A stretch of DNA of 40,222 bases from a virus: positions 1 through 40,222 of the IMG/VR virus record IMGVR_UViG_3300033153_004578. One strand, written 5' to 3'. A model generated the notes under the pieces. It did no database searches. It saw only the letters and a program-made list of their open reading frames with translations, and was not told the origin of the DNA. Positions 1-40,222 of this stretch are shown here, piece by piece. Made by a program: the position numbers and the translations under genes. Every line of letters starts with the position of its first letter. Position 1 is the stretch's first letter.

Positions 1-72
1 ATAGACCTTATCATCGATCTCGATCTCAAGCGGCTTATAGATACTTTTTGCTGTCTTAAATTTTGCTCTCAT
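1..72 (-). CDS. Tail assembly chaperone, 5' end only (repeat of 40109-40180)
   Basis: This is the first 24 codons of the tail chaperone, starting with ATG at base 72 and cut by the window edge. The full gene is at 39615-40180. The start lies 10 bp downstream of the tube-protein stop, as in other siphovirus tail operons. Confidence 0.9.
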   Translation of the reverse strand, partial: MRAKFKTAKSIYKPLEIEIDDKVY

Positions 73-114
73 TGCGATCCCTTAGTTGACACCGATTGTC
101 CCAAATTCTCCTAC
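1..114. repeat. Terminal direct repeat, left copy (circular overlap)
   Basis: These 114 bases are identical to 40109-40222. The repeat spans the start of the tail-chaperone gene and the end of the tube-protein gene, so both genes become intact when the ends are joined. This is the usual sign of a contig assembled from a circular or circularly permuted molecule; the unique length is 40,108 bp. A true packaging repeat would more often lie outside structural genes. Confidence 0.95.
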
Positions 115-603
115 CTGGCCGCTCTCAAGGCTGACGAATACTTTGAAGACGACATTGAAAACCCTCTGTGTTGACCTGTCATACGTTAGCTCGATCGCAC
201 GATAAGGAAAGCAGTGATAGAGATGTATCCAGCCTGATTTGTCGCTTCCTGGCACGCCGTCGCACATCGGTTTGATGACAACCGCTTTTGCTCTGTCTCT
301 TACATTGCAGCCGGCCTTGTTCTTGATCGTAATCTCGTTTCCGGATATCGGCCCGTCGATTGCAACCTTGAGCTGATCAAGAGATGACCGCGCCATCGGG
401 CACGTAAGCTCTATCACCGTTCCGCCTTTCACAGAATCGACAGGTGCATCGCCGTGTGCTTCTTCCTGCACATCATTCATCGTCTCTGTAATCGAGAGTG
501 TAACAGCGCCGTAGAAAGGACTCAGCGTTAGAGGTCCGCTCTCGCCGTAACCCCAGACAATCTCAGCAGACGAAATGTCACCCATAGGTAGTTCTTGACC
601 CAT
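82..603 (-). CDS. Major tail (tube) protein
   Basis: This 173-aa protein is assigned as the tail tube subunit that polymerises around the tape measure. The assignment rests mainly on position: it follows the tail-completion gene and immediately precedes the chaperone pair and the tape-measure gene. The sequence looks beta-rich, with alternating hydrophobic residues and a middle part (GGTVIELTCPMARSSLDQLK) that resembles tube-protein sheets, but I see no unique family motif. Four cysteines are present. The last 33 bases recur at 40190-40222 through the circular overlap. An alternative is another tail-tip structural protein, which is less likely given the gene order. Confidence 0.75.
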   Translation of the reverse strand: MGQELPMGDISSAEIVWGYGESGPLTLSPFYGAVTLSITETMNDVQEEAHGDAPVDSVKGGTVIELTCPMARSSLDQLKVAIDGPISGNEITIKNKAGCNVRDRAKAVVIKPMCDGVPGSDKSGWIHLYHCFPYRAIELTYDRSTQRVFNVVFKVFVSLESGQVGEFGTIGVN

Positions 604-633
604 TTTATACCTCCATTTATTTTAGAGGCCCAA

Positions 634-957
634 TTACGGAGCCTCTTTGAATAGCCAGACATAGTTTGTCGAAAATTCAAACCTGCCTTTCTCATCCTGC
701 CCGATATAGGCAGGAGCGGCTATTGCGTCTATTATTTCATTCTTGTAATTAGCGCCGCTTTCAATCGGCAGCGCATCACAGCACTTACCGTGAATTGCCC
801 GGAAAACAGCATAAGCATCGTCGCGCGCCTCATGGTAATCATAGCTCCTTGTCAACACCTGTGCATGGAGATCGACGCGGTCCGGCAGGTCCGGATGCAC
901 CTCTTCAATGCAATTGCCGACCTCAACCAGCATTAGCTCGTTTGGCGCAGCGCTCAT
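634..957 (-). CDS. Tail terminator / minor capsid-like tail completion protein
   Basis: This 107-aa protein probably caps the tail tube or joins it to the head. The C-terminal part, with ARDDAYAVFRAIHG followed by IGQDEKGRFEFSTNYV, resembles small tail-terminator proteins of Gram-positive and environmental siphoviruses (the minor-capsid group that precedes the tube gene). It overlaps the stop of the upstream head-tail gene by 4 bp (ATGA-type coupling) and is 30 bp before the tube gene. The family-level call is inference from pattern and position. Confidence 0.6.
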   Translation of the reverse strand: MSAAPNELMLVEVGNCIEEVHPDLPDRVDLHAQVLTRSYDYHEARDDAYAVFRAIHGKCCDALPIESGANYKNEIIDAIAAPAYIGQDEKGRFEFSTNYVWLFKEAP

Positions 958-1352
958 TTCAGAAGCCTCTCAAGATGAAGCGCTGCTATTTTCACGTATT
1001 TTTCTTTATACTGCATCATTTTCGTCTCCAGGAATTTCGGCCCTGATCCCGGAAGATTGTAAGACGACTGCTGGCCTTTCTCTTTTTCGTGCTGGTATGC
1101 CGCATAAATAATATTATAACCCTGTTCTGAGTATATCTCATTTTTCGTCTCTTTTACGTTCACGATTTTCGCACCCCGAAGATCGCCTTTGAGAAACGGA
1201 GTCTTCGGCTCTTTCTTGTCTGCATCATGCAGCATTTCGGATGCCGCCTTGAACAGCCCTTTTTTTATCTCTTCCGGTGCGGATTTTTCTATCAGCTTTT
1301 TCAAGTCCTTATCGAAAGCTTTAAAATCCATAGTAAAAGGCTTGCTACTCAC
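954..1352 (-). CDS. HK97 gp10-like head-tail joining protein (probable)
   Basis: This 132-aa protein has an N-terminal amphipathic helix (DFKAFDKDLKKLIEKSAPEE), then a region with a conserved-looking PFLKGDLRGA and a final helical stretch. That layout is typical of the HK97 gp10 / tail-component family, in which the 'GxLr.S' core follows two helices. It overlaps both neighbours by 4 bp. The order closure protein, gp10-like, terminator, tube is the standard siphovirus neck order and supports the call. Confidence 0.6.
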   Translation of the reverse strand: MSSKPFTMDFKAFDKDLKKLIEKSAPEEIKKGLFKAASEMLHDADKKEPKTPFLKGDLRGAKIVNVKETKNEIYSEQGYNIIYAAYQHEKEKGQQSSYNLPGSGPKFLETKMMQYKEKYVKIAALHLERLLK

Positions 1353-1657
1353 GCTATAAATACCTCCTGATGATTTACGCTGAAATCTTTTGCCTCAACC
1401 ATATTTATCACACTGTGCCGCACATCGTCAATTTTGATGTAGTCTTTATGTGTGATTTTTCGCGGATGGTTGATGTATATCGTTGCAGATGATACCGTCT
1501 CTTCGCCTGCGATGTCTCTTACAAGTCTTGTTTTCCAATCGATATAGCCTTTGGTTTTAACGGACTTGTATGTCAGCTGGTTATACTTGTTCCGGCCGGA
1601 ATAGAAAAGAATCTCCAGGTCGTCTATCTCGTAAACTTCTAACATTGTAAATGCCAT
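1349..1657 (-). CDS. Head closure / minor capsid-like protein
   Basis: This is a 102-aa protein at the position of a head-closure (stopper) protein, directly after the MuF-like gene. It appears beta-rich; the internal YKSVKTKGYIDWKTRLVRD and NHPRKITHKDYIKIDD fit the small beta-barrel of minor-capsid or stopper proteins. The alternative start ATGCTAGAAG lies 5 codons inside. The stop overlaps the next gene by 4 bp. The call rests on position plus fold guess. Confidence 0.5.
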   Translation of the reverse strand: MAFTMLEVYEIDDLEILFYSGRNKYNQLTYKSVKTKGYIDWKTRLVRDIAGEETVSSATIYINHPRKITHKDYIKIDDVRHSVINMVEAKDFSVNHQEVFIA

Positions 1658-1658
1658 G

Positions 1659-2537
1659 TTAACCTCTCAGCGATATTGCCTCTTCTGATGTCGGGAAAAT
1701 ACTATGCTCGCAGTTCGGATGCCAGGGAGGATAGTCCGAAAGCACGTCATAACCAGGAGTTTTCCCGAAAAGGCTGTAAACATTGCCCTCATATTCAAGA
1801 CAGATATCATCGAATTCTGAGTTATGATCTGATACCTCAACCAGGTCGTTATCGTACTGTTTCGCAAGGTTGACGGTTGCCTGTGATTGCACTTTCCGGA
1901 GCCTTGTCCGGCCTACAAGCTCGGCATAATTTTTCAGATTATAGTTGCGTCCGTTGATGTTGATGAAATTGCCATCGCCCATGATCTTTGCAAAATGCGA
2001 CAGCACAGCTTTTTTTGCAGCAGTCCTTGTCTCGCCGGCAGCTATTAGCTCGTCCATAAGATTTGATACCACAACCTCATCCCGCATATCCCATGCCTGG
2101 AACTGCTCCATCTTCTCAGATGCGGCGCGTACCATGAAAAGTAATGCGTTGACATTCTCGATTATCGAATCATTGGCTTTTACAAGTATATCAAAAGTAT
2201 CGTCCCTGTATGTATCAATTGTTTTTTTATGAACGTTTTTGTCAAACTCCGGATTAGGCTCAAGTCCTAAAACCTGCATCCTGACTATGCCTATTTTCAT
2301 CGCCTCCTTGTATGCATCGCGCAGAGCTTTCCTTGTCCAGCCGGAGGCAAAAACATTGAGCCTGTGGACAAGCGCTTCAACTTTCTGCCTGACGCGCATC
2401 GCGCCGGCTTCGGAATAACCGTCAGACAGCAGTCCCATAACAACGGATTTAATCTGCCTTGAAATGTTGTCATAGAATTTCGTTATCAATGACAGGTCTT
2501 TTCTCTCCGGTATAAGCCCGACAGACCGTTTTGCCAT
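1659..2537 (-). CDS. MuF-like head morphogenesis protein (minor capsid protein 2 type)
   Basis: This 292-aa protein is mostly helical in residues 1-200. It ends in the diagnostic C-terminal block of MuF/minor-capsid-2 proteins: a DDICLEYEGNVYSLFG segment followed by PPWHPNCEHSIFPTS, where Cys and His residues are conserved in the family. These proteins sit at the portal vertex inside the head and can enter the host with the DNA. Unusually, the gene is far from the portal gene (about 11 kb away) because the glycan cassette and capsid genes lie between. It starts 1 bp inside the upstream connector stop. Confidence 0.8.
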   Translation of the reverse strand: MAKRSVGLIPERKDLSLITKFYDNISRQIKSVVMGLLSDGYSEAGAMRVRQKVEALVHRLNVFASGWTRKALRDAYKEAMKIGIVRMQVLGLEPNPEFDKNVHKKTIDTYRDDTFDILVKANDSIIENVNALLFMVRAASEKMEQFQAWDMRDEVVVSNLMDELIAAGETRTAAKKAVLSHFAKIMGDGNFININGRNYNLKNYAELVGRTRLRKVQSQATVNLAKQYDNDLVEVSDHNSEFDDICLEYEGNVYSLFGKTPGYDVLSDYPPWHPNCEHSIFPTSEEAISLRG

Positions 2538-3034
2538 TATACCCCCTCGTCCTCACCGCAAGTTATAACATCTGTCTCATCAACACACTCATCCTCATCC
2601 CTGTCAATATCGGTAATCATGAAATGCTTGGCTTTTATCCACGGCTTAAGAAGCGCAAGTACGAATGGTGGAATCGGCAGGCTCATCAGCATGTCCGCAT
2701 AATAATCCTCTTTGATGATCCCTGCTTTTATTACCGCCTGCGCCTGGATACCTTTCCGCCTGTCCTCATCTCTCAGGTGACAGCAGAGATAATAAGCCAT
2801 CTCACACTGCGCTTTTGTAAGGATAACAAGCTCAGATGCGCTTGCCTCGGCATATGTCGGCAGGCTGAAACGCGGATCGTAATAGAGCCTGTTGTATGCG
2901 TTTAGGAGTACTTTCGCCTGGAGTATCGAACCTGCAGACTCGGCACCTATCACATCCCAGCAGTCGGTCCTTAGCCTTTCTGTATCAAAATATGTCTGTG
3001 CTGCCGCCTGATTTACGAGCCATCCAATAGCCAT
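2537..3034 (-). CDS. Head-tail connector (adaptor) protein
   Basis: This 165-aa, largely helical protein follows the glycan cassette and precedes the MuF-like gene. Features include two helices rich in aromatic and Ala residues (AKVLLNAYNRLYYDPRF and KAQCEMAYYLCCHL) and an acidic C-terminus. The size, helix content and location match connector proteins that bind the portal base, but no diagnostic motif is visible. A less likely option is a scaffold-like or unknown head protein. Confidence 0.5.
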   Translation of the reverse strand: MAIGWLVNQAAAQTYFDTERLRTDCWDVIGAESAGSILQAKVLLNAYNRLYYDPRFSLPTYAEASASELVILTKAQCEMAYYLCCHLRDEDRRKGIQAQAVIKAGIIKEDYYADMLMSLPIPPFVLALLKPWIKAKHFMITDIDRDEDECVDETDVITCGEDEGV

Positions 3035-3035
3035 T

Positions 3036-3527
3036 TTATCCCCCTTTTCTCCAGAGCATTGTTATCCACTTATCCGTAAAAGTTATTGATGGATATTTCA
3101 GCGCTCTCATTACTTTTATGATTTTATCATATTTTGCGCGCTCCGCATTGTCAAGAATTAGATACCCTCCGGCTTTTAGATTGCGCAAAATGCTCATAGC
3201 AGTTTTTACCCGGCCGCGCCCGTCAATGAGAATCACATCAAATAATCCTTCGATCGTAAGTCCTTTTTTCGGATACTCCGGCTCATGCCTGAGATCAACG
3301 TTTTTAATCCCATGATATTCAAGCGTTTCTTTAACATTGTCATACCAGGATTTGTTATGCTCAAATGAGAGCACGTGTTTTGCTCTTTTGGCAAACCATA
3401 CAGTTGAAGCGCCGGCGCCAGCCTCTAAAACACTGGAATCAGAAGTCAAGACCGCCTCCAGGAATATAACAGAATTTGGAACGAGCCACGGTTTGCTTTT
3501 TTCTATTATCAACTCATCTCCTTCCAT
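3036..3527 (-). CDS. Class I SAM-dependent methyltransferase
   Basis: This 163-aa protein has SAM motif I at SVLEAGAGASTVWFA (residues about 32-46), an acidic residue at the end of strand 2 (FEHN), motif II/III at LFDVILIDGRGR and a later GGYLILDN strand. This is a complete small Rossmann methyltransferase without an added substrate domain. The start is inside the preceding methyltransferase-like gene (19-bp overlap). It is the last gene of the glycan cassette, so sugar O-methylation is a reasonable guess; the substrate cannot be read from the sequence. Confidence 0.85.
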   Translation of the reverse strand: MEGDELIIEKSKPWLVPNSVIFLEAVLTSDSSVLEAGAGASTVWFAKRAKHVLSFEHNKSWYDNVKETLEYHGIKNVDLRHEPEYPKKGLTIEGLFDVILIDGRGRVKTAMSILRNLKAGGYLILDNAERAKYDKIIKVMRALKYPSITFTDKWITMLWRKGG

Positions 3528-4075
3528 GCAACCATATTTGATCCTCTCGGCTTATCTTTTCTTATGCAGTCAACTTTATAACCGAATCTTTTAAAATCTT
3601 TCACATTCAAATAACTGCGATGCCTTTCGTATGGATTCCCGTCAACCTCTTTTTGCACATACCGTCCGATAGGAGCCGCCATGATCACGTAATGTGCTGC
3701 CAGAGATTCAAGCTTCTTGATAAGTTTCGGCAGCTTTTTCCTTTCCACATGCTCCGGCCCATGCCAGAACATGACAACGCCATAGCTGTCAAGCATCCCT
3801 TCTATACCATTATTCATGATATCAGCATGAATGATGTTCCTGAAAATCCCGTACTGCGCGTTAAGCTCTTCAAGCCCTTTAACATTAGACTCCCAAGCCT
3901 CCAAAACATCGATCTTGTAATTCCAGCCATAAAACAGATCAATCATCTCAAGCCTGTTTTTGTTGGCCCCGATATAAAGCAGTGTCTCATAATTTTTAAG
4001 CCCTTTGATATTCCTGGTTATCTGCTTTTTTCTTCTCTTCGCTCGCACCCGCCAATAAGTCCAAAAGTCTGTCAT
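3509..4075 (-). CDS. Second SAM methyltransferase-like protein
   Basis: This 188-aa protein shows a divergent Rossmann pattern: TLLYIGANKNRLEMIDLF in place of the classical glycine-rich motif I, an acidic strand-2 position in VLEAWESN, then YGVVMFWHGPEHVERKKLPK and a late strand HYVIMAAPIG. The 'GPEHVE' segment is like the post-motif region of methyltransferases that modify sugars and nucleotide-linked substrates. Motif I is weak, so SAM binding is probable but not certain. It starts with a single-base overlap with the glycosyltransferase upstream. Confidence 0.6.
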   Translation of the reverse strand: MTDFWTYWRVRAKRRKKQITRNIKGLKNYETLLYIGANKNRLEMIDLFYGWNYKIDVLEAWESNVKGLEELNAQYGIFRNIIHADIMNNGIEGMLDSYGVVMFWHGPEHVERKKLPKLIKKLESLAAHYVIMAAPIGRYVQKEVDGNPYERHRSYLNVKDFKRFGYKVDCIRKDKPRGSNMVAWKEMS

Positions 4076-4845
4076 CAGTTATCTCCTCCAGGCACCTGCT
4101 CTTTCCGTATCCCATAGTCTTTCAAGATGCCGATAATCTTGCTTCTATCAGTTATGAAATTATTCCGTTTCGCTTTCTCTTCTAAAAAATACCGCCTGCT
4201 TGCCGGGTCTTTTCCGATACGATTCCAGGTCACATTGTCCCGGTGCCGGATGATGCAGACTTTTCTCGGACTCAGCCGCTGCTGCGGATTCCTGTATGCT
4301 CCGAATTGTTCTCTGCATAACCGCTGCCAGTTCTTATACTGCGACCTCGGCCAGCAGTGAGTCGTAAACGGGGAAACGATTATCCTGATATCCGATACGA
4401 AATTATGCAGGATATTCCACTGTATGAGATCGCGGAACCCCATCGTCGTTTTGCGATCTGTCATGATAGTCCTGTCTCTAACCTCAAGCATCGCGTCTTT
4501 GTGAAAGCAGTCGTCAGAGTCTATCCGCGTTAGAGACAGCCACTGGCTTTGAAGCTCCTCTATCCGGCTTTTTCCGTAATCATAGACAACCTCAACCCTA
4601 TCTCCAAAATCATAGCTTGACGTTATGTTTCTATGCGCCTGGCCGCAGTAGAGCCACACTCTGAAATCATCAAACGATTGGCTTAGAAGGCTTTGCAGTG
4701 TAAACTGCTTGAATATCCTGCATCTCCGTTTGACCCATTTCTCAGAGCGGATCTTTACGGCAAACCGTTTCTTAGAGACTCCGAGAAACCGCTCGGCATC
4801 GAGCCAGGAGACAACAACGAATTGGATCTTTTTATTATTTGTCAT
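4075..4845 (-). CDS. Putative rhamnosyltransferase-family glycosyltransferase
   Basis: This protein of about 256 aa resembles the putative rhamnosyl transferase family (PF11316). It has an RFAVKIRSEKW start region, RCRIFKQFTLQSLLSQSFDDF, and a metal- and nucleotide-binding TRIDSDDCFHKDAM motif near residue 110. The ORF could start at 4857, but the ATG at 4845 is preferred: it overlaps the stop of the 52-aa gene upstream and has an AGGA about 12 bases away. It belongs to the cassette that appears to build a modified glycan; the donor sugar is not determinable here. Confidence 0.75.
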   Translation of the reverse strand: MTNNKKIQFVVVSWLDAERFLGVSKKRFAVKIRSEKWVKRRCRIFKQFTLQSLLSQSFDDFRVWLYCGQAHRNITSSYDFGDRVEVVYDYGKSRIEELQSQWLSLTRIDSDDCFHKDAMLEVRDRTIMTDRKTTMGFRDLIQWNILHNFVSDIRIIVSPFTTHCWPRSQYKNWQRLCREQFGAYRNPQQRLSPRKVCIIRHRDNVTWNRIGKDPASRRYFLEEKAKRNNFITDRSKIIGILKDYGIRKEQVPGGDN

Positions 4846-4993
4846 AATAAATATCATATCCTAACTTATCAAAATGGAGGATGATGATTTGCCTCAATCT
4901 GATTTTTTCCTGTTTATGATTAAGGTCAAATTCCTTTTCAATTTTTCTTGCTAGTTCCTGCAGAACAGTCATTGAGATTCTCTTATTTTTCAT
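4835..4993 (-). CDS. Small basic hypothetical protein (52 aa)
   Basis: This short ORF codes for a helical, basic 52-aa peptide beginning MKNKRISMTVLQELARK. It has a strong GGAGGG ribosome site just upstream. Its ATG overlaps the sulfotransferase stop (ATGA) and its stop overlaps the next glycosyltransferase start, so it fills the gap in the operon exactly. I do not recognise the family; a small DNA-binding or adaptor peptide is possible. Confidence 0.6.
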   Translation of the reverse strand: MKNKRISMTVLQELARKIEKEFDLNHKQEKIRLRQIIILHFDKLGYDIYYDK

Positions 4994-5643
4994 GCCCCCT
5001 CCCTATGATGCCAAAGTCTATCATCAATAAACTTTATCAGCTTGGATGGATTCTTTGGAAACTCCAAGTCCAAAATAGAACAAAGATAGCAAAGCTTTAC
5101 TTTCCACCCAGGCTTAAAAAAGTCGTGAAAATAGACATCGGTTGTCCAGACCCCTGTGCTTTTTATGGCTTTTTCTGCTCTTAATATATACGTTTCTGCC
5201 AGCTTTTTACCTTTATCCAAAGGTATGTTATTCCTTTTTTTCAAACTGGCAGCAATCTCAGAGACCGGCCTGCGCACATAAACGACCTTCACGGGCTCAG
5301 GCTCTGTGATGTGATGCCAGAAAGGAAACGTAAGGCACAGCCTGGGGTCTTTAAAACCGCAGTTCCTGTCTTCCGGAAAGCCGGAAAGAAACAATTTCGC
5401 CCTATCTATTATATGCTGTTTATATACGAGCTTCTCCGGCGGCCTTTTCCAGTCGCCTAAATTTGAAAACAATATCTGGTTATTTATCCTGATAAACTCC
5501 CGGTTCTCGAAATGGCCTTTTGGATTATCCCTTGCACCCATCAGCAAGTTATTGCCAAGATAGAGGCCGCATTTGTGGAGCAGCCCGGTAACAAGGCTTG
5601 TGCCTGATCTGTGCATCCCGATTATGAATATCTTCACAGCCAA
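4990..5643 (-). CDS. Sulfotransferase (PAPS-dependent), copy 1
   Basis: This 217-aa enzyme is predicted to transfer sulfate from PAPS to a hydroxyl, probably of a sugar. The 5'-phosphosulfate-binding loop is at residues 8-18 (IGMHRSGTSLV) and the 3'-phosphate-binding region is at VVYVRRPVSEIAAS (about residues 119-132), with the Arg and Ser of the family. KDPRLC between them matches the sulfotransferase-3 type. It overlaps the second sulfotransferase by 10 bp and is followed by the 52-aa ORF. Sulfotransferases are uncommon in phages. Confidence 0.88.
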   Translation of the reverse strand: MAVKIFIIGMHRSGTSLVTGLLHKCGLYLGNNLLMGARDNPKGHFENREFIRINNQILFSNLGDWKRPPEKLVYKQHIIDRAKLFLSGFPEDRNCGFKDPRLCLTFPFWHHITEPEPVKVVYVRRPVSEIAASLKKRNNIPLDKGKKLAETYILRAEKAIKSTGVWTTDVYFHDFFKPGWKVKLCYLCSILDLEFPKNPSKLIKFIDDRLWHHREGA

Positions 5644-6359
5644 TCCTCAAACTCTTTACCAAGATACGTAAACAACCTCTCATTATAAGGCTTGTAATAT
5701 TCCGAAAGCCAGTTTTTGATATGCTTTGGAACAGCAGGATACTTGCTTTTTTTATACTGGTTACTCTTTTTAGGATCAAAGTATACAGGATTTGTTATGT
5801 ATATCATCTGTATTTTGAGCCATTTATGGATTTCTAAAATCACGTTTGTAATATCTGCGTAAAAATCCTCAGACTTAATGATAAGAAATTGCTTTTTTTC
5901 AAAATTATCATGCCAGTGTTTAAGCTGCTCAAGATACAATCCCTTTTTCACCCAGTCGGTTTCAGCGTCCATCAAAGCGTCCGGATGGAGCCGGTGCTTC
6001 TCCCGCCAGTGATAAAAATGGCTCCAGGCTCTTTTAACAGGATCACGCAGCATTACGATAAACTTTAAGCGCCTCCAGTTCGGGAGCGATTCTTTTATTT
6101 TCCATGGTACTTCCTTGACATAGAGGTAATTCGGCGTTGTCTCGAATTTCAAGACTCCTTTAGTATTAGGCCAGAGGCCAAGATACCACGACAATCCCCG
6201 ATTATATTTGGAGCGCTTATCGAAAAAGTGCGCTTCTTTATTATTGCCACCAAGAAGCTTTGGCCCACAAAGATCAGGATGTGTTTCAAGGTTCCGGTGA
6301 AGCGTTGATGTGCCTGACCTTGCAGCACCGATAATAAGAAAATCAGGATATTCGCTCAT
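5634..6359 (-). CDS. Sulfotransferase (PAPS-dependent), copy 2
   Basis: This protein of about 241 aa has the same two cofactor motifs in different surroundings: a PSB loop at PDFLIIGAARSGTSTLHRNL near the N-terminus and a 3'-phosphate site at LKFIVMLRDPVKRAWSHFYH. The layout, including the HFFD segment after the loop, is like carbohydrate (heparan-type) sulfotransferases. The reading frame is open to 6407, but ATGs at 6362/6359 overlap the upstream stop and have a GGAG 5-8 bases away. It is not a recent duplicate of copy 1, because the sequences differ strongly outside the motifs; two acceptor sites are likely. Confidence 0.88.
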   Translation of the reverse strand: MSEYPDFLIIGAARSGTSTLHRNLETHPDLCGPKLLGGNNKEAHFFDKRSKYNRGLSWYLGLWPNTKGVLKFETTPNYLYVKEVPWKIKESLPNWRRLKFIVMLRDPVKRAWSHFYHWREKHRLHPDALMDAETDWVKKGLYLEQLKHWHDNFEKKQFLIIKSEDFYADITNVILEIHKWLKIQMIYITNPVYFDPKKSNQYKKSKYPAVPKHIKNWLSEYYKPYNERLFTYLGKEFEDWL

Positions 6360-7006
6360 CATGAATACTCCGGCCAGAACCGCTGCGCTGATTTTCTCGG
6401 CCTCCATATCCGCCTGTCAGACTCAAGCGTCTTTTGTGCGACAGCCTTGCATCTGTCCCGTATCCTTGCGTGATCAACCTTGCACTTCTTGCAGAGAAAG
6501 AACCTGTTAATGTGTTTTGCATAATGCCATAACTCCGAGTCGCCGCAGAAATGAACATAAGCAGGATTGAAAACTTGCCTATCCGGGAACCTCGAAACCC
6601 ACTGCCTGCCAAACATGCCAAACGCTGCAGGACAGAAATGGTTAAGGTTCTGCTGGAATCCGATAACGCCATCGCCGCAGAACAGCTTATCGAGCATTTT
6701 AACGGCATGTTCGATCGTTTGCTTATGAAAATAGATATCGTCTGCGCCGTAGATATATGTCTCATAATCGGTTGCTGCCAAAACCCTGTTTAGGCTTTTC
6801 GGCCAGCCCAGCCTTTTCTCGTTGAATAATATTTTGACCTTATTATTTTTAGCATAGACTTCCTCTAGCCGCTCATAATATTGCTTGTTGACATCAACAA
6901 TAATGGTTATTCTTGTCTTTTTATGGGAGCTTGCAAACACAGAGTCAACCGTCCTCTGGATGAGCCGCATCCTGTCGAATGTCGGTATAATAACATTAAT
7001 GCTCAT
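6359..7006 (-). CDS. Family 2-type (GT-A) glycosyltransferase
   Basis: This 215-aa protein has a typical GT-2 start, MSINVIIPTFDRMRLIQRTV. An aspartate-containing strand follows (TIIVDVN), and a DxD-like YIYGADDIYFHKQTIE lies near residue 95. The frame opens at 7036, but the ATG at 7006 overlaps the upstream stop as ATGA and begins the domain precisely. The C-terminus contains a CGDSELWHYA segment, a CxxC pair (FLCKKCKVDHA) and a basic tail. It is predicted to add a sugar in the cassette's glycan; donor and acceptor are unknown. Confidence 0.85.
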   Translation of the reverse strand: MSINVIIPTFDRMRLIQRTVDSVFASSHKKTRITIIVDVNKQYYERLEEVYAKNNKVKILFNEKRLGWPKSLNRVLAATDYETYIYGADDIYFHKQTIEHAVKMLDKLFCGDGVIGFQQNLNHFCPAAFGMFGRQWVSRFPDRQVFNPAYVHFCGDSELWHYAKHINRFFLCKKCKVDHARIRDRCKAVAQKTLESDRRIWRPRKSAQRFWPEYS

Positions 7007-7908
7007 CGTGTAATCCTCTCGTGTATAATCTTGCAAATATATCCTGCATTGGCCTCAGGAGCCAAATACTCATCAAAATACACTCTGCCTTTTCTTGCAA
7101 CCGCCTCCCGTTCGGCATCGTGGCGGATGTAGTAATTGACGACATCTACAAAATCCGACATATCACGCTTGAACTCAATCCAGCAGCCGTCCGGATCGCC
7201 AGGCAGTACAGCGTCCGGCTTAACCGTCAGCACCGCAGCGCCCATGCCCCAGAGTTCCACATGCCGGAATGAGCAGTATGGAAGCTGCCGGCCTCCAGGG
7301 AGCGCAAGGTTTAGCCTGGTTTTTGTCTGAAAAGTCAGGTGATTAATATACGGAAGTCTCCCCATTTTGAGTTTTTCCGGCACTGTTGTATGATGCTTGA
7401 ACGGCATAAGCCCTGCATAGGAGTCCCATTTTTGAGCAAGTGCGGCTTTAACGCACCGCATCCTTAAACCGTTGTCGTCGTGCCAGCCGAGAAAGAGAAA
7501 ATCAAAATCATATTTTCTTTTATCTTTGATGATTCTCAGAGCATCCAGATGCTGCAAAAATAACTCATGATCAGACGGCGAATTCGGAGCAACGAAAAGC
7601 CTGGAAAACTTGTGCCTGTCTTTTAAGTGCAGGTGCGTTTTGAAATAGAAGCGTCCCGGAGCCATGAGGTTTCTGAAAAACATCCTTGGAACAGTGTTGA
7701 TGTCGTACAGGATTAGAGGCTTTTTTGTGCCGTACTGGAATTCTATTGGATAGACATACGGCCCTCTGGCGTTTGATCTCGGCTTGAGCTTTTTTATCCA
7801 GTGCTTTGATTTTACGATTTCAATCCCCATCCGCCTCAAGCCTTCAAGCAGGTAAAGAGTCTTTGGCCTCTCTTTTGTGTCCGGCCATATAACCCTGTCT
7901 GGTTTCAT
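7003..7908 (-). CDS. GT-B glycosyltransferase (group 1-like)
   Basis: This 301-aa protein has its informative part at the C-terminus. RLNLALPGGRQLPYCSFRHV and ELWGMGAAVLTVKPD form the donor-binding block seen in glycosyl transferase group 1-like (GT4-type) proteins. A helix follows with D-x-V-x-Y-Y-I and a run ending in YFDEYLAP. The N-terminal Rossmann half is less clear (IWPDTKERPKTLYLLEGLRR). It overlaps both neighbours by 4 bp. Confidence 0.75.
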   Translation of the reverse strand: MKPDRVIWPDTKERPKTLYLLEGLRRMGIEIVKSKHWIKKLKPRSNARGPYVYPIEFQYGTKKPLILYDINTVPRMFFRNLMAPGRFYFKTHLHLKDRHKFSRLFVAPNSPSDHELFLQHLDALRIIKDKRKYDFDFLFLGWHDDNGLRMRCVKAALAQKWDSYAGLMPFKHHTTVPEKLKMGRLPYINHLTFQTKTRLNLALPGGRQLPYCSFRHVELWGMGAAVLTVKPDAVLPGDPDGCWIEFKRDMSDFVDVVNYYIRHDAEREAVARKGRVYFDEYLAPEANAGYICKIIHERITR

Positions 7909-8483
7909 ACCGCCCCCTTTAAGCGCCTCGATGCCTGGAAATGCTCAATAACCGGCCTTATTTTCCGGCGATTCTCATCGTCAAATATACAGCAGTACTC
8001 AATAGGCAGCCGGTGAATGTTAATCTTTCCGGCGTTTGTCCTGACAACAGACTCAAGATTTCTCTGCTCAAGCATATGCGGACGGCTCTTGTTCGCCTCG
8101 ATCCATTCTGAAACAATGCGCCTCATCCTAGAATTATTGGCAATATAGAGCGTACCAGACAGCAGTTCGCCACGTCTTGCATGCCAGTCCCTGTAATGGC
8201 AGCCAAAATCAGCGCCGTTCATGCTCCCGAATAGCTGCGGATAGGAGTGAAACATGGAATCAGCGTCGGTAAAAACAACTGCATAATCTGGAAACTTCGT
8301 CATCATCCGGAGTATAAACCTCGCTTTGTAAAGCGTGTTTTTTTGCCACGTGCCGAAATTCTTGACTCTCTCGATATGGTACGGCCGAATCTTATGGAGA
8401 ATAAGGCTCGCCTCTAACGTTCTGGCTTCTTTCTCATAGCCTGTACCGGCTGTGAAATATGAGCAGACAACGAATTCAGACAT
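7905..8483 (-). CDS. Small GT-A fold glycosyltransferase with DxD motif
   Basis: This 192-aa protein has the pattern of nucleotide-diphospho-sugar transferases: N-terminal strand FVVCSYFTAGTGYEKEA, a Lys/Arg-rich helix KARFILRMM, the DxD at AVVFTDADSMF (about residue 70) and SGTLYIANN followed by EQRNLESVV near the C-terminus, where family members show a Gln-x-x-Leu. It is translated with an 8-bp overlap from the small NUMOD3-like gene upstream. It is probably one of four glycosyltransferases working in sequence. Confidence 0.8.
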   Translation of the reverse strand: MSEFVVCSYFTAGTGYEKEARTLEASLILHKIRPYHIERVKNFGTWQKNTLYKARFILRMMTKFPDYAVVFTDADSMFHSYPQLFGSMNGADFGCHYRDWHARRGELLSGTLYIANNSRMRRIVSEWIEANKSRPHMLEQRNLESVVRTNAGKINIHRLPIEYCCIFDDENRRKIRPVIEHFQASRRLKGAV

Positions 8484-8682
8484 TCCTCACCCTCTCTCTA
8501 TAAGCTCTAATGTTGGATTCGGAGATTTTCTTTATTGTCTCAGCGCTCAAGACTCTTCCCCTCATTCTCATTGCCTGTCTTTTTCTCCTCTCCGAAGTCC
8601 ATGCTTTCCTCATACTCTCTATCATTTTCTTTCTGTAATTTGGATTTTGCCATAGACTTTTTTGAGCCTCTGATTTTGTCAT
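8476..8682 (-). CDS. Small NUMOD3-like basic protein (68 aa)
   Basis: The peptide begins MTKSEAQKSLWQNPNYRKKM and ends with GRVLSAETIKKISESN plus a basic tail. The second part resembles the NUMOD3 DNA-binding repeat that accompanies homing endonucleases. No nuclease domain is present. It overlaps the 3' part of the cupin ORF in another frame for 143 bp, and the cupin tail there looks like low-complexity shadow sequence. Its stop overlaps the next glycosyltransferase start by 8 bp, which supports translation. It may be a leftover of a homing element. Confidence 0.55.
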   Translation of the reverse strand: MTKSEAQKSLWQNPNYRKKMIESMRKAWTSERRKRQAMRMRGRVLSAETIKKISESNIRAYRERVRNV

Positions 8683-9025
8683 AATCGCTGCCTCCCTCGA
8701 CACGCCTCTCAATATCAGCCGTCCAGAGGCCTGTCTCGTATATCTCAATACACCGGCAATCTGTAAGCCCAACGAATTGATGCCAGATGTGTATTGGAAT
8801 ATTCATGCTCTCACCGGCTCTTAATACAGTCTCGTCAACCTTGTTGCCTTTACGCCAGAACCGGACAAGCAGTTCGCCGTCAATAACATAAAACATGTTC
8901 GTTTTCCAGGCATGCTTATGTTCCGAGCAGTAACCGCCTTTCCGGATATTCAGAAAATGCACTTCGACTCTCTGGTCGGAGAATATTCTCGTAGTCTCGC
9001 CCCAGACTTTACCTTGTTTATCCAT
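8540..9025 (-). CDS. Cupin-fold protein (sugar isomerase/epimerase-like)
   Basis: This 161-aa ORF has a single cupin domain in residues 5-105. Motif 1 appears as CSEHKHAWKTNMFYVIDGEL, with two His as metal ligands, and motif 2 as SMNIPIHIWHQF. The pattern is that of mannose-6-phosphate isomerase-type cupins and small sugar-binding cupins. It suggests a nucleotide-sugar or sugar-phosphate step that feeds the cassette. Residues after about 120 are Lys/Glu-rich and overlap the NUMOD3-like gene. The start overlaps the MptE-like gene by 8 bp. Confidence 0.75.
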   Translation of the reverse strand: MDKQGKVWGETTRIFSDQRVEVHFLNIRKGGYCSEHKHAWKTNMFYVIDGELLVRFWRKGNKVDETVLRAGESMNIPIHIWHQFVGLTDCRCIEIYETGLWTADIERRVEGGSDYDKIRGSKKSMAKSKLQKENDREYEESMDFGEEKKTGNENEGKSLER

Positions 9026-9752
9026 TCAAGACCTCGTCGATATTTGCAATTTCGAAATACTTGAGCCGTGATTTCGGATTACAGTTATAGACCTGCACAC
9101 CTGTGCGCCTCAGTATTTCTGATGCCTTCCTGAAGTGCTTGACAAAACTCCTAAACGACGCCTCGCCCAGTGATACGGGATATGCCTTGTGGAAATGCGA
9201 CCGCTTGCCTGCAAAATAAAAGTCATAACCCAGAAGATATATCGGATTCGCTCCGAGACAGTAAGCCAGATTCAGCGCTCCGTGGCCGGAATTGTTCCCA
9301 TGCACAAGCCCTTTCCTCATGGAGGATGTCAGGCCCTCGGTTATTGAGGTATTGGCATATAGTTCATAACAGCCCGGAATGTGCCTCTTTTGCAGGAGAT
9401 CGAGAAAGACTTTGTATCCTTGATACTCATCCCATGCTTTTTTAATCCCTTCGTTCATCCTGCCTTTTACTGCATGCGTATAGAAGTTCGCCTTGTCCAT
9501 GAAAAAAAGAATATCGGCAGACATGCAGAACCGGAACGCTGCATTTATGGCAATAACCCGTTCACCGCGAAGCCTTTCAAAATCAAAGCCCTCAAGCGAT
9601 GTGCCGCCGCCGAGGATAAAGCACCGCTGCCCATGCCAGGACTTATCAGGCAGTACGTCATACAGCGGATTGTCCGGCACTCGTACCGGATAATCGCCCT
9701 TCATCCTGGCCCTTACAGCAGGACTCCGCATAGTTATCTGGTTTAGTTCCAT
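9018..9752 (-). CDS. MptE/DUF115-like Rossmann protein, possible glycosyltransferase
   Basis: This 244-aa protein has a glycine-rich N-terminal block CFILGGGTSLEGFDF, then VIAINAAFRFCMSADILFFMD and, later, NSGHGALNLAYCLG followed by IYLLGYDF. This series matches the DUF115 / MptE-like group (Rossmann fold; motility-accessory-factor and pterin pyrophosphokinase-like proteins, some of which transfer nonulosonic acids). In this cassette a sugar-transfer role is plausible but unproven. It is the first gene after the major capsid gene, behind an 88-bp spacer with hairpins. Confidence 0.65.
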   Translation of the reverse strand: MELNQITMRSPAVRARMKGDYPVRVPDNPLYDVLPDKSWHGQRCFILGGGTSLEGFDFERLRGERVIAINAAFRFCMSADILFFMDKANFYTHAVKGRMNEGIKKAWDEYQGYKVFLDLLQKRHIPGCYELYANTSITEGLTSSMRKGLVHGNNSGHGALNLAYCLGANPIYLLGYDFYFAGKRSHFHKAYPVSLGEASFRSFVKHFRKASEILRRTGVQVYNCNPKSRLKYFEIANIDEVLNG

Positions 9753-9765
9753 CGTGAGAAATTGA

Positions 9766-9795
9766 GAGGAGCCAGGCCCTAAAGTCCAGCCCCTC
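9766..9795 (-). other. Hairpin upstream of the glycan cassette
   Basis: On the minus strand GAGGGGCT pairs with GGCTCCTC (8 bp, two G-U pairs) around a 14-base loop. It stands between the capsid gene and the first cassette gene. It has no U-run, so it is more likely an mRNA-stability or processing hairpin than a terminator. Confidence 0.35.
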
Positions 9796-9803
9796 CCAAC
9801 AGC

Positions 9804-9828
9804 AAAAAGTCAGCCCGGTTAAGGGCCT
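9804..9828 (-). terminator. Weak terminator-like hairpin after major capsid gene
   Basis: After the capsid stop codon the minus strand reads AGGCCC, a short loop, GGGCT, then GAC and five T. The stem is short with one bulge, so termination would be partial. A leaky terminator after a capsid gene would lower expression of the enzymes downstream. This is inference. Confidence 0.35.
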
Positions 9829-9840
9829 CTCTTCAGCCTC

Positions 9841-10935
9841 TTAGCAGGAACCGGACTCCAGATCAACTTCAACGCATTCGATCTGGTCGGTATCCCCGAT
9901 ACAGCCTCCATATCTCATCCATCCTGCCTGCACATCGGCATAAGTCAGGATGTCGAAATCACTGAACAGACTCAAGTCCATTCTGTATCCGCCTTTGAGC
10001 CGTCTCTTAGGCAGGATAACATAGAACCTGTTTGGATTGCCGAGCATTAAGGATGTGATATGCGTGAATTTCCAGTCCGTAACAGAAGGACTGCCAACGA
10101 ACTGCTGCAAATTGAGCCCCATTGCACGGCGGATTCTGCCTCTCAGGCGCAGCGGCGTAAGCACGATCATGCCCGGATCTTGATTCAGGCCGTAGCCCTT
10201 GTTTCTGTTCGCTGCAAGAATTGTCTCTGCGGCCAGATTCATGGAAAGCGCATCTCGCCAGGCCGTGGCATCGCAGTCATTGCAGCCGCCAGGTGCTGCG
10301 ACCCAATCACAGCATCCCTTCGCATCGCCAATAGCCTCGATCAGCGTGTAAAAAGCCTGTGCTCTTGTGGAATATGCGGCGGCGACAAACGCTTTCGCAT
10401 TATCCTCGACTGTCCACCAGTCCTCATCATCGAAAAGAATCCGTGACCAGGAAAGCGCACCCCCGTACAGGTCAAAATAACAGGTCGCTTTCGTTCCCGA
10501 CATTTGATAGACCTGGATCGGAACGCCCTGCTGAGCCTTCTCAAAGGCTAACCCTGACGTTACATTGCCTACCTCGAACCCGTTGCGCTTTGAACCGGCA
10601 TAGTTCCGGATGTCGAAAATCTGCTCATAGGCTCTGTCATAGTCCGGTACTGCATGGAACTTCTCGATAACAGGAAGCACGGACGCAGGAAAATCGGAAG
10701 GCTTTCCGAATGCCTGGATCTCCGCTGCTTTCAGTTTCGATTTTTCCTCAAGATACTGGACTTTGGCTTTCCGGAAATAGACAGACTCTTCATCATTAGC
10801 CTGAAATCTTTCAGGAATGAAAAGGTCCGGGAGCGCCATGAACATCTGAAGCGCCTTGAAAAGGTTCCTCCTATGTGTTTCGTTCTCGATATCAAATTTT
10901 TCTAGCTGTCTGAAATATTGTAATTGCATTGTCAT
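9841..10935 (-). CDS. Major capsid protein
   Basis: This 364-aa protein is assigned as the head shell subunit (HK97 fold expected). Evidence is position (after the protease-scaffold and decoration genes), length, and a layout with an N-terminal helical arm, a central domain (residues about 110-250) and a region typical of capsid A-domains (PGMIVLTPLRLRGRIRRAMG). It has an unusual number of cysteines: CC near residue 213, CNDC at about 223 and three near the C-terminus. Disulfides or metal sites in the shell are possible. The first ATG (10935) or the ATG two codons later could start it. Confidence 0.8.
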   Translation of the reverse strand: MTMQLQYFRQLEKFDIENETHRRNLFKALQMFMALPDLFIPERFQANDEESVYFRKAKVQYLEEKSKLKAAEIQAFGKPSDFPASVLPVIEKFHAVPDYDRAYEQIFDIRNYAGSKRNGFEVGNVTSGLAFEKAQQGVPIQVYQMSGTKATCYFDLYGGALSWSRILFDDEDWWTVEDNAKAFVAAAYSTRAQAFYTLIEAIGDAKGCCDWVAAPGGCNDCDATAWRDALSMNLAAETILAANRNKGYGLNQDPGMIVLTPLRLRGRIRRAMGLNLQQFVGSPSVTDWKFTHITSLMLGNPNRFYVILPKRRLKGGYRMDLSLFSDFDILTYADVQAGWMRYGGCIGDTDQIECVEVDLESGSC

Positions 10936-10941
10936 CCTCCG

Positions 10942-11322
10942 TTACAGCGGCTCAGTAAGGCTGGCCTTGTCACCCTTGAGGTCTGCTTTGACCTTCGCAT
11001 CTCCGGCATCTGCATCCTCGACAGCTATCGCAATCCAGTAGTAACCGGAAGCATACACGTTTGTAACGGCAGTCTCGGCAACTCCTGAATGATAAAGTTT
11101 CTCACCTGCGTTGATCGCAACGGCTGCTTTCTCAAGCATGATTTTTTCACAGTGATAGGTAAAGGCAATGTCCTCTCCGAAGTCGGCATTCTGAAACGCA
11201 ACCCCGAATGTGTCGTTTACCTTGTAGATCTTACCTTCTGTGACTCCGAGCGATAGATCAACTGTCCAGGTGAAGTCCCGCCTGTCTCCAGACGGTCTAG
11301 CTGTTCTGATATGTTGTGGCAT
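10942..11322 (-). CDS. DUF2190-like capsid decoration protein
   Basis: This 126-aa beta-rich protein has a GKIYKVNDTFGVAFQNADFG segment, then an AVAINAGEKLYHSG segment. This is like DUF2190 proteins, in which 'G..v....f.vA' is followed by 'GdklYwd'. They trimerise on or near the capsid surface. It lies 6 bp before the major capsid gene, the usual place for a decoration protein. Confidence 0.7.
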   Translation of the reverse strand: MPQHIRTARPSGDRRDFTWTVDLSLGVTEGKIYKVNDTFGVAFQNADFGEDIAFTYHCEKIMLEKAAVAINAGEKLYHSGVAETAVTNVYASGYYWIAIAVEDADAGDAKVKADLKGDKASLTEPL

Positions 11323-11454
11323 CTATACCTCTGACTTTAATTGGATTTTGTTTCCCCGAATCTGTCCAGTCTCAAACAGAGGGGCCAAAATTTCTGCCTG
11401 TTCAGGCAGCCTATTTTTCACCAGTCAAAAACTGATGACCATATTTTGTGAACC
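11323..11454 (-). other. Intergenic spacer with two hairpins between scaffold and decoration genes
   Basis: This 132-bp gap holds no ORF. On the minus strand, 11418-11438 forms an 8-bp stem (TCATCAGT / ACTGGTGA) with a T-rich loop, and 11394-11409 contains CTGCCTGAACAGGCAG, a perfect inverted repeat. Neither is followed by a T-run. They may protect or separate the abundant capsid message from the scaffold message. Confidence 0.5.
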
Positions 11455-12039
11455 TTAGTCATCAAGAGGAGGAAGAAAAGGATTGTCAATTTCTCCCTCT
11501 GCTTCTTTCTTTATATTAGCCTTGATTTTAGGCTCACCCTCTTTTTCTCTGCCATTTCCCTCGGATTCTTCAATCTCAATTCCAAAGGTTTCGGCATATT
11601 CCTTAAATTCATCAAGCTCTAAATCCAGGTGTTTGTCTAATTGTTTATCAAGATATTCAAGACTTTCAGGTTTAAAATTTCCTAATCTTTTTTCAATAAA
11701 TTTTACCTGTTGTTCAGAAAGCTTTCTTTCTTCTTTAGCTTTTTCAAAGAGGCTTTTAACTTTGGATTCCGATGCAGCTTTTGTCAAATTTGATATTTTT
11801 TCAGTTAATTCCTTTTCTTTTTTTTCCCATTCCTGTTCTTTTTTAGCCATTGTTTCTTCTGCTGTTTTTCTTCCTTTGTATTCACCGCCTATTCTTTCCT
11901 TAATTTTTGATTCTGTATATCCTTTGACAAAAGGATCTCCAACCAATGTATCTTCAGAAAAAATATCACTAGGCGATATTCTTTCATCTTTGACAAGCGT
12001 CCTAAGCTCGTCAATAGTGATTTTGTCCACATCTGCCAT
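11455..12039 (-). CDS. Nested scaffold protein, internal in-frame start
   Basis: An internal ATG at 12039 (MADVDKITIDELRTLVKDER) has an AAGGAGG ribosome site 9 bases upstream, better than the site of the full-length gene. Translation from here gives a 194-aa protein made only of the charged coiled-coil scaffold part and the C-terminal tail. Overlapping protease/scaffold pairs with a shared C-terminus are established in Mu and lambda. The strength of the internal site suggests that free scaffold is made in excess over protease. Confidence 0.75.
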   Translation of the reverse strand: MADVDKITIDELRTLVKDERISPSDIFSEDTLVGDPFVKGYTESKIKERIGGEYKGRKTAEETMAKKEQEWEKKEKELTEKISNLTKAASESKVKSLFEKAKEERKLSEQQVKFIEKRLGNFKPESLEYLDKQLDKHLDLELDEFKEYAETFGIEIEESEGNGREKEGEPKIKANIKKEAEGEIDNPFLPPLDD

Positions 12040-12669
12040 TTGCAGTTTCCTCCTTGCTGTTTGGTTATCAACAAATGCCTGAAGCTCGCCGATCAACTCA
12101 GCACCGGCAAACCCAGGCTTGTTTACGTTTGAATTTCCGAGCGCAATGCCTGTCACACTTTCAACATTAACGCTCGTTATTTGCTCGCCGTCCGGTATCG
12201 TAATATCTGCCTCGATCGATGCAACGTCAAGCGGCAGGCTCCGGTATTCCGGCTTGATATATGCTATGGCAATAGCCGTTAGTTTGTCCTTGATGTATGA
12301 TGTTGTTTTCCCGACAAGCTCGCCGATAGGCGTACGTCCTTCGTGCCGGTTGTCCTTTCCATGCTGGTGGAATAGCTTGAGTCCGGTTTTGAGCTTATCG
12401 AATATTTTCCGGATAGCCGATTGAACCCAGCGCTTGGCCATCTCGCCGGCACCGACAATCTTGCCATGACTCAAGCCCTCGTGCGCCACGACATACGCCC
12501 TGTATACCGGGTTCGGGTCCTGCTTTTTTATCCTGGCATGCGTCTCTGCCGGGATGTGTTCCAGCATCTCAGAGGCTGCCATCTCCTGGAGCTCTAAGAG
12601 AATATAGCCTTGAACGTGCCTCTTGAGTCCGGGCTTTGCGCCTACGTCATAACTCAGTCTGAGCGCCAT
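11455..12669 (-). CDS. Capsid maturation protease fused to scaffold
   Basis: This 404-aa protein has two parts. Residues 1-200 include EGLSHGKIVGAGEMAKRW and FHQHGKDNRHEGRTPIGELV, with His and Ser candidates for a protease of the Mu gpI/S78-like kind. Residues 210-404 are strongly charged and coiled-coil (about 280-360), as in scaffolds, and end in an acidic tail with NPFLPPLDD. The arrangement is like Mu I/Z or lambda C/Nu3, where a protease carries the scaffold at its C-terminus. The active-site residues cannot be fixed by eye. Confidence 0.7.
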   Translation of the reverse strand: MALRLSYDVGAKPGLKRHVQGYILLELQEMAASEMLEHIPAETHARIKKQDPNPVYRAYVVAHEGLSHGKIVGAGEMAKRWVQSAIRKIFDKLKTGLKLFHQHGKDNRHEGRTPIGELVGKTTSYIKDKLTAIAIAYIKPEYRSLPLDVASIEADITIPDGEQITSVNVESVTGIALGNSNVNKPGFAGAELIGELQAFVDNQTARRKLQMADVDKITIDELRTLVKDERISPSDIFSEDTLVGDPFVKGYTESKIKERIGGEYKGRKTAEETMAKKEQEWEKKEKELTEKISNLTKAASESKVKSLFEKAKEERKLSEQQVKFIEKRLGNFKPESLEYLDKQLDKHLDLELDEFKEYAETFGIEIEESEGNGREKEGEPKIKANIKKEAEGEIDNPFLPPLDD

Positions 12670-13136
12670 TACTTGTCCTCGCTCTCCTTTTTCTTGGTTG
12701 TATATTTTTTCCTAACGCTTGGTTTTGCCTCTTCTTTGGTATCCTCTGATACTGATGCAGCCTCAGTTTTTGCCTCAGGCTCGCTCTCAGTTGCTTTTTT
12801 TGTCTCAGGTTCCGGTTTCTTTACCGTTTTCGGCTTTGGTTTGGTTTTCTCTTTCTTTTTCTCTGCCTCTGCTTTCGCCTCAAGCTCCCTCTTTATCTTC
12901 TCCATCCTGGCTGCCCTTGCCTTTTCCATCCTGGCACGCATTGCAGCCTGCTCTCTTATTTGCTCAACATTTCCGGTTGTAATCATCGGTCCTGCCGGTT
13001 CACGCGGATTCTTTGGATAATCTACTTCAGGATTGAATATATCGTGTGTAGTTATCGGTTTCGATATCTGCGGAATACCTTCCGGCTTGACCGGCGCATC
13101 TTGCATAGTTATGATTTGAAGCTTTTTCTTTGCCAT
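12669..13136 (-). CDS. Lys/Glu/Pro-rich head-region protein of unknown function
   Basis: This 155-aa protein has an ordered-looking N-terminus (KKKLQIITMQDAPVKPEG), one helix rich in Arg/Ala/Met (residues about 56-90), then a disordered tail of repeated KKPEPETKKAT-like segments. It overlaps the protease gene by 1 bp. Position between the portal region and the protease suggests a head-assembly accessory protein, but I do not recognise a family. Confidence 0.7.
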   Translation of the reverse strand: MAKKKLQIITMQDAPVKPEGIPQISKPITTHDIFNPEVDYPKNPREPAGPMITTGNVEQIREQAAMRARMEKARAARMEKIKRELEAKAEAEKKKEKTKPKPKTVKKPEPETKKATESEPEAKTEAASVSEDTKEEAKPSVRKKYTTKKKESEDK

Positions 13137-13429
13137 TACTCATCTCCTCTATTACCGCAGTCTTCTAGGTCTGGCAGGAAACTCCTCAGTCCCATCTCCT
13201 GGAGCGCAGCCTCGAACCGGCCTTTATGCTCCCGGCAGTGCGCCCTTGCCTCTGCGGCAGTCCAGGACTTTTTTGGATAATAATAAGCATATTCTTGGGA
13301 GCCTCCCTTACCGGATTTAGGGAGTCCAAGTCTAACGGTATATTCTTTGCCGTTACTTTTTCTAATTTGAGAGCCAACAACTTTTAGATTTGTGTTAATA
13401 TCACAAACATGAAAATTTTTACTTGGCAT
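13136..13429 (-). CDS. Small head-region protein with WTAAEAxxHCxxH motif
   Basis: This is a 97-aa protein starting at MPSKNFHVCDIN; a GGAGAGAG site lies just upstream of this ATG. The C-terminal half contains YYYPKKSWTAAEARAHCREH, then a G-x-F-E-A-A segment. A W-x-x-x-E-A-x-x-x-C-x-x-H motif of this sort is common in phage head-module proteins next to portal and protease genes, often fused to the protease. A role in capsid maturation is likely, but its mechanism is unknown. Confidence 0.65.
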   Translation of the reverse strand: MPSKNFHVCDINTNLKVVGSQIRKSNGKEYTVRLGLPKSGKGGSQEYAYYYPKKSWTAAEARAHCREHKGRFEAALQEMGLRSFLPDLEDCGNRGDE

Positions 13430-13442
13430 TCTCTCTCCTTCT

Positions 13443-13471
13443 AAAATATTTGTAAAACCGGCATTTGTCAA
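13443..13471 (-). promoter_or_regulatory. Sigma70-like promoter inside the head module
   Basis: On the minus strand TTGACA (13471-13466) and TATTTT (13448-13443) are separated by 17 bp. Transcription would start about 7 bases later, close to the GGAGAGAG site of the 97-aa gene, giving a very short leader. It may boost head-gene expression. Confidence 0.6.
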
Positions 13472-13483
13472 GAGCCAATTTTA

Positions 13484-14860
13484 TCATTCGATAATTTCCC
13501 CGGCCTCTATCTCCGCAAGCTTCATCCGCAGTTCCTCGTTTTCTGCCATCGCTTTTTTAAACTCGCCTTCCTCTGCGGCGGCCTGCCTGTCCAGTTCGTC
13601 TTTAGGATCGATGCCCGGAAGCTGGCTCAATGCCAACTCGTCGGATATCTTCCCGGCCATCCACAGCGGCAGCCAGACTTTCTCGAAATGCAACCAGCTT
13701 TCCTCAGACGGAAACGGTATGTCAACCGTCAACTTTGACGGATCAAGTTTTGTGGATTTTTGCGCCAGCATTTTTTGGTTATACATATTCATTGCTTTTA
13801 CCAGACACTCCTCGTATGCGCCGCGCCAGATTTGCCGCTCTTTTGACGTCGAGCCAAAGATAAGCTGTCCCAGGTTGGATGCAACCGCACGGTTAGACAA
13901 TAGGTCCGGAAGCCCCAGGAAATGGACGGGAATGCCAGTCGTGCCGGATATCATTTTTGCAAGCGTCAAGATTTCACTCTCAAGCGATTGCATACCGCGG
14001 ATATCCGGCCCCTCGAATGAGAATTTACCCGTATGAGCAAGGAACTTCTTAATCTTGAAGTTAGGGTTACTCCGGATCTCGTCCATGATTTTTGCCGCCT
14101 GCTCTGCCGTCTCGCACTCAATATGCGGAGTCGGAGATGCGAAAAGCCGGTTAATCTCGCGCCAGTCCCTAAGCGCCTTGTCCAGGTACTCAACCTGCGT
14201 CAGGCATTTCATGATCTTCGGCTGCGCATCGTTAGGATCGTACACCCTGCCACCGAATTTCTTGTACACGAATTCAGGCGCAAGAAGCGTTTCCTCCTTG
14301 CTGCTTGCAGGCCGCCAGGTTGCTTTCTCATACCGGAGATAATCCTCTTCTGCAGCCTCGATCTTATAGCTTTTCACCGTCCAGGGAATGAACCTCACAG
14401 ATACCATACCGGATTCTTTCCCGTCGGTTTTAGCCGGTTCCCATGCCAGTTTGAGTAGTATCTTGCCCTCTATCTCCGCTTCTTTCGCAAACTCCTGTGG
14501 CAATTCCCGGTCAAGGTCGTTGTACTGGAGGAAAGCCTCTGCAAACTCAAGCTCGTTCTGAGCATCGGCTTTATCGCCGGTTATGTTTATGCCTTCTGAG
14601 ATAATGAAGGCGGCTCTCAGGTCGATAATGTTTCCGGTCTGGAATACTCCCCAGTCAGACTTTCCTTTGTATTTGTTGGAGATTTCTTTTACAGCATTCG
14701 TATAATTCCTGTACTCGTTGCCTCTGTACGTTTTAGCGTCATCGGCACGTGCGGTCAAAACATCGTCTATCAGGAACGTCTGATACTGCTTGAGCTGTCC
14801 TGTTAGCTCCTCTATCCGGTTATTTAAGTCTCCTATTTTTTTAGTATTGAATATATCCAT
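13484..14860 (-). CDS. Portal protein
   Basis: This 458-aa protein would form the dodecameric DNA channel at one capsid vertex. It follows the large terminase by 11 bp. Visible features are an N-terminal coiled coil (LNNRIEELTGQLKQYQTFL), a wing-like middle, a long region with TLAKMISGTTGIPVHFLGLP (typical of portals: 'iagvfgVP..llg') and a C-terminal helical, acidic segment after residue 400 (DELDRQAAAEEGEFKKAM). The 50-residue C-terminal coil suits crown or barrel helices. Confidence 0.85.
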   Translation of the reverse strand: MDIFNTKKIGDLNNRIEELTGQLKQYQTFLIDDVLTARADDAKTYRGNEYRNYTNAVKEISNKYKGKSDWGVFQTGNIIDLRAAFIISEGINITGDKADAQNELEFAEAFLQYNDLDRELPQEFAKEAEIEGKILLKLAWEPAKTDGKESGMVSVRFIPWTVKSYKIEAAEEDYLRYEKATWRPASSKEETLLAPEFVYKKFGGRVYDPNDAQPKIMKCLTQVEYLDKALRDWREINRLFASPTPHIECETAEQAAKIMDEIRSNPNFKIKKFLAHTGKFSFEGPDIRGMQSLESEILTLAKMISGTTGIPVHFLGLPDLLSNRAVASNLGQLIFGSTSKERQIWRGAYEECLVKAMNMYNQKMLAQKSTKLDPSKLTVDIPFPSEESWLHFEKVWLPLWMAGKISDELALSQLPGIDPKDELDRQAAAEEGEFKKAMAENEELRMKLAEIEAGEIIE

Positions 14861-14871
14861 CTCATCCCTCC

Positions 14872-16134
14872 CTAGTATGCATCCTCAAGTGAGAACATCA
14901 TAAACGCCTCTTTCTGGCCCCTGCAGTGTGTGTCAATAGCATACCGGATGGCGTCCATGCCGTGGTTGAAATTGCTTACCGGCTCAGGAAGCACGTTGCC
15001 GTCTTTGTCCTCTTTCCACTTGTACAGGCACCGTTCTTTCCAGATATTCTCATCGGGATTCCAGTAATCGCCGCCATCAACGATATGAATGGTAAGGCTC
15101 TTGAGGTAGTCGATACCGGCCTTAACGGAGTCGGCTCCCTTCCTTGCAGGCTTTGCATTTATGCCGTTATCCTTTAGCTCCTGGATAGACTTTGGTTCCG
15201 CCGAATCGCAGTATACATCATCGGTGTCTGATATGCCTTTCTCTTTCATAATCCGTGCAAACTGCGGATTTGTCAAGCCTCGTTCATAAATGAGCTGCTC
15301 GGCCCAGAACTCATTAGACTTCCGGTATATCCTGACAAGCACCGCCGGATCAACGGAATAGCCAAAATCGACACCATAGAATATCTCATCAAACCAGGAA
15401 AAATCAGGAGTCGGAAGCTGTACTAAGTTCCAGTTGTAAATGATATCCTTAGCAATCGCCCAGCGCCCAAGCCGGAATATGCTGATGTGCGTTTTGTCAT
15501 CCAGCCGGTCAAGCACGTTCTGGTAATCATCTTTTACGGTATCGATAGGATTGTCTTTCAACGTGCTGTGGTGGAGATAAGAATCCGTCGTACTACCGGG
15601 CCCGATAAAGTCATCAGCTATGCCGTCGAAAAACATATTCTTTATCCACGGCCCGCGCGCCTCGTCCGGATTGAATGTCATGATGATTTGCTTGTATGAT
15701 GGCGTCTCCTCCCTCAGGCTCAGGTCGATTGTTATAAAATCGGACTTATTGAATTCCGTCGTCTCCTCAAGCCAGATGCTTGTAATGTTTTTTATGGACT
15801 TTATCTTTTCAGGATCGTCTATGCCCTCGAAAATAAGCTCGTTCGGCAGCCCACGGCTATTGTAAAACTTAATACTCCTGTCTGTTTTGTTGTAATCATA
15901 CCGGATCTTGCAACTATTCAGAAGCGTCAGGAACACCTCTATAACCGAGCCTTGCAGCGAGCGGCGGACTTTCCGCATAATCAAGAACCGGTGGTTGCCC
16001 TCTTTCCAGCATCTGAGAAGGACTTTCCGTGCTGCAAACTCGGACTTTCCGGAACCTCGGCCGCCGTAGAGCACAAGGTATCTCTCCTTCCTGCCAAAAA
16101 GCGGAAAGAAAGAGCTGCTGACTTTTAGCTCCAT
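14872..16134 (-). CDS. terL: Terminase large subunit (PBSX/Terminase_3 type)
   Basis: This 420-aa packaging motor has the ATPase Walker A at residues 24-31 (GGRGSGKS) and Walker B in TSIWLEETTEF (about 131-141, with the catalytic Glu). A coupling segment MTFNPDEARGPWIKN follows, and then YLHHSTLKDNP, which is typical of PBSX-like terminases. The RuvC-type nuclease begins at GVDFGYSVDPAVLV; later acidic residues include DDVYCDSAEP. It overlaps the small subunit by 1 bp. All motor and nuclease motifs appear intact. Confidence 0.95.
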   Translation of the reverse strand: MELKVSSSFFPLFGRKERYLVLYGGRGSGKSEFAARKVLLRCWKEGNHRFLIMRKVRRSLQGSVIEVFLTLLNSCKIRYDYNKTDRSIKFYNSRGLPNELIFEGIDDPEKIKSIKNITSIWLEETTEFNKSDFITIDLSLREETPSYKQIIMTFNPDEARGPWIKNMFFDGIADDFIGPGSTTDSYLHHSTLKDNPIDTVKDDYQNVLDRLDDKTHISIFRLGRWAIAKDIIYNWNLVQLPTPDFSWFDEIFYGVDFGYSVDPAVLVRIYRKSNEFWAEQLIYERGLTNPQFARIMKEKGISDTDDVYCDSAEPKSIQELKDNGINAKPARKGADSVKAGIDYLKSLTIHIVDGGDYWNPDENIWKERCLYKWKEDKDGNVLPEPVSNFNHGMDAIRYAIDTHCRGQKEAFMMFSLEDAY

Positions 16135-16706
16135 TATTTATCCTTCGCCTTCTCCGCCTGCGCCCCCACGCCATTAACCTGCACGACTTTGATCACCAGC
16201 TCGTTGTCTGTTTTTAGCTGGCCGTCGATATTGATATTCTCGCTGAACATGCTCATATATTTGCCGAGCAGTTCAAGCGATTTTTCTTTTGAATGGAATT
16301 TGATCTTGACCCTCTTGCCATCAAACTCAAACGATTTGATTGCACGTGTCACCTGTGGCGGCAAACGCTCGAATTCTTGTAGCGTTATGTATCCTTTGTT
16401 GGTTTTCAGGATATCGGCAAAATCAGAGAAGCCCATGATCTTCAGCTCGTTTAAAACCTGTTCTTTTGTGATGTCGGCATTTTGTAGTAATTGTTTTTTG
16501 TAATATTCGATTCTTTTCTGCACTTCAACTTTTTTCAATAGATTAGAACCGATGGCATAAGCCGTTTTTTTGCTATACTTTGCACGCTCTGCCGCATGTG
16601 TAGCATTGAAGTCAATAACGTATTCCTGGCAAAACTGATCCTGTTGTGGATTCAAGCTTCTTTCTTTTGAGGTTGTATGATCTTTACTATTTTTTTCCTT
16701 TCCCAT
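16134..16706 (-). CDS. terS: Terminase small subunit
   Basis: This 190-aa protein matches the Terminase_2 family (PF03592): LNPQQDQFCQEYVIDFNATH then AAERAKYSKKTAYAIGSNLL, a helix-turn-helix, KKVEVQKRIEYY and EQVLNELKIMGFSD. It would bind the packaging site and load the large subunit. The C-terminus is basic and less conserved. The ribosome site is weak (AAGGG about 11 bases before ATG), so coupling with upstream translation is possible. Confidence 0.9.
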   Translation of the reverse strand: MGKEKNSKDHTTSKERSLNPQQDQFCQEYVIDFNATHAAERAKYSKKTAYAIGSNLLKKVEVQKRIEYYKKQLLQNADITKEQVLNELKIMGFSDFADILKTNKGYITLQEFERLPPQVTRAIKSFEFDGKRVKIKFHSKEKSLELLGKYMSMFSENINIDGQLKTDNELVIKVVQVNGVGAQAEKAKDK

Positions 16707-16793
16707 ATTTTAGCAACCCTTGAGCATACTCTTTTCTTTTGCCCTTTCTTATAATTGCATGTTGATACCAGAAACACAACGAGCGTCGTTTTC
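16707..16793 (-). other. Intergenic gap before small terminase; possible tiny ORFs
   Basis: This 87-bp stretch has no convincing gene. Two overlapping frames are open into the terminase start: one from an ATG at the end of the upstream gene (about 49 codons) and one from a TTG (about 30 lysine-rich codons). Neither has a good ribosome site. A packaging site may lie here or inside the terS gene, but I cannot identify it. Confidence 0.35.
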
Positions 16794-17057
16794 CTAGCCA
16801 TCCATCCTGTTTTTGATATCCTTAATTTCTTGCTTTAGCTCTTTTAGCTCACGACAGATTCTCTCATTATTTAGCTCAATTTTCAACAACCTCTCTCCAT
16901 GAGCATAACACAAAAACCCGGGATTACCGGGATTCTTTGAATTCTTGTTATTCTTTTTCTCAAACTTTTTCGCCTTGTAAAAAAACACCGCATTTGTCAG
17001 CGTCCCAATAAGCGCTATTATAGCAACGATTATAGCCGTCCAATTCAGCGTAGTCAT
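16794..17057 (-). CDS. Small single-span membrane protein of the lysis region
   Basis: This 87-aa protein has one N-terminal transmembrane helix (WTAIIVAIIALIGTLTNAVFF), a Lys/Asn-rich linker and a C-terminal coiled coil (ICRELKELKQEIKDIKNRM). It could be an inner-membrane spanin partner for the lipoprotein, whose stop it overlaps by 4 bp. However, the positive charges right after the helix favour a cytoplasmic C-terminus, which argues for a holin or antiholin-type role instead. I leave the function open. Confidence 0.7.
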   Translation of the reverse strand: MTTLNWTAIIVAIIALIGTLTNAVFFYKAKKFEKKNNKNSKNPGNPGFLCYAHGERLLKIELNNERICRELKELKQEIKDIKNRMDG

Positions 17058-17359
17058 TTCAGCATCTTCCTGAGCTTGACAATCTCCGCCTGCAGCTCCT
17101 CAACCCATTGCAGGAATTCAGCATTCACCTTGTAATACCCGTCAGGCGTTGTCCCGAACGGATTCGCGAGCACCTCTGGTCCCGGCATAAGCACATCGTA
17201 CGACGGGTAAAGCGCCGGATCGTACGGCGTGCAGCTAATGGCGAGCAATGAGAAACAAATGCTTACGCACAGCAGCCAGGTCTTTATCCGCGCCGGTTTT
17301 AAGCGCTTTCTTACATGCCTTGAGAAGCCGTTTTCTCCGCCTTCTGTTAGTTTCAGCAT
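17054..17359 (-). CDS. Phage lipoprotein, outer spanin candidate
   Basis: This protein of about 101 aa has a basic N-region, a hydrophobic stretch and the lipobox LLAISC, followed by a proline-rich part (PYDPALYPSYDVLMPGPEVL) and a short C-terminal coil. The frame is open to a TTG at 17374, but the ATG at 17359 has a GAGGAG site 7 bases upstream. The N-region of about 30 residues is unusually long and overlaps the 71-aa gene in another frame. It suggests a diderm host and a role in outer-membrane disruption. Confidence 0.65.
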   Translation of the reverse strand: MLKLTEGGENGFSRHVRKRLKPARIKTWLLCVSICFSLLAISCTPYDPALYPSYDVLMPGPEVLANPFGTTPDGYYKVNAEFLQWVEELQAEIVKLRKMLK

Positions 17360-17450
17360 TGATGCTCTCCTCAATTTTTTTCCATGCCTCTATAGCCTCT
17401 AACAAAAGCTTCATGATATTATCGATATCAGGCGTCAAGTTTTTCTCCAA
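17235..17450 (-). CDS. Small basic protein of unknown function, TTG start
   Basis: This is a 71-aa helical protein with DNIMKLLLEAIEAWKKIEE and then a strongly basic NRRRRKRLLKACKKALK. It has no membrane segment. It starts with TTG, with a GGAGG 12 bases upstream that lies at the end of the zinc-ribbon gene. Its 3' 125 bp overlap the lipoprotein gene in another frame, an arrangement that recalls embedded Rz/Rz1 pairs but without the inner-membrane anchor. Confidence 0.55.
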   Translation of the reverse strand: MEKNLTPDIDNIMKLLLEAIEAWKKIEESINAETNRRRRKRLLKACKKALKTGADKDLAAVRKHLFLIARH

Positions 17451-17451
17451 T

Positions 17452-17634
17452 TTATTTAACTTCCTCCGTTACAATTAAAGCCCCTGTGATAAAACTTTTT
17501 CCCCCACAGTTAGGACAGGGAGGTAAATCCTTATCATCATTATTTGTCTGTAGACGACGCACGGGTATGATTGTTATAAATCCGCATTTTCTACAATGCA
17601 AATTCGCTTTCTCATTTGAAATATCTTTAGCCAT
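17452..17634 (-). CDS. Zinc-ribbon protein (60 aa)
   Basis: The 60-aa protein has two CxxC pairs, CRKCGF (residues about 14-19) and CPNCGGKSF (about 40-48), a classic zinc ribbon. It begins right after the endolysin stop and has a GAGATATGAG context. The function is unknown; small zinc ribbons often contact nucleic acids or RNA polymerase. Confidence 0.7.
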   Translation of the reverse strand: MAKDISNEKANLHCRKCGFITIIPVRRLQTNNDDKDLPPCPNCGGKSFITGALIVTEEVK

Positions 17635-17635
17635 C

Positions 17636-18196
17636 TCATATCTCCGTGAATTTGAACGGATCGCAGACCTTGTATTTCGGCCTGTACCCTATTGGCCGAA
17701 TCTTGATGAATGCGTTGCGCCGCACAGCCTCGTCTATTATGAGAAAATGCTTGAGCTGCCGGATGCTAAAATCATCCATGCACTTGGCGTAAAACTCCTC
17801 TCTCGAATACTGGCCGTAATGAGCGCTGAGGTGCGCGTCTTTTTTCATCTCGTAGTACAAGTCAAACTGCGGCCTGCCGCCACCGGATGCGCCGATAACC
17901 TGTGACTCGTTTACCGCAAGCTCGACGTGTGCGGCATAATCGTCCTTGAAGTAAAAAACGTGATCGCCGGGCCGTGTTACCTCGTTAAGTTCACGTTCGC
18001 CTTTCCGGAAATACTCCCACAAACCATGTGCGTTGTTGTCGTATTTGTGCGGATGAAGGCCGATTGACTTGCCGATCTCTACCAGAAAACCGGAACAATC
18101 CATGAAAAAGCTGTCATCACCGCCCCAGTAATACGGAGTGCCGAGAAACGAGAGCGCATATTCGACCATACGCTCCCTTTTTTGTGCCTCTAACAT
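17636..18196 (-). CDS. NlpC/P60 family endolysin
   Basis: This protein of about 186 aa is a predicted peptidoglycan endopeptidase. The catalytic Cys is in FFMDCSGFL after TPYYWGG, and the His is in YAAHVELAV about 55 residues later; both are typical of NlpC/P60. There is no signal peptide, so it would need the holin. The frame has an ATG at 18208, but that codon is itself part of the GGAGG site for the ATG at 18196, which I prefer. The C-terminal 60 residues have no recognisable binding domain. It leads the lysis genes and has its own candidate promoter. Confidence 0.85.
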   Translation of the reverse strand: MLEAQKRERMVEYALSFLGTPYYWGGDDSFFMDCSGFLVEIGKSIGLHPHKYDNNAHGLWEYFRKGERELNEVTRPGDHVFYFKDDYAAHVELAVNESQVIGASGGGRPQFDLYYEMKKDAHLSAHYGQYSREEFYAKCMDDFSIRQLKHFLIIDEAVRRNAFIKIRPIGYRPKYKVCDPFKFTEI

Positions 18197-18209
18197 ACTA
18201 TCCTCCATA

Positions 18210-18239
18210 AGCCTAAAATATTGGAATGGGATTTGTCAA
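18210..18239 (-). promoter_or_regulatory. Candidate promoter for the lysis genes
   Basis: A perfect TTGACA (18239-18234) stands just downstream of the 18-bp repeat array. The -10 is weak: TTAGGC at 17 bp or TAGGCT at 18 bp. Transcription would begin at or near the ribosome site GGAGG. It may depend on an activator bound at the array. Confidence 0.4.
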
Positions 18240-18256
18240 CCAAAAAGTGAAAGAGA

Positions 18257-18477
18257 CGCTCAATTATCGTGGTTTTCTCGAGGCGTGTGGCTCACTCGTT
18301 GTCAATGGTTTTCTCCTAAATTCTGGCTCGCTCATTGATCGTGGTTTTCTCATGCTTTATGGCTCGCTTGTCTCTTTTGGTTTTCTCTACAATCATGGCT
18401 CGCTCATTTATCCTGGTTTTCTCGGCTATAATGGCTCGCTCATTGATTCTGGTTTTCTTGCCCGTCGTGGCTCGCTC
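18257..18477 (-). repeat. Array of twelve 18-bp units with two alternating cores
   Basis: Read on the minus strand the units are GAGCGAGCCA plus 8 variable bases, then GAGAAAACCA plus 8 variable bases, alternating six times, with a GAGCG remnant at 18257-18261. Cores are nearly invariant (three single changes), while the 8-bp parts show no shared consensus. The period is exactly 18 bp. The array lies between the stop of the IS110-like gene (18483) and the lysis promoter. Iterons, operators or an RNA leader are possible. The plus strand is open for 86 codons, but that is expected from the cores and is not good evidence for a gene. Confidence 0.9.
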
Positions 18478-18482
18478 AATCG

Positions 18483-19220
18483 TTAGCTCTTCGGTTCGAT
18501 CATCTCGCTCGGATCAATGTAACCCTGATGACCCATCTTCTCGTGAGCATACGGCTTATTTGTTGGCAGCCCTTCGGCCTCTCTCCAGACAATCCACAGG
18601 TGCTGCAAAAATAGCTTGATCATCTTTCTCATTGCCTGCATATCAACATGTCCCAACCCGTAATAACCGTCTTTCTCGACTCTCTTGCCCTTCTCAAGAG
18701 GAAGCTTGTTCGACTCAATGATTTTTATCCCCTGGTTTTCCAGCCTCTTCGTCAGCGTCATTTTCTGGTTCTTGTAAAAATCATAATAAGCGCCTTTCGC
18801 CCTTATCAACGATTTCGCCAATCTCCAGCACATTGATTTTAACGTTTTGTTGTAATGGAGCTTCTCACCCTTCGTGATCCGCTCGGCTTTCCCATCAGAA
18901 TTAACGCCAAATCCAGCATATCTCCAGAGGTTGCTGACATGGACGGCCTTTTCAATATCAATGTGACCTATAACTTTCCCGATGTTTACAGGGCCGATCC
19001 CCTTGATCTTAGAAAACCAGGAATGAGCAGGATTCTTTTTCACTTCACCCTCAAGCAAATCATTCAGCCATTCCTCGACTTCAGCCAGCTTATCCAGGAC
19101 AAGATTTGTCAGCGTGTCTGTCCTCTCTTTTTTCGCAAGATGAGATTGTCTGACTTGCGCTGCAACTCTGGCTTTTTGGATGTAATCCAAACTGTCAACT
19201 ACCAAATTAATTCCTTTCAT
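18483..19220 (-). CDS. IS110-type transposase C-terminal domain protein lacking the RuvC half
   Basis: This 245-aa protein resembles the Transposase_20 domain of IS110 enzymes. SKIKGIGPVNIGKVIGHIDI is a helix-hairpin-helix at residues 70-89, LWRYAGFGVNSDGKAERITK carries Ser108 at the place of the family's catalytic Ser-x-Gly, and MCWRLAKSLIRAKGAYYDFY follows. The N-terminal 65 residues form a coiled coil; the RuvC-like DEDD domain of true IS110 enzymes is absent. The C-terminus (FLQHLWIVWREAEGLP, PYAHEKMGHQG) is typical of a phage-linked branch. No IS ends are seen. It may be a domesticated DNA-binding or recombination protein. Confidence 0.7.
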   Translation of the reverse strand: MKGINLVVDSLDYIQKARVAAQVRQSHLAKKERTDTLTNLVLDKLAEVEEWLNDLLEGEVKKNPAHSWFSKIKGIGPVNIGKVIGHIDIEKAVHVSNLWRYAGFGVNSDGKAERITKGEKLHYNKTLKSMCWRLAKSLIRAKGAYYDFYKNQKMTLTKRLENQGIKIIESNKLPLEKGKRVEKDGYYGLGHVDMQAMRKMIKLFLQHLWIVWREAEGLPTNKPYAHEKMGHQGYIDPSEMIEPKS

Positions 19221-19270
19221 TTTATGCCTCCTTTCTTCTCCCTCCCCAAAACCCTTAAATCCAAAACTTG

Positions 19271-19528
19271 TTACTTTGACCTTGCGACTTTCAGCAACCC
19301 ATATCCAGCGTTCGCGCCGATCGCAACCTGGATGACCAGCGCAATAAGCCCGACGTTAAACGCATCGCCGGAAAGAATCCAGTAATACGCCACAACGCCG
19401 CAGGACACAACGACCGAAAGCACGACCGCCGCTGTTTTCTCGACAACGACATTCACTTTCGCAAGCGCTGTCTTCAAAAACTGAGTCACAAGCCCGACAG
19501 TGATAACCATTTCCGCTATTGATGGCAT
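19271..19528 (-). CDS. Holin-like membrane protein
   Basis: This 85-aa protein has two or three transmembrane segments: a mildly hydrophobic N-terminal segment (IAEMVITVGLVTQFLKTAL), a strong second (AAVVLSVVVSCGVVAYYWIL) and a third (VGLIALVIQVAIGANAGYGL), with a short basic C-terminus. That fits class I/II holins. It has a good GGAGG site overlapping the upstream 51-aa gene. It sits 1 kb from the endolysin, separated by the IS110-like gene and the array, which is unusual. Confidence 0.65.
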   Translation of the reverse strand: MPSIAEMVITVGLVTQFLKTALAKVNVVVEKTAAVVLSVVVSCGVVAYYWILSGDAFNVGLIALVIQVAIGANAGYGLLKVARSK

Positions 19529-19535
19529 CTCTTAC

Positions 19536-19691
19536 TCACCTCCTTGTTTGTATATTTTCAAGGCGGATGCTTTGCTGCTCAAACTGCGCATGCCGCCAGG
19601 TTATTAATGAGCCTAAAAGCATGCCGAGAATAAACGCTGCGAATATTGTTATAACGACGAGGAAATATTTCTGGTCTTTGTTTAACTTCAT
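19536..19691 (-). CDS. Small single-span membrane protein (51 aa)
   Basis: The peptide starts MKLNKDQKYFLVVITIF, and a single helix runs through residues 9-32. A short hydrophilic C-terminus follows (WRHAQFEQQSIRLENIQ). It has a GGAGG site 8 bases before the ATG. The start overlaps the 28-aa gene stop (ATGA). N-in/C-out topology like a very short inner spanin is possible, but the protein is too short to span the periplasm. Confidence 0.65.
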   Translation of the reverse strand: MKLNKDQKYFLVVITIFAAFILGMLLGSLITWRHAQFEQQSIRLENIQTRR

Positions 19692-19774
19692 TTCATAAGC
19701 CTCCTAATCCGGCAGCCAAATGCTATACTGATAAATATTACGATAAACGCCGCAATAAGTATAATCTCAATCAT
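19688..19774 (-). CDS. Very small hydrophobic protein (28 aa)
   Basis: This is a 28-aa peptide, almost entirely one hydrophobic helix (MIEIILIAAFIVIFISIAFG) with a basic tail. Both ends overlap neighbouring genes by a few bases, and an AGAGG site precedes it. The tight packing makes translation plausible; the function is unknown. Confidence 0.55.
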   Translation of the reverse strand: MIEIILIAAFIVIFISIAFGCRIRRLMK

Positions 19775-19922
19775 CCTCTTCCACCCCCTTTTTCATACTC
19801 TTGAATCTTGCGCAGGGATAATCATTAACCTTGCGCAGCTCTTCTTTAATTGAGCAGAAGATAAGGTCAGAGCTTGAACACTCCTCAGCAAACAGGCATT
19901 TACCACAGATATATTGAATCAT
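19767..19922 (-). CDS. Small cysteine-rich protein (51 aa)
   Basis: The peptide begins MIQYICGKCLFAEECSSSDL and has a later C and PCARF, giving a CxxC-x5-C-x7-C...C pattern that could bind zinc or an iron-sulfur cluster. An AGGAGG site lies just before the ATG. The start overlaps the upstream 42-aa gene and the end overlaps the 28-aa gene. No family is recognised, but the pattern resembles small phage proteins that carry the consensus 'C..C.......C......K..L......PC..f'. Confidence 0.65.
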   Translation of the reverse strand: MIQYICGKCLFAEECSSSDLIFCSIKEELRKVNDYPCARFKSMKKGVEEDD

Positions 19923-20047
19923 TTCCGTCCTCCTGTAAAAAATCGTCTAAGCATTTCAGCCGCCCAGGAACCAAAACTAACTGCTGTCCATACAGCCGCT
20001 AATATGGCTGCTGCCAAAGCGATTAATATAATCCAATACCAACTCAT
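19919..20047 (-). CDS. Small single-span membrane protein (42 aa)
   Basis: The 42-aa peptide starts MSWYWIILIALAAAILAAVW, one clear transmembrane helix, and ends with a basic segment (MLRRFFTGGRK). It has a GGAGAGG site and overlaps the repeat-protein stop by ATGA. It forms the first of five consecutive tiny genes that lead to the holin. Confidence 0.6.
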   Translation of the reverse strand: MSWYWIILIALAAAILAAVWTAVSFGSWAAEMLRRFFTGGRK

Positions 20048-20808
20048 TTCACCTCTCCTTCCCATAGAATATCAGCATCCTCACCGCCATATAGCCTCCA
20101 TTTCTTACCGTTGAAAACTGGCACTAGACCCTGCATCCATAGATCAACAGCAGGCTGAAAAGGATACTCACCTTTTGTGTGGTTGACACCCTTCCACTTC
20201 TCTATAACTGGAGAAAATAAATAACCGACGTATGCCCTGACTGAATCCCTGACTGAATACCAGACTGAATACCAGACTGAACCCCAGACTGAACTCCAGC
20301 CCGAATCCGAGACTGGAACCCTGACTGAACTCCAGACTGAACTCCAGCCCGAATCCGAGACTGAACTCCAGACCGAATCCGAGACTGAACTCCTGACTGA
20401 ACTCCAGACTGAATCCCATTGTCTCAGTAATTCTAAATGCTCTTTTGTTATTGTATCTGGAGGTTTTATTTTGAATGGATGCACAGGATTACATGCCTCT
20501 TTGTATTTCCATTTGAAAACCTTCTCTGGCCTCAACTCTTCAAGTACTCGCAACTGCTTGAATCCACACTTGTTACCATCCTCTGCGTATGGTTTTCCCT
20601 CAACGAGGTACAATGAACAGGGAATTTCACCACCTATGAAGCATTGGTTCGGCTCACGACTGGCGTGGATGGCTGTGTTGGAGCACAGTTGAATCTTCCC
20701 CTTATTTGGACGCTTGACGGTTTTTCCAATATTATCTCGGTAGTTGATGGTTCTTCCCGTGTAGAAGTCCCAGCCGTCAGGTCTTGCTATTTTGTAGAAT
20801 TTATTCAT
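20044..20808 (-). CDS. Tetrapeptide-repeat protein with DUF7666-like head
   Basis: This 254-aa protein has three parts. Residues 1-128 form a head with GKIQLCSNTAIHASR, shared in pattern with the protein at 28523-29248 and similar to DUF7666. Residues 131-194 are 16 tandem four-residue units of the form [WRS]-[SDYG]-S-[VG]. Residues 195-254 form a C-terminal cap with FNGKKWRLYGGEDADILWEG. The repeat coding is almost regular at the DNA level (12 bp). No enzyme motif is visible. It is probably a rod or scaffold-like accessory protein; the role is unknown. Confidence 0.75.
   Translation of the reverse strand: MNKFYKIARPDGWDFYTGRTINYRDNIGKTVKRPNKGKIQLCSNTAIHASREPNQCFIGGEIPCSLYLVEGKPYAEDGNKCGFKQLRVLEELRPEKVFKWKYKEACNPVHPFKIKPPDTITKEHLELLRQWDSVWSSVRSSVSDSVWSSVSDSGWSSVWSSVRVPVSDSGWSSVWGSVWYSVWYSVRDSVRAYVGYLFSPVIEKWKGVNHTKGEYPFQPAVDLWMQGLVPVFNGKKWRLYGGEDADILWEGEVK
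20227..20418 (-). repeat. In-gene tandem 12-bp repeat (16 units)
   Basis: The stretch encodes the W-S-S-V type tetrapeptide array. Units such as TGGAGTTCAGTC and TCGGATTCGGTC recur with little change, showing recent expansion by slippage or recombination. Copy number probably varies between isolates. Confidence 0.9.
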
Positions 20809-21269
20809 TTCATCACCTCAATGCCATGCACTTTGAGCCATTCTGACAAAACATTAGTTGCTATTCTCAAATCATTTGAAACAAGATAATTTATTGGGGT
20901 TGCTTTTACTGCTTTGTCTATATCTATTATTATCTCCTCAATTTGCTCCCTTGTCACGGTTGGTTTTTGCTGTATTTGCTTTATCTTAGAATCAAATAAT
21001 CCTTGTTCATACCCAGCAGCAAAATCTTTGGATTCCAAATTAACCATTAAATAATACGCCCTCACAATCTCCTTGATTTGGGTGTAGGCTTGCTCATCTT
21101 CTATCTCACCATAATCCGAAACAGTCTCGAACCACTCATCCAGTTTTTCCAATAGTCGCTTTTCTGTCAGCTTTTCATCACTCATTTCTTCTCCTGTATG
21201 TGTGACCTTATCCCAGTACTCATAGTGTGAATCAAAATCACGTTTATCTGGTTTATCTAGTTTACTCAT
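20805..21269 (-). CDS. Hypothetical acidic helical protein
   Basis: This 154-aa protein begins MSKLDKPDKRDFDSHYEYWD and ends LSEWLKVHGIEVMK. It appears helical, with no cysteine cluster or membrane segment. It overlaps the repeat-protein start by 4 bp. An alternative ATG (MSDEKLTEKRLLEKLDEWFE) lies 28 codons inside. I do not recognise the family; early accessory genes of this size are often regulators or host-takeover proteins. Confidence 0.6.
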   Translation of the reverse strand: MSKLDKPDKRDFDSHYEYWDKVTHTGEEMSDEKLTEKRLLEKLDEWFETVSDYGEIEDEQAYTQIKEIVRAYYLMVNLESKDFAAGYEQGLFDSKIKQIQQKPTVTREQIEEIIIDIDKAVKATPINYLVSNDLRIATNVLSEWLKVHGIEVMK

Positions 21270-21449
21270 CTACTCCTCCTCTATAAATTGTTCCTTGATT
21301 GTCTCATCATCGAATGTGAGGAATTTCAGTATCAGTTTGAATACGCCTATCCATTCATCTACACCCACGTCTATATGGTCAAACTGGACGGCTAGGCTTG
21401 TCCCTCTGGTGTCCATAATCTGAATCCTTAGTTTCTCTTTTTCTCTCAT
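21270..21449 (-). CDS. Hypothetical protein (59 aa)
   Basis: This 59-aa peptide starts MREKEKLRIQIMDTRGTSLA and contains VDEWIGVFKLILKFLTF. It has a GGGGAGG site upstream and stops directly before the next ATG. The fold may be a short beta-beta-alpha unit. The function is unknown. Confidence 0.6.
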   Translation of the reverse strand: MREKEKLRIQIMDTRGTSLAVQFDHIDVGVDEWIGVFKLILKFLTFDDETIKEQFIEEE

Positions 21450-21464
21450 TTCATTACCTCCCCA

Positions 21465-21623
21465 CTATTTTTTCTTACCCTGTGCAGAAGTTGGCTTGAT
21501 GTCCACACCCCCTCCCTGACAATCGGGACATTGTTTCCACATAATGATTTGCCCATTTTTTGGTGATCTAAACCTTGGAATTGACCCCGTTCCCCCACAT
21601 TTCGGGCATCTTTTTTCACTCAT
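21465..21623 (-). CDS. Zinc-ribbon protein (52 aa), DnaJ-like CxxCxGxG pairs
   Basis: The peptide has CPKCGGTGSI near its start and CPDCQGGGVD near residue 32, a DnaJ-type zinc finger pair. It overlaps the stop of the TIM-barrel-like gene by 3 bases (ATGA-like coupling). It may bind nucleic acid or protein; the role is unknown. Confidence 0.7.
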   Translation of the reverse strand: MSEKRCPKCGGTGSIPRFRSPKNGQIIMWKQCPDCQGGGVDIKPTSAQGKKK

Positions 21624-22900
21624 CCCATCACCTCCCAGTACGCTTTCTGCATAGCCTTGGCACAGTCAAAGGTTCGTTTCATTTCACTCACACGATAGTC
21701 AGGGAAGAACACTACACCATCAAACTTTAGTGCTTCGTGGGGAAAGCTGCAAAAGATTGCTTTCCTACCCGTCGTTTTGTAGAACTCTGCCAGCTTCCGC
21801 ATCATATACCCCTGCTGCTCTGGCGTACCTAGATTGATACCATTCGGTAGGGTGATTCCGCCTTTCCCGGTGAGACTGCCGCCATCCTCAGTGAATCGCC
21901 TTGCTTTATTGACACGGAAAAGCCGTTGCAGGTTAGGGAAATCTTCCCATACGGAACGTTTATGTTTCTCTCCTACAACTAGCCTGTCATATCCCCTCTT
22001 TCCATGCCTACCGCCACGGTCACATTTCGCAGGCCTGGGGCATTTGTGTAGCTCCCGTAGCTCGCCTATTGTACCCTCGCAACTAGTAAGGTCACAGATG
22101 ATATGGTCAAGCGTGGTGTAGTCAGAGAGCACTGTCTCGTATATATCCTCACAGAAATACATGATACGGTGAAAATGCTCGGTGTTTCCATGATGTGCAG
22201 CCTCATTTGGGCTAACCTTTACGTATGGCTTGTAGTCTTTGCCATATACTTTTACAAAAGTATCCATAACTTTTCTAGCGTATGCTCGATGAATCTTCAT
22301 AACTTCTTCATCCAGAAACCCTATCTGCTGGCTCTTTTTTCCCCAAAAGTCGGTAATGCCGTTCACGTTGCGTTTGAACGGGTAGTTAATGTAATCCTTC
22401 CGCATCCACAACTGAGGGCAGAAGTCCAGTCCCACCTCTTTGTGCATCTCCAGATATGCCTCGAAATCATCCCAAAAAACAAGATTCCATTCATCAAGAT
22501 GAAACATCCCATCATATGCCCACGGTGTTTCATATGTCAGGTTAGCGTGCTCTGGCTTGTTGTCTGACAGGAACATGAAGGCATCGCTCAGATAGTAACC
22601 GTGCATCCGTATCTCCTCGAGGAGCTTCAGGGTTTCTTCCTCGTTCCATGTTATCTTGTAATAGTTGAATCCGCCTACACCCTGGAATCCCATGATAGGT
22701 ATCTTCTCAGGATACTCTGGAGATGGCGGAGGAGGCTCCGGCTGCGTGTCGTAGATTAGTCTGTTTATATCTTTATTCATTGTATCCTGTATTGTCTTAA
22801 CTTCTGGATACTTGTTACGTAATACTGGGTTTATTTGTTCGTTGAAATGATCCCTAGCCAGGATCGCTATTTGCCGGTCTTTCTCTGTTTTAAAGTGCAT
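21620..22900 (-). CDS. TIM-barrel-like protein, possible glycoside hydrolase
   Basis: This 426-aa protein has a proline-rich linker (residues 53-65). A barrel-like series follows: IPIMGFQGVGGFNYYKITWN, EEIRMHGYYLSDAFMFLSDN, DEWNLVFWDDFEAYLEMHKE and YKPYVKVSPNEAAHHGNTEH. The 'WxxFxxYLexhkevGLd' and 'NEaa' segments resemble clan-A glycoside hydrolases, where Asn-Glu is the acid/base position. No signal peptide is present. It could be a depolymerase on the virion or a host-directed enzyme; the enzymatic call is uncertain. Confidence 0.5.
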   Translation of the reverse strand: MHFKTEKDRQIAILARDHFNEQINPVLRNKYPEVKTIQDTMNKDINRLIYDTQPEPPPPSPEYPEKIPIMGFQGVGGFNYYKITWNEEETLKLLEEIRMHGYYLSDAFMFLSDNKPEHANLTYETPWAYDGMFHLDEWNLVFWDDFEAYLEMHKEVGLDFCPQLWMRKDYINYPFKRNVNGITDFWGKKSQQIGFLDEEVMKIHRAYARKVMDTFVKVYGKDYKPYVKVSPNEAAHHGNTEHFHRIMYFCEDIYETVLSDYTTLDHIICDLTSCEGTIGELRELHKCPRPAKCDRGGRHGKRGYDRLVVGEKHKRSVWEDFPNLQRLFRVNKARRFTEDGGSLTGKGGITLPNGINLGTPEQQGYMMRKLAEFYKTTGRKAIFCSFPHEALKFDGVVFFPDYRVSEMKRTFDCAKAMQKAYWEVMG

Positions 22901-22901
22901 T

Positions 22902-23321
22902 TTATTTCTCCTTCTCCAACACCCCTAGGAGTGCCGTGAGTAGGGCTTCGTGAAGAGATGGGGCTTTTATTTCCACCTCAGAAGATTTATCTCTATATCT
23001 TTTTCGGATAACCACAATCCAGATGTCGGATAAATAACGGTAGTCAACCCCTTGTTCCAATTGCCCTAAATTATAAATAATCATGTTAAGTTCATCTAGC
23101 TTCAGCAGAACGTCAGAAATTGATGGGATGGGAAACCAATGTTTTTCAGGTGTAACACTTTCGATGAGATATGATTTTAAGTGTGTTTTTGTCACTAATT
23201 CTAAACATGGTTTTCCGTAATTGTTTTGAATCCAACATCCCTCGTAAATCTCCATCTTCCAATACTCGGCAATCCGTTTTGCCAGATTGATAATCTCTGG
23301 AGTTATGTCTTGTTTTTTCAT
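22902..23321 (-). CDS. Hypothetical phage protein (139 aa)
   Basis: The protein starts MKKQDITPEIINLAKRIAEY and ends with PSLHEALLTALLGVLEKEK. A PIPSISDVLLKLDEL segment in the middle recalls small phage proteins of the kind 'wlP.lsdll..l.' with a C-terminal 'p.eAll.all..l', which are widespread but uncharacterised. It overlaps no neighbour and sits 1 bp from the next gene. Confidence 0.6.
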   Translation of the reverse strand: MKKQDITPEIINLAKRIAEYWKMEIYEGCWIQNNYGKPCLELVTKTHLKSYLIESVTPEKHWFPIPSISDVLLKLDELNMIIYNLGQLEQGVDYRYLSDIWIVVIRKRYRDKSSEVEIKAPSLHEALLTALLGVLEKEK

Positions 23322-23322
23322 T

Positions 23323-23991
23323 TTATTCCTCCTTTCTCACTACCGGCCACTCTTGAATTAATTCTTTTCCCCAAATCTCTCTCAAATTCTCCTTCAAAAA
23401 TACCGGTATATCCAAAACCGCGCACCTATCAACATAGCTCTTTATCCATGTTCTCTCCGGCTGCAGTTTTTTCCCATACCCAGTCAGTGCACCGATTATA
23501 ACCCAGTCTATCCTCTCCAGCGAATAACATGATCTGCTCATCATTGGCTCAAAAGAAATGAATTTCACCGGCGCCCAAACTCTCTGGAAATTCTTGAACC
23601 GCCGCCAGTTCCCGTCAGCCGTCGCTTTGCCGGTAAGCGAAATTCCAAGCCAAACGTTATTGAGGATAATTCCACCACCGGCATTCTCAGGAAATTTTGT
23701 CAACACTTGAAACGTTAGTCTTGGATATCTCTCGATAACCTCGAATACCTTCGCTCGCCATCCAGGCTTTACCGCGTGATGAAACAAGTCATTCATTGAA
23801 CATATAAATACTTTGGAGCCATCCGGTATTTTTCTAAGCTTATGTTCTTGTAAGTCAAGCCTCAACTCAGGATTCCAGCCAAACCGTTTGTGAAATTTCC
23901 TAGCATAGCAAAACCAGCAATTCCCGTGACAGAGGCCGCGTATCGGATTCCAGGAAATGTCAGTCCAGCCGATTGATGTTTTTATGCTCAT
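23323..23991 (-). CDS. DUF5131 family protein (phage Gp37/Gp68)
   Basis: This 222-aa protein starts with the family signature: IGWTDISWNPIRGLCHGNCW followed by FCYARKF. The three-Cys cluster resembles a radical-SAM-like iron-sulfur site. Later segments SKVFICSMNDLFH, LTFQVLTKFPEN and VKFISFEPMMS, plus VIIGALTGYGKK, match PF07505. The biochemical role is not established. Its cysteines are intact. It overlaps nothing but lies 1-2 bp from both neighbours. Confidence 0.85.
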   Translation of the reverse strand: MSIKTSIGWTDISWNPIRGLCHGNCWFCYARKFHKRFGWNPELRLDLQEHKLRKIPDGSKVFICSMNDLFHHAVKPGWRAKVFEVIERYPRLTFQVLTKFPENAGGGIILNNVWLGISLTGKATADGNWRRFKNFQRVWAPVKFISFEPMMSRSCYSLERIDWVIIGALTGYGKKLQPERTWIKSYVDRCAVLDIPVFLKENLREIWGKELIQEWPVVRKEE

Positions 23992-23992
23992 C

Positions 23993-24115
23993 TCATATTT
24001 CCTTATCTCGGTCCGACAACTTACTGATGCAACACAAAGCAGTAACTAAAATCCCGGCAAACATGCCAATAAATAATGCGACGCCGATTAAAAATAATGC
24101 TAGTCCTAAGCTCAT
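23993..24115 (-). CDS. DUF3789-like tiny membrane protein (40 aa)
   Basis: The peptide starts MSLGLALFLIGVALFIGMFA, a single transmembrane helix with Gly spacing, followed by a CC pair and a charged tail SKLSDRDKEI. Its size and pattern are like DUF3789 peptides common in phages. It has an AGGAGG site, overlaps the upstream stop by ATGA, and ends just before the DUF5131 start. Confidence 0.65.
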   Translation of the reverse strand: MSLGLALFLIGVALFIGMFAGILVTALCCISKLSDRDKEI

Positions 24116-24438
24116 CTCAATCCTCCTTTCTCTCTCTCCCTCAAAACAATCTCATAAGCATTAATCCATCTACGGAGCTGGCGGATTCTGTTTTTCTTTT
24201 CTTGATCTTGTGAACAAAGTAACACGCTTAAACAATCTTCCTTGGTTAAAACGTTCCATGGACATTGATCACAATCCGGTGTTGCAACACAAAGTGGATA
24301 ATAATAAGAAGTAATAGGCACTGAATTTTGATAGCGATAAACCAACTCTTCCATAGCTTTTATGCTTCTTCTCAGAATTGAAGTAGTTAGTGGTTTGTTA
24401 TTGTATCGGTAGTCTCTAATTTTTTGTGCTAAGCTCAT
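24112..24438 (-). CDS. Hypothetical protein with cysteine pairs (108 aa)
   Basis: The frame opens at 24501, but the ATG at 24438 (MSLAQKIRDYRYNNKP) overlaps the upstream stop as ATGA and is preferred. A central PLCVATPDCDQCPWN carries three Cys, followed by two further Cys in TKEDCLSVLLC. The C-terminus is a basic helix. The Cys pattern suggests a metal site. It is unlike any family I can name. Confidence 0.6.
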   Translation of the reverse strand: MSLAQKIRDYRYNNKPLTTSILRRSIKAMEELVYRYQNSVPITSYYYPLCVATPDCDQCPWNVLTKEDCLSVLLCSQDQEKKNRIRQLRRWINAYEIVLREREKGGLR

Positions 24439-24617
24439 TTTTCTGCACATGCTGGACAAATATGCATCCAGTCTCCTTCTTCGTCTTTCATAATTTTCCA
24501 TCCCTTATCTTTTGCCATGTTAATCGCCCCTCGAAAATCTTCATATGTGTCACAATTCAAATAATTCGAGCATTTATCACACTCAATTACGTATCCAAAA
24601 AACTCTTTTTCTATCAT
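24435..24617 (-). CDS. Zinc-binding protein (60 aa)
   Basis: This 60-aa protein has CDKCSNYLNC at residues 14-23 and a C-terminal CPAC, with a helical middle (FRGAINMAKDKGWKIMKDE). This is a small zinc-ribbon pattern common in phages (Cys-x2-Cys ... GW ... Cys-x2-Cys). It overlaps the next gene by 4 bp. Confidence 0.7.
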   Translation of the reverse strand: MIEKEFFGYVIECDKCSNYLNCDTYEDFRGAINMAKDKGWKIMKDEEGDWMHICPACAEK

Positions 24618-24618
24618 C

Positions 24619-25053
24619 TCAATCCTCCTTTAATATCCCGGTTTTTTTCAAAACGCCTTTCTGGAATTCTCTCTCAAAATTTTTCTGATACTGCTTTCCT
24701 TTTCTGCAGCGCATGCAAGGAAAAAAAACATCATATCCATTCTTCTCGCGGATCACTCCACCAATGTTATTACAATGCTCGCAATATTGATCCTCTAACT
24801 CCTCAATCCTTACATCCGATCGCTCGATAGATACCTGTTCAATCGCTTGCCGGATCTCAGATATCAAAGGAAGCCGCTTATACGGGTGCATTTCGATAAC
24901 ATAATCGACAGCTTTTTTTAGAAACTTCTCATCATAGAATTTCAGCTTTTGGTACATTTTTTCTTTCTGAAAGCTCGTATAATCCAAGCGAAAGTATTGC
25001 TCAATGTCTTTCACTAAGCAATCGAACTTAAATGGATCAATCACTTGTATCAT
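24619..25053 (-). CDS. Probable replication accessory / helicase-loader-like protein
   Basis: This 144-aa protein follows the initiator with a 4-bp overlap. The N-terminal helical part (LKKAVDYVIEMHPYKRLP, LISEIRQAIEQ) is like the N-domain of helicase loaders and G39P-type proteins, in which a helical bundle tests the residues 'R.P.l..i'. A C-terminal zinc ribbon has CEHCNNIGG and FFPCMRCRKG. No AAA+ ATPase is present. The call is an inference from pattern and neighbour. Confidence 0.55.
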   Translation of the reverse strand: MIQVIDPFKFDCLVKDIEQYFRLDYTSFQKEKMYQKLKFYDEKFLKKAVDYVIEMHPYKRLPLISEIRQAIEQVSIERSDVRIEELEDQYCEHCNNIGGVIREKNGYDVFFPCMRCRKGKQYQKNFEREFQKGVLKKTGILKED

Positions 25054-25775
25054 AATAACCCCTCCTTTTTTAGTTGTTCAGCTTTTTTCTTAGCCCAGGA
25101 GTCGCCGTCCTCTCGTTGCTTCTTTTTCGTGCCGCCGGAATCCTGAGTCCGCCGCAGCCAGTTTGAAATAAAGCGCGCATAGTTAGACTTTCTTTTTGCC
25201 GGATTGGCAACGAGCCAATCGCCCATGTAAAGCAACTCTTGCTTAATGTCACATGCAGGATAAGTTTTCTTCCAACGAGACAAGTCTCTTTCTTTTATGT
25301 TTTCAAATGTTTCAGTTTCAAAGTTAAAGAATATTGGCATCTTTTCTTCTATTCCTTCCTTCCTTCCTTTAACTTCCTTTAACTTAAACTTAGGGGGCAA
25401 AATCCGGAAGTCTCCGGAGGACGCCGGAGCCACCTCATATGGAGCAACCTCAGATTGAGCTTCTCTGTCTTTTCTGAGTCCGATTTGGAAATCTTCAAAT
25501 TTTTCATACTGAATGGCAATTTTATCATTATTTGGGTATATTTTTATTAATCCAATATCAGCTAATTCATTTAAAGTGTCTGCAATTTTTTTTATTGTCC
25601 AATTGAAATACGGGATTATTTCAATTTTTAAATCCTCCAAATCATCAAAGGCTATTCTGCCTTCTCTATCTAAATGTGGTAGAATCATAAACCACATAAC
25701 TTTTGTTTTATCTAAGACTTTAGCAATTTTCTTTGAATTACTTACCCGCTTGTCTATCATTCTACCTCTCGCCAT
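25050..25775 (-). CDS. Replication initiator (phage replisome organizer-like)
   Basis: This 241-aa protein has the start typical of DnaD-like phage replication proteins: MARGRMIDKRVSNSKKIAKV, then MILPHLDREGRIAFDD and a winged-helix segment (WTIKKIADTLNELADIGLIK). The middle is a linker; the C-terminal region (KKTYPACDIKQELLYMGDW, RFISNWLRR) is like the 'f..yp.vdi..el.kw' and 'nWl.r' end of these proteins. It would melt or mark the origin. The ribosome site AAGGA is 9 bases before the ATG. A terminator leader stands directly upstream. Confidence 0.75.
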   Translation of the reverse strand: MARGRMIDKRVSNSKKIAKVLDKTKVMWFMILPHLDREGRIAFDDLEDLKIEIIPYFNWTIKKIADTLNELADIGLIKIYPNNDKIAIQYEKFEDFQIGLRKDREAQSEVAPYEVAPASSGDFRILPPKFKLKEVKGRKEGIEEKMPIFFNFETETFENIKERDLSRWKKTYPACDIKQELLYMGDWLVANPAKRKSNYARFISNWLRRTQDSGGTKKKQREDGDSWAKKKAEQLKKEGLL

Positions 25776-25793
25776 TTCATTTTTTCCTTATAT

Positions 25794-25867
25794 AAAAAAA
25801 GGCCCCTCTCCTAATCGCCGGTAAGCAATTTCCCGCGTACGGGATGGAGTGCAAGGAGGAGGGGCCT
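25794..25867 (-). terminator. Strong intrinsic terminator/attenuator in the leader of the initiator gene
   Basis: On the minus strand AGGCCCCTC(C)TCC pairs with GGAGAGGGGCCT (12 bp, one bulge) and is followed by T7. The loop of about 49 bases includes CCCGTACGCGGG, a 4-bp stem with a UACG tetraloop, and the TTGCTTACCGG arm that can pair upstream. The terminator is only 19 bp before the initiator ATG, so it acts on that gene rather than ending the previous one. Confidence 0.8.
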
Positions 25868-25899
25868 CTATTTTTTCATATAACATTTTTGCTTACCGG
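25818..25899 (-). promoter_or_regulatory. Competing inverted repeat (antiterminator candidate)
   Basis: CCGGTAAGCAA at 25899-25889 and TTGCTTACCGG at 25828-25818 are perfectly complementary over 11 bp. The second arm lies inside the terminator loop and the first lies upstream of the terminator, so the two pairings cross. They can form only as alternatives or as a pseudoknot. This is the layout of an attenuator or ligand-sensing leader. Confidence 0.65.
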
Positions 25900-25906
25900 T
25901 CTTCAT
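25868..25906 (-). CDS. Possible 12-aa leader peptide
   Basis: A short frame, ATG to TAG, codes for MKTGKQKCYMKK and ends one base before the terminator stem. AGGA lies 7 bases upstream of the ATG. The ORF covers the whole upstream arm of the competing repeat, so ribosome movement could decide between the two structures. However, the promoter that fits this region would start transcription at about this ATG, so the peptide would have no leader. It may be a chance ORF. Confidence 0.3.
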   Translation of the reverse strand: MKTGKQKCYMKK

Positions 25907-25912
25907 GATTAA

Positions 25913-25941
25913 ATCCTATAAAATCACATCACGTTTGTCAA
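25913..25941 (-). promoter_or_regulatory. Promoter for the replication genes
   Basis: TTGACA (25941-25936) and TAGGAT (25918-25913) are 17 bp apart on the minus strand. It sits right after a terminator for the exonuclease gene and before the attenuator, so the initiator gene forms a separate transcription unit. Confidence 0.6.
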
Positions 25942-25943
25942 GC

Positions 25944-26020
25944 AAAAAAAACAAGAGAGCCGCCTCCGGTATAGCCAAAAAAGGAGGGTAAAAATTGGAT
26001 GGGGGAGACGGCTCGTCTTG
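25944..26020 (-). terminator. Intrinsic terminator after the exonuclease gene
   Basis: CAAGACGAGCCGTCTCC (26020-26004) pairs with GGAGGCGGCTCTCTTG (25967-25952), 16 bp with one bulge and one G-U pair, followed by eight T. The loop of about 36 bases is long. It begins 5 bp after the exonuclease stop codon and ends early transcription unit 2. Confidence 0.75.
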
Positions 26021-26025
26021 TCATC

Positions 26026-26688
26026 TCAAAAACCTTTTCTCATTTTTTTCTGAAGCTGGTAATTCTTGAGGCAGTTAGCGAATATCTTCCACGCCGTATC
26101 TCGTGTATTCTTTCCAATTGTACGCTCCATGAACGTCTCGTCCTCTGTGCGCGGAATATTGAGAATCCGGACAAACTGCACCTCACTACCGGCCTCCTCA
26201 AGCAGCTTTGCATACGCTTCAACCTGGATTATCATCTCATCATAGATACCGGACCCGGTTTTAAGATCAATCAACTCCAACTGCCCGTCGACATAAGCGT
26301 AGATGTCAGGTGTTCCGCCGTACCGGTATTTCTCACTGATATGCGGAACCTCAATCGAAACTGGTTTTATTTTCTTGTTCTTTGCCCACTCGAAAAAACT
26401 GAGCGCTGAATTTTCCGCAGCCGTTATCTGGTTTTTGGAATAATCGCTAGTATCGGTTTCAATTCCAAGCAGCCAGTCGGTAACCATCGCATGCGCCAGC
26501 GTTCCGATTTCAGCTTTGTCGTCTTTGTAACGATTTGAGTCAACACCTTCCAAGCCTATCCGGTTAGCCCAGCTTATCAACACTTGCTTGTTCCAGCCGA
26601 GCTGCGAGCCGGTTATTGTCGTAACGCCCGGCACTCTCGTTCCGTCGGCCAGCCTGTATTGGATGTGTGCTTTTGATTTTCCCATCAT
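26026..26688 (-). CDS. PD-(D/E)XK nuclease, RecB/Cas4-like exonuclease
   Basis: This 220-aa protein has the nuclease core GGTPDIYAYVDGQLELIDLK, with Asp in GTPD and the E/D-x-K in LIDLKTG, then IIQVEAYAKLL with the Gln that follows motif III. An N-terminal His (GTLAHAMV) is also typical. It should digest DNA ends and pair with the Erf annealing protein encoded just upstream. No Fe-S cysteines are seen, unlike Cas4. The start may be at 26688 or the second ATG at 26685. Confidence 0.85.
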   Translation of the reverse strand: MMGKSKAHIQYRLADGTRVPGVTTITGSQLGWNKQVLISWANRIGLEGVDSNRYKDDKAEIGTLAHAMVTDWLLGIETDTSDYSKNQITAAENSALSFFEWAKNKKIKPVSIEVPHISEKYRYGGTPDIYAYVDGQLELIDLKTGSGIYDEMIIQVEAYAKLLEEAGSEVQFVRILNIPRTEDETFMERTIGKNTRDTAWKIFANCLKNYQLQKKMRKGF

Positions 26689-27464
26689 GTCCCCCTATAT
26701 GCTTCGATCATCTGCGCATAGATTTTTGGTATCTCTTTTGCCGGCACCTGGTTTGATTTCTCGTATCCTGCACTGCCAAGAATCTCGTAATACGCTTCCT
26801 TGCCGATTGCTTCCTTGATATTTTTGAAATAGTCAAGCACCTCGAATTTGGAGACACGCTTTTTGCTGCCGTCGCTCAATGTGATTGTTATTGTCCTGAA
26901 CGAGTCTTTTTGAGCCTCATCATCGTAACCATCATAGACAGCCTCGTCCATCGGATCGGCTTGATTACTAACTTTTGGCTTAATTGGTTTCGGTTTGCCG
27001 TTGATCTCATGGCTCTCGTTTTCCGGGTCTTTCGCATCGTCTGTTGGCACAAGTAATATCTGCAAGAGCGCATATTTGTGTGCCACACTCATGGCCTTGT
27101 TCCCGGCCTTGTCACCGCTGTCCATTCCCTCGCCGATAACAACCGAGTCAAAATAGCTCCCGTCAGACGCGTAAAACCGATAACGGATCGTATAGATCCG
27201 GTAGATCAAAACACCGCCGCTACGGCTCGTCCTCTCCTCGTGCTTAGCGTCCAGCACCTCCGGGACCGTGAACACCTTATGTTTTGCGAATATCTTGTGC
27301 ACCTCGTTATACACATCATCAATGCCGCGAAAAGAATATTTTTGCTGGACGTTCTTTCTGTCCTTTCCGATGGTCTGGACGTCTGCCATTATTGCCGGAA
27401 TTTTCTCGTAGATTAATTCCTTTTTACCCGTTTTTTCTTTTGTCTTTTTTTGCTCTTCCATCAT
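26685..27464 (-). CDS. erf: ERF family single-strand annealing protein
   Basis: This 259-aa recombinase contains the Erf core: IMADVQTIGKDRKNVQQKYS, FRGIDDVYNEVHKIFAKH, VVIGEGMDSGDKAGNKAMS and VAHKYALLQILLVPTDDAKD. These match PF04404. The C-terminal part (from residue 160) is linker plus a helical domain. It should anneal complementary single strands during recombination-dependent replication. It overlaps the exonuclease gene by 4 bp, making a two-gene recombination pair. Confidence 0.9.
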   Translation of the reverse strand: MMEEQKKTKEKTGKKELIYEKIPAIMADVQTIGKDRKNVQQKYSFRGIDDVYNEVHKIFAKHKVFTVPEVLDAKHEERTSRSGGVLIYRIYTIRYRFYASDGSYFDSVVIGEGMDSGDKAGNKAMSVAHKYALLQILLVPTDDAKDPENESHEINGKPKPIKPKVSNQADPMDEAVYDGYDDEAQKDSFRTITITLSDGSKKRVSKFEVLDYFKNIKEAIGKEAYYEILGSAGYEKSNQVPAKEIPKIYAQMIEAYRGT

Positions 27465-27700
27465 AGTCCTCCTTTGTGATGATATTTTTTCTCCTCTTCC
27501 CTGATCAAGTCTCGATCGTCCGCACAGCTCACGCAGAGATATCTACCGTCTATATCGATAATATCGCACTCATCATAATACTGGCCGCAGTCATCGCACA
27601 GATGGCCTTTACGCTGCTGTTTTTTGAGCCATGCTAGATTCTTGACGAGCTTTTGGCTGTCCAGAGAATCGAGGATAAAATCGCCGGTGGTTTTTTTCAT
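27461..27700 (-). CDS. Zinc-ribbon protein (79 aa)
   Basis: The frame is open to ATG 27718, but that codon overlaps an AAGGAGG site that serves the ATG at 27700 (MKKTTGDFILDSLDSQ). CDDCGQYYDECDIIDIDG and YLCVSCADDRD give two Cys pairs typical of a small zinc ribbon or treble clef. It is the first gene of the Erf unit and may be a DNA-binding accessory. Confidence 0.7.
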   Translation of the reverse strand: MKKTTGDFILDSLDSQKLVKNLAWLKKQQRKGHLCDDCGQYYDECDIIDIDGRYLCVSCADDRDLIREEEKKYHHKGGL

Positions 27701-27701
27701 C

Positions 27702-27806
27702 TTATGCCTCCTTGACATATTTATTTATTTTGGCTATATTTGGAGAAGCCGGTCCTCCTTCGGCTATTTCTCCTAATAACCCCTGTTTATGCAGGGGTAT
27801 GCCTTC
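27702..27806 (-). other. In-frame extension after TAA of the preceding gene
   Basis: After the TAA of the 81-aa gene (27809-27807) the same frame is open for 34 codons (EGIPLHKQGLLGEIAEGG and onward, ending YVKEA) up to a TAA just before the next ATG. No ATG, GTG or TTG begins it. It could be read through, be a decayed gene, or be an mRNA leader that contains the ACCCCTG hairpin. Confidence 0.35.
27712..27740 (+). promoter_or_regulatory. Plus-strand promoter-like sequence, possible antisense RNA
   Basis: TTGACA (27712-27717), a 17-bp spacer and TATATT (27735-27740) form a near-consensus promoter that points against all genes. It is followed by two hairpins (AGCCG...CGGCT and ACCCCTG...CAGGGGT). 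The AT-rich spacer means chance is possible. Confidence 0.35.
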
Positions 27807-28052
27807 TTATTTCATACCGACTATTTCTTTCAACCGCTCAATTTCTCGCCGTTGTTTTGCTATTTCAATTTCAAGCTGCCGGTCTCCTCGCCTGATTCGC
27901 TTCCAAAATTCCTGCTGGTGATCAGTTCTGCAAAAATAATGCTCCTTCTTATTTGTATAAAATTCAACTTCGCACTCTTCAAGTCGGCAAACCCTTTTAA
28001 AGCGATAATACTTGCCATCCTTTGGATTTAAATGCAATGATTCATATTCCAT
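27807..28052 (-). CDS. Treble-clef-like zinc protein (81 aa)
   Basis: The protein has CRLEECEVEFYTNKKEHYFC, then RTDHQQEFWKR, a pattern of paired Cys/His like the 'C..C...F.....yC...Cq..fw.r' zinc fold, followed by a charged coiled coil. It is the first gene after a promoter at 28086-28114 (27-base leader). Its role is unknown; regulators of this size are common in early regions. Confidence 0.65.
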   Translation of the reverse strand: MEYESLHLNPKDGKYYRFKRVCRLEECEVEFYTNKKEHYFCRTDHQQEFWKRIRRGDRQLEIEIAKQRREIERLKEIVGMK

Positions 28053-28085
28053 TGTTTTCTCTCCATATCATGCATATGCACGCCT

Positions 28086-28114
28086 ATTTTAGGTATTTCA
28101 GATCAGCTTGTCAA
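28086..28114 (-). promoter_or_regulatory. Sigma70-like early promoter
   Basis: TTGACA (28114-28109) and TAAAAT (28091-28086) are separated by 17 bp on the minus strand, with a start point about 27 bases before the ATG at 28052. The -35 is perfect and the -10 matches at five of six positions. Confidence 0.7.
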
Positions 28115-28122
28115 GCCCCAAT

Positions 28123-28335
28123 TTAAAATTTCCGCTCCCTCAAAATCCCATCGTCATCATTGTAATGACTTGCGAGAGACCGCAAATAATAATAAACCGC
28201 ATCTCTTATGACTTCGGATACGTTCTTTTTATGCTGCTTGGCATACGATTCAAGCGTCTTTTTAAGCGCCTCATCTGCCCGAATGTTAATATGTATTGTC
28301 GATGTGAATTTTCTTGGCCTGCCAACTTTTCTCAT
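28123..28335 (-). CDS. Ribbon-helix-helix DNA-binding protein
   Basis: This 70-aa protein starts with a basic arm (MRKVGRPRKFTST), then a strand IHINIRADEALKKTLESYAK and a second helix NVSEVIRDAVYYYLRS. This is a CopG/Arc-type RHH fold, which binds DNA as a dimer. It is the best candidate for an early transcriptional regulator and lies just before a promoter it could control. Confidence 0.75.
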   Translation of the reverse strand: MRKVGRPRKFTSTIHINIRADEALKKTLESYAKQHKKNVSEVIRDAVYYYLRSLASHYNDDDGILRERKF

Positions 28336-28526
28336 TCGCTCATCTCCTTTTTCGTTTTATGATATTCTCTGGCTGATTCAAATAATTTTTCCATAAAATT
28401 ATCAAGCACCTGTTTCCTCTTTTCTTCGTACGTCATTTTGAGAACCGAGCTGCAATATTCCGTCACTGCATCTTTTAGTTCTTTAGGCCAAATTTCAACG
28501 ATACAGTATAATTTTGGGCGTTTCAT
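28332..28526 (-). CDS. Hypothetical protein (64 aa)
   Basis: This 64-aa protein begins MKRPKLYCIVEIWPKELKD. It looks like one strand followed by a basic C-terminal helix. It overlaps the RHH gene start by 4 bp. It could be a partner of the RHH protein, as in small toxin-antitoxin-like pairs, but there is no direct evidence for that. Confidence 0.55.
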   Translation of the reverse strand: MKRPKLYCIVEIWPKELKDAVTEYCSSVLKMTYEEKRKQVLDNFMEKLFESAREYHKTKKEMSE

Positions 28527-29248
28527 TTCTCATCCTTCCTTTCTATAGGTGTAAGCCTCCTTATCCTTCTCACAACCCATCTATGGCATTTGGCAAGAAT
28601 TTCTTGATAGGCGGCAGTCCAGACGGCAGACCTGGCAGCCCAGGCGGCAGACCAGGCAGCAGCCCTAGTAGGCTCGGCGACAGATTCGACAACCCAGGCA
28701 ACAGATTCGGCGGCAGACCTGGCAGCCCAGGCAGCAGACCAGGCAGCCCCGGCGACAGACTCAGCGGCCCAAGCGACAGATTCGGCGGCCCAGATGGCAG
28801 ACTCGGCGGCAGACTTAGCAGCCCAGGCGGCGAGCTTGTTTTCTTCTGTTGGATTTTTCAACCATGCCCTTGCAGCATTGATTGCTTGCCTAGGTCTTTT
28901 ATCATCGGAATATTTTCTCTCAAAATTATCAATAACCAATTTAGTCGCATAGATAGTCAATGCCACGGAGTCTTCTTTTTTCCATTCCCATGCTTTCACT
29001 ACTCGCATCTCTGTCCATGCTTGTTTATTGTTATTTATTTCTCCTCGCACCTCTACTTTGGCAAGCACCTCCATGTCAGTGTACTTCATGGCATCTATGA
29101 TGTTTTCCGAGGCGTGGGAACCGTTAGAATAGAGCTTTACCTTGCCATCCACTTTTCTCCACTTGCCGATTTCCCACTGGCTGCCGTCATATCCTGATCT
29201 TAAACCAGCTTTCATAGCTTTCCATAGATATGGCATTTTATTCCTCAT
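28523..29248 (-). CDS. DUF7666-like head with Ala/Trp/Ser repeat rod
   Basis: This 241-aa protein has an N-terminal domain (residues 1-130) with WEIGKWRKVDGKVKLYSNG followed by SHASENIIDAM and EVLAKVEVRGEI, which matches DUF7666-type proteins. Residues 139-213 are a degenerate Ala/Trp-rich repeat of the form W-A-A-x-S-x-A, likely helical. The end is basic (RWVVRRIRR). It shares the head motif G-K-[IV]-x-L-x-S-N-x-H-A-S with the protein at 20044-20808, with a different rod. The function is unknown. Confidence 0.75.
   Translation of the reverse strand: MRNKMPYLWKAMKAGLRSGYDGSQWEIGKWRKVDGKVKLYSNGSHASENIIDAMKYTDMEVLAKVEVRGEINNNKQAWTEMRVVKAWEWKKEDSVALTIYATKLVIDNFERKYSDDKRPRQAINAARAWLKNPTEENKLAAWAAKSAAESAIWAAESVAWAAESVAGAAWSAAWAARSAAESVAWVVESVAEPTRAAAWSAAWAARSAVWTAAYQEILAKCHRWVVRRIRRLTPIERKDEK
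28610..28834 (-). repeat. In-gene repeat coding for the Ala/Trp rod
   Basis: The region repeats GC-rich units such as GCCTGGGCTGCC and GAGTCTGTCGCC in irregular order. It is far richer in G+C than its neighbours, which is expected for Ala/Trp codons and may also reflect expansion or transfer. Confidence 0.75.
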
Positions 29249-29433
29249 TTGCTCGTTTTGAATTTGTAGGAAAATTGAACCTCGCCAGTTACGCTGTTAA
29301 CCCAAATCCTGTCCATATCGTGCCCGTAAATATAATCTCCCGCATAAAAGCAGATAAATTCAAACTGCCTTCCTTCATGTCTAAATGTCCCGGGAGTTAA
29401 TGTTTCTGGAATTAATGAAGCATCTTTACTCAT
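29245..29433 (-). CDS. Hypothetical protein (62 aa)
   Basis: The 62-aa protein (start MSKDASLIPETLTPGTFRHE) is beta-rich, with FEFICFYAGDYIYGHDMDRI and a final VQFSYKF. It is similar in style to small phage proteins with single beta-barrels. It overlaps both neighbours by 4 bp. The function is unknown. Confidence 0.55.
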   Translation of the reverse strand: MSKDASLIPETLTPGTFRHEGRQFEFICFYAGDYIYGHDMDRIWVNSVTGEVQFSYKFKTSK

Positions 29434-29648
29434 TTGCCCTCCTTTCTTTTTTTCTGCCTGCGAACCTCGACATCAAACATTCTGACAAGTGTCGGGAAAT
29501 GTGTCAAAGCATAGTGCCATGCGGCATTTCTGACAAACCCGGTCTTGTCGAATTTGGCACGATAGAGTTTCGGGAATTCGTGGTTATAATGCTTGATAAC
29601 AAGCGCCTCCCATAAGGCTTTTTTTTCAGAGACTTTGAGCTTTTTCAT
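29430..29648 (-). CDS. Hypothetical protein (72 aa)
   Basis: The 72-aa basic protein begins MKKLKVSEKKALWEALVIKH and contains RNAAWHYALTHFPTLV. It is helical, with many Lys/Arg at the end. It overlaps its neighbours by 4 bp. There is no recognised domain. Confidence 0.55.
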   Translation of the reverse strand: MKKLKVSEKKALWEALVIKHYNHEFPKLYRAKFDKTGFVRNAAWHYALTHFPTLVRMFDVEVRRQKKRKEGK

Positions 29649-29818
29649 TTTCCTTCTCTGGAAACATTCAGGTTAATCATATCTTGCTCGGCCTCTTTTA
29701 CGGATTTGTAAATCTTGCCCGTCCACTCTTGAGAATTTTCACGTCCTCTCTTAACAAGCAGCTGCTCAATCTTGCCGTCACTGTTTTTTGCAAATGCAAA
29801 ATAAGTGATTCGTCTCAT
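29645..29818 (-). CDS. First early gene, hypothetical (57 aa)
   Basis: The peptide MRRITYFAFAKNSDGKIEQL is followed by a short helix. The frame is open to a TTG/ATA region at 29863, but the ATG at 29818 has an AAAGGAGG site and follows the early promoter by about 27 bases. It is the first gene of the early unit. The function is unknown. Confidence 0.6.
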   Translation of the reverse strand: MRRITYFAFAKNSDGKIEQLLVKRGRENSQEWTGKIYKSVKEAEQDMINLNVSREGK

Positions 29819-29851
29819 TCTTTCCTCCTTTGATTGTCTCATTCTGATAAA

Positions 29852-29880
29852 ATTGTAATACAAAACAAAAACCTTGTCAA
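29852..29880 (-). promoter_or_regulatory. Strong early promoter
   Basis: TTGACA (29880-29875) and TACAAT (29857-29852) are 17 bp apart, nearly consensus. Transcription would start about 27 bases before the first early gene. This is the strongest promoter match I found. Confidence 0.85.
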
Positions 29881-29995
29881 GTTGTATATAGTATGCTTTT
29901 TTTTAGAATATAATATGTTGTGGTTTGGAGGGAAAAAACTATAAAAAAAGTGAAAATAATTGAAAAAAAATGAGAATTATCTGAAATATTCCGTA
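29881..29995 (-). other. AT-rich gap between late and early units
   Basis: This stretch has no ORF. It is AT-rich, with several runs of T on the minus strand after the last late gene (for example TTCTCATTTTTTTT) but no GC-rich stem. It could hold a weak terminator or an unwinding element. I see no direct repeats. Confidence 0.4.
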
Positions 29996-30301
29996 CTATT
30001 CGCTTCCTTTCTCAAGCACGTTCCAAGCCTGGCCGACAATGAGCGGAGTATAAACTTTACCGACCAAGTCTTTCAGCAGTTTCGTATCGTCGATATTGAG
30101 CACGATGTATTTACTTGAGGCCTGGATAGCTGATGCTAAGTTGTACCTTTTCAGCTTTTCCTCGCCAGCGATATCTTTGGACTGCGATGGCTCAAGAAGC
30201 GCGTTGATGAGGATTGCTTTGAGGAGCAGTGGTTTGTTGTTCTGGTCTTTCAGATCGGCACCGTCAATTGTTTTTAGCTTGTGTGTTAAGTTAATTTTCA
30301 T
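29996..30301 (-). CDS. Hypothetical protein at the end of the late operon (101 aa)
   Basis: The protein starts MKINLTHKLKTIDGADLKDQ and includes LPKL-like helical parts and a VGKVYTPLIVGQAWNVLE end. Small proteins of this kind (about 100 aa, 'l..l.g..l........tl..al..aLl') are often found after tail genes. It has a clear ribosome site. The function is unknown. Confidence 0.6.
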   Translation of the reverse strand: MKINLTHKLKTIDGADLKDQNNKPLLLKAILINALLEPSQSKDIAGEEKLKRYNLASAIQASSKYIVLNIDDTKLLKDLVGKVYTPLIVGQAWNVLEKGSE

Positions 30302-30337
30302 ATTGTGCCTCCTATAATTTATTTGATTTTGAATATT

Positions 30338-32227
30338 TTAAACGCCTATCTTAATTGTGTTATCGTCTGTATCGTGATACAGTTCATTTGCCGCAGCTCC
30401 GGCAGCTGCTTGATTTGCACCGCTTTTTAATCCCGTACAAAATATAGAATCTCCAAATCTTATTAACCCAGTATTTGTATAAATGGCATAGTTTAAAGTC
30501 AAACCTTTATTTTGCGTAGAAACATAAATACCATAGTTATTGATTAATTTATTACCAGCTACCGATGGGGCCGCTACATAAAGTCCATAAAAATTTGTTA
30601 CTGTAGCAGCATCGGCAAGATTCGCATAGGACACAAGGCCTGCGGCTCCAGTTATTGTACCAGTAGAACCCGCTTCAGTATAAATGCTTCCCTGAAAACC
30701 TTGCAATGCAATAGGATGTGTCCAGTTCTGTGTGTTCGTAGAATCTAATATTACTCGCCCAAGTTGACCATAAGCTATACTTGTCATTACAGCAGCAGTT
30801 TTGGCTGCTTGTAGAACTGAATAAATTCCGTATTTAGGGCTATTATCAGTATCAGTTAGAACCTCAGTGAAGTTTAATCCTATATCAGAATCGATAGATG
30901 CCCCACCAAGAGCAAGATGATTTGCTGTAATGTCGCCAACATTTGTGATATTGTTTCCGCCCATGTTAAGGTTACCGGCCATTGCACGTGCGCCGGATGC
31001 AAGAAGATACTGCGTATGGTCATCGTCGCCAAGTCCGGACAATCCCCCGTGGTCTGTTACAACACCGCCGATTTTCGCACCACCAAGCGTTGGTCTAACG
31101 TCTATCCACTGGTCGCTACCTGCTGCCGGAAATGCCGCATCGTCTCCCTTCATAACTACAACCGTACAGCTTGGAAAATGCGCAAGATAGTCCGGCGGCT
31201 CGGGATCGTCTCCGGCAATAGCTTGCGCTAAAGTGTTAAACTCCTCCTGAGGATAAAGCCAGTGGATATACGTACCATCGGTATAAAATATGCTTCTGTA
31301 ATATTTGTTGTTTGCGTTTGGCTGTATACCTGCGCCATCTGTCGGGTCGTCCCAGTTTGCAGCGTCTATCTGAGCGTTTGTATCGGTTGCCCAATTATCG
31401 GCGGCATCGTGGAACCAGCGGATGATATTCGTTGCGGTTGAATCTATGGCCGATACGGTGTGGACGTCTATTCCAAGGTGCACAAATGTACCTGCGGACA
31501 AGTCCACATCAAACGCCCCTCCGCCTGCATGTTCTGAGATAACAAGCCCGTCCTTCACAACGGCATCAAGCGCTGTAAACAATACCCGTTTTATGTTGTG
31601 AAGCTCCCGGTTCCCAAGCGGAAAATGATGAAGGGCAAGGATATCAGTCGGGCTGCATCCGATAGCAGCAACCGGAAAATCACCTTCAGCCCACTTTATG
31701 TCATCCTCGTTCGCTGAATTGTCTAAGTCTCCGGCAGTCTGGTCGTAAAAAAGCCAGTTCATGGTATTTGCTGTCTGCGCCTGATTCACGGGCTCGGCTG
31801 TAGTATCAACCATCTGGTTGCCGCCGGAAATGAAAGCATCGAATACCTCACCGGCGCTCCATGTGATATTAAGTCCGCCCTCATCTGTCACGGTTATCGC
31901 AGCATGAACATGCGAGCTTGCACTAAAGGCTCCGCTGCTCAAATCATACCACGTATCGTCCTCACTTAAACTTATAAGGTGTTCATCATGTGCGAAAAAC
32001 CTGACATCGCCTGCTGCCGGTGCACCAGGATCTGCGATCTCGTCTATATCTATGTATGAGCTTAGATTTCTACTTCCGTCTGCAAGGAGATACTGCACAT
32101 GGTCATCGTCTGCAAGGCCGCTTAAAGTACCGTGGTCAATAGCGCTGCCGCCGGAAATGCTTGAAATTCTCCTGTTTAAGGATGCGATATCATCCTGGAT
32201 TTTCTTTATAACATCCTGCACAAGCAT
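30338..32227 (-). CDS. Tail fibre / receptor-binding protein
   Basis: This 629-aa protein starts with a helical N-terminus (VIKKIQDDIASLNRRISSIS). It has two copies of a DHGxLSGLxDDDHxQYLLA segment (residues about 31-48 and in the second half), a fibre motif seen in many tail fibres and spikes. The middle is beta-rich with many Asp/Asn and Gly. The C-terminus (LYHDTDDNTIKIGV) is typical of fibre ends. The A-H-x-x-Y-L repeats support trimeric fibre shafts. It is probably the receptor-binding or side-fibre protein. Confidence 0.7.
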   Translation of the reverse strand: MLVQDVIKKIQDDIASLNRRISSISGGSAIDHGTLSGLADDDHVQYLLADGSRNLSSYIDIDEIADPGAPAAGDVRFFAHDEHLISLSEDDTWYDLSSGAFSASSHVHAAITVTDEGGLNITWSAGEVFDAFISGGNQMVDTTAEPVNQAQTANTMNWLFYDQTAGDLDNSANEDDIKWAEGDFPVAAIGCSPTDILALHHFPLGNRELHNIKRVLFTALDAVVKDGLVISEHAGGGAFDVDLSAGTFVHLGIDVHTVSAIDSTATNIIRWFHDAADNWATDTNAQIDAANWDDPTDGAGIQPNANNKYYRSIFYTDGTYIHWLYPQEEFNTLAQAIAGDDPEPPDYLAHFPSCTVVVMKGDDAAFPAAGSDQWIDVRPTLGGAKIGGVVTDHGGLSGLGDDDHTQYLLASGARAMAGNLNMGGNNITNVGDITANHLALGGASIDSDIGLNFTEVLTDTDNSPKYGIYSVLQAAKTAAVMTSIAYGQLGRVILDSTNTQNWTHPIALQGFQGSIYTEAGSTGTITGAAGLVSYANLADAATVTNFYGLYVAAPSVAGNKLINNYGIYVSTQNKGLTLNYAIYTNTGLIRFGDSIFCTGLKSGANQAAAGAAANELYHDTDDNTIKIGV

Positions 32228-32268
32228 TTTAAGTCATCATTGTCTGAAGGATTCAATAATAATAGGCA

Positions 32269-32529
32269 TTAAACATATCCGTTGTCAATGAGAAATGTTT
32301 GAAGATCATCCATTTTTTGAAACACCGTTTGGAGTGCCGGGATGGTATAAAGCGGATGGATGTCGATTATCTCTCTCACTTCCGCCAATCTCGCGGCATC
32401 GTCAATTATTTCCTGCTTGTCGTGTTTCAAGCGGTTGATTGTATTGTTGATTTCTTGGATATTCCCTTTCACTTGGTCAACCATCCTTGTGATTTGATGA
32501 AAATCTCGCCATCCTTGTTCGGTTGCCAT
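32269..32529 (-). CDS. Small coiled-coil tail-region protein (86 aa)
   Basis: The protein is helical, with MVDQVKGNIQEINNTINRLK in the middle and a C-terminal helix MDDLQTFLIDNGYV. It lies between two fibre-like genes and may act in fibre assembly. There is no recognisable family. Confidence 0.55.
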   Translation of the reverse strand: MATEQGWRDFHQITRMVDQVKGNIQEINNTINRLKHDKQEIIDDAARLAEVREIIDIHPLYTIPALQTVFQKMDDLQTFLIDNGYV

Positions 32530-32540
32530 ATTTACCTCCT

Positions 32541-33509
32541 TTAAGTTATTGCATCATATATCGGTATATATCCGACTAATGTTCCAGCGCCATCATATAT
32601 CGGCATTTTGTCAGTCACATTTCCAAGTGTTGTGGCTGCTGCTGTTTGGTTCGTCATTACCTTCCCGTCGTTTTGGATTCCGAATTGGGTGGTTCCGCCC
32701 ACGCGAAGATCCAACAAAGCATTATAGCCGGCGCCGGCCGATGCATCGCCAAGGTTTGTTTCGGTTACGTCCATGAGTAAGCCAATATATCCAGCGGTGT
32801 TCGTTTGGTTAATCTTCGGTTCGATATATATCCACGCCTGTTCTGCGTTTGTATCGGTTAGTTCTACACCTGCTTGTGACCTAATTTTAAAATAATCACC
32901 GCTTGGCATATCTGCAACCGCTTCAAAAGCAATCGATTTATATGGTATATGGCGTATTTCTCCCGAATTTCCGGCATTTATTTCATAATTACCGTTTGCA
33001 AAATCTATTCGAAAGCTAACAAGCTTCATCCCTCTCCCACCAGCAGCAGTTGCAATCATCAGAGTTGGTGCGCTTCCCCATCCACCGGCTGTTAACCCAT
33101 AATCAACGCCAAGATCTCCACGATCGCAAATAATCAATGTCCGCATACTCTCATCAAGACCCAACCGAAGATCCGCGCCAGCTAATCCTTCTGCATCTGA
33201 ACTAATAATTCGTTGAAAATAAGCAGAAGCGCAATCATGATATAAATCAATGCCGGCAAATTCCGGAATCACATCACAAGATTTTGTTGCCTGCAAAATC
33301 TCATCACAGGGATAACCAGACTCTCCACCAACATGATAGAGCTTATCATCGTCAGAATCAGAAAGAATCTCGCCCGGCTGCTTATCCGTCATATTTGTGC
33401 ATGGGTCAGATGCTCTGAAATGATTTTTTATGGCATTTACAACAGCATCGCAGAAAGCCTCGTCACCCTCAAAATCAGCGCCGTTTAAAAGCTCGGTTCG
33501 TGTTGACAT
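32541..33509 (-). CDS. Second tail fibre-like virion protein
   Basis: This 322-aa protein has an ordered N-terminus (AFCDAVVNAIKNHFRASD), Cys residues at intervals (residues 20, 37, 68, 78, 92) and a long beta-rich part. The C-terminus (LLDLRVGGTTQFGIQNDGKV) is the short motif that ends many fibre shafts. It is likely a tip or fibre protein acting with the one at 30338-32227. The overall family is not certain. Confidence 0.55.
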   Translation of the reverse strand: MSTRTELLNGADFEGDEAFCDAVVNAIKNHFRASDPCTNMTDKQPGEILSDSDDDKLYHVGGESGYPCDEILQATKSCDVIPEFAGIDLYHDCASAYFQRIISSDAEGLAGADLRLGLDESMRTLIICDRGDLGVDYGLTAGGWGSAPTLMIATAAGGRGMKLVSFRIDFANGNYEINAGNSGEIRHIPYKSIAFEAVADMPSGDYFKIRSQAGVELTDTNAEQAWIYIEPKINQTNTAGYIGLLMDVTETNLGDASAGAGYNALLDLRVGGTTQFGIQNDGKVMTNQTAAATTLGNVTDKMPIYDGAGTLVGYIPIYDAIT

Positions 33510-33521
33510 TTTATCCCTCCG

Positions 33522-36266
33522 TTATCCGCATTTGCATATTTTCTTAGCCGGCTCGCCATCTGAAAACTGCTCAGTCGCACAGTTTGCAACGTAGCCAAAC
33601 ACACGCATCCACTCAGAAGCATCCGCCCACTGCTCTGCAAGTTCTGAGCATTTTCCGATAATCATACACTGCCGGATAAGCCATTGTAAATCAGGAGCCA
33701 GGATATCTATTTTACCGCCGACAAGATCGATTGACACCTGTTCGACGTAATAATAATGGCCGCTTGCCCCTTCGCCGGATATGTCAACGGCAAACAAATC
33801 CTGGAGCTTGAAATTATCCAGCACGTTCAAATCTCTAATCCAATTCATAGAGATTGCAAAAGCCGCTTTCCTGTCTCCGTATCCTTTTTTCAGAAGCTCC
33901 TCTGATATCCTGGTATTAACAACATCCTCTGATGTTGTCCACTTCAATTCAAAAGGACTTTGCTCCGGCTCCATTTCGACATCAAAAGTATCGATGCTGC
34001 TTTCTCTTGTGTTTTCTGCAGAACCAAGAAAGAGGCTGTGGCATGGATAGTATTCCCATTTGGCCTTAATCCTGTTTGCCAGTTCCCTCAAATTCTGCAC
34101 ATACGTTACAGACTCCATCGTATCGATCTGGTCGAAAATGATGATATCAGACTCATAGCTGTGCTTGTCTTTTCTCTCAACCCGGAAACGCCCCATGTTA
34201 TCCGGGAAGATTTTCGCACCATAGGTAAAAAGCATCTCAGAAAGAATTGTCGCCATATCCTGGAAATCCTGAAGTATGAGATATGCCGATTCATCCCAGC
34301 CAAGCTCAACCATCAAGTCCGCCAGCGCATCGAATGACGCCATGTCAAGAAAATTGACAGGCACCTCTGCTATAAGGCTCAAGAAAAAAGCAATGACGTA
34401 TGCTGGATTTTGCACATATCCGTTAGCGCTGTTCCAATCGGCAAGCATATATCCTGTGCAGTTGAACGTTATTTTTTTATCGCCCTGATCAGCGTTGAAA
34501 TTGATGTACGTCCGCCCGCCGTCCTCATAGCTTATCGTGTAGTCGTTCCCGGCACCTTCTGTTTGAAGCACGTTTTCGCTAAAAACTTCTGTAACCGAAT
34601 GAAGTGATGCGCGAGATGCAAGGTATTTGTGTGCCGCAGTATCAACAAGATAAGCCTCAACAGCACCTTTCAACTCACCGTCAAGATAAGCCCTGCCTAT
34701 AACCTCAGGCATCGGTTTCCCGACGGCAGACTCATGAGCGTTCGGATACTCATCAAGCGTTATGCTGTAGCGCGGCACGGTTATGCGGAAGTATTTCTGG
34801 CTTATGTCTTTCAATGTCGCACGAAGCACTGGCCCTTGAAGCTCCCAGTCGTCAACAATCATCTGCATGAAATATTCTTTCCACGCCTCAGGTTCATATT
34901 TCCATGCAGAGTAAAGAGCAACGATCTGATTTTTGATGGTATATTCTGCCAGCAGCTTCGAAAATTTTTTGTCGCTATTTGCAATGTCAACGGTTATGTC
35001 GGATATATTCGGCAGCCCGGAGTCATCATCAATGGATTTTGTAAGCGCTGAATGTGTGATTAGCCGGCCGTCATAGAAGCGTTCAGGTGACCGGATATCT
35101 ATCGGCGCGATATTTTCACTGATAATTGTATCGCCTTTCTTGAACTGCCACTCGGTTAGAAAAATTAGGTCTTCTTCTCTCGGCTCGCTGTCCTGGACGA
35201 GCAGTGTCATTCTGGGACCAGGCTGACAAAAACCATCCTCATTTGCACGCCAATCGCCGGCATAGGAGGAAACCTGAAACGGAGGAGCAATTGCGACTCC
35301 TTCTTTTCTGAGCCTGATTTCATAAGTCCCCTCTGCCAGTGCCGGCATAGAAGGAATTGTTATCTGAGTATCTGAGTCGACTGTAAACTCAGGGATAATC
35401 CTTGATATGGTTGTTGTGCCCTGGCCTTGCTGGCCGATAAAATCAATAAAATCAACTATGCTCTGCCAGTTTACGGCAGGATTGTTACCTGAATAACGTG
35501 ATGTGCTGCCAAGCTCTGCGTTATCCTGGTCAAACCCAAGTCCTCTCAGAATTAAAGAGACTCCTCCCCCCTCTTTCATCCATTTTCTGCTCATATTATT
35601 TACAACAGCATTCAAATAATTGACTCTTATTTTTTGGATATCAATCCAAAATAAACAAGCATCTCCAACAGGAAAAGGTTCTCCTGGCCCTCCAACCCAA
35701 TTACACATATGAAGATAAACGCCATTCCTGAAAAATATATCCTGTTCAGTATTTCCTATCGCAATTCCCCCATTCATTGCTTGAATCCAATTAACATTAC
35801 TAACAGGTAAATTTCCAATTGTTAAAGTATCAGATTCAAAATAGTTATGGCCTGTCCCAGGAGGATATGCTCCCCAATCATGGCCGGCTATCCCGTCATA
35901 ATATTTGCCATTCACAAGTTTGTAATCAACTTGATTGGCATCATTTAAAACATAGGGAACCATCTGGCCTGACGTTGCGCCATAAGAATTATCAAGCAGT
36001 GAGACAACGTACCAGAAACCATAATCACAACATTGATCCATGCTAGCTGCTAAAACAAAGTCAGAACTTGAAGGCTTGAATACTGGATGAAACGCCTGAT
36101 AAACGTTTGCTTGAGGTGTATAGTTGCCCATCTTACCGGCATGGCCTTCAGCGAATATCAAGTGTTCGGTTGTCCAATCCCCGATATCATCATCAGTATT
36201 GTCATTACTCTGTCTTAAGAGAGTAACGAGATCAAAATTATTCCATTCCCTATACGGCAAAGTCAT
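33522..36266 (-). CDS. Tail tip / baseplate hub protein with Ig-like domain
   Basis: This 914-aa protein has an N-terminal lectin-like or unknown domain (residues 1-210). An IPT/TIG-like segment follows (GVSLILRGLGFDQDNAEL then TQITIPSMPALAEGTYEI). The hub part starts after residue 380 (DWELQGPVLRATLKDISQK, ALADLMVELGWDESAYLILQ). The end has a CxxC-type tail (KKICKCG). It is placed after the distal tail gene. The N-terminal 600 bp are more AT-rich than the rest, so that part may have been swapped in. An exact family is not visible. Confidence 0.6.
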   Translation of the reverse strand: MTLPYREWNNFDLVTLLRQSNDNTDDDIGDWTTEHLIFAEGHAGKMGNYTPQANVYQAFHPVFKPSSSDFVLAASMDQCCDYGFWYVVSLLDNSYGATSGQMVPYVLNDANQVDYKLVNGKYYDGIAGHDWGAYPPGTGHNYFESDTLTIGNLPVSNVNWIQAMNGGIAIGNTEQDIFFRNGVYLHMCNWVGGPGEPFPVGDACLFWIDIQKIRVNYLNAVVNNMSRKWMKEGGGVSLILRGLGFDQDNAELGSTSRYSGNNPAVNWQSIVDFIDFIGQQGQGTTTISRIIPEFTVDSDTQITIPSMPALAEGTYEIRLRKEGVAIAPPFQVSSYAGDWRANEDGFCQPGPRMTLLVQDSEPREEDLIFLTEWQFKKGDTIISENIAPIDIRSPERFYDGRLITHSALTKSIDDDSGLPNISDITVDIANSDKKFSKLLAEYTIKNQIVALYSAWKYEPEAWKEYFMQMIVDDWELQGPVLRATLKDISQKYFRITVPRYSITLDEYPNAHESAVGKPMPEVIGRAYLDGELKGAVEAYLVDTAAHKYLASRASLHSVTEVFSENVLQTEGAGNDYTISYEDGGRTYINFNADQGDKKITFNCTGYMLADWNSANGYVQNPAYVIAFFLSLIAEVPVNFLDMASFDALADLMVELGWDESAYLILQDFQDMATILSEMLFTYGAKIFPDNMGRFRVERKDKHSYESDIIIFDQIDTMESVTYVQNLRELANRIKAKWEYYPCHSLFLGSAENTRESSIDTFDVEMEPEQSPFELKWTTSEDVVNTRISEELLKKGYGDRKAAFAISMNWIRDLNVLDNFKLQDLFAVDISGEGASGHYYYVEQVSIDLVGGKIDILAPDLQWLIRQCMIIGKCSELAEQWADASEWMRVFGYVANCATEQFSDGEPAKKICKCG

Positions 36267-37093
36267 AGCAATCTAATCCCCTCCGTCAGAGTTATAAGCG
36301 AAAGCTTGTAATCATACAGCTCGCCGGTAAGCCCCTTAGTAATCTGTGTCGCAAAGTCTGACTCGTTCTGCAGAAAAACATAATAGCAGAAACCAAGATC
36401 ATCACGCGGGATAAAAACAAACCGCCCTCCATTGTCATGGACTTCTCTCAGAAAAACCTCAAGCTCTGAGACCTGCGCCGGATCGCCGATGTTCTTAATC
36501 GTAAGCTCAAACGTCCTTGCCTCAGAATACGCTGACGACCAGGTCTGGCCGTAATGAGTGACGTTGACGTTCCGGAAAAACGCAGGCCCGTCAGACTGGC
36601 CTGGCTGCAGGCGTGCGTTTGTAAACTTCCGCCACTGGCCTAAAAAAAGCTCGCCTATCTCAACCGGATACGGATTGTCCTGGTCAATAACGTCAATATT
36701 CCAATACCGGTTTGTATGCGAGAACCTGTCACAGATATTCCTGTGGTTTGCTTTCTGGCTTGCCAGCAGGCTGCGCTCAAAATCAGGCGCATCCCAGTTG
36801 CAGGCGCCGCTCTCGCCACGGCAGATGTTAGAGCATGCCTTCAAGCTAAGTTCGTCGGCAGACCCGATAAGGAGCATATTCGTGTTAAATATTCCAACAA
36901 ACGTTACAAGCCTGTCCTCTGTCAAGTCCACGCAAACCCATTCAGGACTGCCCGGTGATCCCTGGCCTGTGAACCGGAAAGGCTTTGACGGACGTTTGTT
37001 GTACAGGTTTTCAAGCACATAGACGGAATCCTCGGAACTTGAATAGAGAGGCGTATTGCCGGTTATGTAATTCTCGATTGCATAGAGTATCAT
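36263..37093 (-). CDS. Distal tail-like protein
   Basis: This 276-aa protein follows the tape-measure gene with a 4-bp overlap and overlaps the hub gene by 4 bp. It has a galactose-binding-like N-terminal region (WVCVDLTEDRLVTFVGIFN) and a C-terminal end with RTFELTIKNIGDPAQVSELE and a YYVFLQNESDFA segment. This is consistent with a Dit-like or tail-tip ring protein. Position is the main argument. Cys residues at 87, 91 and 98 are close together. Confidence 0.55.
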   Translation of the reverse strand: MILYAIENYITGNTPLYSSSEDSVYVLENLYNKRPSKPFRFTGQGSPGSPEWVCVDLTEDRLVTFVGIFNTNMLLIGSADELSLKACSNICRGESGACNWDAPDFERSLLASQKANHRNICDRFSHTNRYWNIDVIDQDNPYPVEIGELFLGQWRKFTNARLQPGQSDGPAFFRNVNVTHYGQTWSSAYSEARTFELTIKNIGDPAQVSELEVFLREVHDNGGRFVFIPRDDLGFCYYVFLQNESDFATQITKGLTGELYDYKLSLITLTEGIRLL

Positions 37094-39615
37094 ATCTGCA
37101 CCCCCAGAATTTCTCTCATCCTGGTCTTGTTCCTGGAATTAACTTCGATAGCTTTTAACATGCTCGGCACGATTTGCTCCCTGACAATGCGCTGTGCAGA
37201 GTACGGATCGAGGTGATCTTTCACCATGATATTGACGTTAATACTTTGGCTGAGCGTCGCCGATCTGTTGCCAATTCCTTTCAAACTTTCAATCAATCCG
37301 CTCACCGGAGTCACGATCTCTGGATTAGCAGGGCTCCCATGCAGTGCTGCAAGCGTCGGCTCATTTACAACGGCACCTTTTGCCGCAGAAATCATGTTTT
37401 TTATAGGCGCCGTGTTGTCTTTTATTGCGCCCAATAATTTTGAGATACAATCGAATTTTCGAGGTATCACGCCATAAAGTGCTTCAAGCATCCGGTCATA
37501 TCTATCCAAAAACCAATTATACTGCCTGTCTCTGAAGTCCGTGCGGAGCGTTGCCAGGATATTCGAAGAATTTTCATGAATAAGGCGCATGTGTTCCTGG
37601 CTGTGTTTTGGAAAACCGCCTACCAATCCGGAAACAAGGCCTGAGACTGCGCCGGATATAACACCTTGTGCAAGGCCGCCAGGAGAGAATCCTTTGATAG
37701 TATCGGTAATACCTTTTCCTAGATTCTTGACGGAATCAGCAACCGTGCCAAATCCTTCTTTTGCAGAAGAGAGCATCCCCCCAATAAAATCGGTTGCCCA
37801 AGAAGTTCCCATTTCAACTAATGTTCCGATAAATTTCGTTTTGAGATTATCCCAAATGTTGCTTAGTGCATCTCCAAATGATTGATGTCCTGCAAGCCAT
37901 TCCGTCAAATTGCTTTTTAAATCATTTCCTATGGAAGTGAATAAATCTGACCAGATTGTCCTCTGTTCTTCTGTCTCTTTCTTTAGATCTACCGTAAAAT
38001 CAGAAGTCCTTGTCGTCATCTCGCCCACAGCTTGAGCATAGACGCCACTCATATCTCTTGCGGCAGGAATCGTTGTTGTTGTGATTGTCGTTGTTAGTTC
38101 CTCAATTTCACGCTTTGCCGTATTTGTCGAATTGACGTAATCCTCAAGCGTCAGCTTGCCTTCATCATATGCTTTTTTTAGCTGGCCTAAATATGCCGTA
38201 AGCTCCTTTACTCTCGTCTCTTTTTGCTGGATTGTCTGGACGCCAATGTCTTTCAGGTAATCAACCCAGGTCTTTGTCTCTTCTTTTGTTTTTGTCAGCT
38301 CGTCAAGATAGCCCTGGAATCTACCGGTCAGATCCGCCATTGATGTGCCAAGATTATCCGTTGCTTCTTTCTGTTTTTTGTACTCCTCGGCGGATTCTTT
38401 TGCCACATCTTTTAGCTTTTCCTGCCATTCAACGCCGTGCTTTCCTTCTCTTACAGCTTTCATCATGGCAGCGGCATTAAGCTTGTACTGGTTTGTTAGT
38501 TTTACAAATTCTCTCTCTGTTATACCTGCAGCATCGGCGGCTTTTTTTAGTTTTGCGAAAACCCGATCTGTTACTTCGGCCTCTCTCTTGGATGCCTTGA
38601 CAAGTTCGTCTTTCGCTTTTTTGACTTTCATGTAACCGACAGCAAGCGCCGCCAGCGCTCCAACCAGAAGCCCGACAGGAGAAAGAAGCGCTGTGAATCC
38701 GCCGGCCAGCATCTTTGCACCGACAACAAGTTTTGGAACAAGCATAACAATAGGCCCAAGAACGGTCAGAAGGCCTCCAAGTCCTGCAGTGATTTTAACA
38801 ATAGTCACGGTTAATTTTGGATTTGCCTTTAGCCAATCAATTACCTTCACAACCGTTGCCGTCATCTTTTTAATTATTTCAGTTAAATAAGGAGCTAACT
38901 CTTTAGCAATAGTAAGGCCGACGCCTTTTATTGATTGGCCTAGCGAATGCTGAGCATCTCTAAGGTCTGCTGCAGACCTTGCTGCATCCTCAGAAAAAAC
39001 AATGCCCAAGGTTCTGGCTTCTTCTCTCATTTTTTTCAAGCCATCAGCGCCTCTATCAAACATTGGCAATAAAGCCGTTCCTGCTCTTCCAAACATATCC
39101 TGAGCAAGGGCGGCTCTCACTGTCGGATCTTCAATTCTGGCAATAGCCTCTGAGATGGTAATAAATTGTTGTTCAGGATTCATTTTCATGAGATCGTCGA
39201 TAGATACTCCAATTTGCCTAAAAGCTCTAGCATAAGTTTCCAGCCCAGATTTGGCATCTAAGATTGTCCCAGACATCCTTTTGACGCCCTTTTCAAGGTC
39301 TGCCATTGATGCTCCCGATAATTCTGCGGCAAATTTTAACTCTGAAAGTGCCTCTGTTCCTATTCCTGTCCTTCTGCTTGTCTTTTCTATCTCATCTCCC
39401 GTATTAACAAAAGCTTTTGTTACACCTGCAAGCGCTCCGATGATCGCACCTCCTGCGATCGTCATTGCAGCTCCCATTTTTTTGAATTTTCCGGCAGTCT
39501 TGTCAGACATACCCTGCATACTTTTTTGATCTTTCTCGACCGATTTAAGTGATTTTGTCCAGCCAGACTTATCCAGCGTTAATTTTGATACTATTGCACC
39601 GACTTTAAAGGCCAT
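37090..39615 (-). CDS. Tail tape measure protein
   Basis: This 841-aa protein determines tail length. The N-terminus (KVGAIVSKLTLDKSGWTKSL) is followed by FKKMGAAMTIAGGAIIGALA and the TP901-type core TGIGTEALSELKFAAELSGA. Hydrophobic segments at about 260-330 (ITAGLGGLLTVLGPIVMLVP, FTALLSPVGLLVGALAALAV) are typical. Coiled coils occur at about 400-510. The protein is long-helical up to about residue 600. The start overlaps the end of the chaperone T frame by 1 bp. Confidence 0.9.
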   Translation of the reverse strand: MAFKVGAIVSKLTLDKSGWTKSLKSVEKDQKSMQGMSDKTAGKFKKMGAAMTIAGGAIIGALAGVTKAFVNTGDEIEKTSRRTGIGTEALSELKFAAELSGASMADLEKGVKRMSGTILDAKSGLETYARAFRQIGVSIDDLMKMNPEQQFITISEAIARIEDPTVRAALAQDMFGRAGTALLPMFDRGADGLKKMREEARTLGIVFSEDAARSAADLRDAQHSLGQSIKGVGLTIAKELAPYLTEIIKKMTATVVKVIDWLKANPKLTVTIVKITAGLGGLLTVLGPIVMLVPKLVVGAKMLAGGFTALLSPVGLLVGALAALAVGYMKVKKAKDELVKASKREAEVTDRVFAKLKKAADAAGITEREFVKLTNQYKLNAAAMMKAVREGKHGVEWQEKLKDVAKESAEEYKKQKEATDNLGTSMADLTGRFQGYLDELTKTKEETKTWVDYLKDIGVQTIQQKETRVKELTAYLGQLKKAYDEGKLTLEDYVNSTNTAKREIEELTTTITTTTIPAARDMSGVYAQAVGEMTTRTSDFTVDLKKETEEQRTIWSDLFTSIGNDLKSNLTEWLAGHQSFGDALSNIWDNLKTKFIGTLVEMGTSWATDFIGGMLSSAKEGFGTVADSVKNLGKGITDTIKGFSPGGLAQGVISGAVSGLVSGLVGGFPKHSQEHMRLIHENSSNILATLRTDFRDRQYNWFLDRYDRMLEALYGVIPRKFDCISKLLGAIKDNTAPIKNMISAAKGAVVNEPTLAALHGSPANPEIVTPVSGLIESLKGIGNRSATLSQSINVNIMVKDHLDPYSAQRIVREQIVPSMLKAIEVNSRNKTRMREILGVQI

Positions 39616-40180
39616 TATTTTACTCCTCCAGGTTTATCCAGAGATTTGAGGCCCCATTTGATCTGCATAAGTTCTTGCGAGACGTCTTCTGCCTTCCCGT
39701 GCATGGCCAGCCTGTACTCAACCAGCCTGTTCTGTTTTTTGCTCAATCTCAATTTCTCCGCCTGAACATACCAGAATTCCAAATCTCTCAAGTCCAGAGA
39801 ATCGAAATCGCTGTAATGGAAGAGTCCTGGAAACTCAGAGCAAACGATCGCTAACTTGAGTCTCCAGGACTTTCCGAATTTGGGCCTTTTTCTGTCTGCG
39901 CTTCGACTTTCTCAGCGTCCGTGATTGCGCTTAGGACCATAGCGTTTATGTCACGCACTTCAGGAGCGTCCAGCTTGTGGAGAATTTTCACCGGTATTCC
40001 GAACGCAAAATTAGCCTGCTGGTACGGCGAATCAAGATCACCTTCTATCGCAGCTTTCTCATATGACAGGAATTTCTCAAGAAAATCTTTGGTTATTTTC
40101 TTGCAGATATAGACCTTATCATCGATCTCGATCTCAAGCGGCTTATAGATACTTTTTGCTGTCTTAAATTTTGCTCTCAT
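39615..40180 (-). CDS. Tail assembly chaperone fusion (G-T type) made by -1 frameshift
   Basis: The first frame runs from 40180 to the TAG at 39851 (109 aa). In the -1 frame an ATG-less reading frame is open to the TAA at 39615 that overlaps the tape-measure ATG. A shift at C-CCA-AAT (39884-39878) would replace the last 8 residues by 87 others (starting FGKSWRLKLAIVC; with LRDLEFWYVQAEKLRLSKKQ), giving 188 aa. The second part looks like gpT proteins with their Trp/Phe-rich helix. Lambda G/GT and other siphoviruses make both forms at a fixed ratio. Confidence 0.85.
39851..40180 (-). CDS. Tail assembly chaperone, short form (G-like)
   Basis: This 109-aa protein comes from normal termination at TAG 39851. 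It has a basic N-terminus (MRAKFKTAKSIYKPLEIEID), a helical middle (YICKKITKDFLEKFLSYEKA) and an acidic end. It would coat the tape-measure protein during tail assembly. The 5' end is also present at 1-72. Confidence 0.8.
   Translation of the reverse strand: MRAKFKTAKSIYKPLEIEIDDKVYICKKITKDFLEKFLSYEKAAIEGDLDSPYQQANFAFGIPVKILHKLDAPEVRDINAMVLSAITDAEKVEAQTEKGPNSESPGDSS
39878..39884 (-). promoter_or_regulatory. Slippery heptamer C CCA AAT for -1 frameshifting
   Basis: In the zero frame the codons are GGC CCA AAT, so C-CCA-AAT fits the X-XXY-YYZ rule exactly, with re-pairing to CCC and AAA. It lies about 30 bp before the TAG of the short form and inside the overlap of the two frames. I did not identify a downstream stem-loop by eye. 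Confidence 0.75.
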
Positions 40181-40222
40181 TGCGATCCCTTAGTTGACAC
40201 CGATTGTCCCAAATTCTCCTAC
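40109..40222. repeat. Terminal direct repeat, right copy
   Basis: This copy is identical to bases 1-114. Together the two copies show that the ends join, so the start and end of the sequence are arbitrary. Confidence 0.95.
40190..40222 (-). CDS. Major tail protein, 3' end only (repeat of 82-114)
   Basis: The last 11 codons, including the stop, of the tube-protein gene are repeated here through the circular overlap. The complete gene is at 82-603. Confidence 0.85.
   Translation of the reverse strand, partial: VGEFGTIGVN

Follow-up and report, generated by a model that had tools for sequence, protein, structure and literature searches.

A complete phage genome of 40.1 kb, assembled as a circle, carries a cassette of ten enzyme genes between the major capsid protein (MCP) gene and the head-tail connector gene. 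Their soluble products would decorate one of the phage's own structural proteins with a sulfated, methylated glycan; to this reading, with the virion as its target, a probability of roughly 0.6 is given. The set consists of an MptE-like protein, a cupin, four glycosyltransferases, two sulfotransferases and two methyltransferases, all encoded on the minus strand, and the head, tail and cassette genes share one strand throughout. Listed from the capsid side, the features of this part of the window (the whole stretch of 40,222 nucleotides that was analysed) are:

9841..10935, minus strand: MCP, HK97-type family PF25209 (Pfam Phage_capsid_4 2.1e-7; family alignment A1)
9812..9827, minus strand: weak terminator-like hairpin in the MCP/MptE gap, not above shuffled background
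9018..9752, minus strand: MptE-like/GT42-like glycosyltransferase, the conserved anchor gene (PF01973 1.3e-6; PHROG 4603 1.4e-34)
8540..9025, minus strand: small cupin (Cupin_2 1.2e-9)
8476..8682, minus strand: tiny ORF, NUMOD3-like (NUMOD3 E 0.007)
7905..8483, minus strand: glycosyltransferase, Nucleotid_trans type (PF03407 4.8e-5, over the cut-off)
7003..7908, minus strand: GT4-like glycosyltransferase (PF13524 Glyco_trans_1_2 3.9e-7)
6359..7006, minus strand: GT2 glycosyltransferase (PF00535 2.9e-11); its ATG start at 7006 overlaps the preceding stop
5634..6362, minus strand: sulfotransferase 1, ST1 (PF00685 7.5e-20; 3-OST-3A1, 1t8t, 1.6e-22)
4990..5643, minus strand: sulfotransferase 2, ST2 (Sulfotransfer_3 PF13469 0.0018; family alignment A3)
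4835..4993, minus strand: tiny 52-aa ORF, absent from the closest relative by alignment
4075..4857, minus strand: putative rhamnosyltransferase-type glycosyltransferase (PF11316 1.1e-4, just below the cut-off)
3509..4075, minus strand: SAM methyltransferase 1 (via homologue L161:10342-10905, Methyltransf_25 1e-4)
3036..3527, minus strand: SAM methyltransferase 2, PCMT/Methyltransf_24-like (PCMT PF01135 3.8e-5)
2537..3034, minus strand: probable head-tail connector, downstream island border (by position; no family match)

The glycan cassette that the original prediction had set between the capsid and connector genes stands in its coordinates, strand and activities with small corrections. Its count of eleven genes becomes ten enzyme genes, with two tiny ORFs besides. 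All ten enzyme genes recur in the closest relative (L002) with dN/dS values of 0.03-0.13 each, which argues that the cassette is not a product of chance, and every one of them is under strong purifying selection. The two tiny ORFs have no counterpart in L002 and are therefore placed outside the cassette; the NUMOD3-like one, borne on an insert that L002 lacks, is a probable relic of a homing endonuclease. The island is bordered upstream by the MCP, itself a candidate glycan acceptor, and downstream by connector and minor-head genes (1349-3034), with PHROG matches to connector (4e-8) and minor head (5e-28). The connector function of the border gene itself is probable from its position, as the same gene lies 3' of the island and directly before the minor head gene in relatives.

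The original prediction also proposed a search for homologous cassettes at the same site, and these exist. An MCP-anchored search retrieved 34 loci, and in 29 of the 30 that extend past the MCP the next gene is MptE, with or without a cupin. An MptE-anchored scan covered 80 of 336 MptE relatives; of these 80 loci, 59 have this MCP and 16 the head-tail adaptor of a second lineage as their nearest recognised upstream gene, the rest ending at the contig border (3) or having unrecognised genes upstream (2). The MCP of the second lineage has no detectable similarity to that of the window, and its gene order runs from MptE through a cupin and glycosyltransferases, often with ST2 and methyltransferase 1, to the connector. 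Linkage of the MptE-like gene to virion structural genes is thus found across phages. The normal head gene order is indeed split, as had been claimed; the split is not peculiar to this phage, being normal in its lineage and recurring elsewhere. The stretch behind MptE varies among relatives from 0.6 to 9.6 kb, and its genes differ greatly but are mostly glycan enzymes.

Pseudomonas phage D3 (orf7; D3/PMG1) and Tetraselmis viridis virus S20 (TVGG_00041-00049) likewise carry a sialyltransferase-like gene at the MCP/connector site, in S20 within a cluster of glycosyltransferases and a methyltransferase. Unlike the cassette in the window, neither has an annotated sulfotransferase there, and the D3 capsid protein, when tested, proved unrelated to the MCP of the window. 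In jumbo phages the MptE-like gene adjoins tail or unrecognised genes, and therefore the acceptor may differ in these phages. A distant MCP relative (L033) and a Microcystis phage have no counterpart of the gene, an observation that counts against a virion glycan. Two related prophages occur within one Candidatus Aminicenantes genome. A search of bacterial and archaeal genomes for the MCP, with patterns drawn from its family alignment (A1), returned none; prophage relatives on bacterial contigs were found through MptE instead.

The anchor protein is, on sequence evidence, distantly related to the GT42 sialyltransferases. It matches PHROG 4603 (1.4e-34), whose name, 'sialyltransferase', is an annotation, and a profile search of solved chains with the MptE family retrieved sialyltransferases, including CstII (7e-4), and no HPPK; a profile of five MptE sequences gave noise, and 27 sequences were needed. 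The PF01973 (MptE-like) match, at 28.7 bits, falls below the gathering score of 34.6. Maf enzymes have been proposed to glycosylate flagellin proteins directly. With GT42 (Campylobacter CstII) and the MptE-like/Maf superfamily the phage protein has in common the motifs GxGPSL and SG..AI.LG...IYL.G.D, but the similarity is remote and the phage gene, unlike theirs, adjoins a capsid gene. In an alignment of these two short motifs the equivalent of CstII N31 is invariant and that of N9 is Gly. The AlphaFold model (pLDDT 87.6) finds its best Foldseek match in the PDB in the M. jannaschii HPPK/MptE (8sd5, 4.6e-4), slightly ahead of sialyltransferases (human 6apj, 4.5e-3), all with low TM scores; this slight preference for the pterin kinase, like the Gly at N9, speaks against a virion glycan. 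In-frame fusions of MptE to PF03407 or Capsule_synth-type domains occur in many relatives; in L020, L022, L025-L027 and L029-L032 the PF03407 domain forms the C-terminal part of the fused protein.

ST1 resembles heparan-sulfate 3-O-sulfotransferases, and an activity in glycan sulfation is predicted for it. Its residues 4-238 align over the full length with 3-OST-3A1, and it has in common with that enzyme both PAPS motifs and the E-x-H-F-F-D motif, which is present in most members of the ST1 family and whose Glu we take to be the catalytic base; unlike the heparan enzymes, the phage protein carries no signal or membrane anchor. The weak Pfam match of ST2 was rescued by its family alignment, in which the PAPS motifs GMHRSGTS and R-x7-S are invariant, and its 15 top relatives all lie within such islands. 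By tree path the ST2 of the window is closer to the second lineage than to L003-L005; movement of the gene between the two lineages is not claimed, as a single clade is not rejected by the tree (p-AU 0.085). Phage-encoded activation of sulfate was rejected, a search for an APS kinase having found none while its control worked. A literature search for phage sulfotransferases, mostly in freely accessible papers, returned nothing on point.

With three glycosyltransferases supported by Pfam above the cut-off and one just below it, and the MptE/GT42-like protein besides, the phage encodes a glycosyltransferase set of its own; the PF11316-type member shows an SDD motif in its family alignment (A4). 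The cupin, which adjoins MptE on either side in many relatives and has a C-terminal extension peculiar to this phage, probably isomerises or epimerises a sugar or sugar nucleotide, or else acts as a metal-dependent tailoring enzyme. Methyltransferase 1, recognised only through a homologue, also adjoins ST2 in the second phage lineage. The cassette proteins look soluble, with no predicted membrane segments.

These enzymes would act in succession, in an order and on sugars that we infer. The protein-sugar link, or else the initial committed step, would fall to the MptE/GT42-like protein, perhaps aided by its PF03407 neighbour; the chain would then be lengthened by the GT4-, GT2- and rhamnosyl-type enzymes and capped by the two PAPS-dependent sulfotransferases with one or two SAM methyltransferases. 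The cupin may supply or adjust sugars, and sugar nucleotides, PAPS and SAM would be drawn from the host as donors. Of the structural proteins in the particle, the capsid or a cement protein would be the likeliest acceptor, and the glycan might serve as a shield or change adsorption. Such a virion glycan is supported because several phage lineages keep the MptE-like gene at the capsid/connector junction, because MptE is fused to glycosyltransferase domains in relatives, and because ST1 resembles heparan-sulfate 3-O-sulfotransferases and membrane proteins are lacking.

The original prediction had weighed a virion glycan against a late change of the host surface. The site, the fusions, ST1 and the lack of membrane proteins favour the virion, and the host alternative persists at a low probability. 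It holds that the cassette alters the surface polysaccharide of the infected cell (serotype conversion or superinfection exclusion) and that its place in the head operon is history only. Relatives do exist as prophages on bacterial contigs, and conversion of host O-antigen by phage glycosyltransferases is well established (PMC12619734), yet this explanation fits less well than a virion glycan: the ten cassette proteins of the window, all with a mean hydropathy below 1.7, include no flippase, polymerase, lipid-linked initiating transferase, polytopic transferase or clear membrane-spanning protein, and just 6 of 194 cassette proteins of relatives pass even a lenient hydropathy limit. Moreover, different capsid lineages retain this place in the structural operon, whereas conversion genes usually lie outside that operon.

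A pterin diphosphokinase role for the MptE-like protein is more doubtful still, as is a capsid-linked role as a small structural or assembly factor, with the downstream enzymes in either case being unrelated cargo at a permissive insertion site. The PF01973 and HPPK/MptE matches and the turnover of genes behind MptE would suit this, but the in-frame fusions to glycosyltransferase domains, the retrieval of sialyltransferases by the profile search and the predominance of glycan enzymes among the variable genes do not. Least probable is hypermodification of phage DNA bases by the glycosyl-, sulfo- and methyltransferases. Although transferase-based base modification, including sulfation, has been described for phages (PMC10829341), the genome holds no thymidylate-synthase-type gene (the control worked), a Tet/JBP search was negative, its control being silent as well, the site is the head operon and not the replication region, and the closest enzymes act on glycans.

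The virion glycan may belong to something larger. Few systems of glycosylated phage particles are known, and in mycobacteriophages virion glycosylation is not known to involve an MptE/GT42-like anchor or a sulfotransferase. Virion glycosylation is attributed to mycobacteriophages Che8 and Corndog (Freeman et al. 2023, cited by PMC12619734 and PMC11256854), where phage glycosyltransferases have been proposed or shown to act on capsid or tail proteins, as is proposed here; in F1 mycobacteriophages the glycosyltransferase genes lie near the genome 3' end, not by the capsid gene (PMC11256854). At somewhat less than even odds, we suggest tentatively a widespread, modular protein glycosylation of tailed phages, with an MptE/GT42-like anchor behind the capsid gene in unrelated lineages, and in this branch a glycosaminoglycan-like sulfated, methylated virion glycan that would make for the first sulfated phage particles. 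If true, this would be coat decoration of an undescribed kind, and a sulfated virion glycan, new chemistry for phages, could shield against binding by host or competitor. A single gene position would mark many uncultured phages, prophages of candidate phyla and Pseudomonas phage D3 as carriers of such systems; as D3 is cultivable, the role of its capsid-linked 'sialyltransferase-like' gene is directly testable. The enzymes, including a soluble relative of heparan 3-O-sulfotransferase, could serve as tools.

A near-identity DNA search against phage records gave zero matches. Promoters internal to the cassette were considered and set aside, their consensus matches being just moderately above shuffles and no proof. 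The hairpin at the MCP/MptE junction is a possible attenuator, and PMG1 carries an annotated terminator at the equivalent place.

The virus record is 40,222 bases long and ends in a direct terminal repeat of 114 bases (1-114 = 40109-40222), leaving 40,108 unique bases, so the assembly is complete and circular. All recognised head, tail and cassette genes lie on the minus strand. Read in the direction of transcription, the head module comprises TerS, TerL, portal, scaffold-like genes, cement, major capsid protein (MCP), the cassette and a probable connector, followed by a minor head protein, a connector, a gp10-like protein and the tail genes. Its landmarks are:

minus strand, TerL (PF04466, 6e-35)
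minus strand, cement (PF09956, 6e-10)
3' end at 9841, minus strand, MCP (PF25209, 2e-7)
start at 3034, minus strand, probable connector

Ten enzyme genes, whose ends overlap or lie close together, occupy the interval between MCP and probable connector: from the MCP, an MptE-like gene, a cupin, a PF03407 glycosyltransferase, a GT4-like gene, a GT2, sulfotransferases ST1 and ST2, a rhamnosyltransferase-type gene and two methyltransferases. ST2, the rhamnosyltransferase-type gene and methyltransferase 1 give weak matches alone and become clear through family alignments and homologues. The original prediction of an eleven-gene cassette between capsid and connector thus stands as to the cassette and its location, but the enzyme genes number ten, and the two interspersed tiny ORFs, one with a NUMOD3-like stretch, are missing from the closest relative, L002 (MCP 96% identical), which retains all ten enzymes. 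Between these two phages, synonymous sites of the cassette genes are half-diverged (dS about 0.36-0.62), and dN/dS is 0.03 for MptE, no higher than the 0.05 of the MCP, and 0.05-0.13 for the nine other enzymes; purifying selection acts on all ten. The tiny ORF at 8476-8682, probably a NUMOD3 relic of a homing endonuclease, overlaps the end of the cupin gene, which it seems to have lengthened.

Searching IMG/VR with the MCP family turned up 34 loci, whose MCPs go as low as 31% identity. The MptE-like gene is next after the MCP in 29 of the 30 whose contig runs past the MCP, L033 being the one without it; a cupin sits between the two in L027 and L031. To guard against circularity, a second scan used the MptE family alone and yielded 336 relatives, 80 of which were kept; these loci include near-copies and are not mutually independent. 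With the cupin ignored, MptE has this MCP as its nearest recognised upstream neighbour in 59 of the 80, and in 16 that neighbour is a head-tail adaptor from a different lineage; the contig ends there in three, and in the last two, the large phages L142 and L152, no gene at that position was recognised. The filling varies: among 39 loci with both borders, the MCP-to-connector stretch is as short as 0.6 kb in L034, which has MptE alone, and as long as 9.6 kb in L010, and alternative contents include radical SAM/SPASM proteins and a GDSL-like domain fused to sulfotransferase 1. At L005:12429-13214 an unrelated ORF, C5-cytosine methylase-like by eye, is inserted between two glycosyltransferases.

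The MCP of the second lineage (e.g. L161) matches PHROG 1623 (2e-48) and has no detectable similarity to the window MCP on comparison. There the MCP is followed by a lectin-like protein and the head-tail adaptor; after these come MptE, cupin, glycosyltransferase, GT2, glycosyltransferase, ST2, methyltransferase 1 and glycosyltransferase, and finally connector and gp10. An MptE-like (sialyltransferase-like) gene lies between MCP and adaptor in D3 and PMG1; in Tetraselmis virus S20, nine clustered genes separate the head genes from head closure, among them two sialyltransferase-like genes, glycosyltransferases and one methyltransferase; and CcrColossus carries sialyltransferase-like, nucleotide-sugar transferase, methyltransferase and GT9-annotated genes behind its tail genes. 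From these placements, the MptE-like gene goes with virion genes, mostly of the head and sometimes of the tail. The best relatives in an ST2-based search (L036-L049, L055) all lie within head-operon islands of this type. A weak, terminator-like hairpin lies between MCP and MptE in the window (9812-9827), and PMG1 (L192) has an annotated terminator at the equivalent junction (2380-2408), which would fit the enzymes being expressed at a lower level than the capsid.

The window MptE matches PF01973 below the family cut-off, and its closest PHROG (1.4e-34) is named alpha-2,3-sialyltransferase. A 27-sequence MptE profile retrieved CstII sialyltransferases from the PDB (7e-4) and did not retrieve HPPK; the alignment spans the GxGPSL and SG...LG..IYL.G.D motifs, with CstII N31 corresponding to N70 of the window protein, which is invariant, and CstII N9 to a glycine. 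The good AlphaFold model (pLDDT 87.6) has as top Foldseek match M. jannaschii HPPK/MptE (4.6e-4, TM about 0.5), then a human sialyltransferase (4.5e-3); its matches in viral models are phage MptE-like proteins and, more weakly, a herpesvirus sialyltransferase. On fold and sequence alone, MptE may be a pterin kinase. Its fusions favour glycosylation: many relatives have an MptE protein whose C-terminal half is the PF03407 enzyme, and L019 has MptE joined to a Capsule_synth-type domain. Because of these fusions, MptE and the PF03407 enzyme are read as the conserved core and the remaining genes as variable extension and decoration.

The nearest solved relatives of ST1 are heparan-sulfate 3-O-sulfotransferases (1t8t, 1.6e-22, residues 4-238), with which it shares a P-loop-like motif; ST1 has E-A-H-F-F-D where 1t8t has E-P-H-F-F-D, and RDPVKRAWSHF in place of RDPVTRAISDY. 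A search of solved structures found no relative of ST2, every aligned member of which keeps both PAPS motifs. No APS kinase was found in the window phage genome, and PAPS must therefore come from the host.

The soluble cassette enzymes would work in the cytosol, the site of capsid formation, drawing on nucleotide sugars, PAPS and SAM as donors; there is no flippase or polymerase among the cassette proteins of the window. The rival readings weighed were serotype conversion, modification of DNA and a role for MptE outside glycosylation. Two reports on mycobacteriophages show that phages can glycosylate their own capsids and tails (PMC12619734, PMC11256854). A literature search of incomplete coverage turned up neither a sulfated phage particle nor a capsid-linked glycan island of this type. 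The earlier glycan reading is partly supported in a sharper form, as a modular, capsid-linked glycosylation island with sulfo- and methyl-tailoring in the window phage; the observation itself is confirmed with small corrections.

Of the genome assemblies with MptE-bearing relatives of the head operon, three are named Candidatus Aminicenantes and one Omnitrophota. One Aminicenantes assembly (G003) carries two such relatives, L187 and L170, whose contigs measure 189 and 415 kb; these are related prophages of one uncultured bacterial genome, both with the order MCP-MptE-PF03407 and with flanks that look bacterial by our reading. A gene of BREX BrxC-like appearance lies near the prophage on one of these contigs. 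Since the MCPs of these relatives are only 39-45% identical to that of the window, they do not assign its host.

Elsewhere in the window, a TIGR-Tas system occupies 18240-19220 (minus strand). Its gene, 18483-19220 (minus strand), scores 188 bits (1.7e-55) with NCBIfam NF052498, 'TIGR-Tas system RNA-guided endonuclease', whose cut-off is 100. After the gene comes an array built of 36-nt units, where short variable stretches are interleaved with GAGCGAGCC and GAGAAAACC. Tandem 12-nt repeats (20200-20441) within the ORF at 20044-20808 encode an SVWSSVSD-type repeat protein, and the ARAGORN tRNA-Ile call inside them (20299-20383) is probably spurious. The ORF at 28523-29248 joins a DUF7666 N-terminus to a long Ala/Trp-rich heptad-like repeat (AAESVAWAAE).
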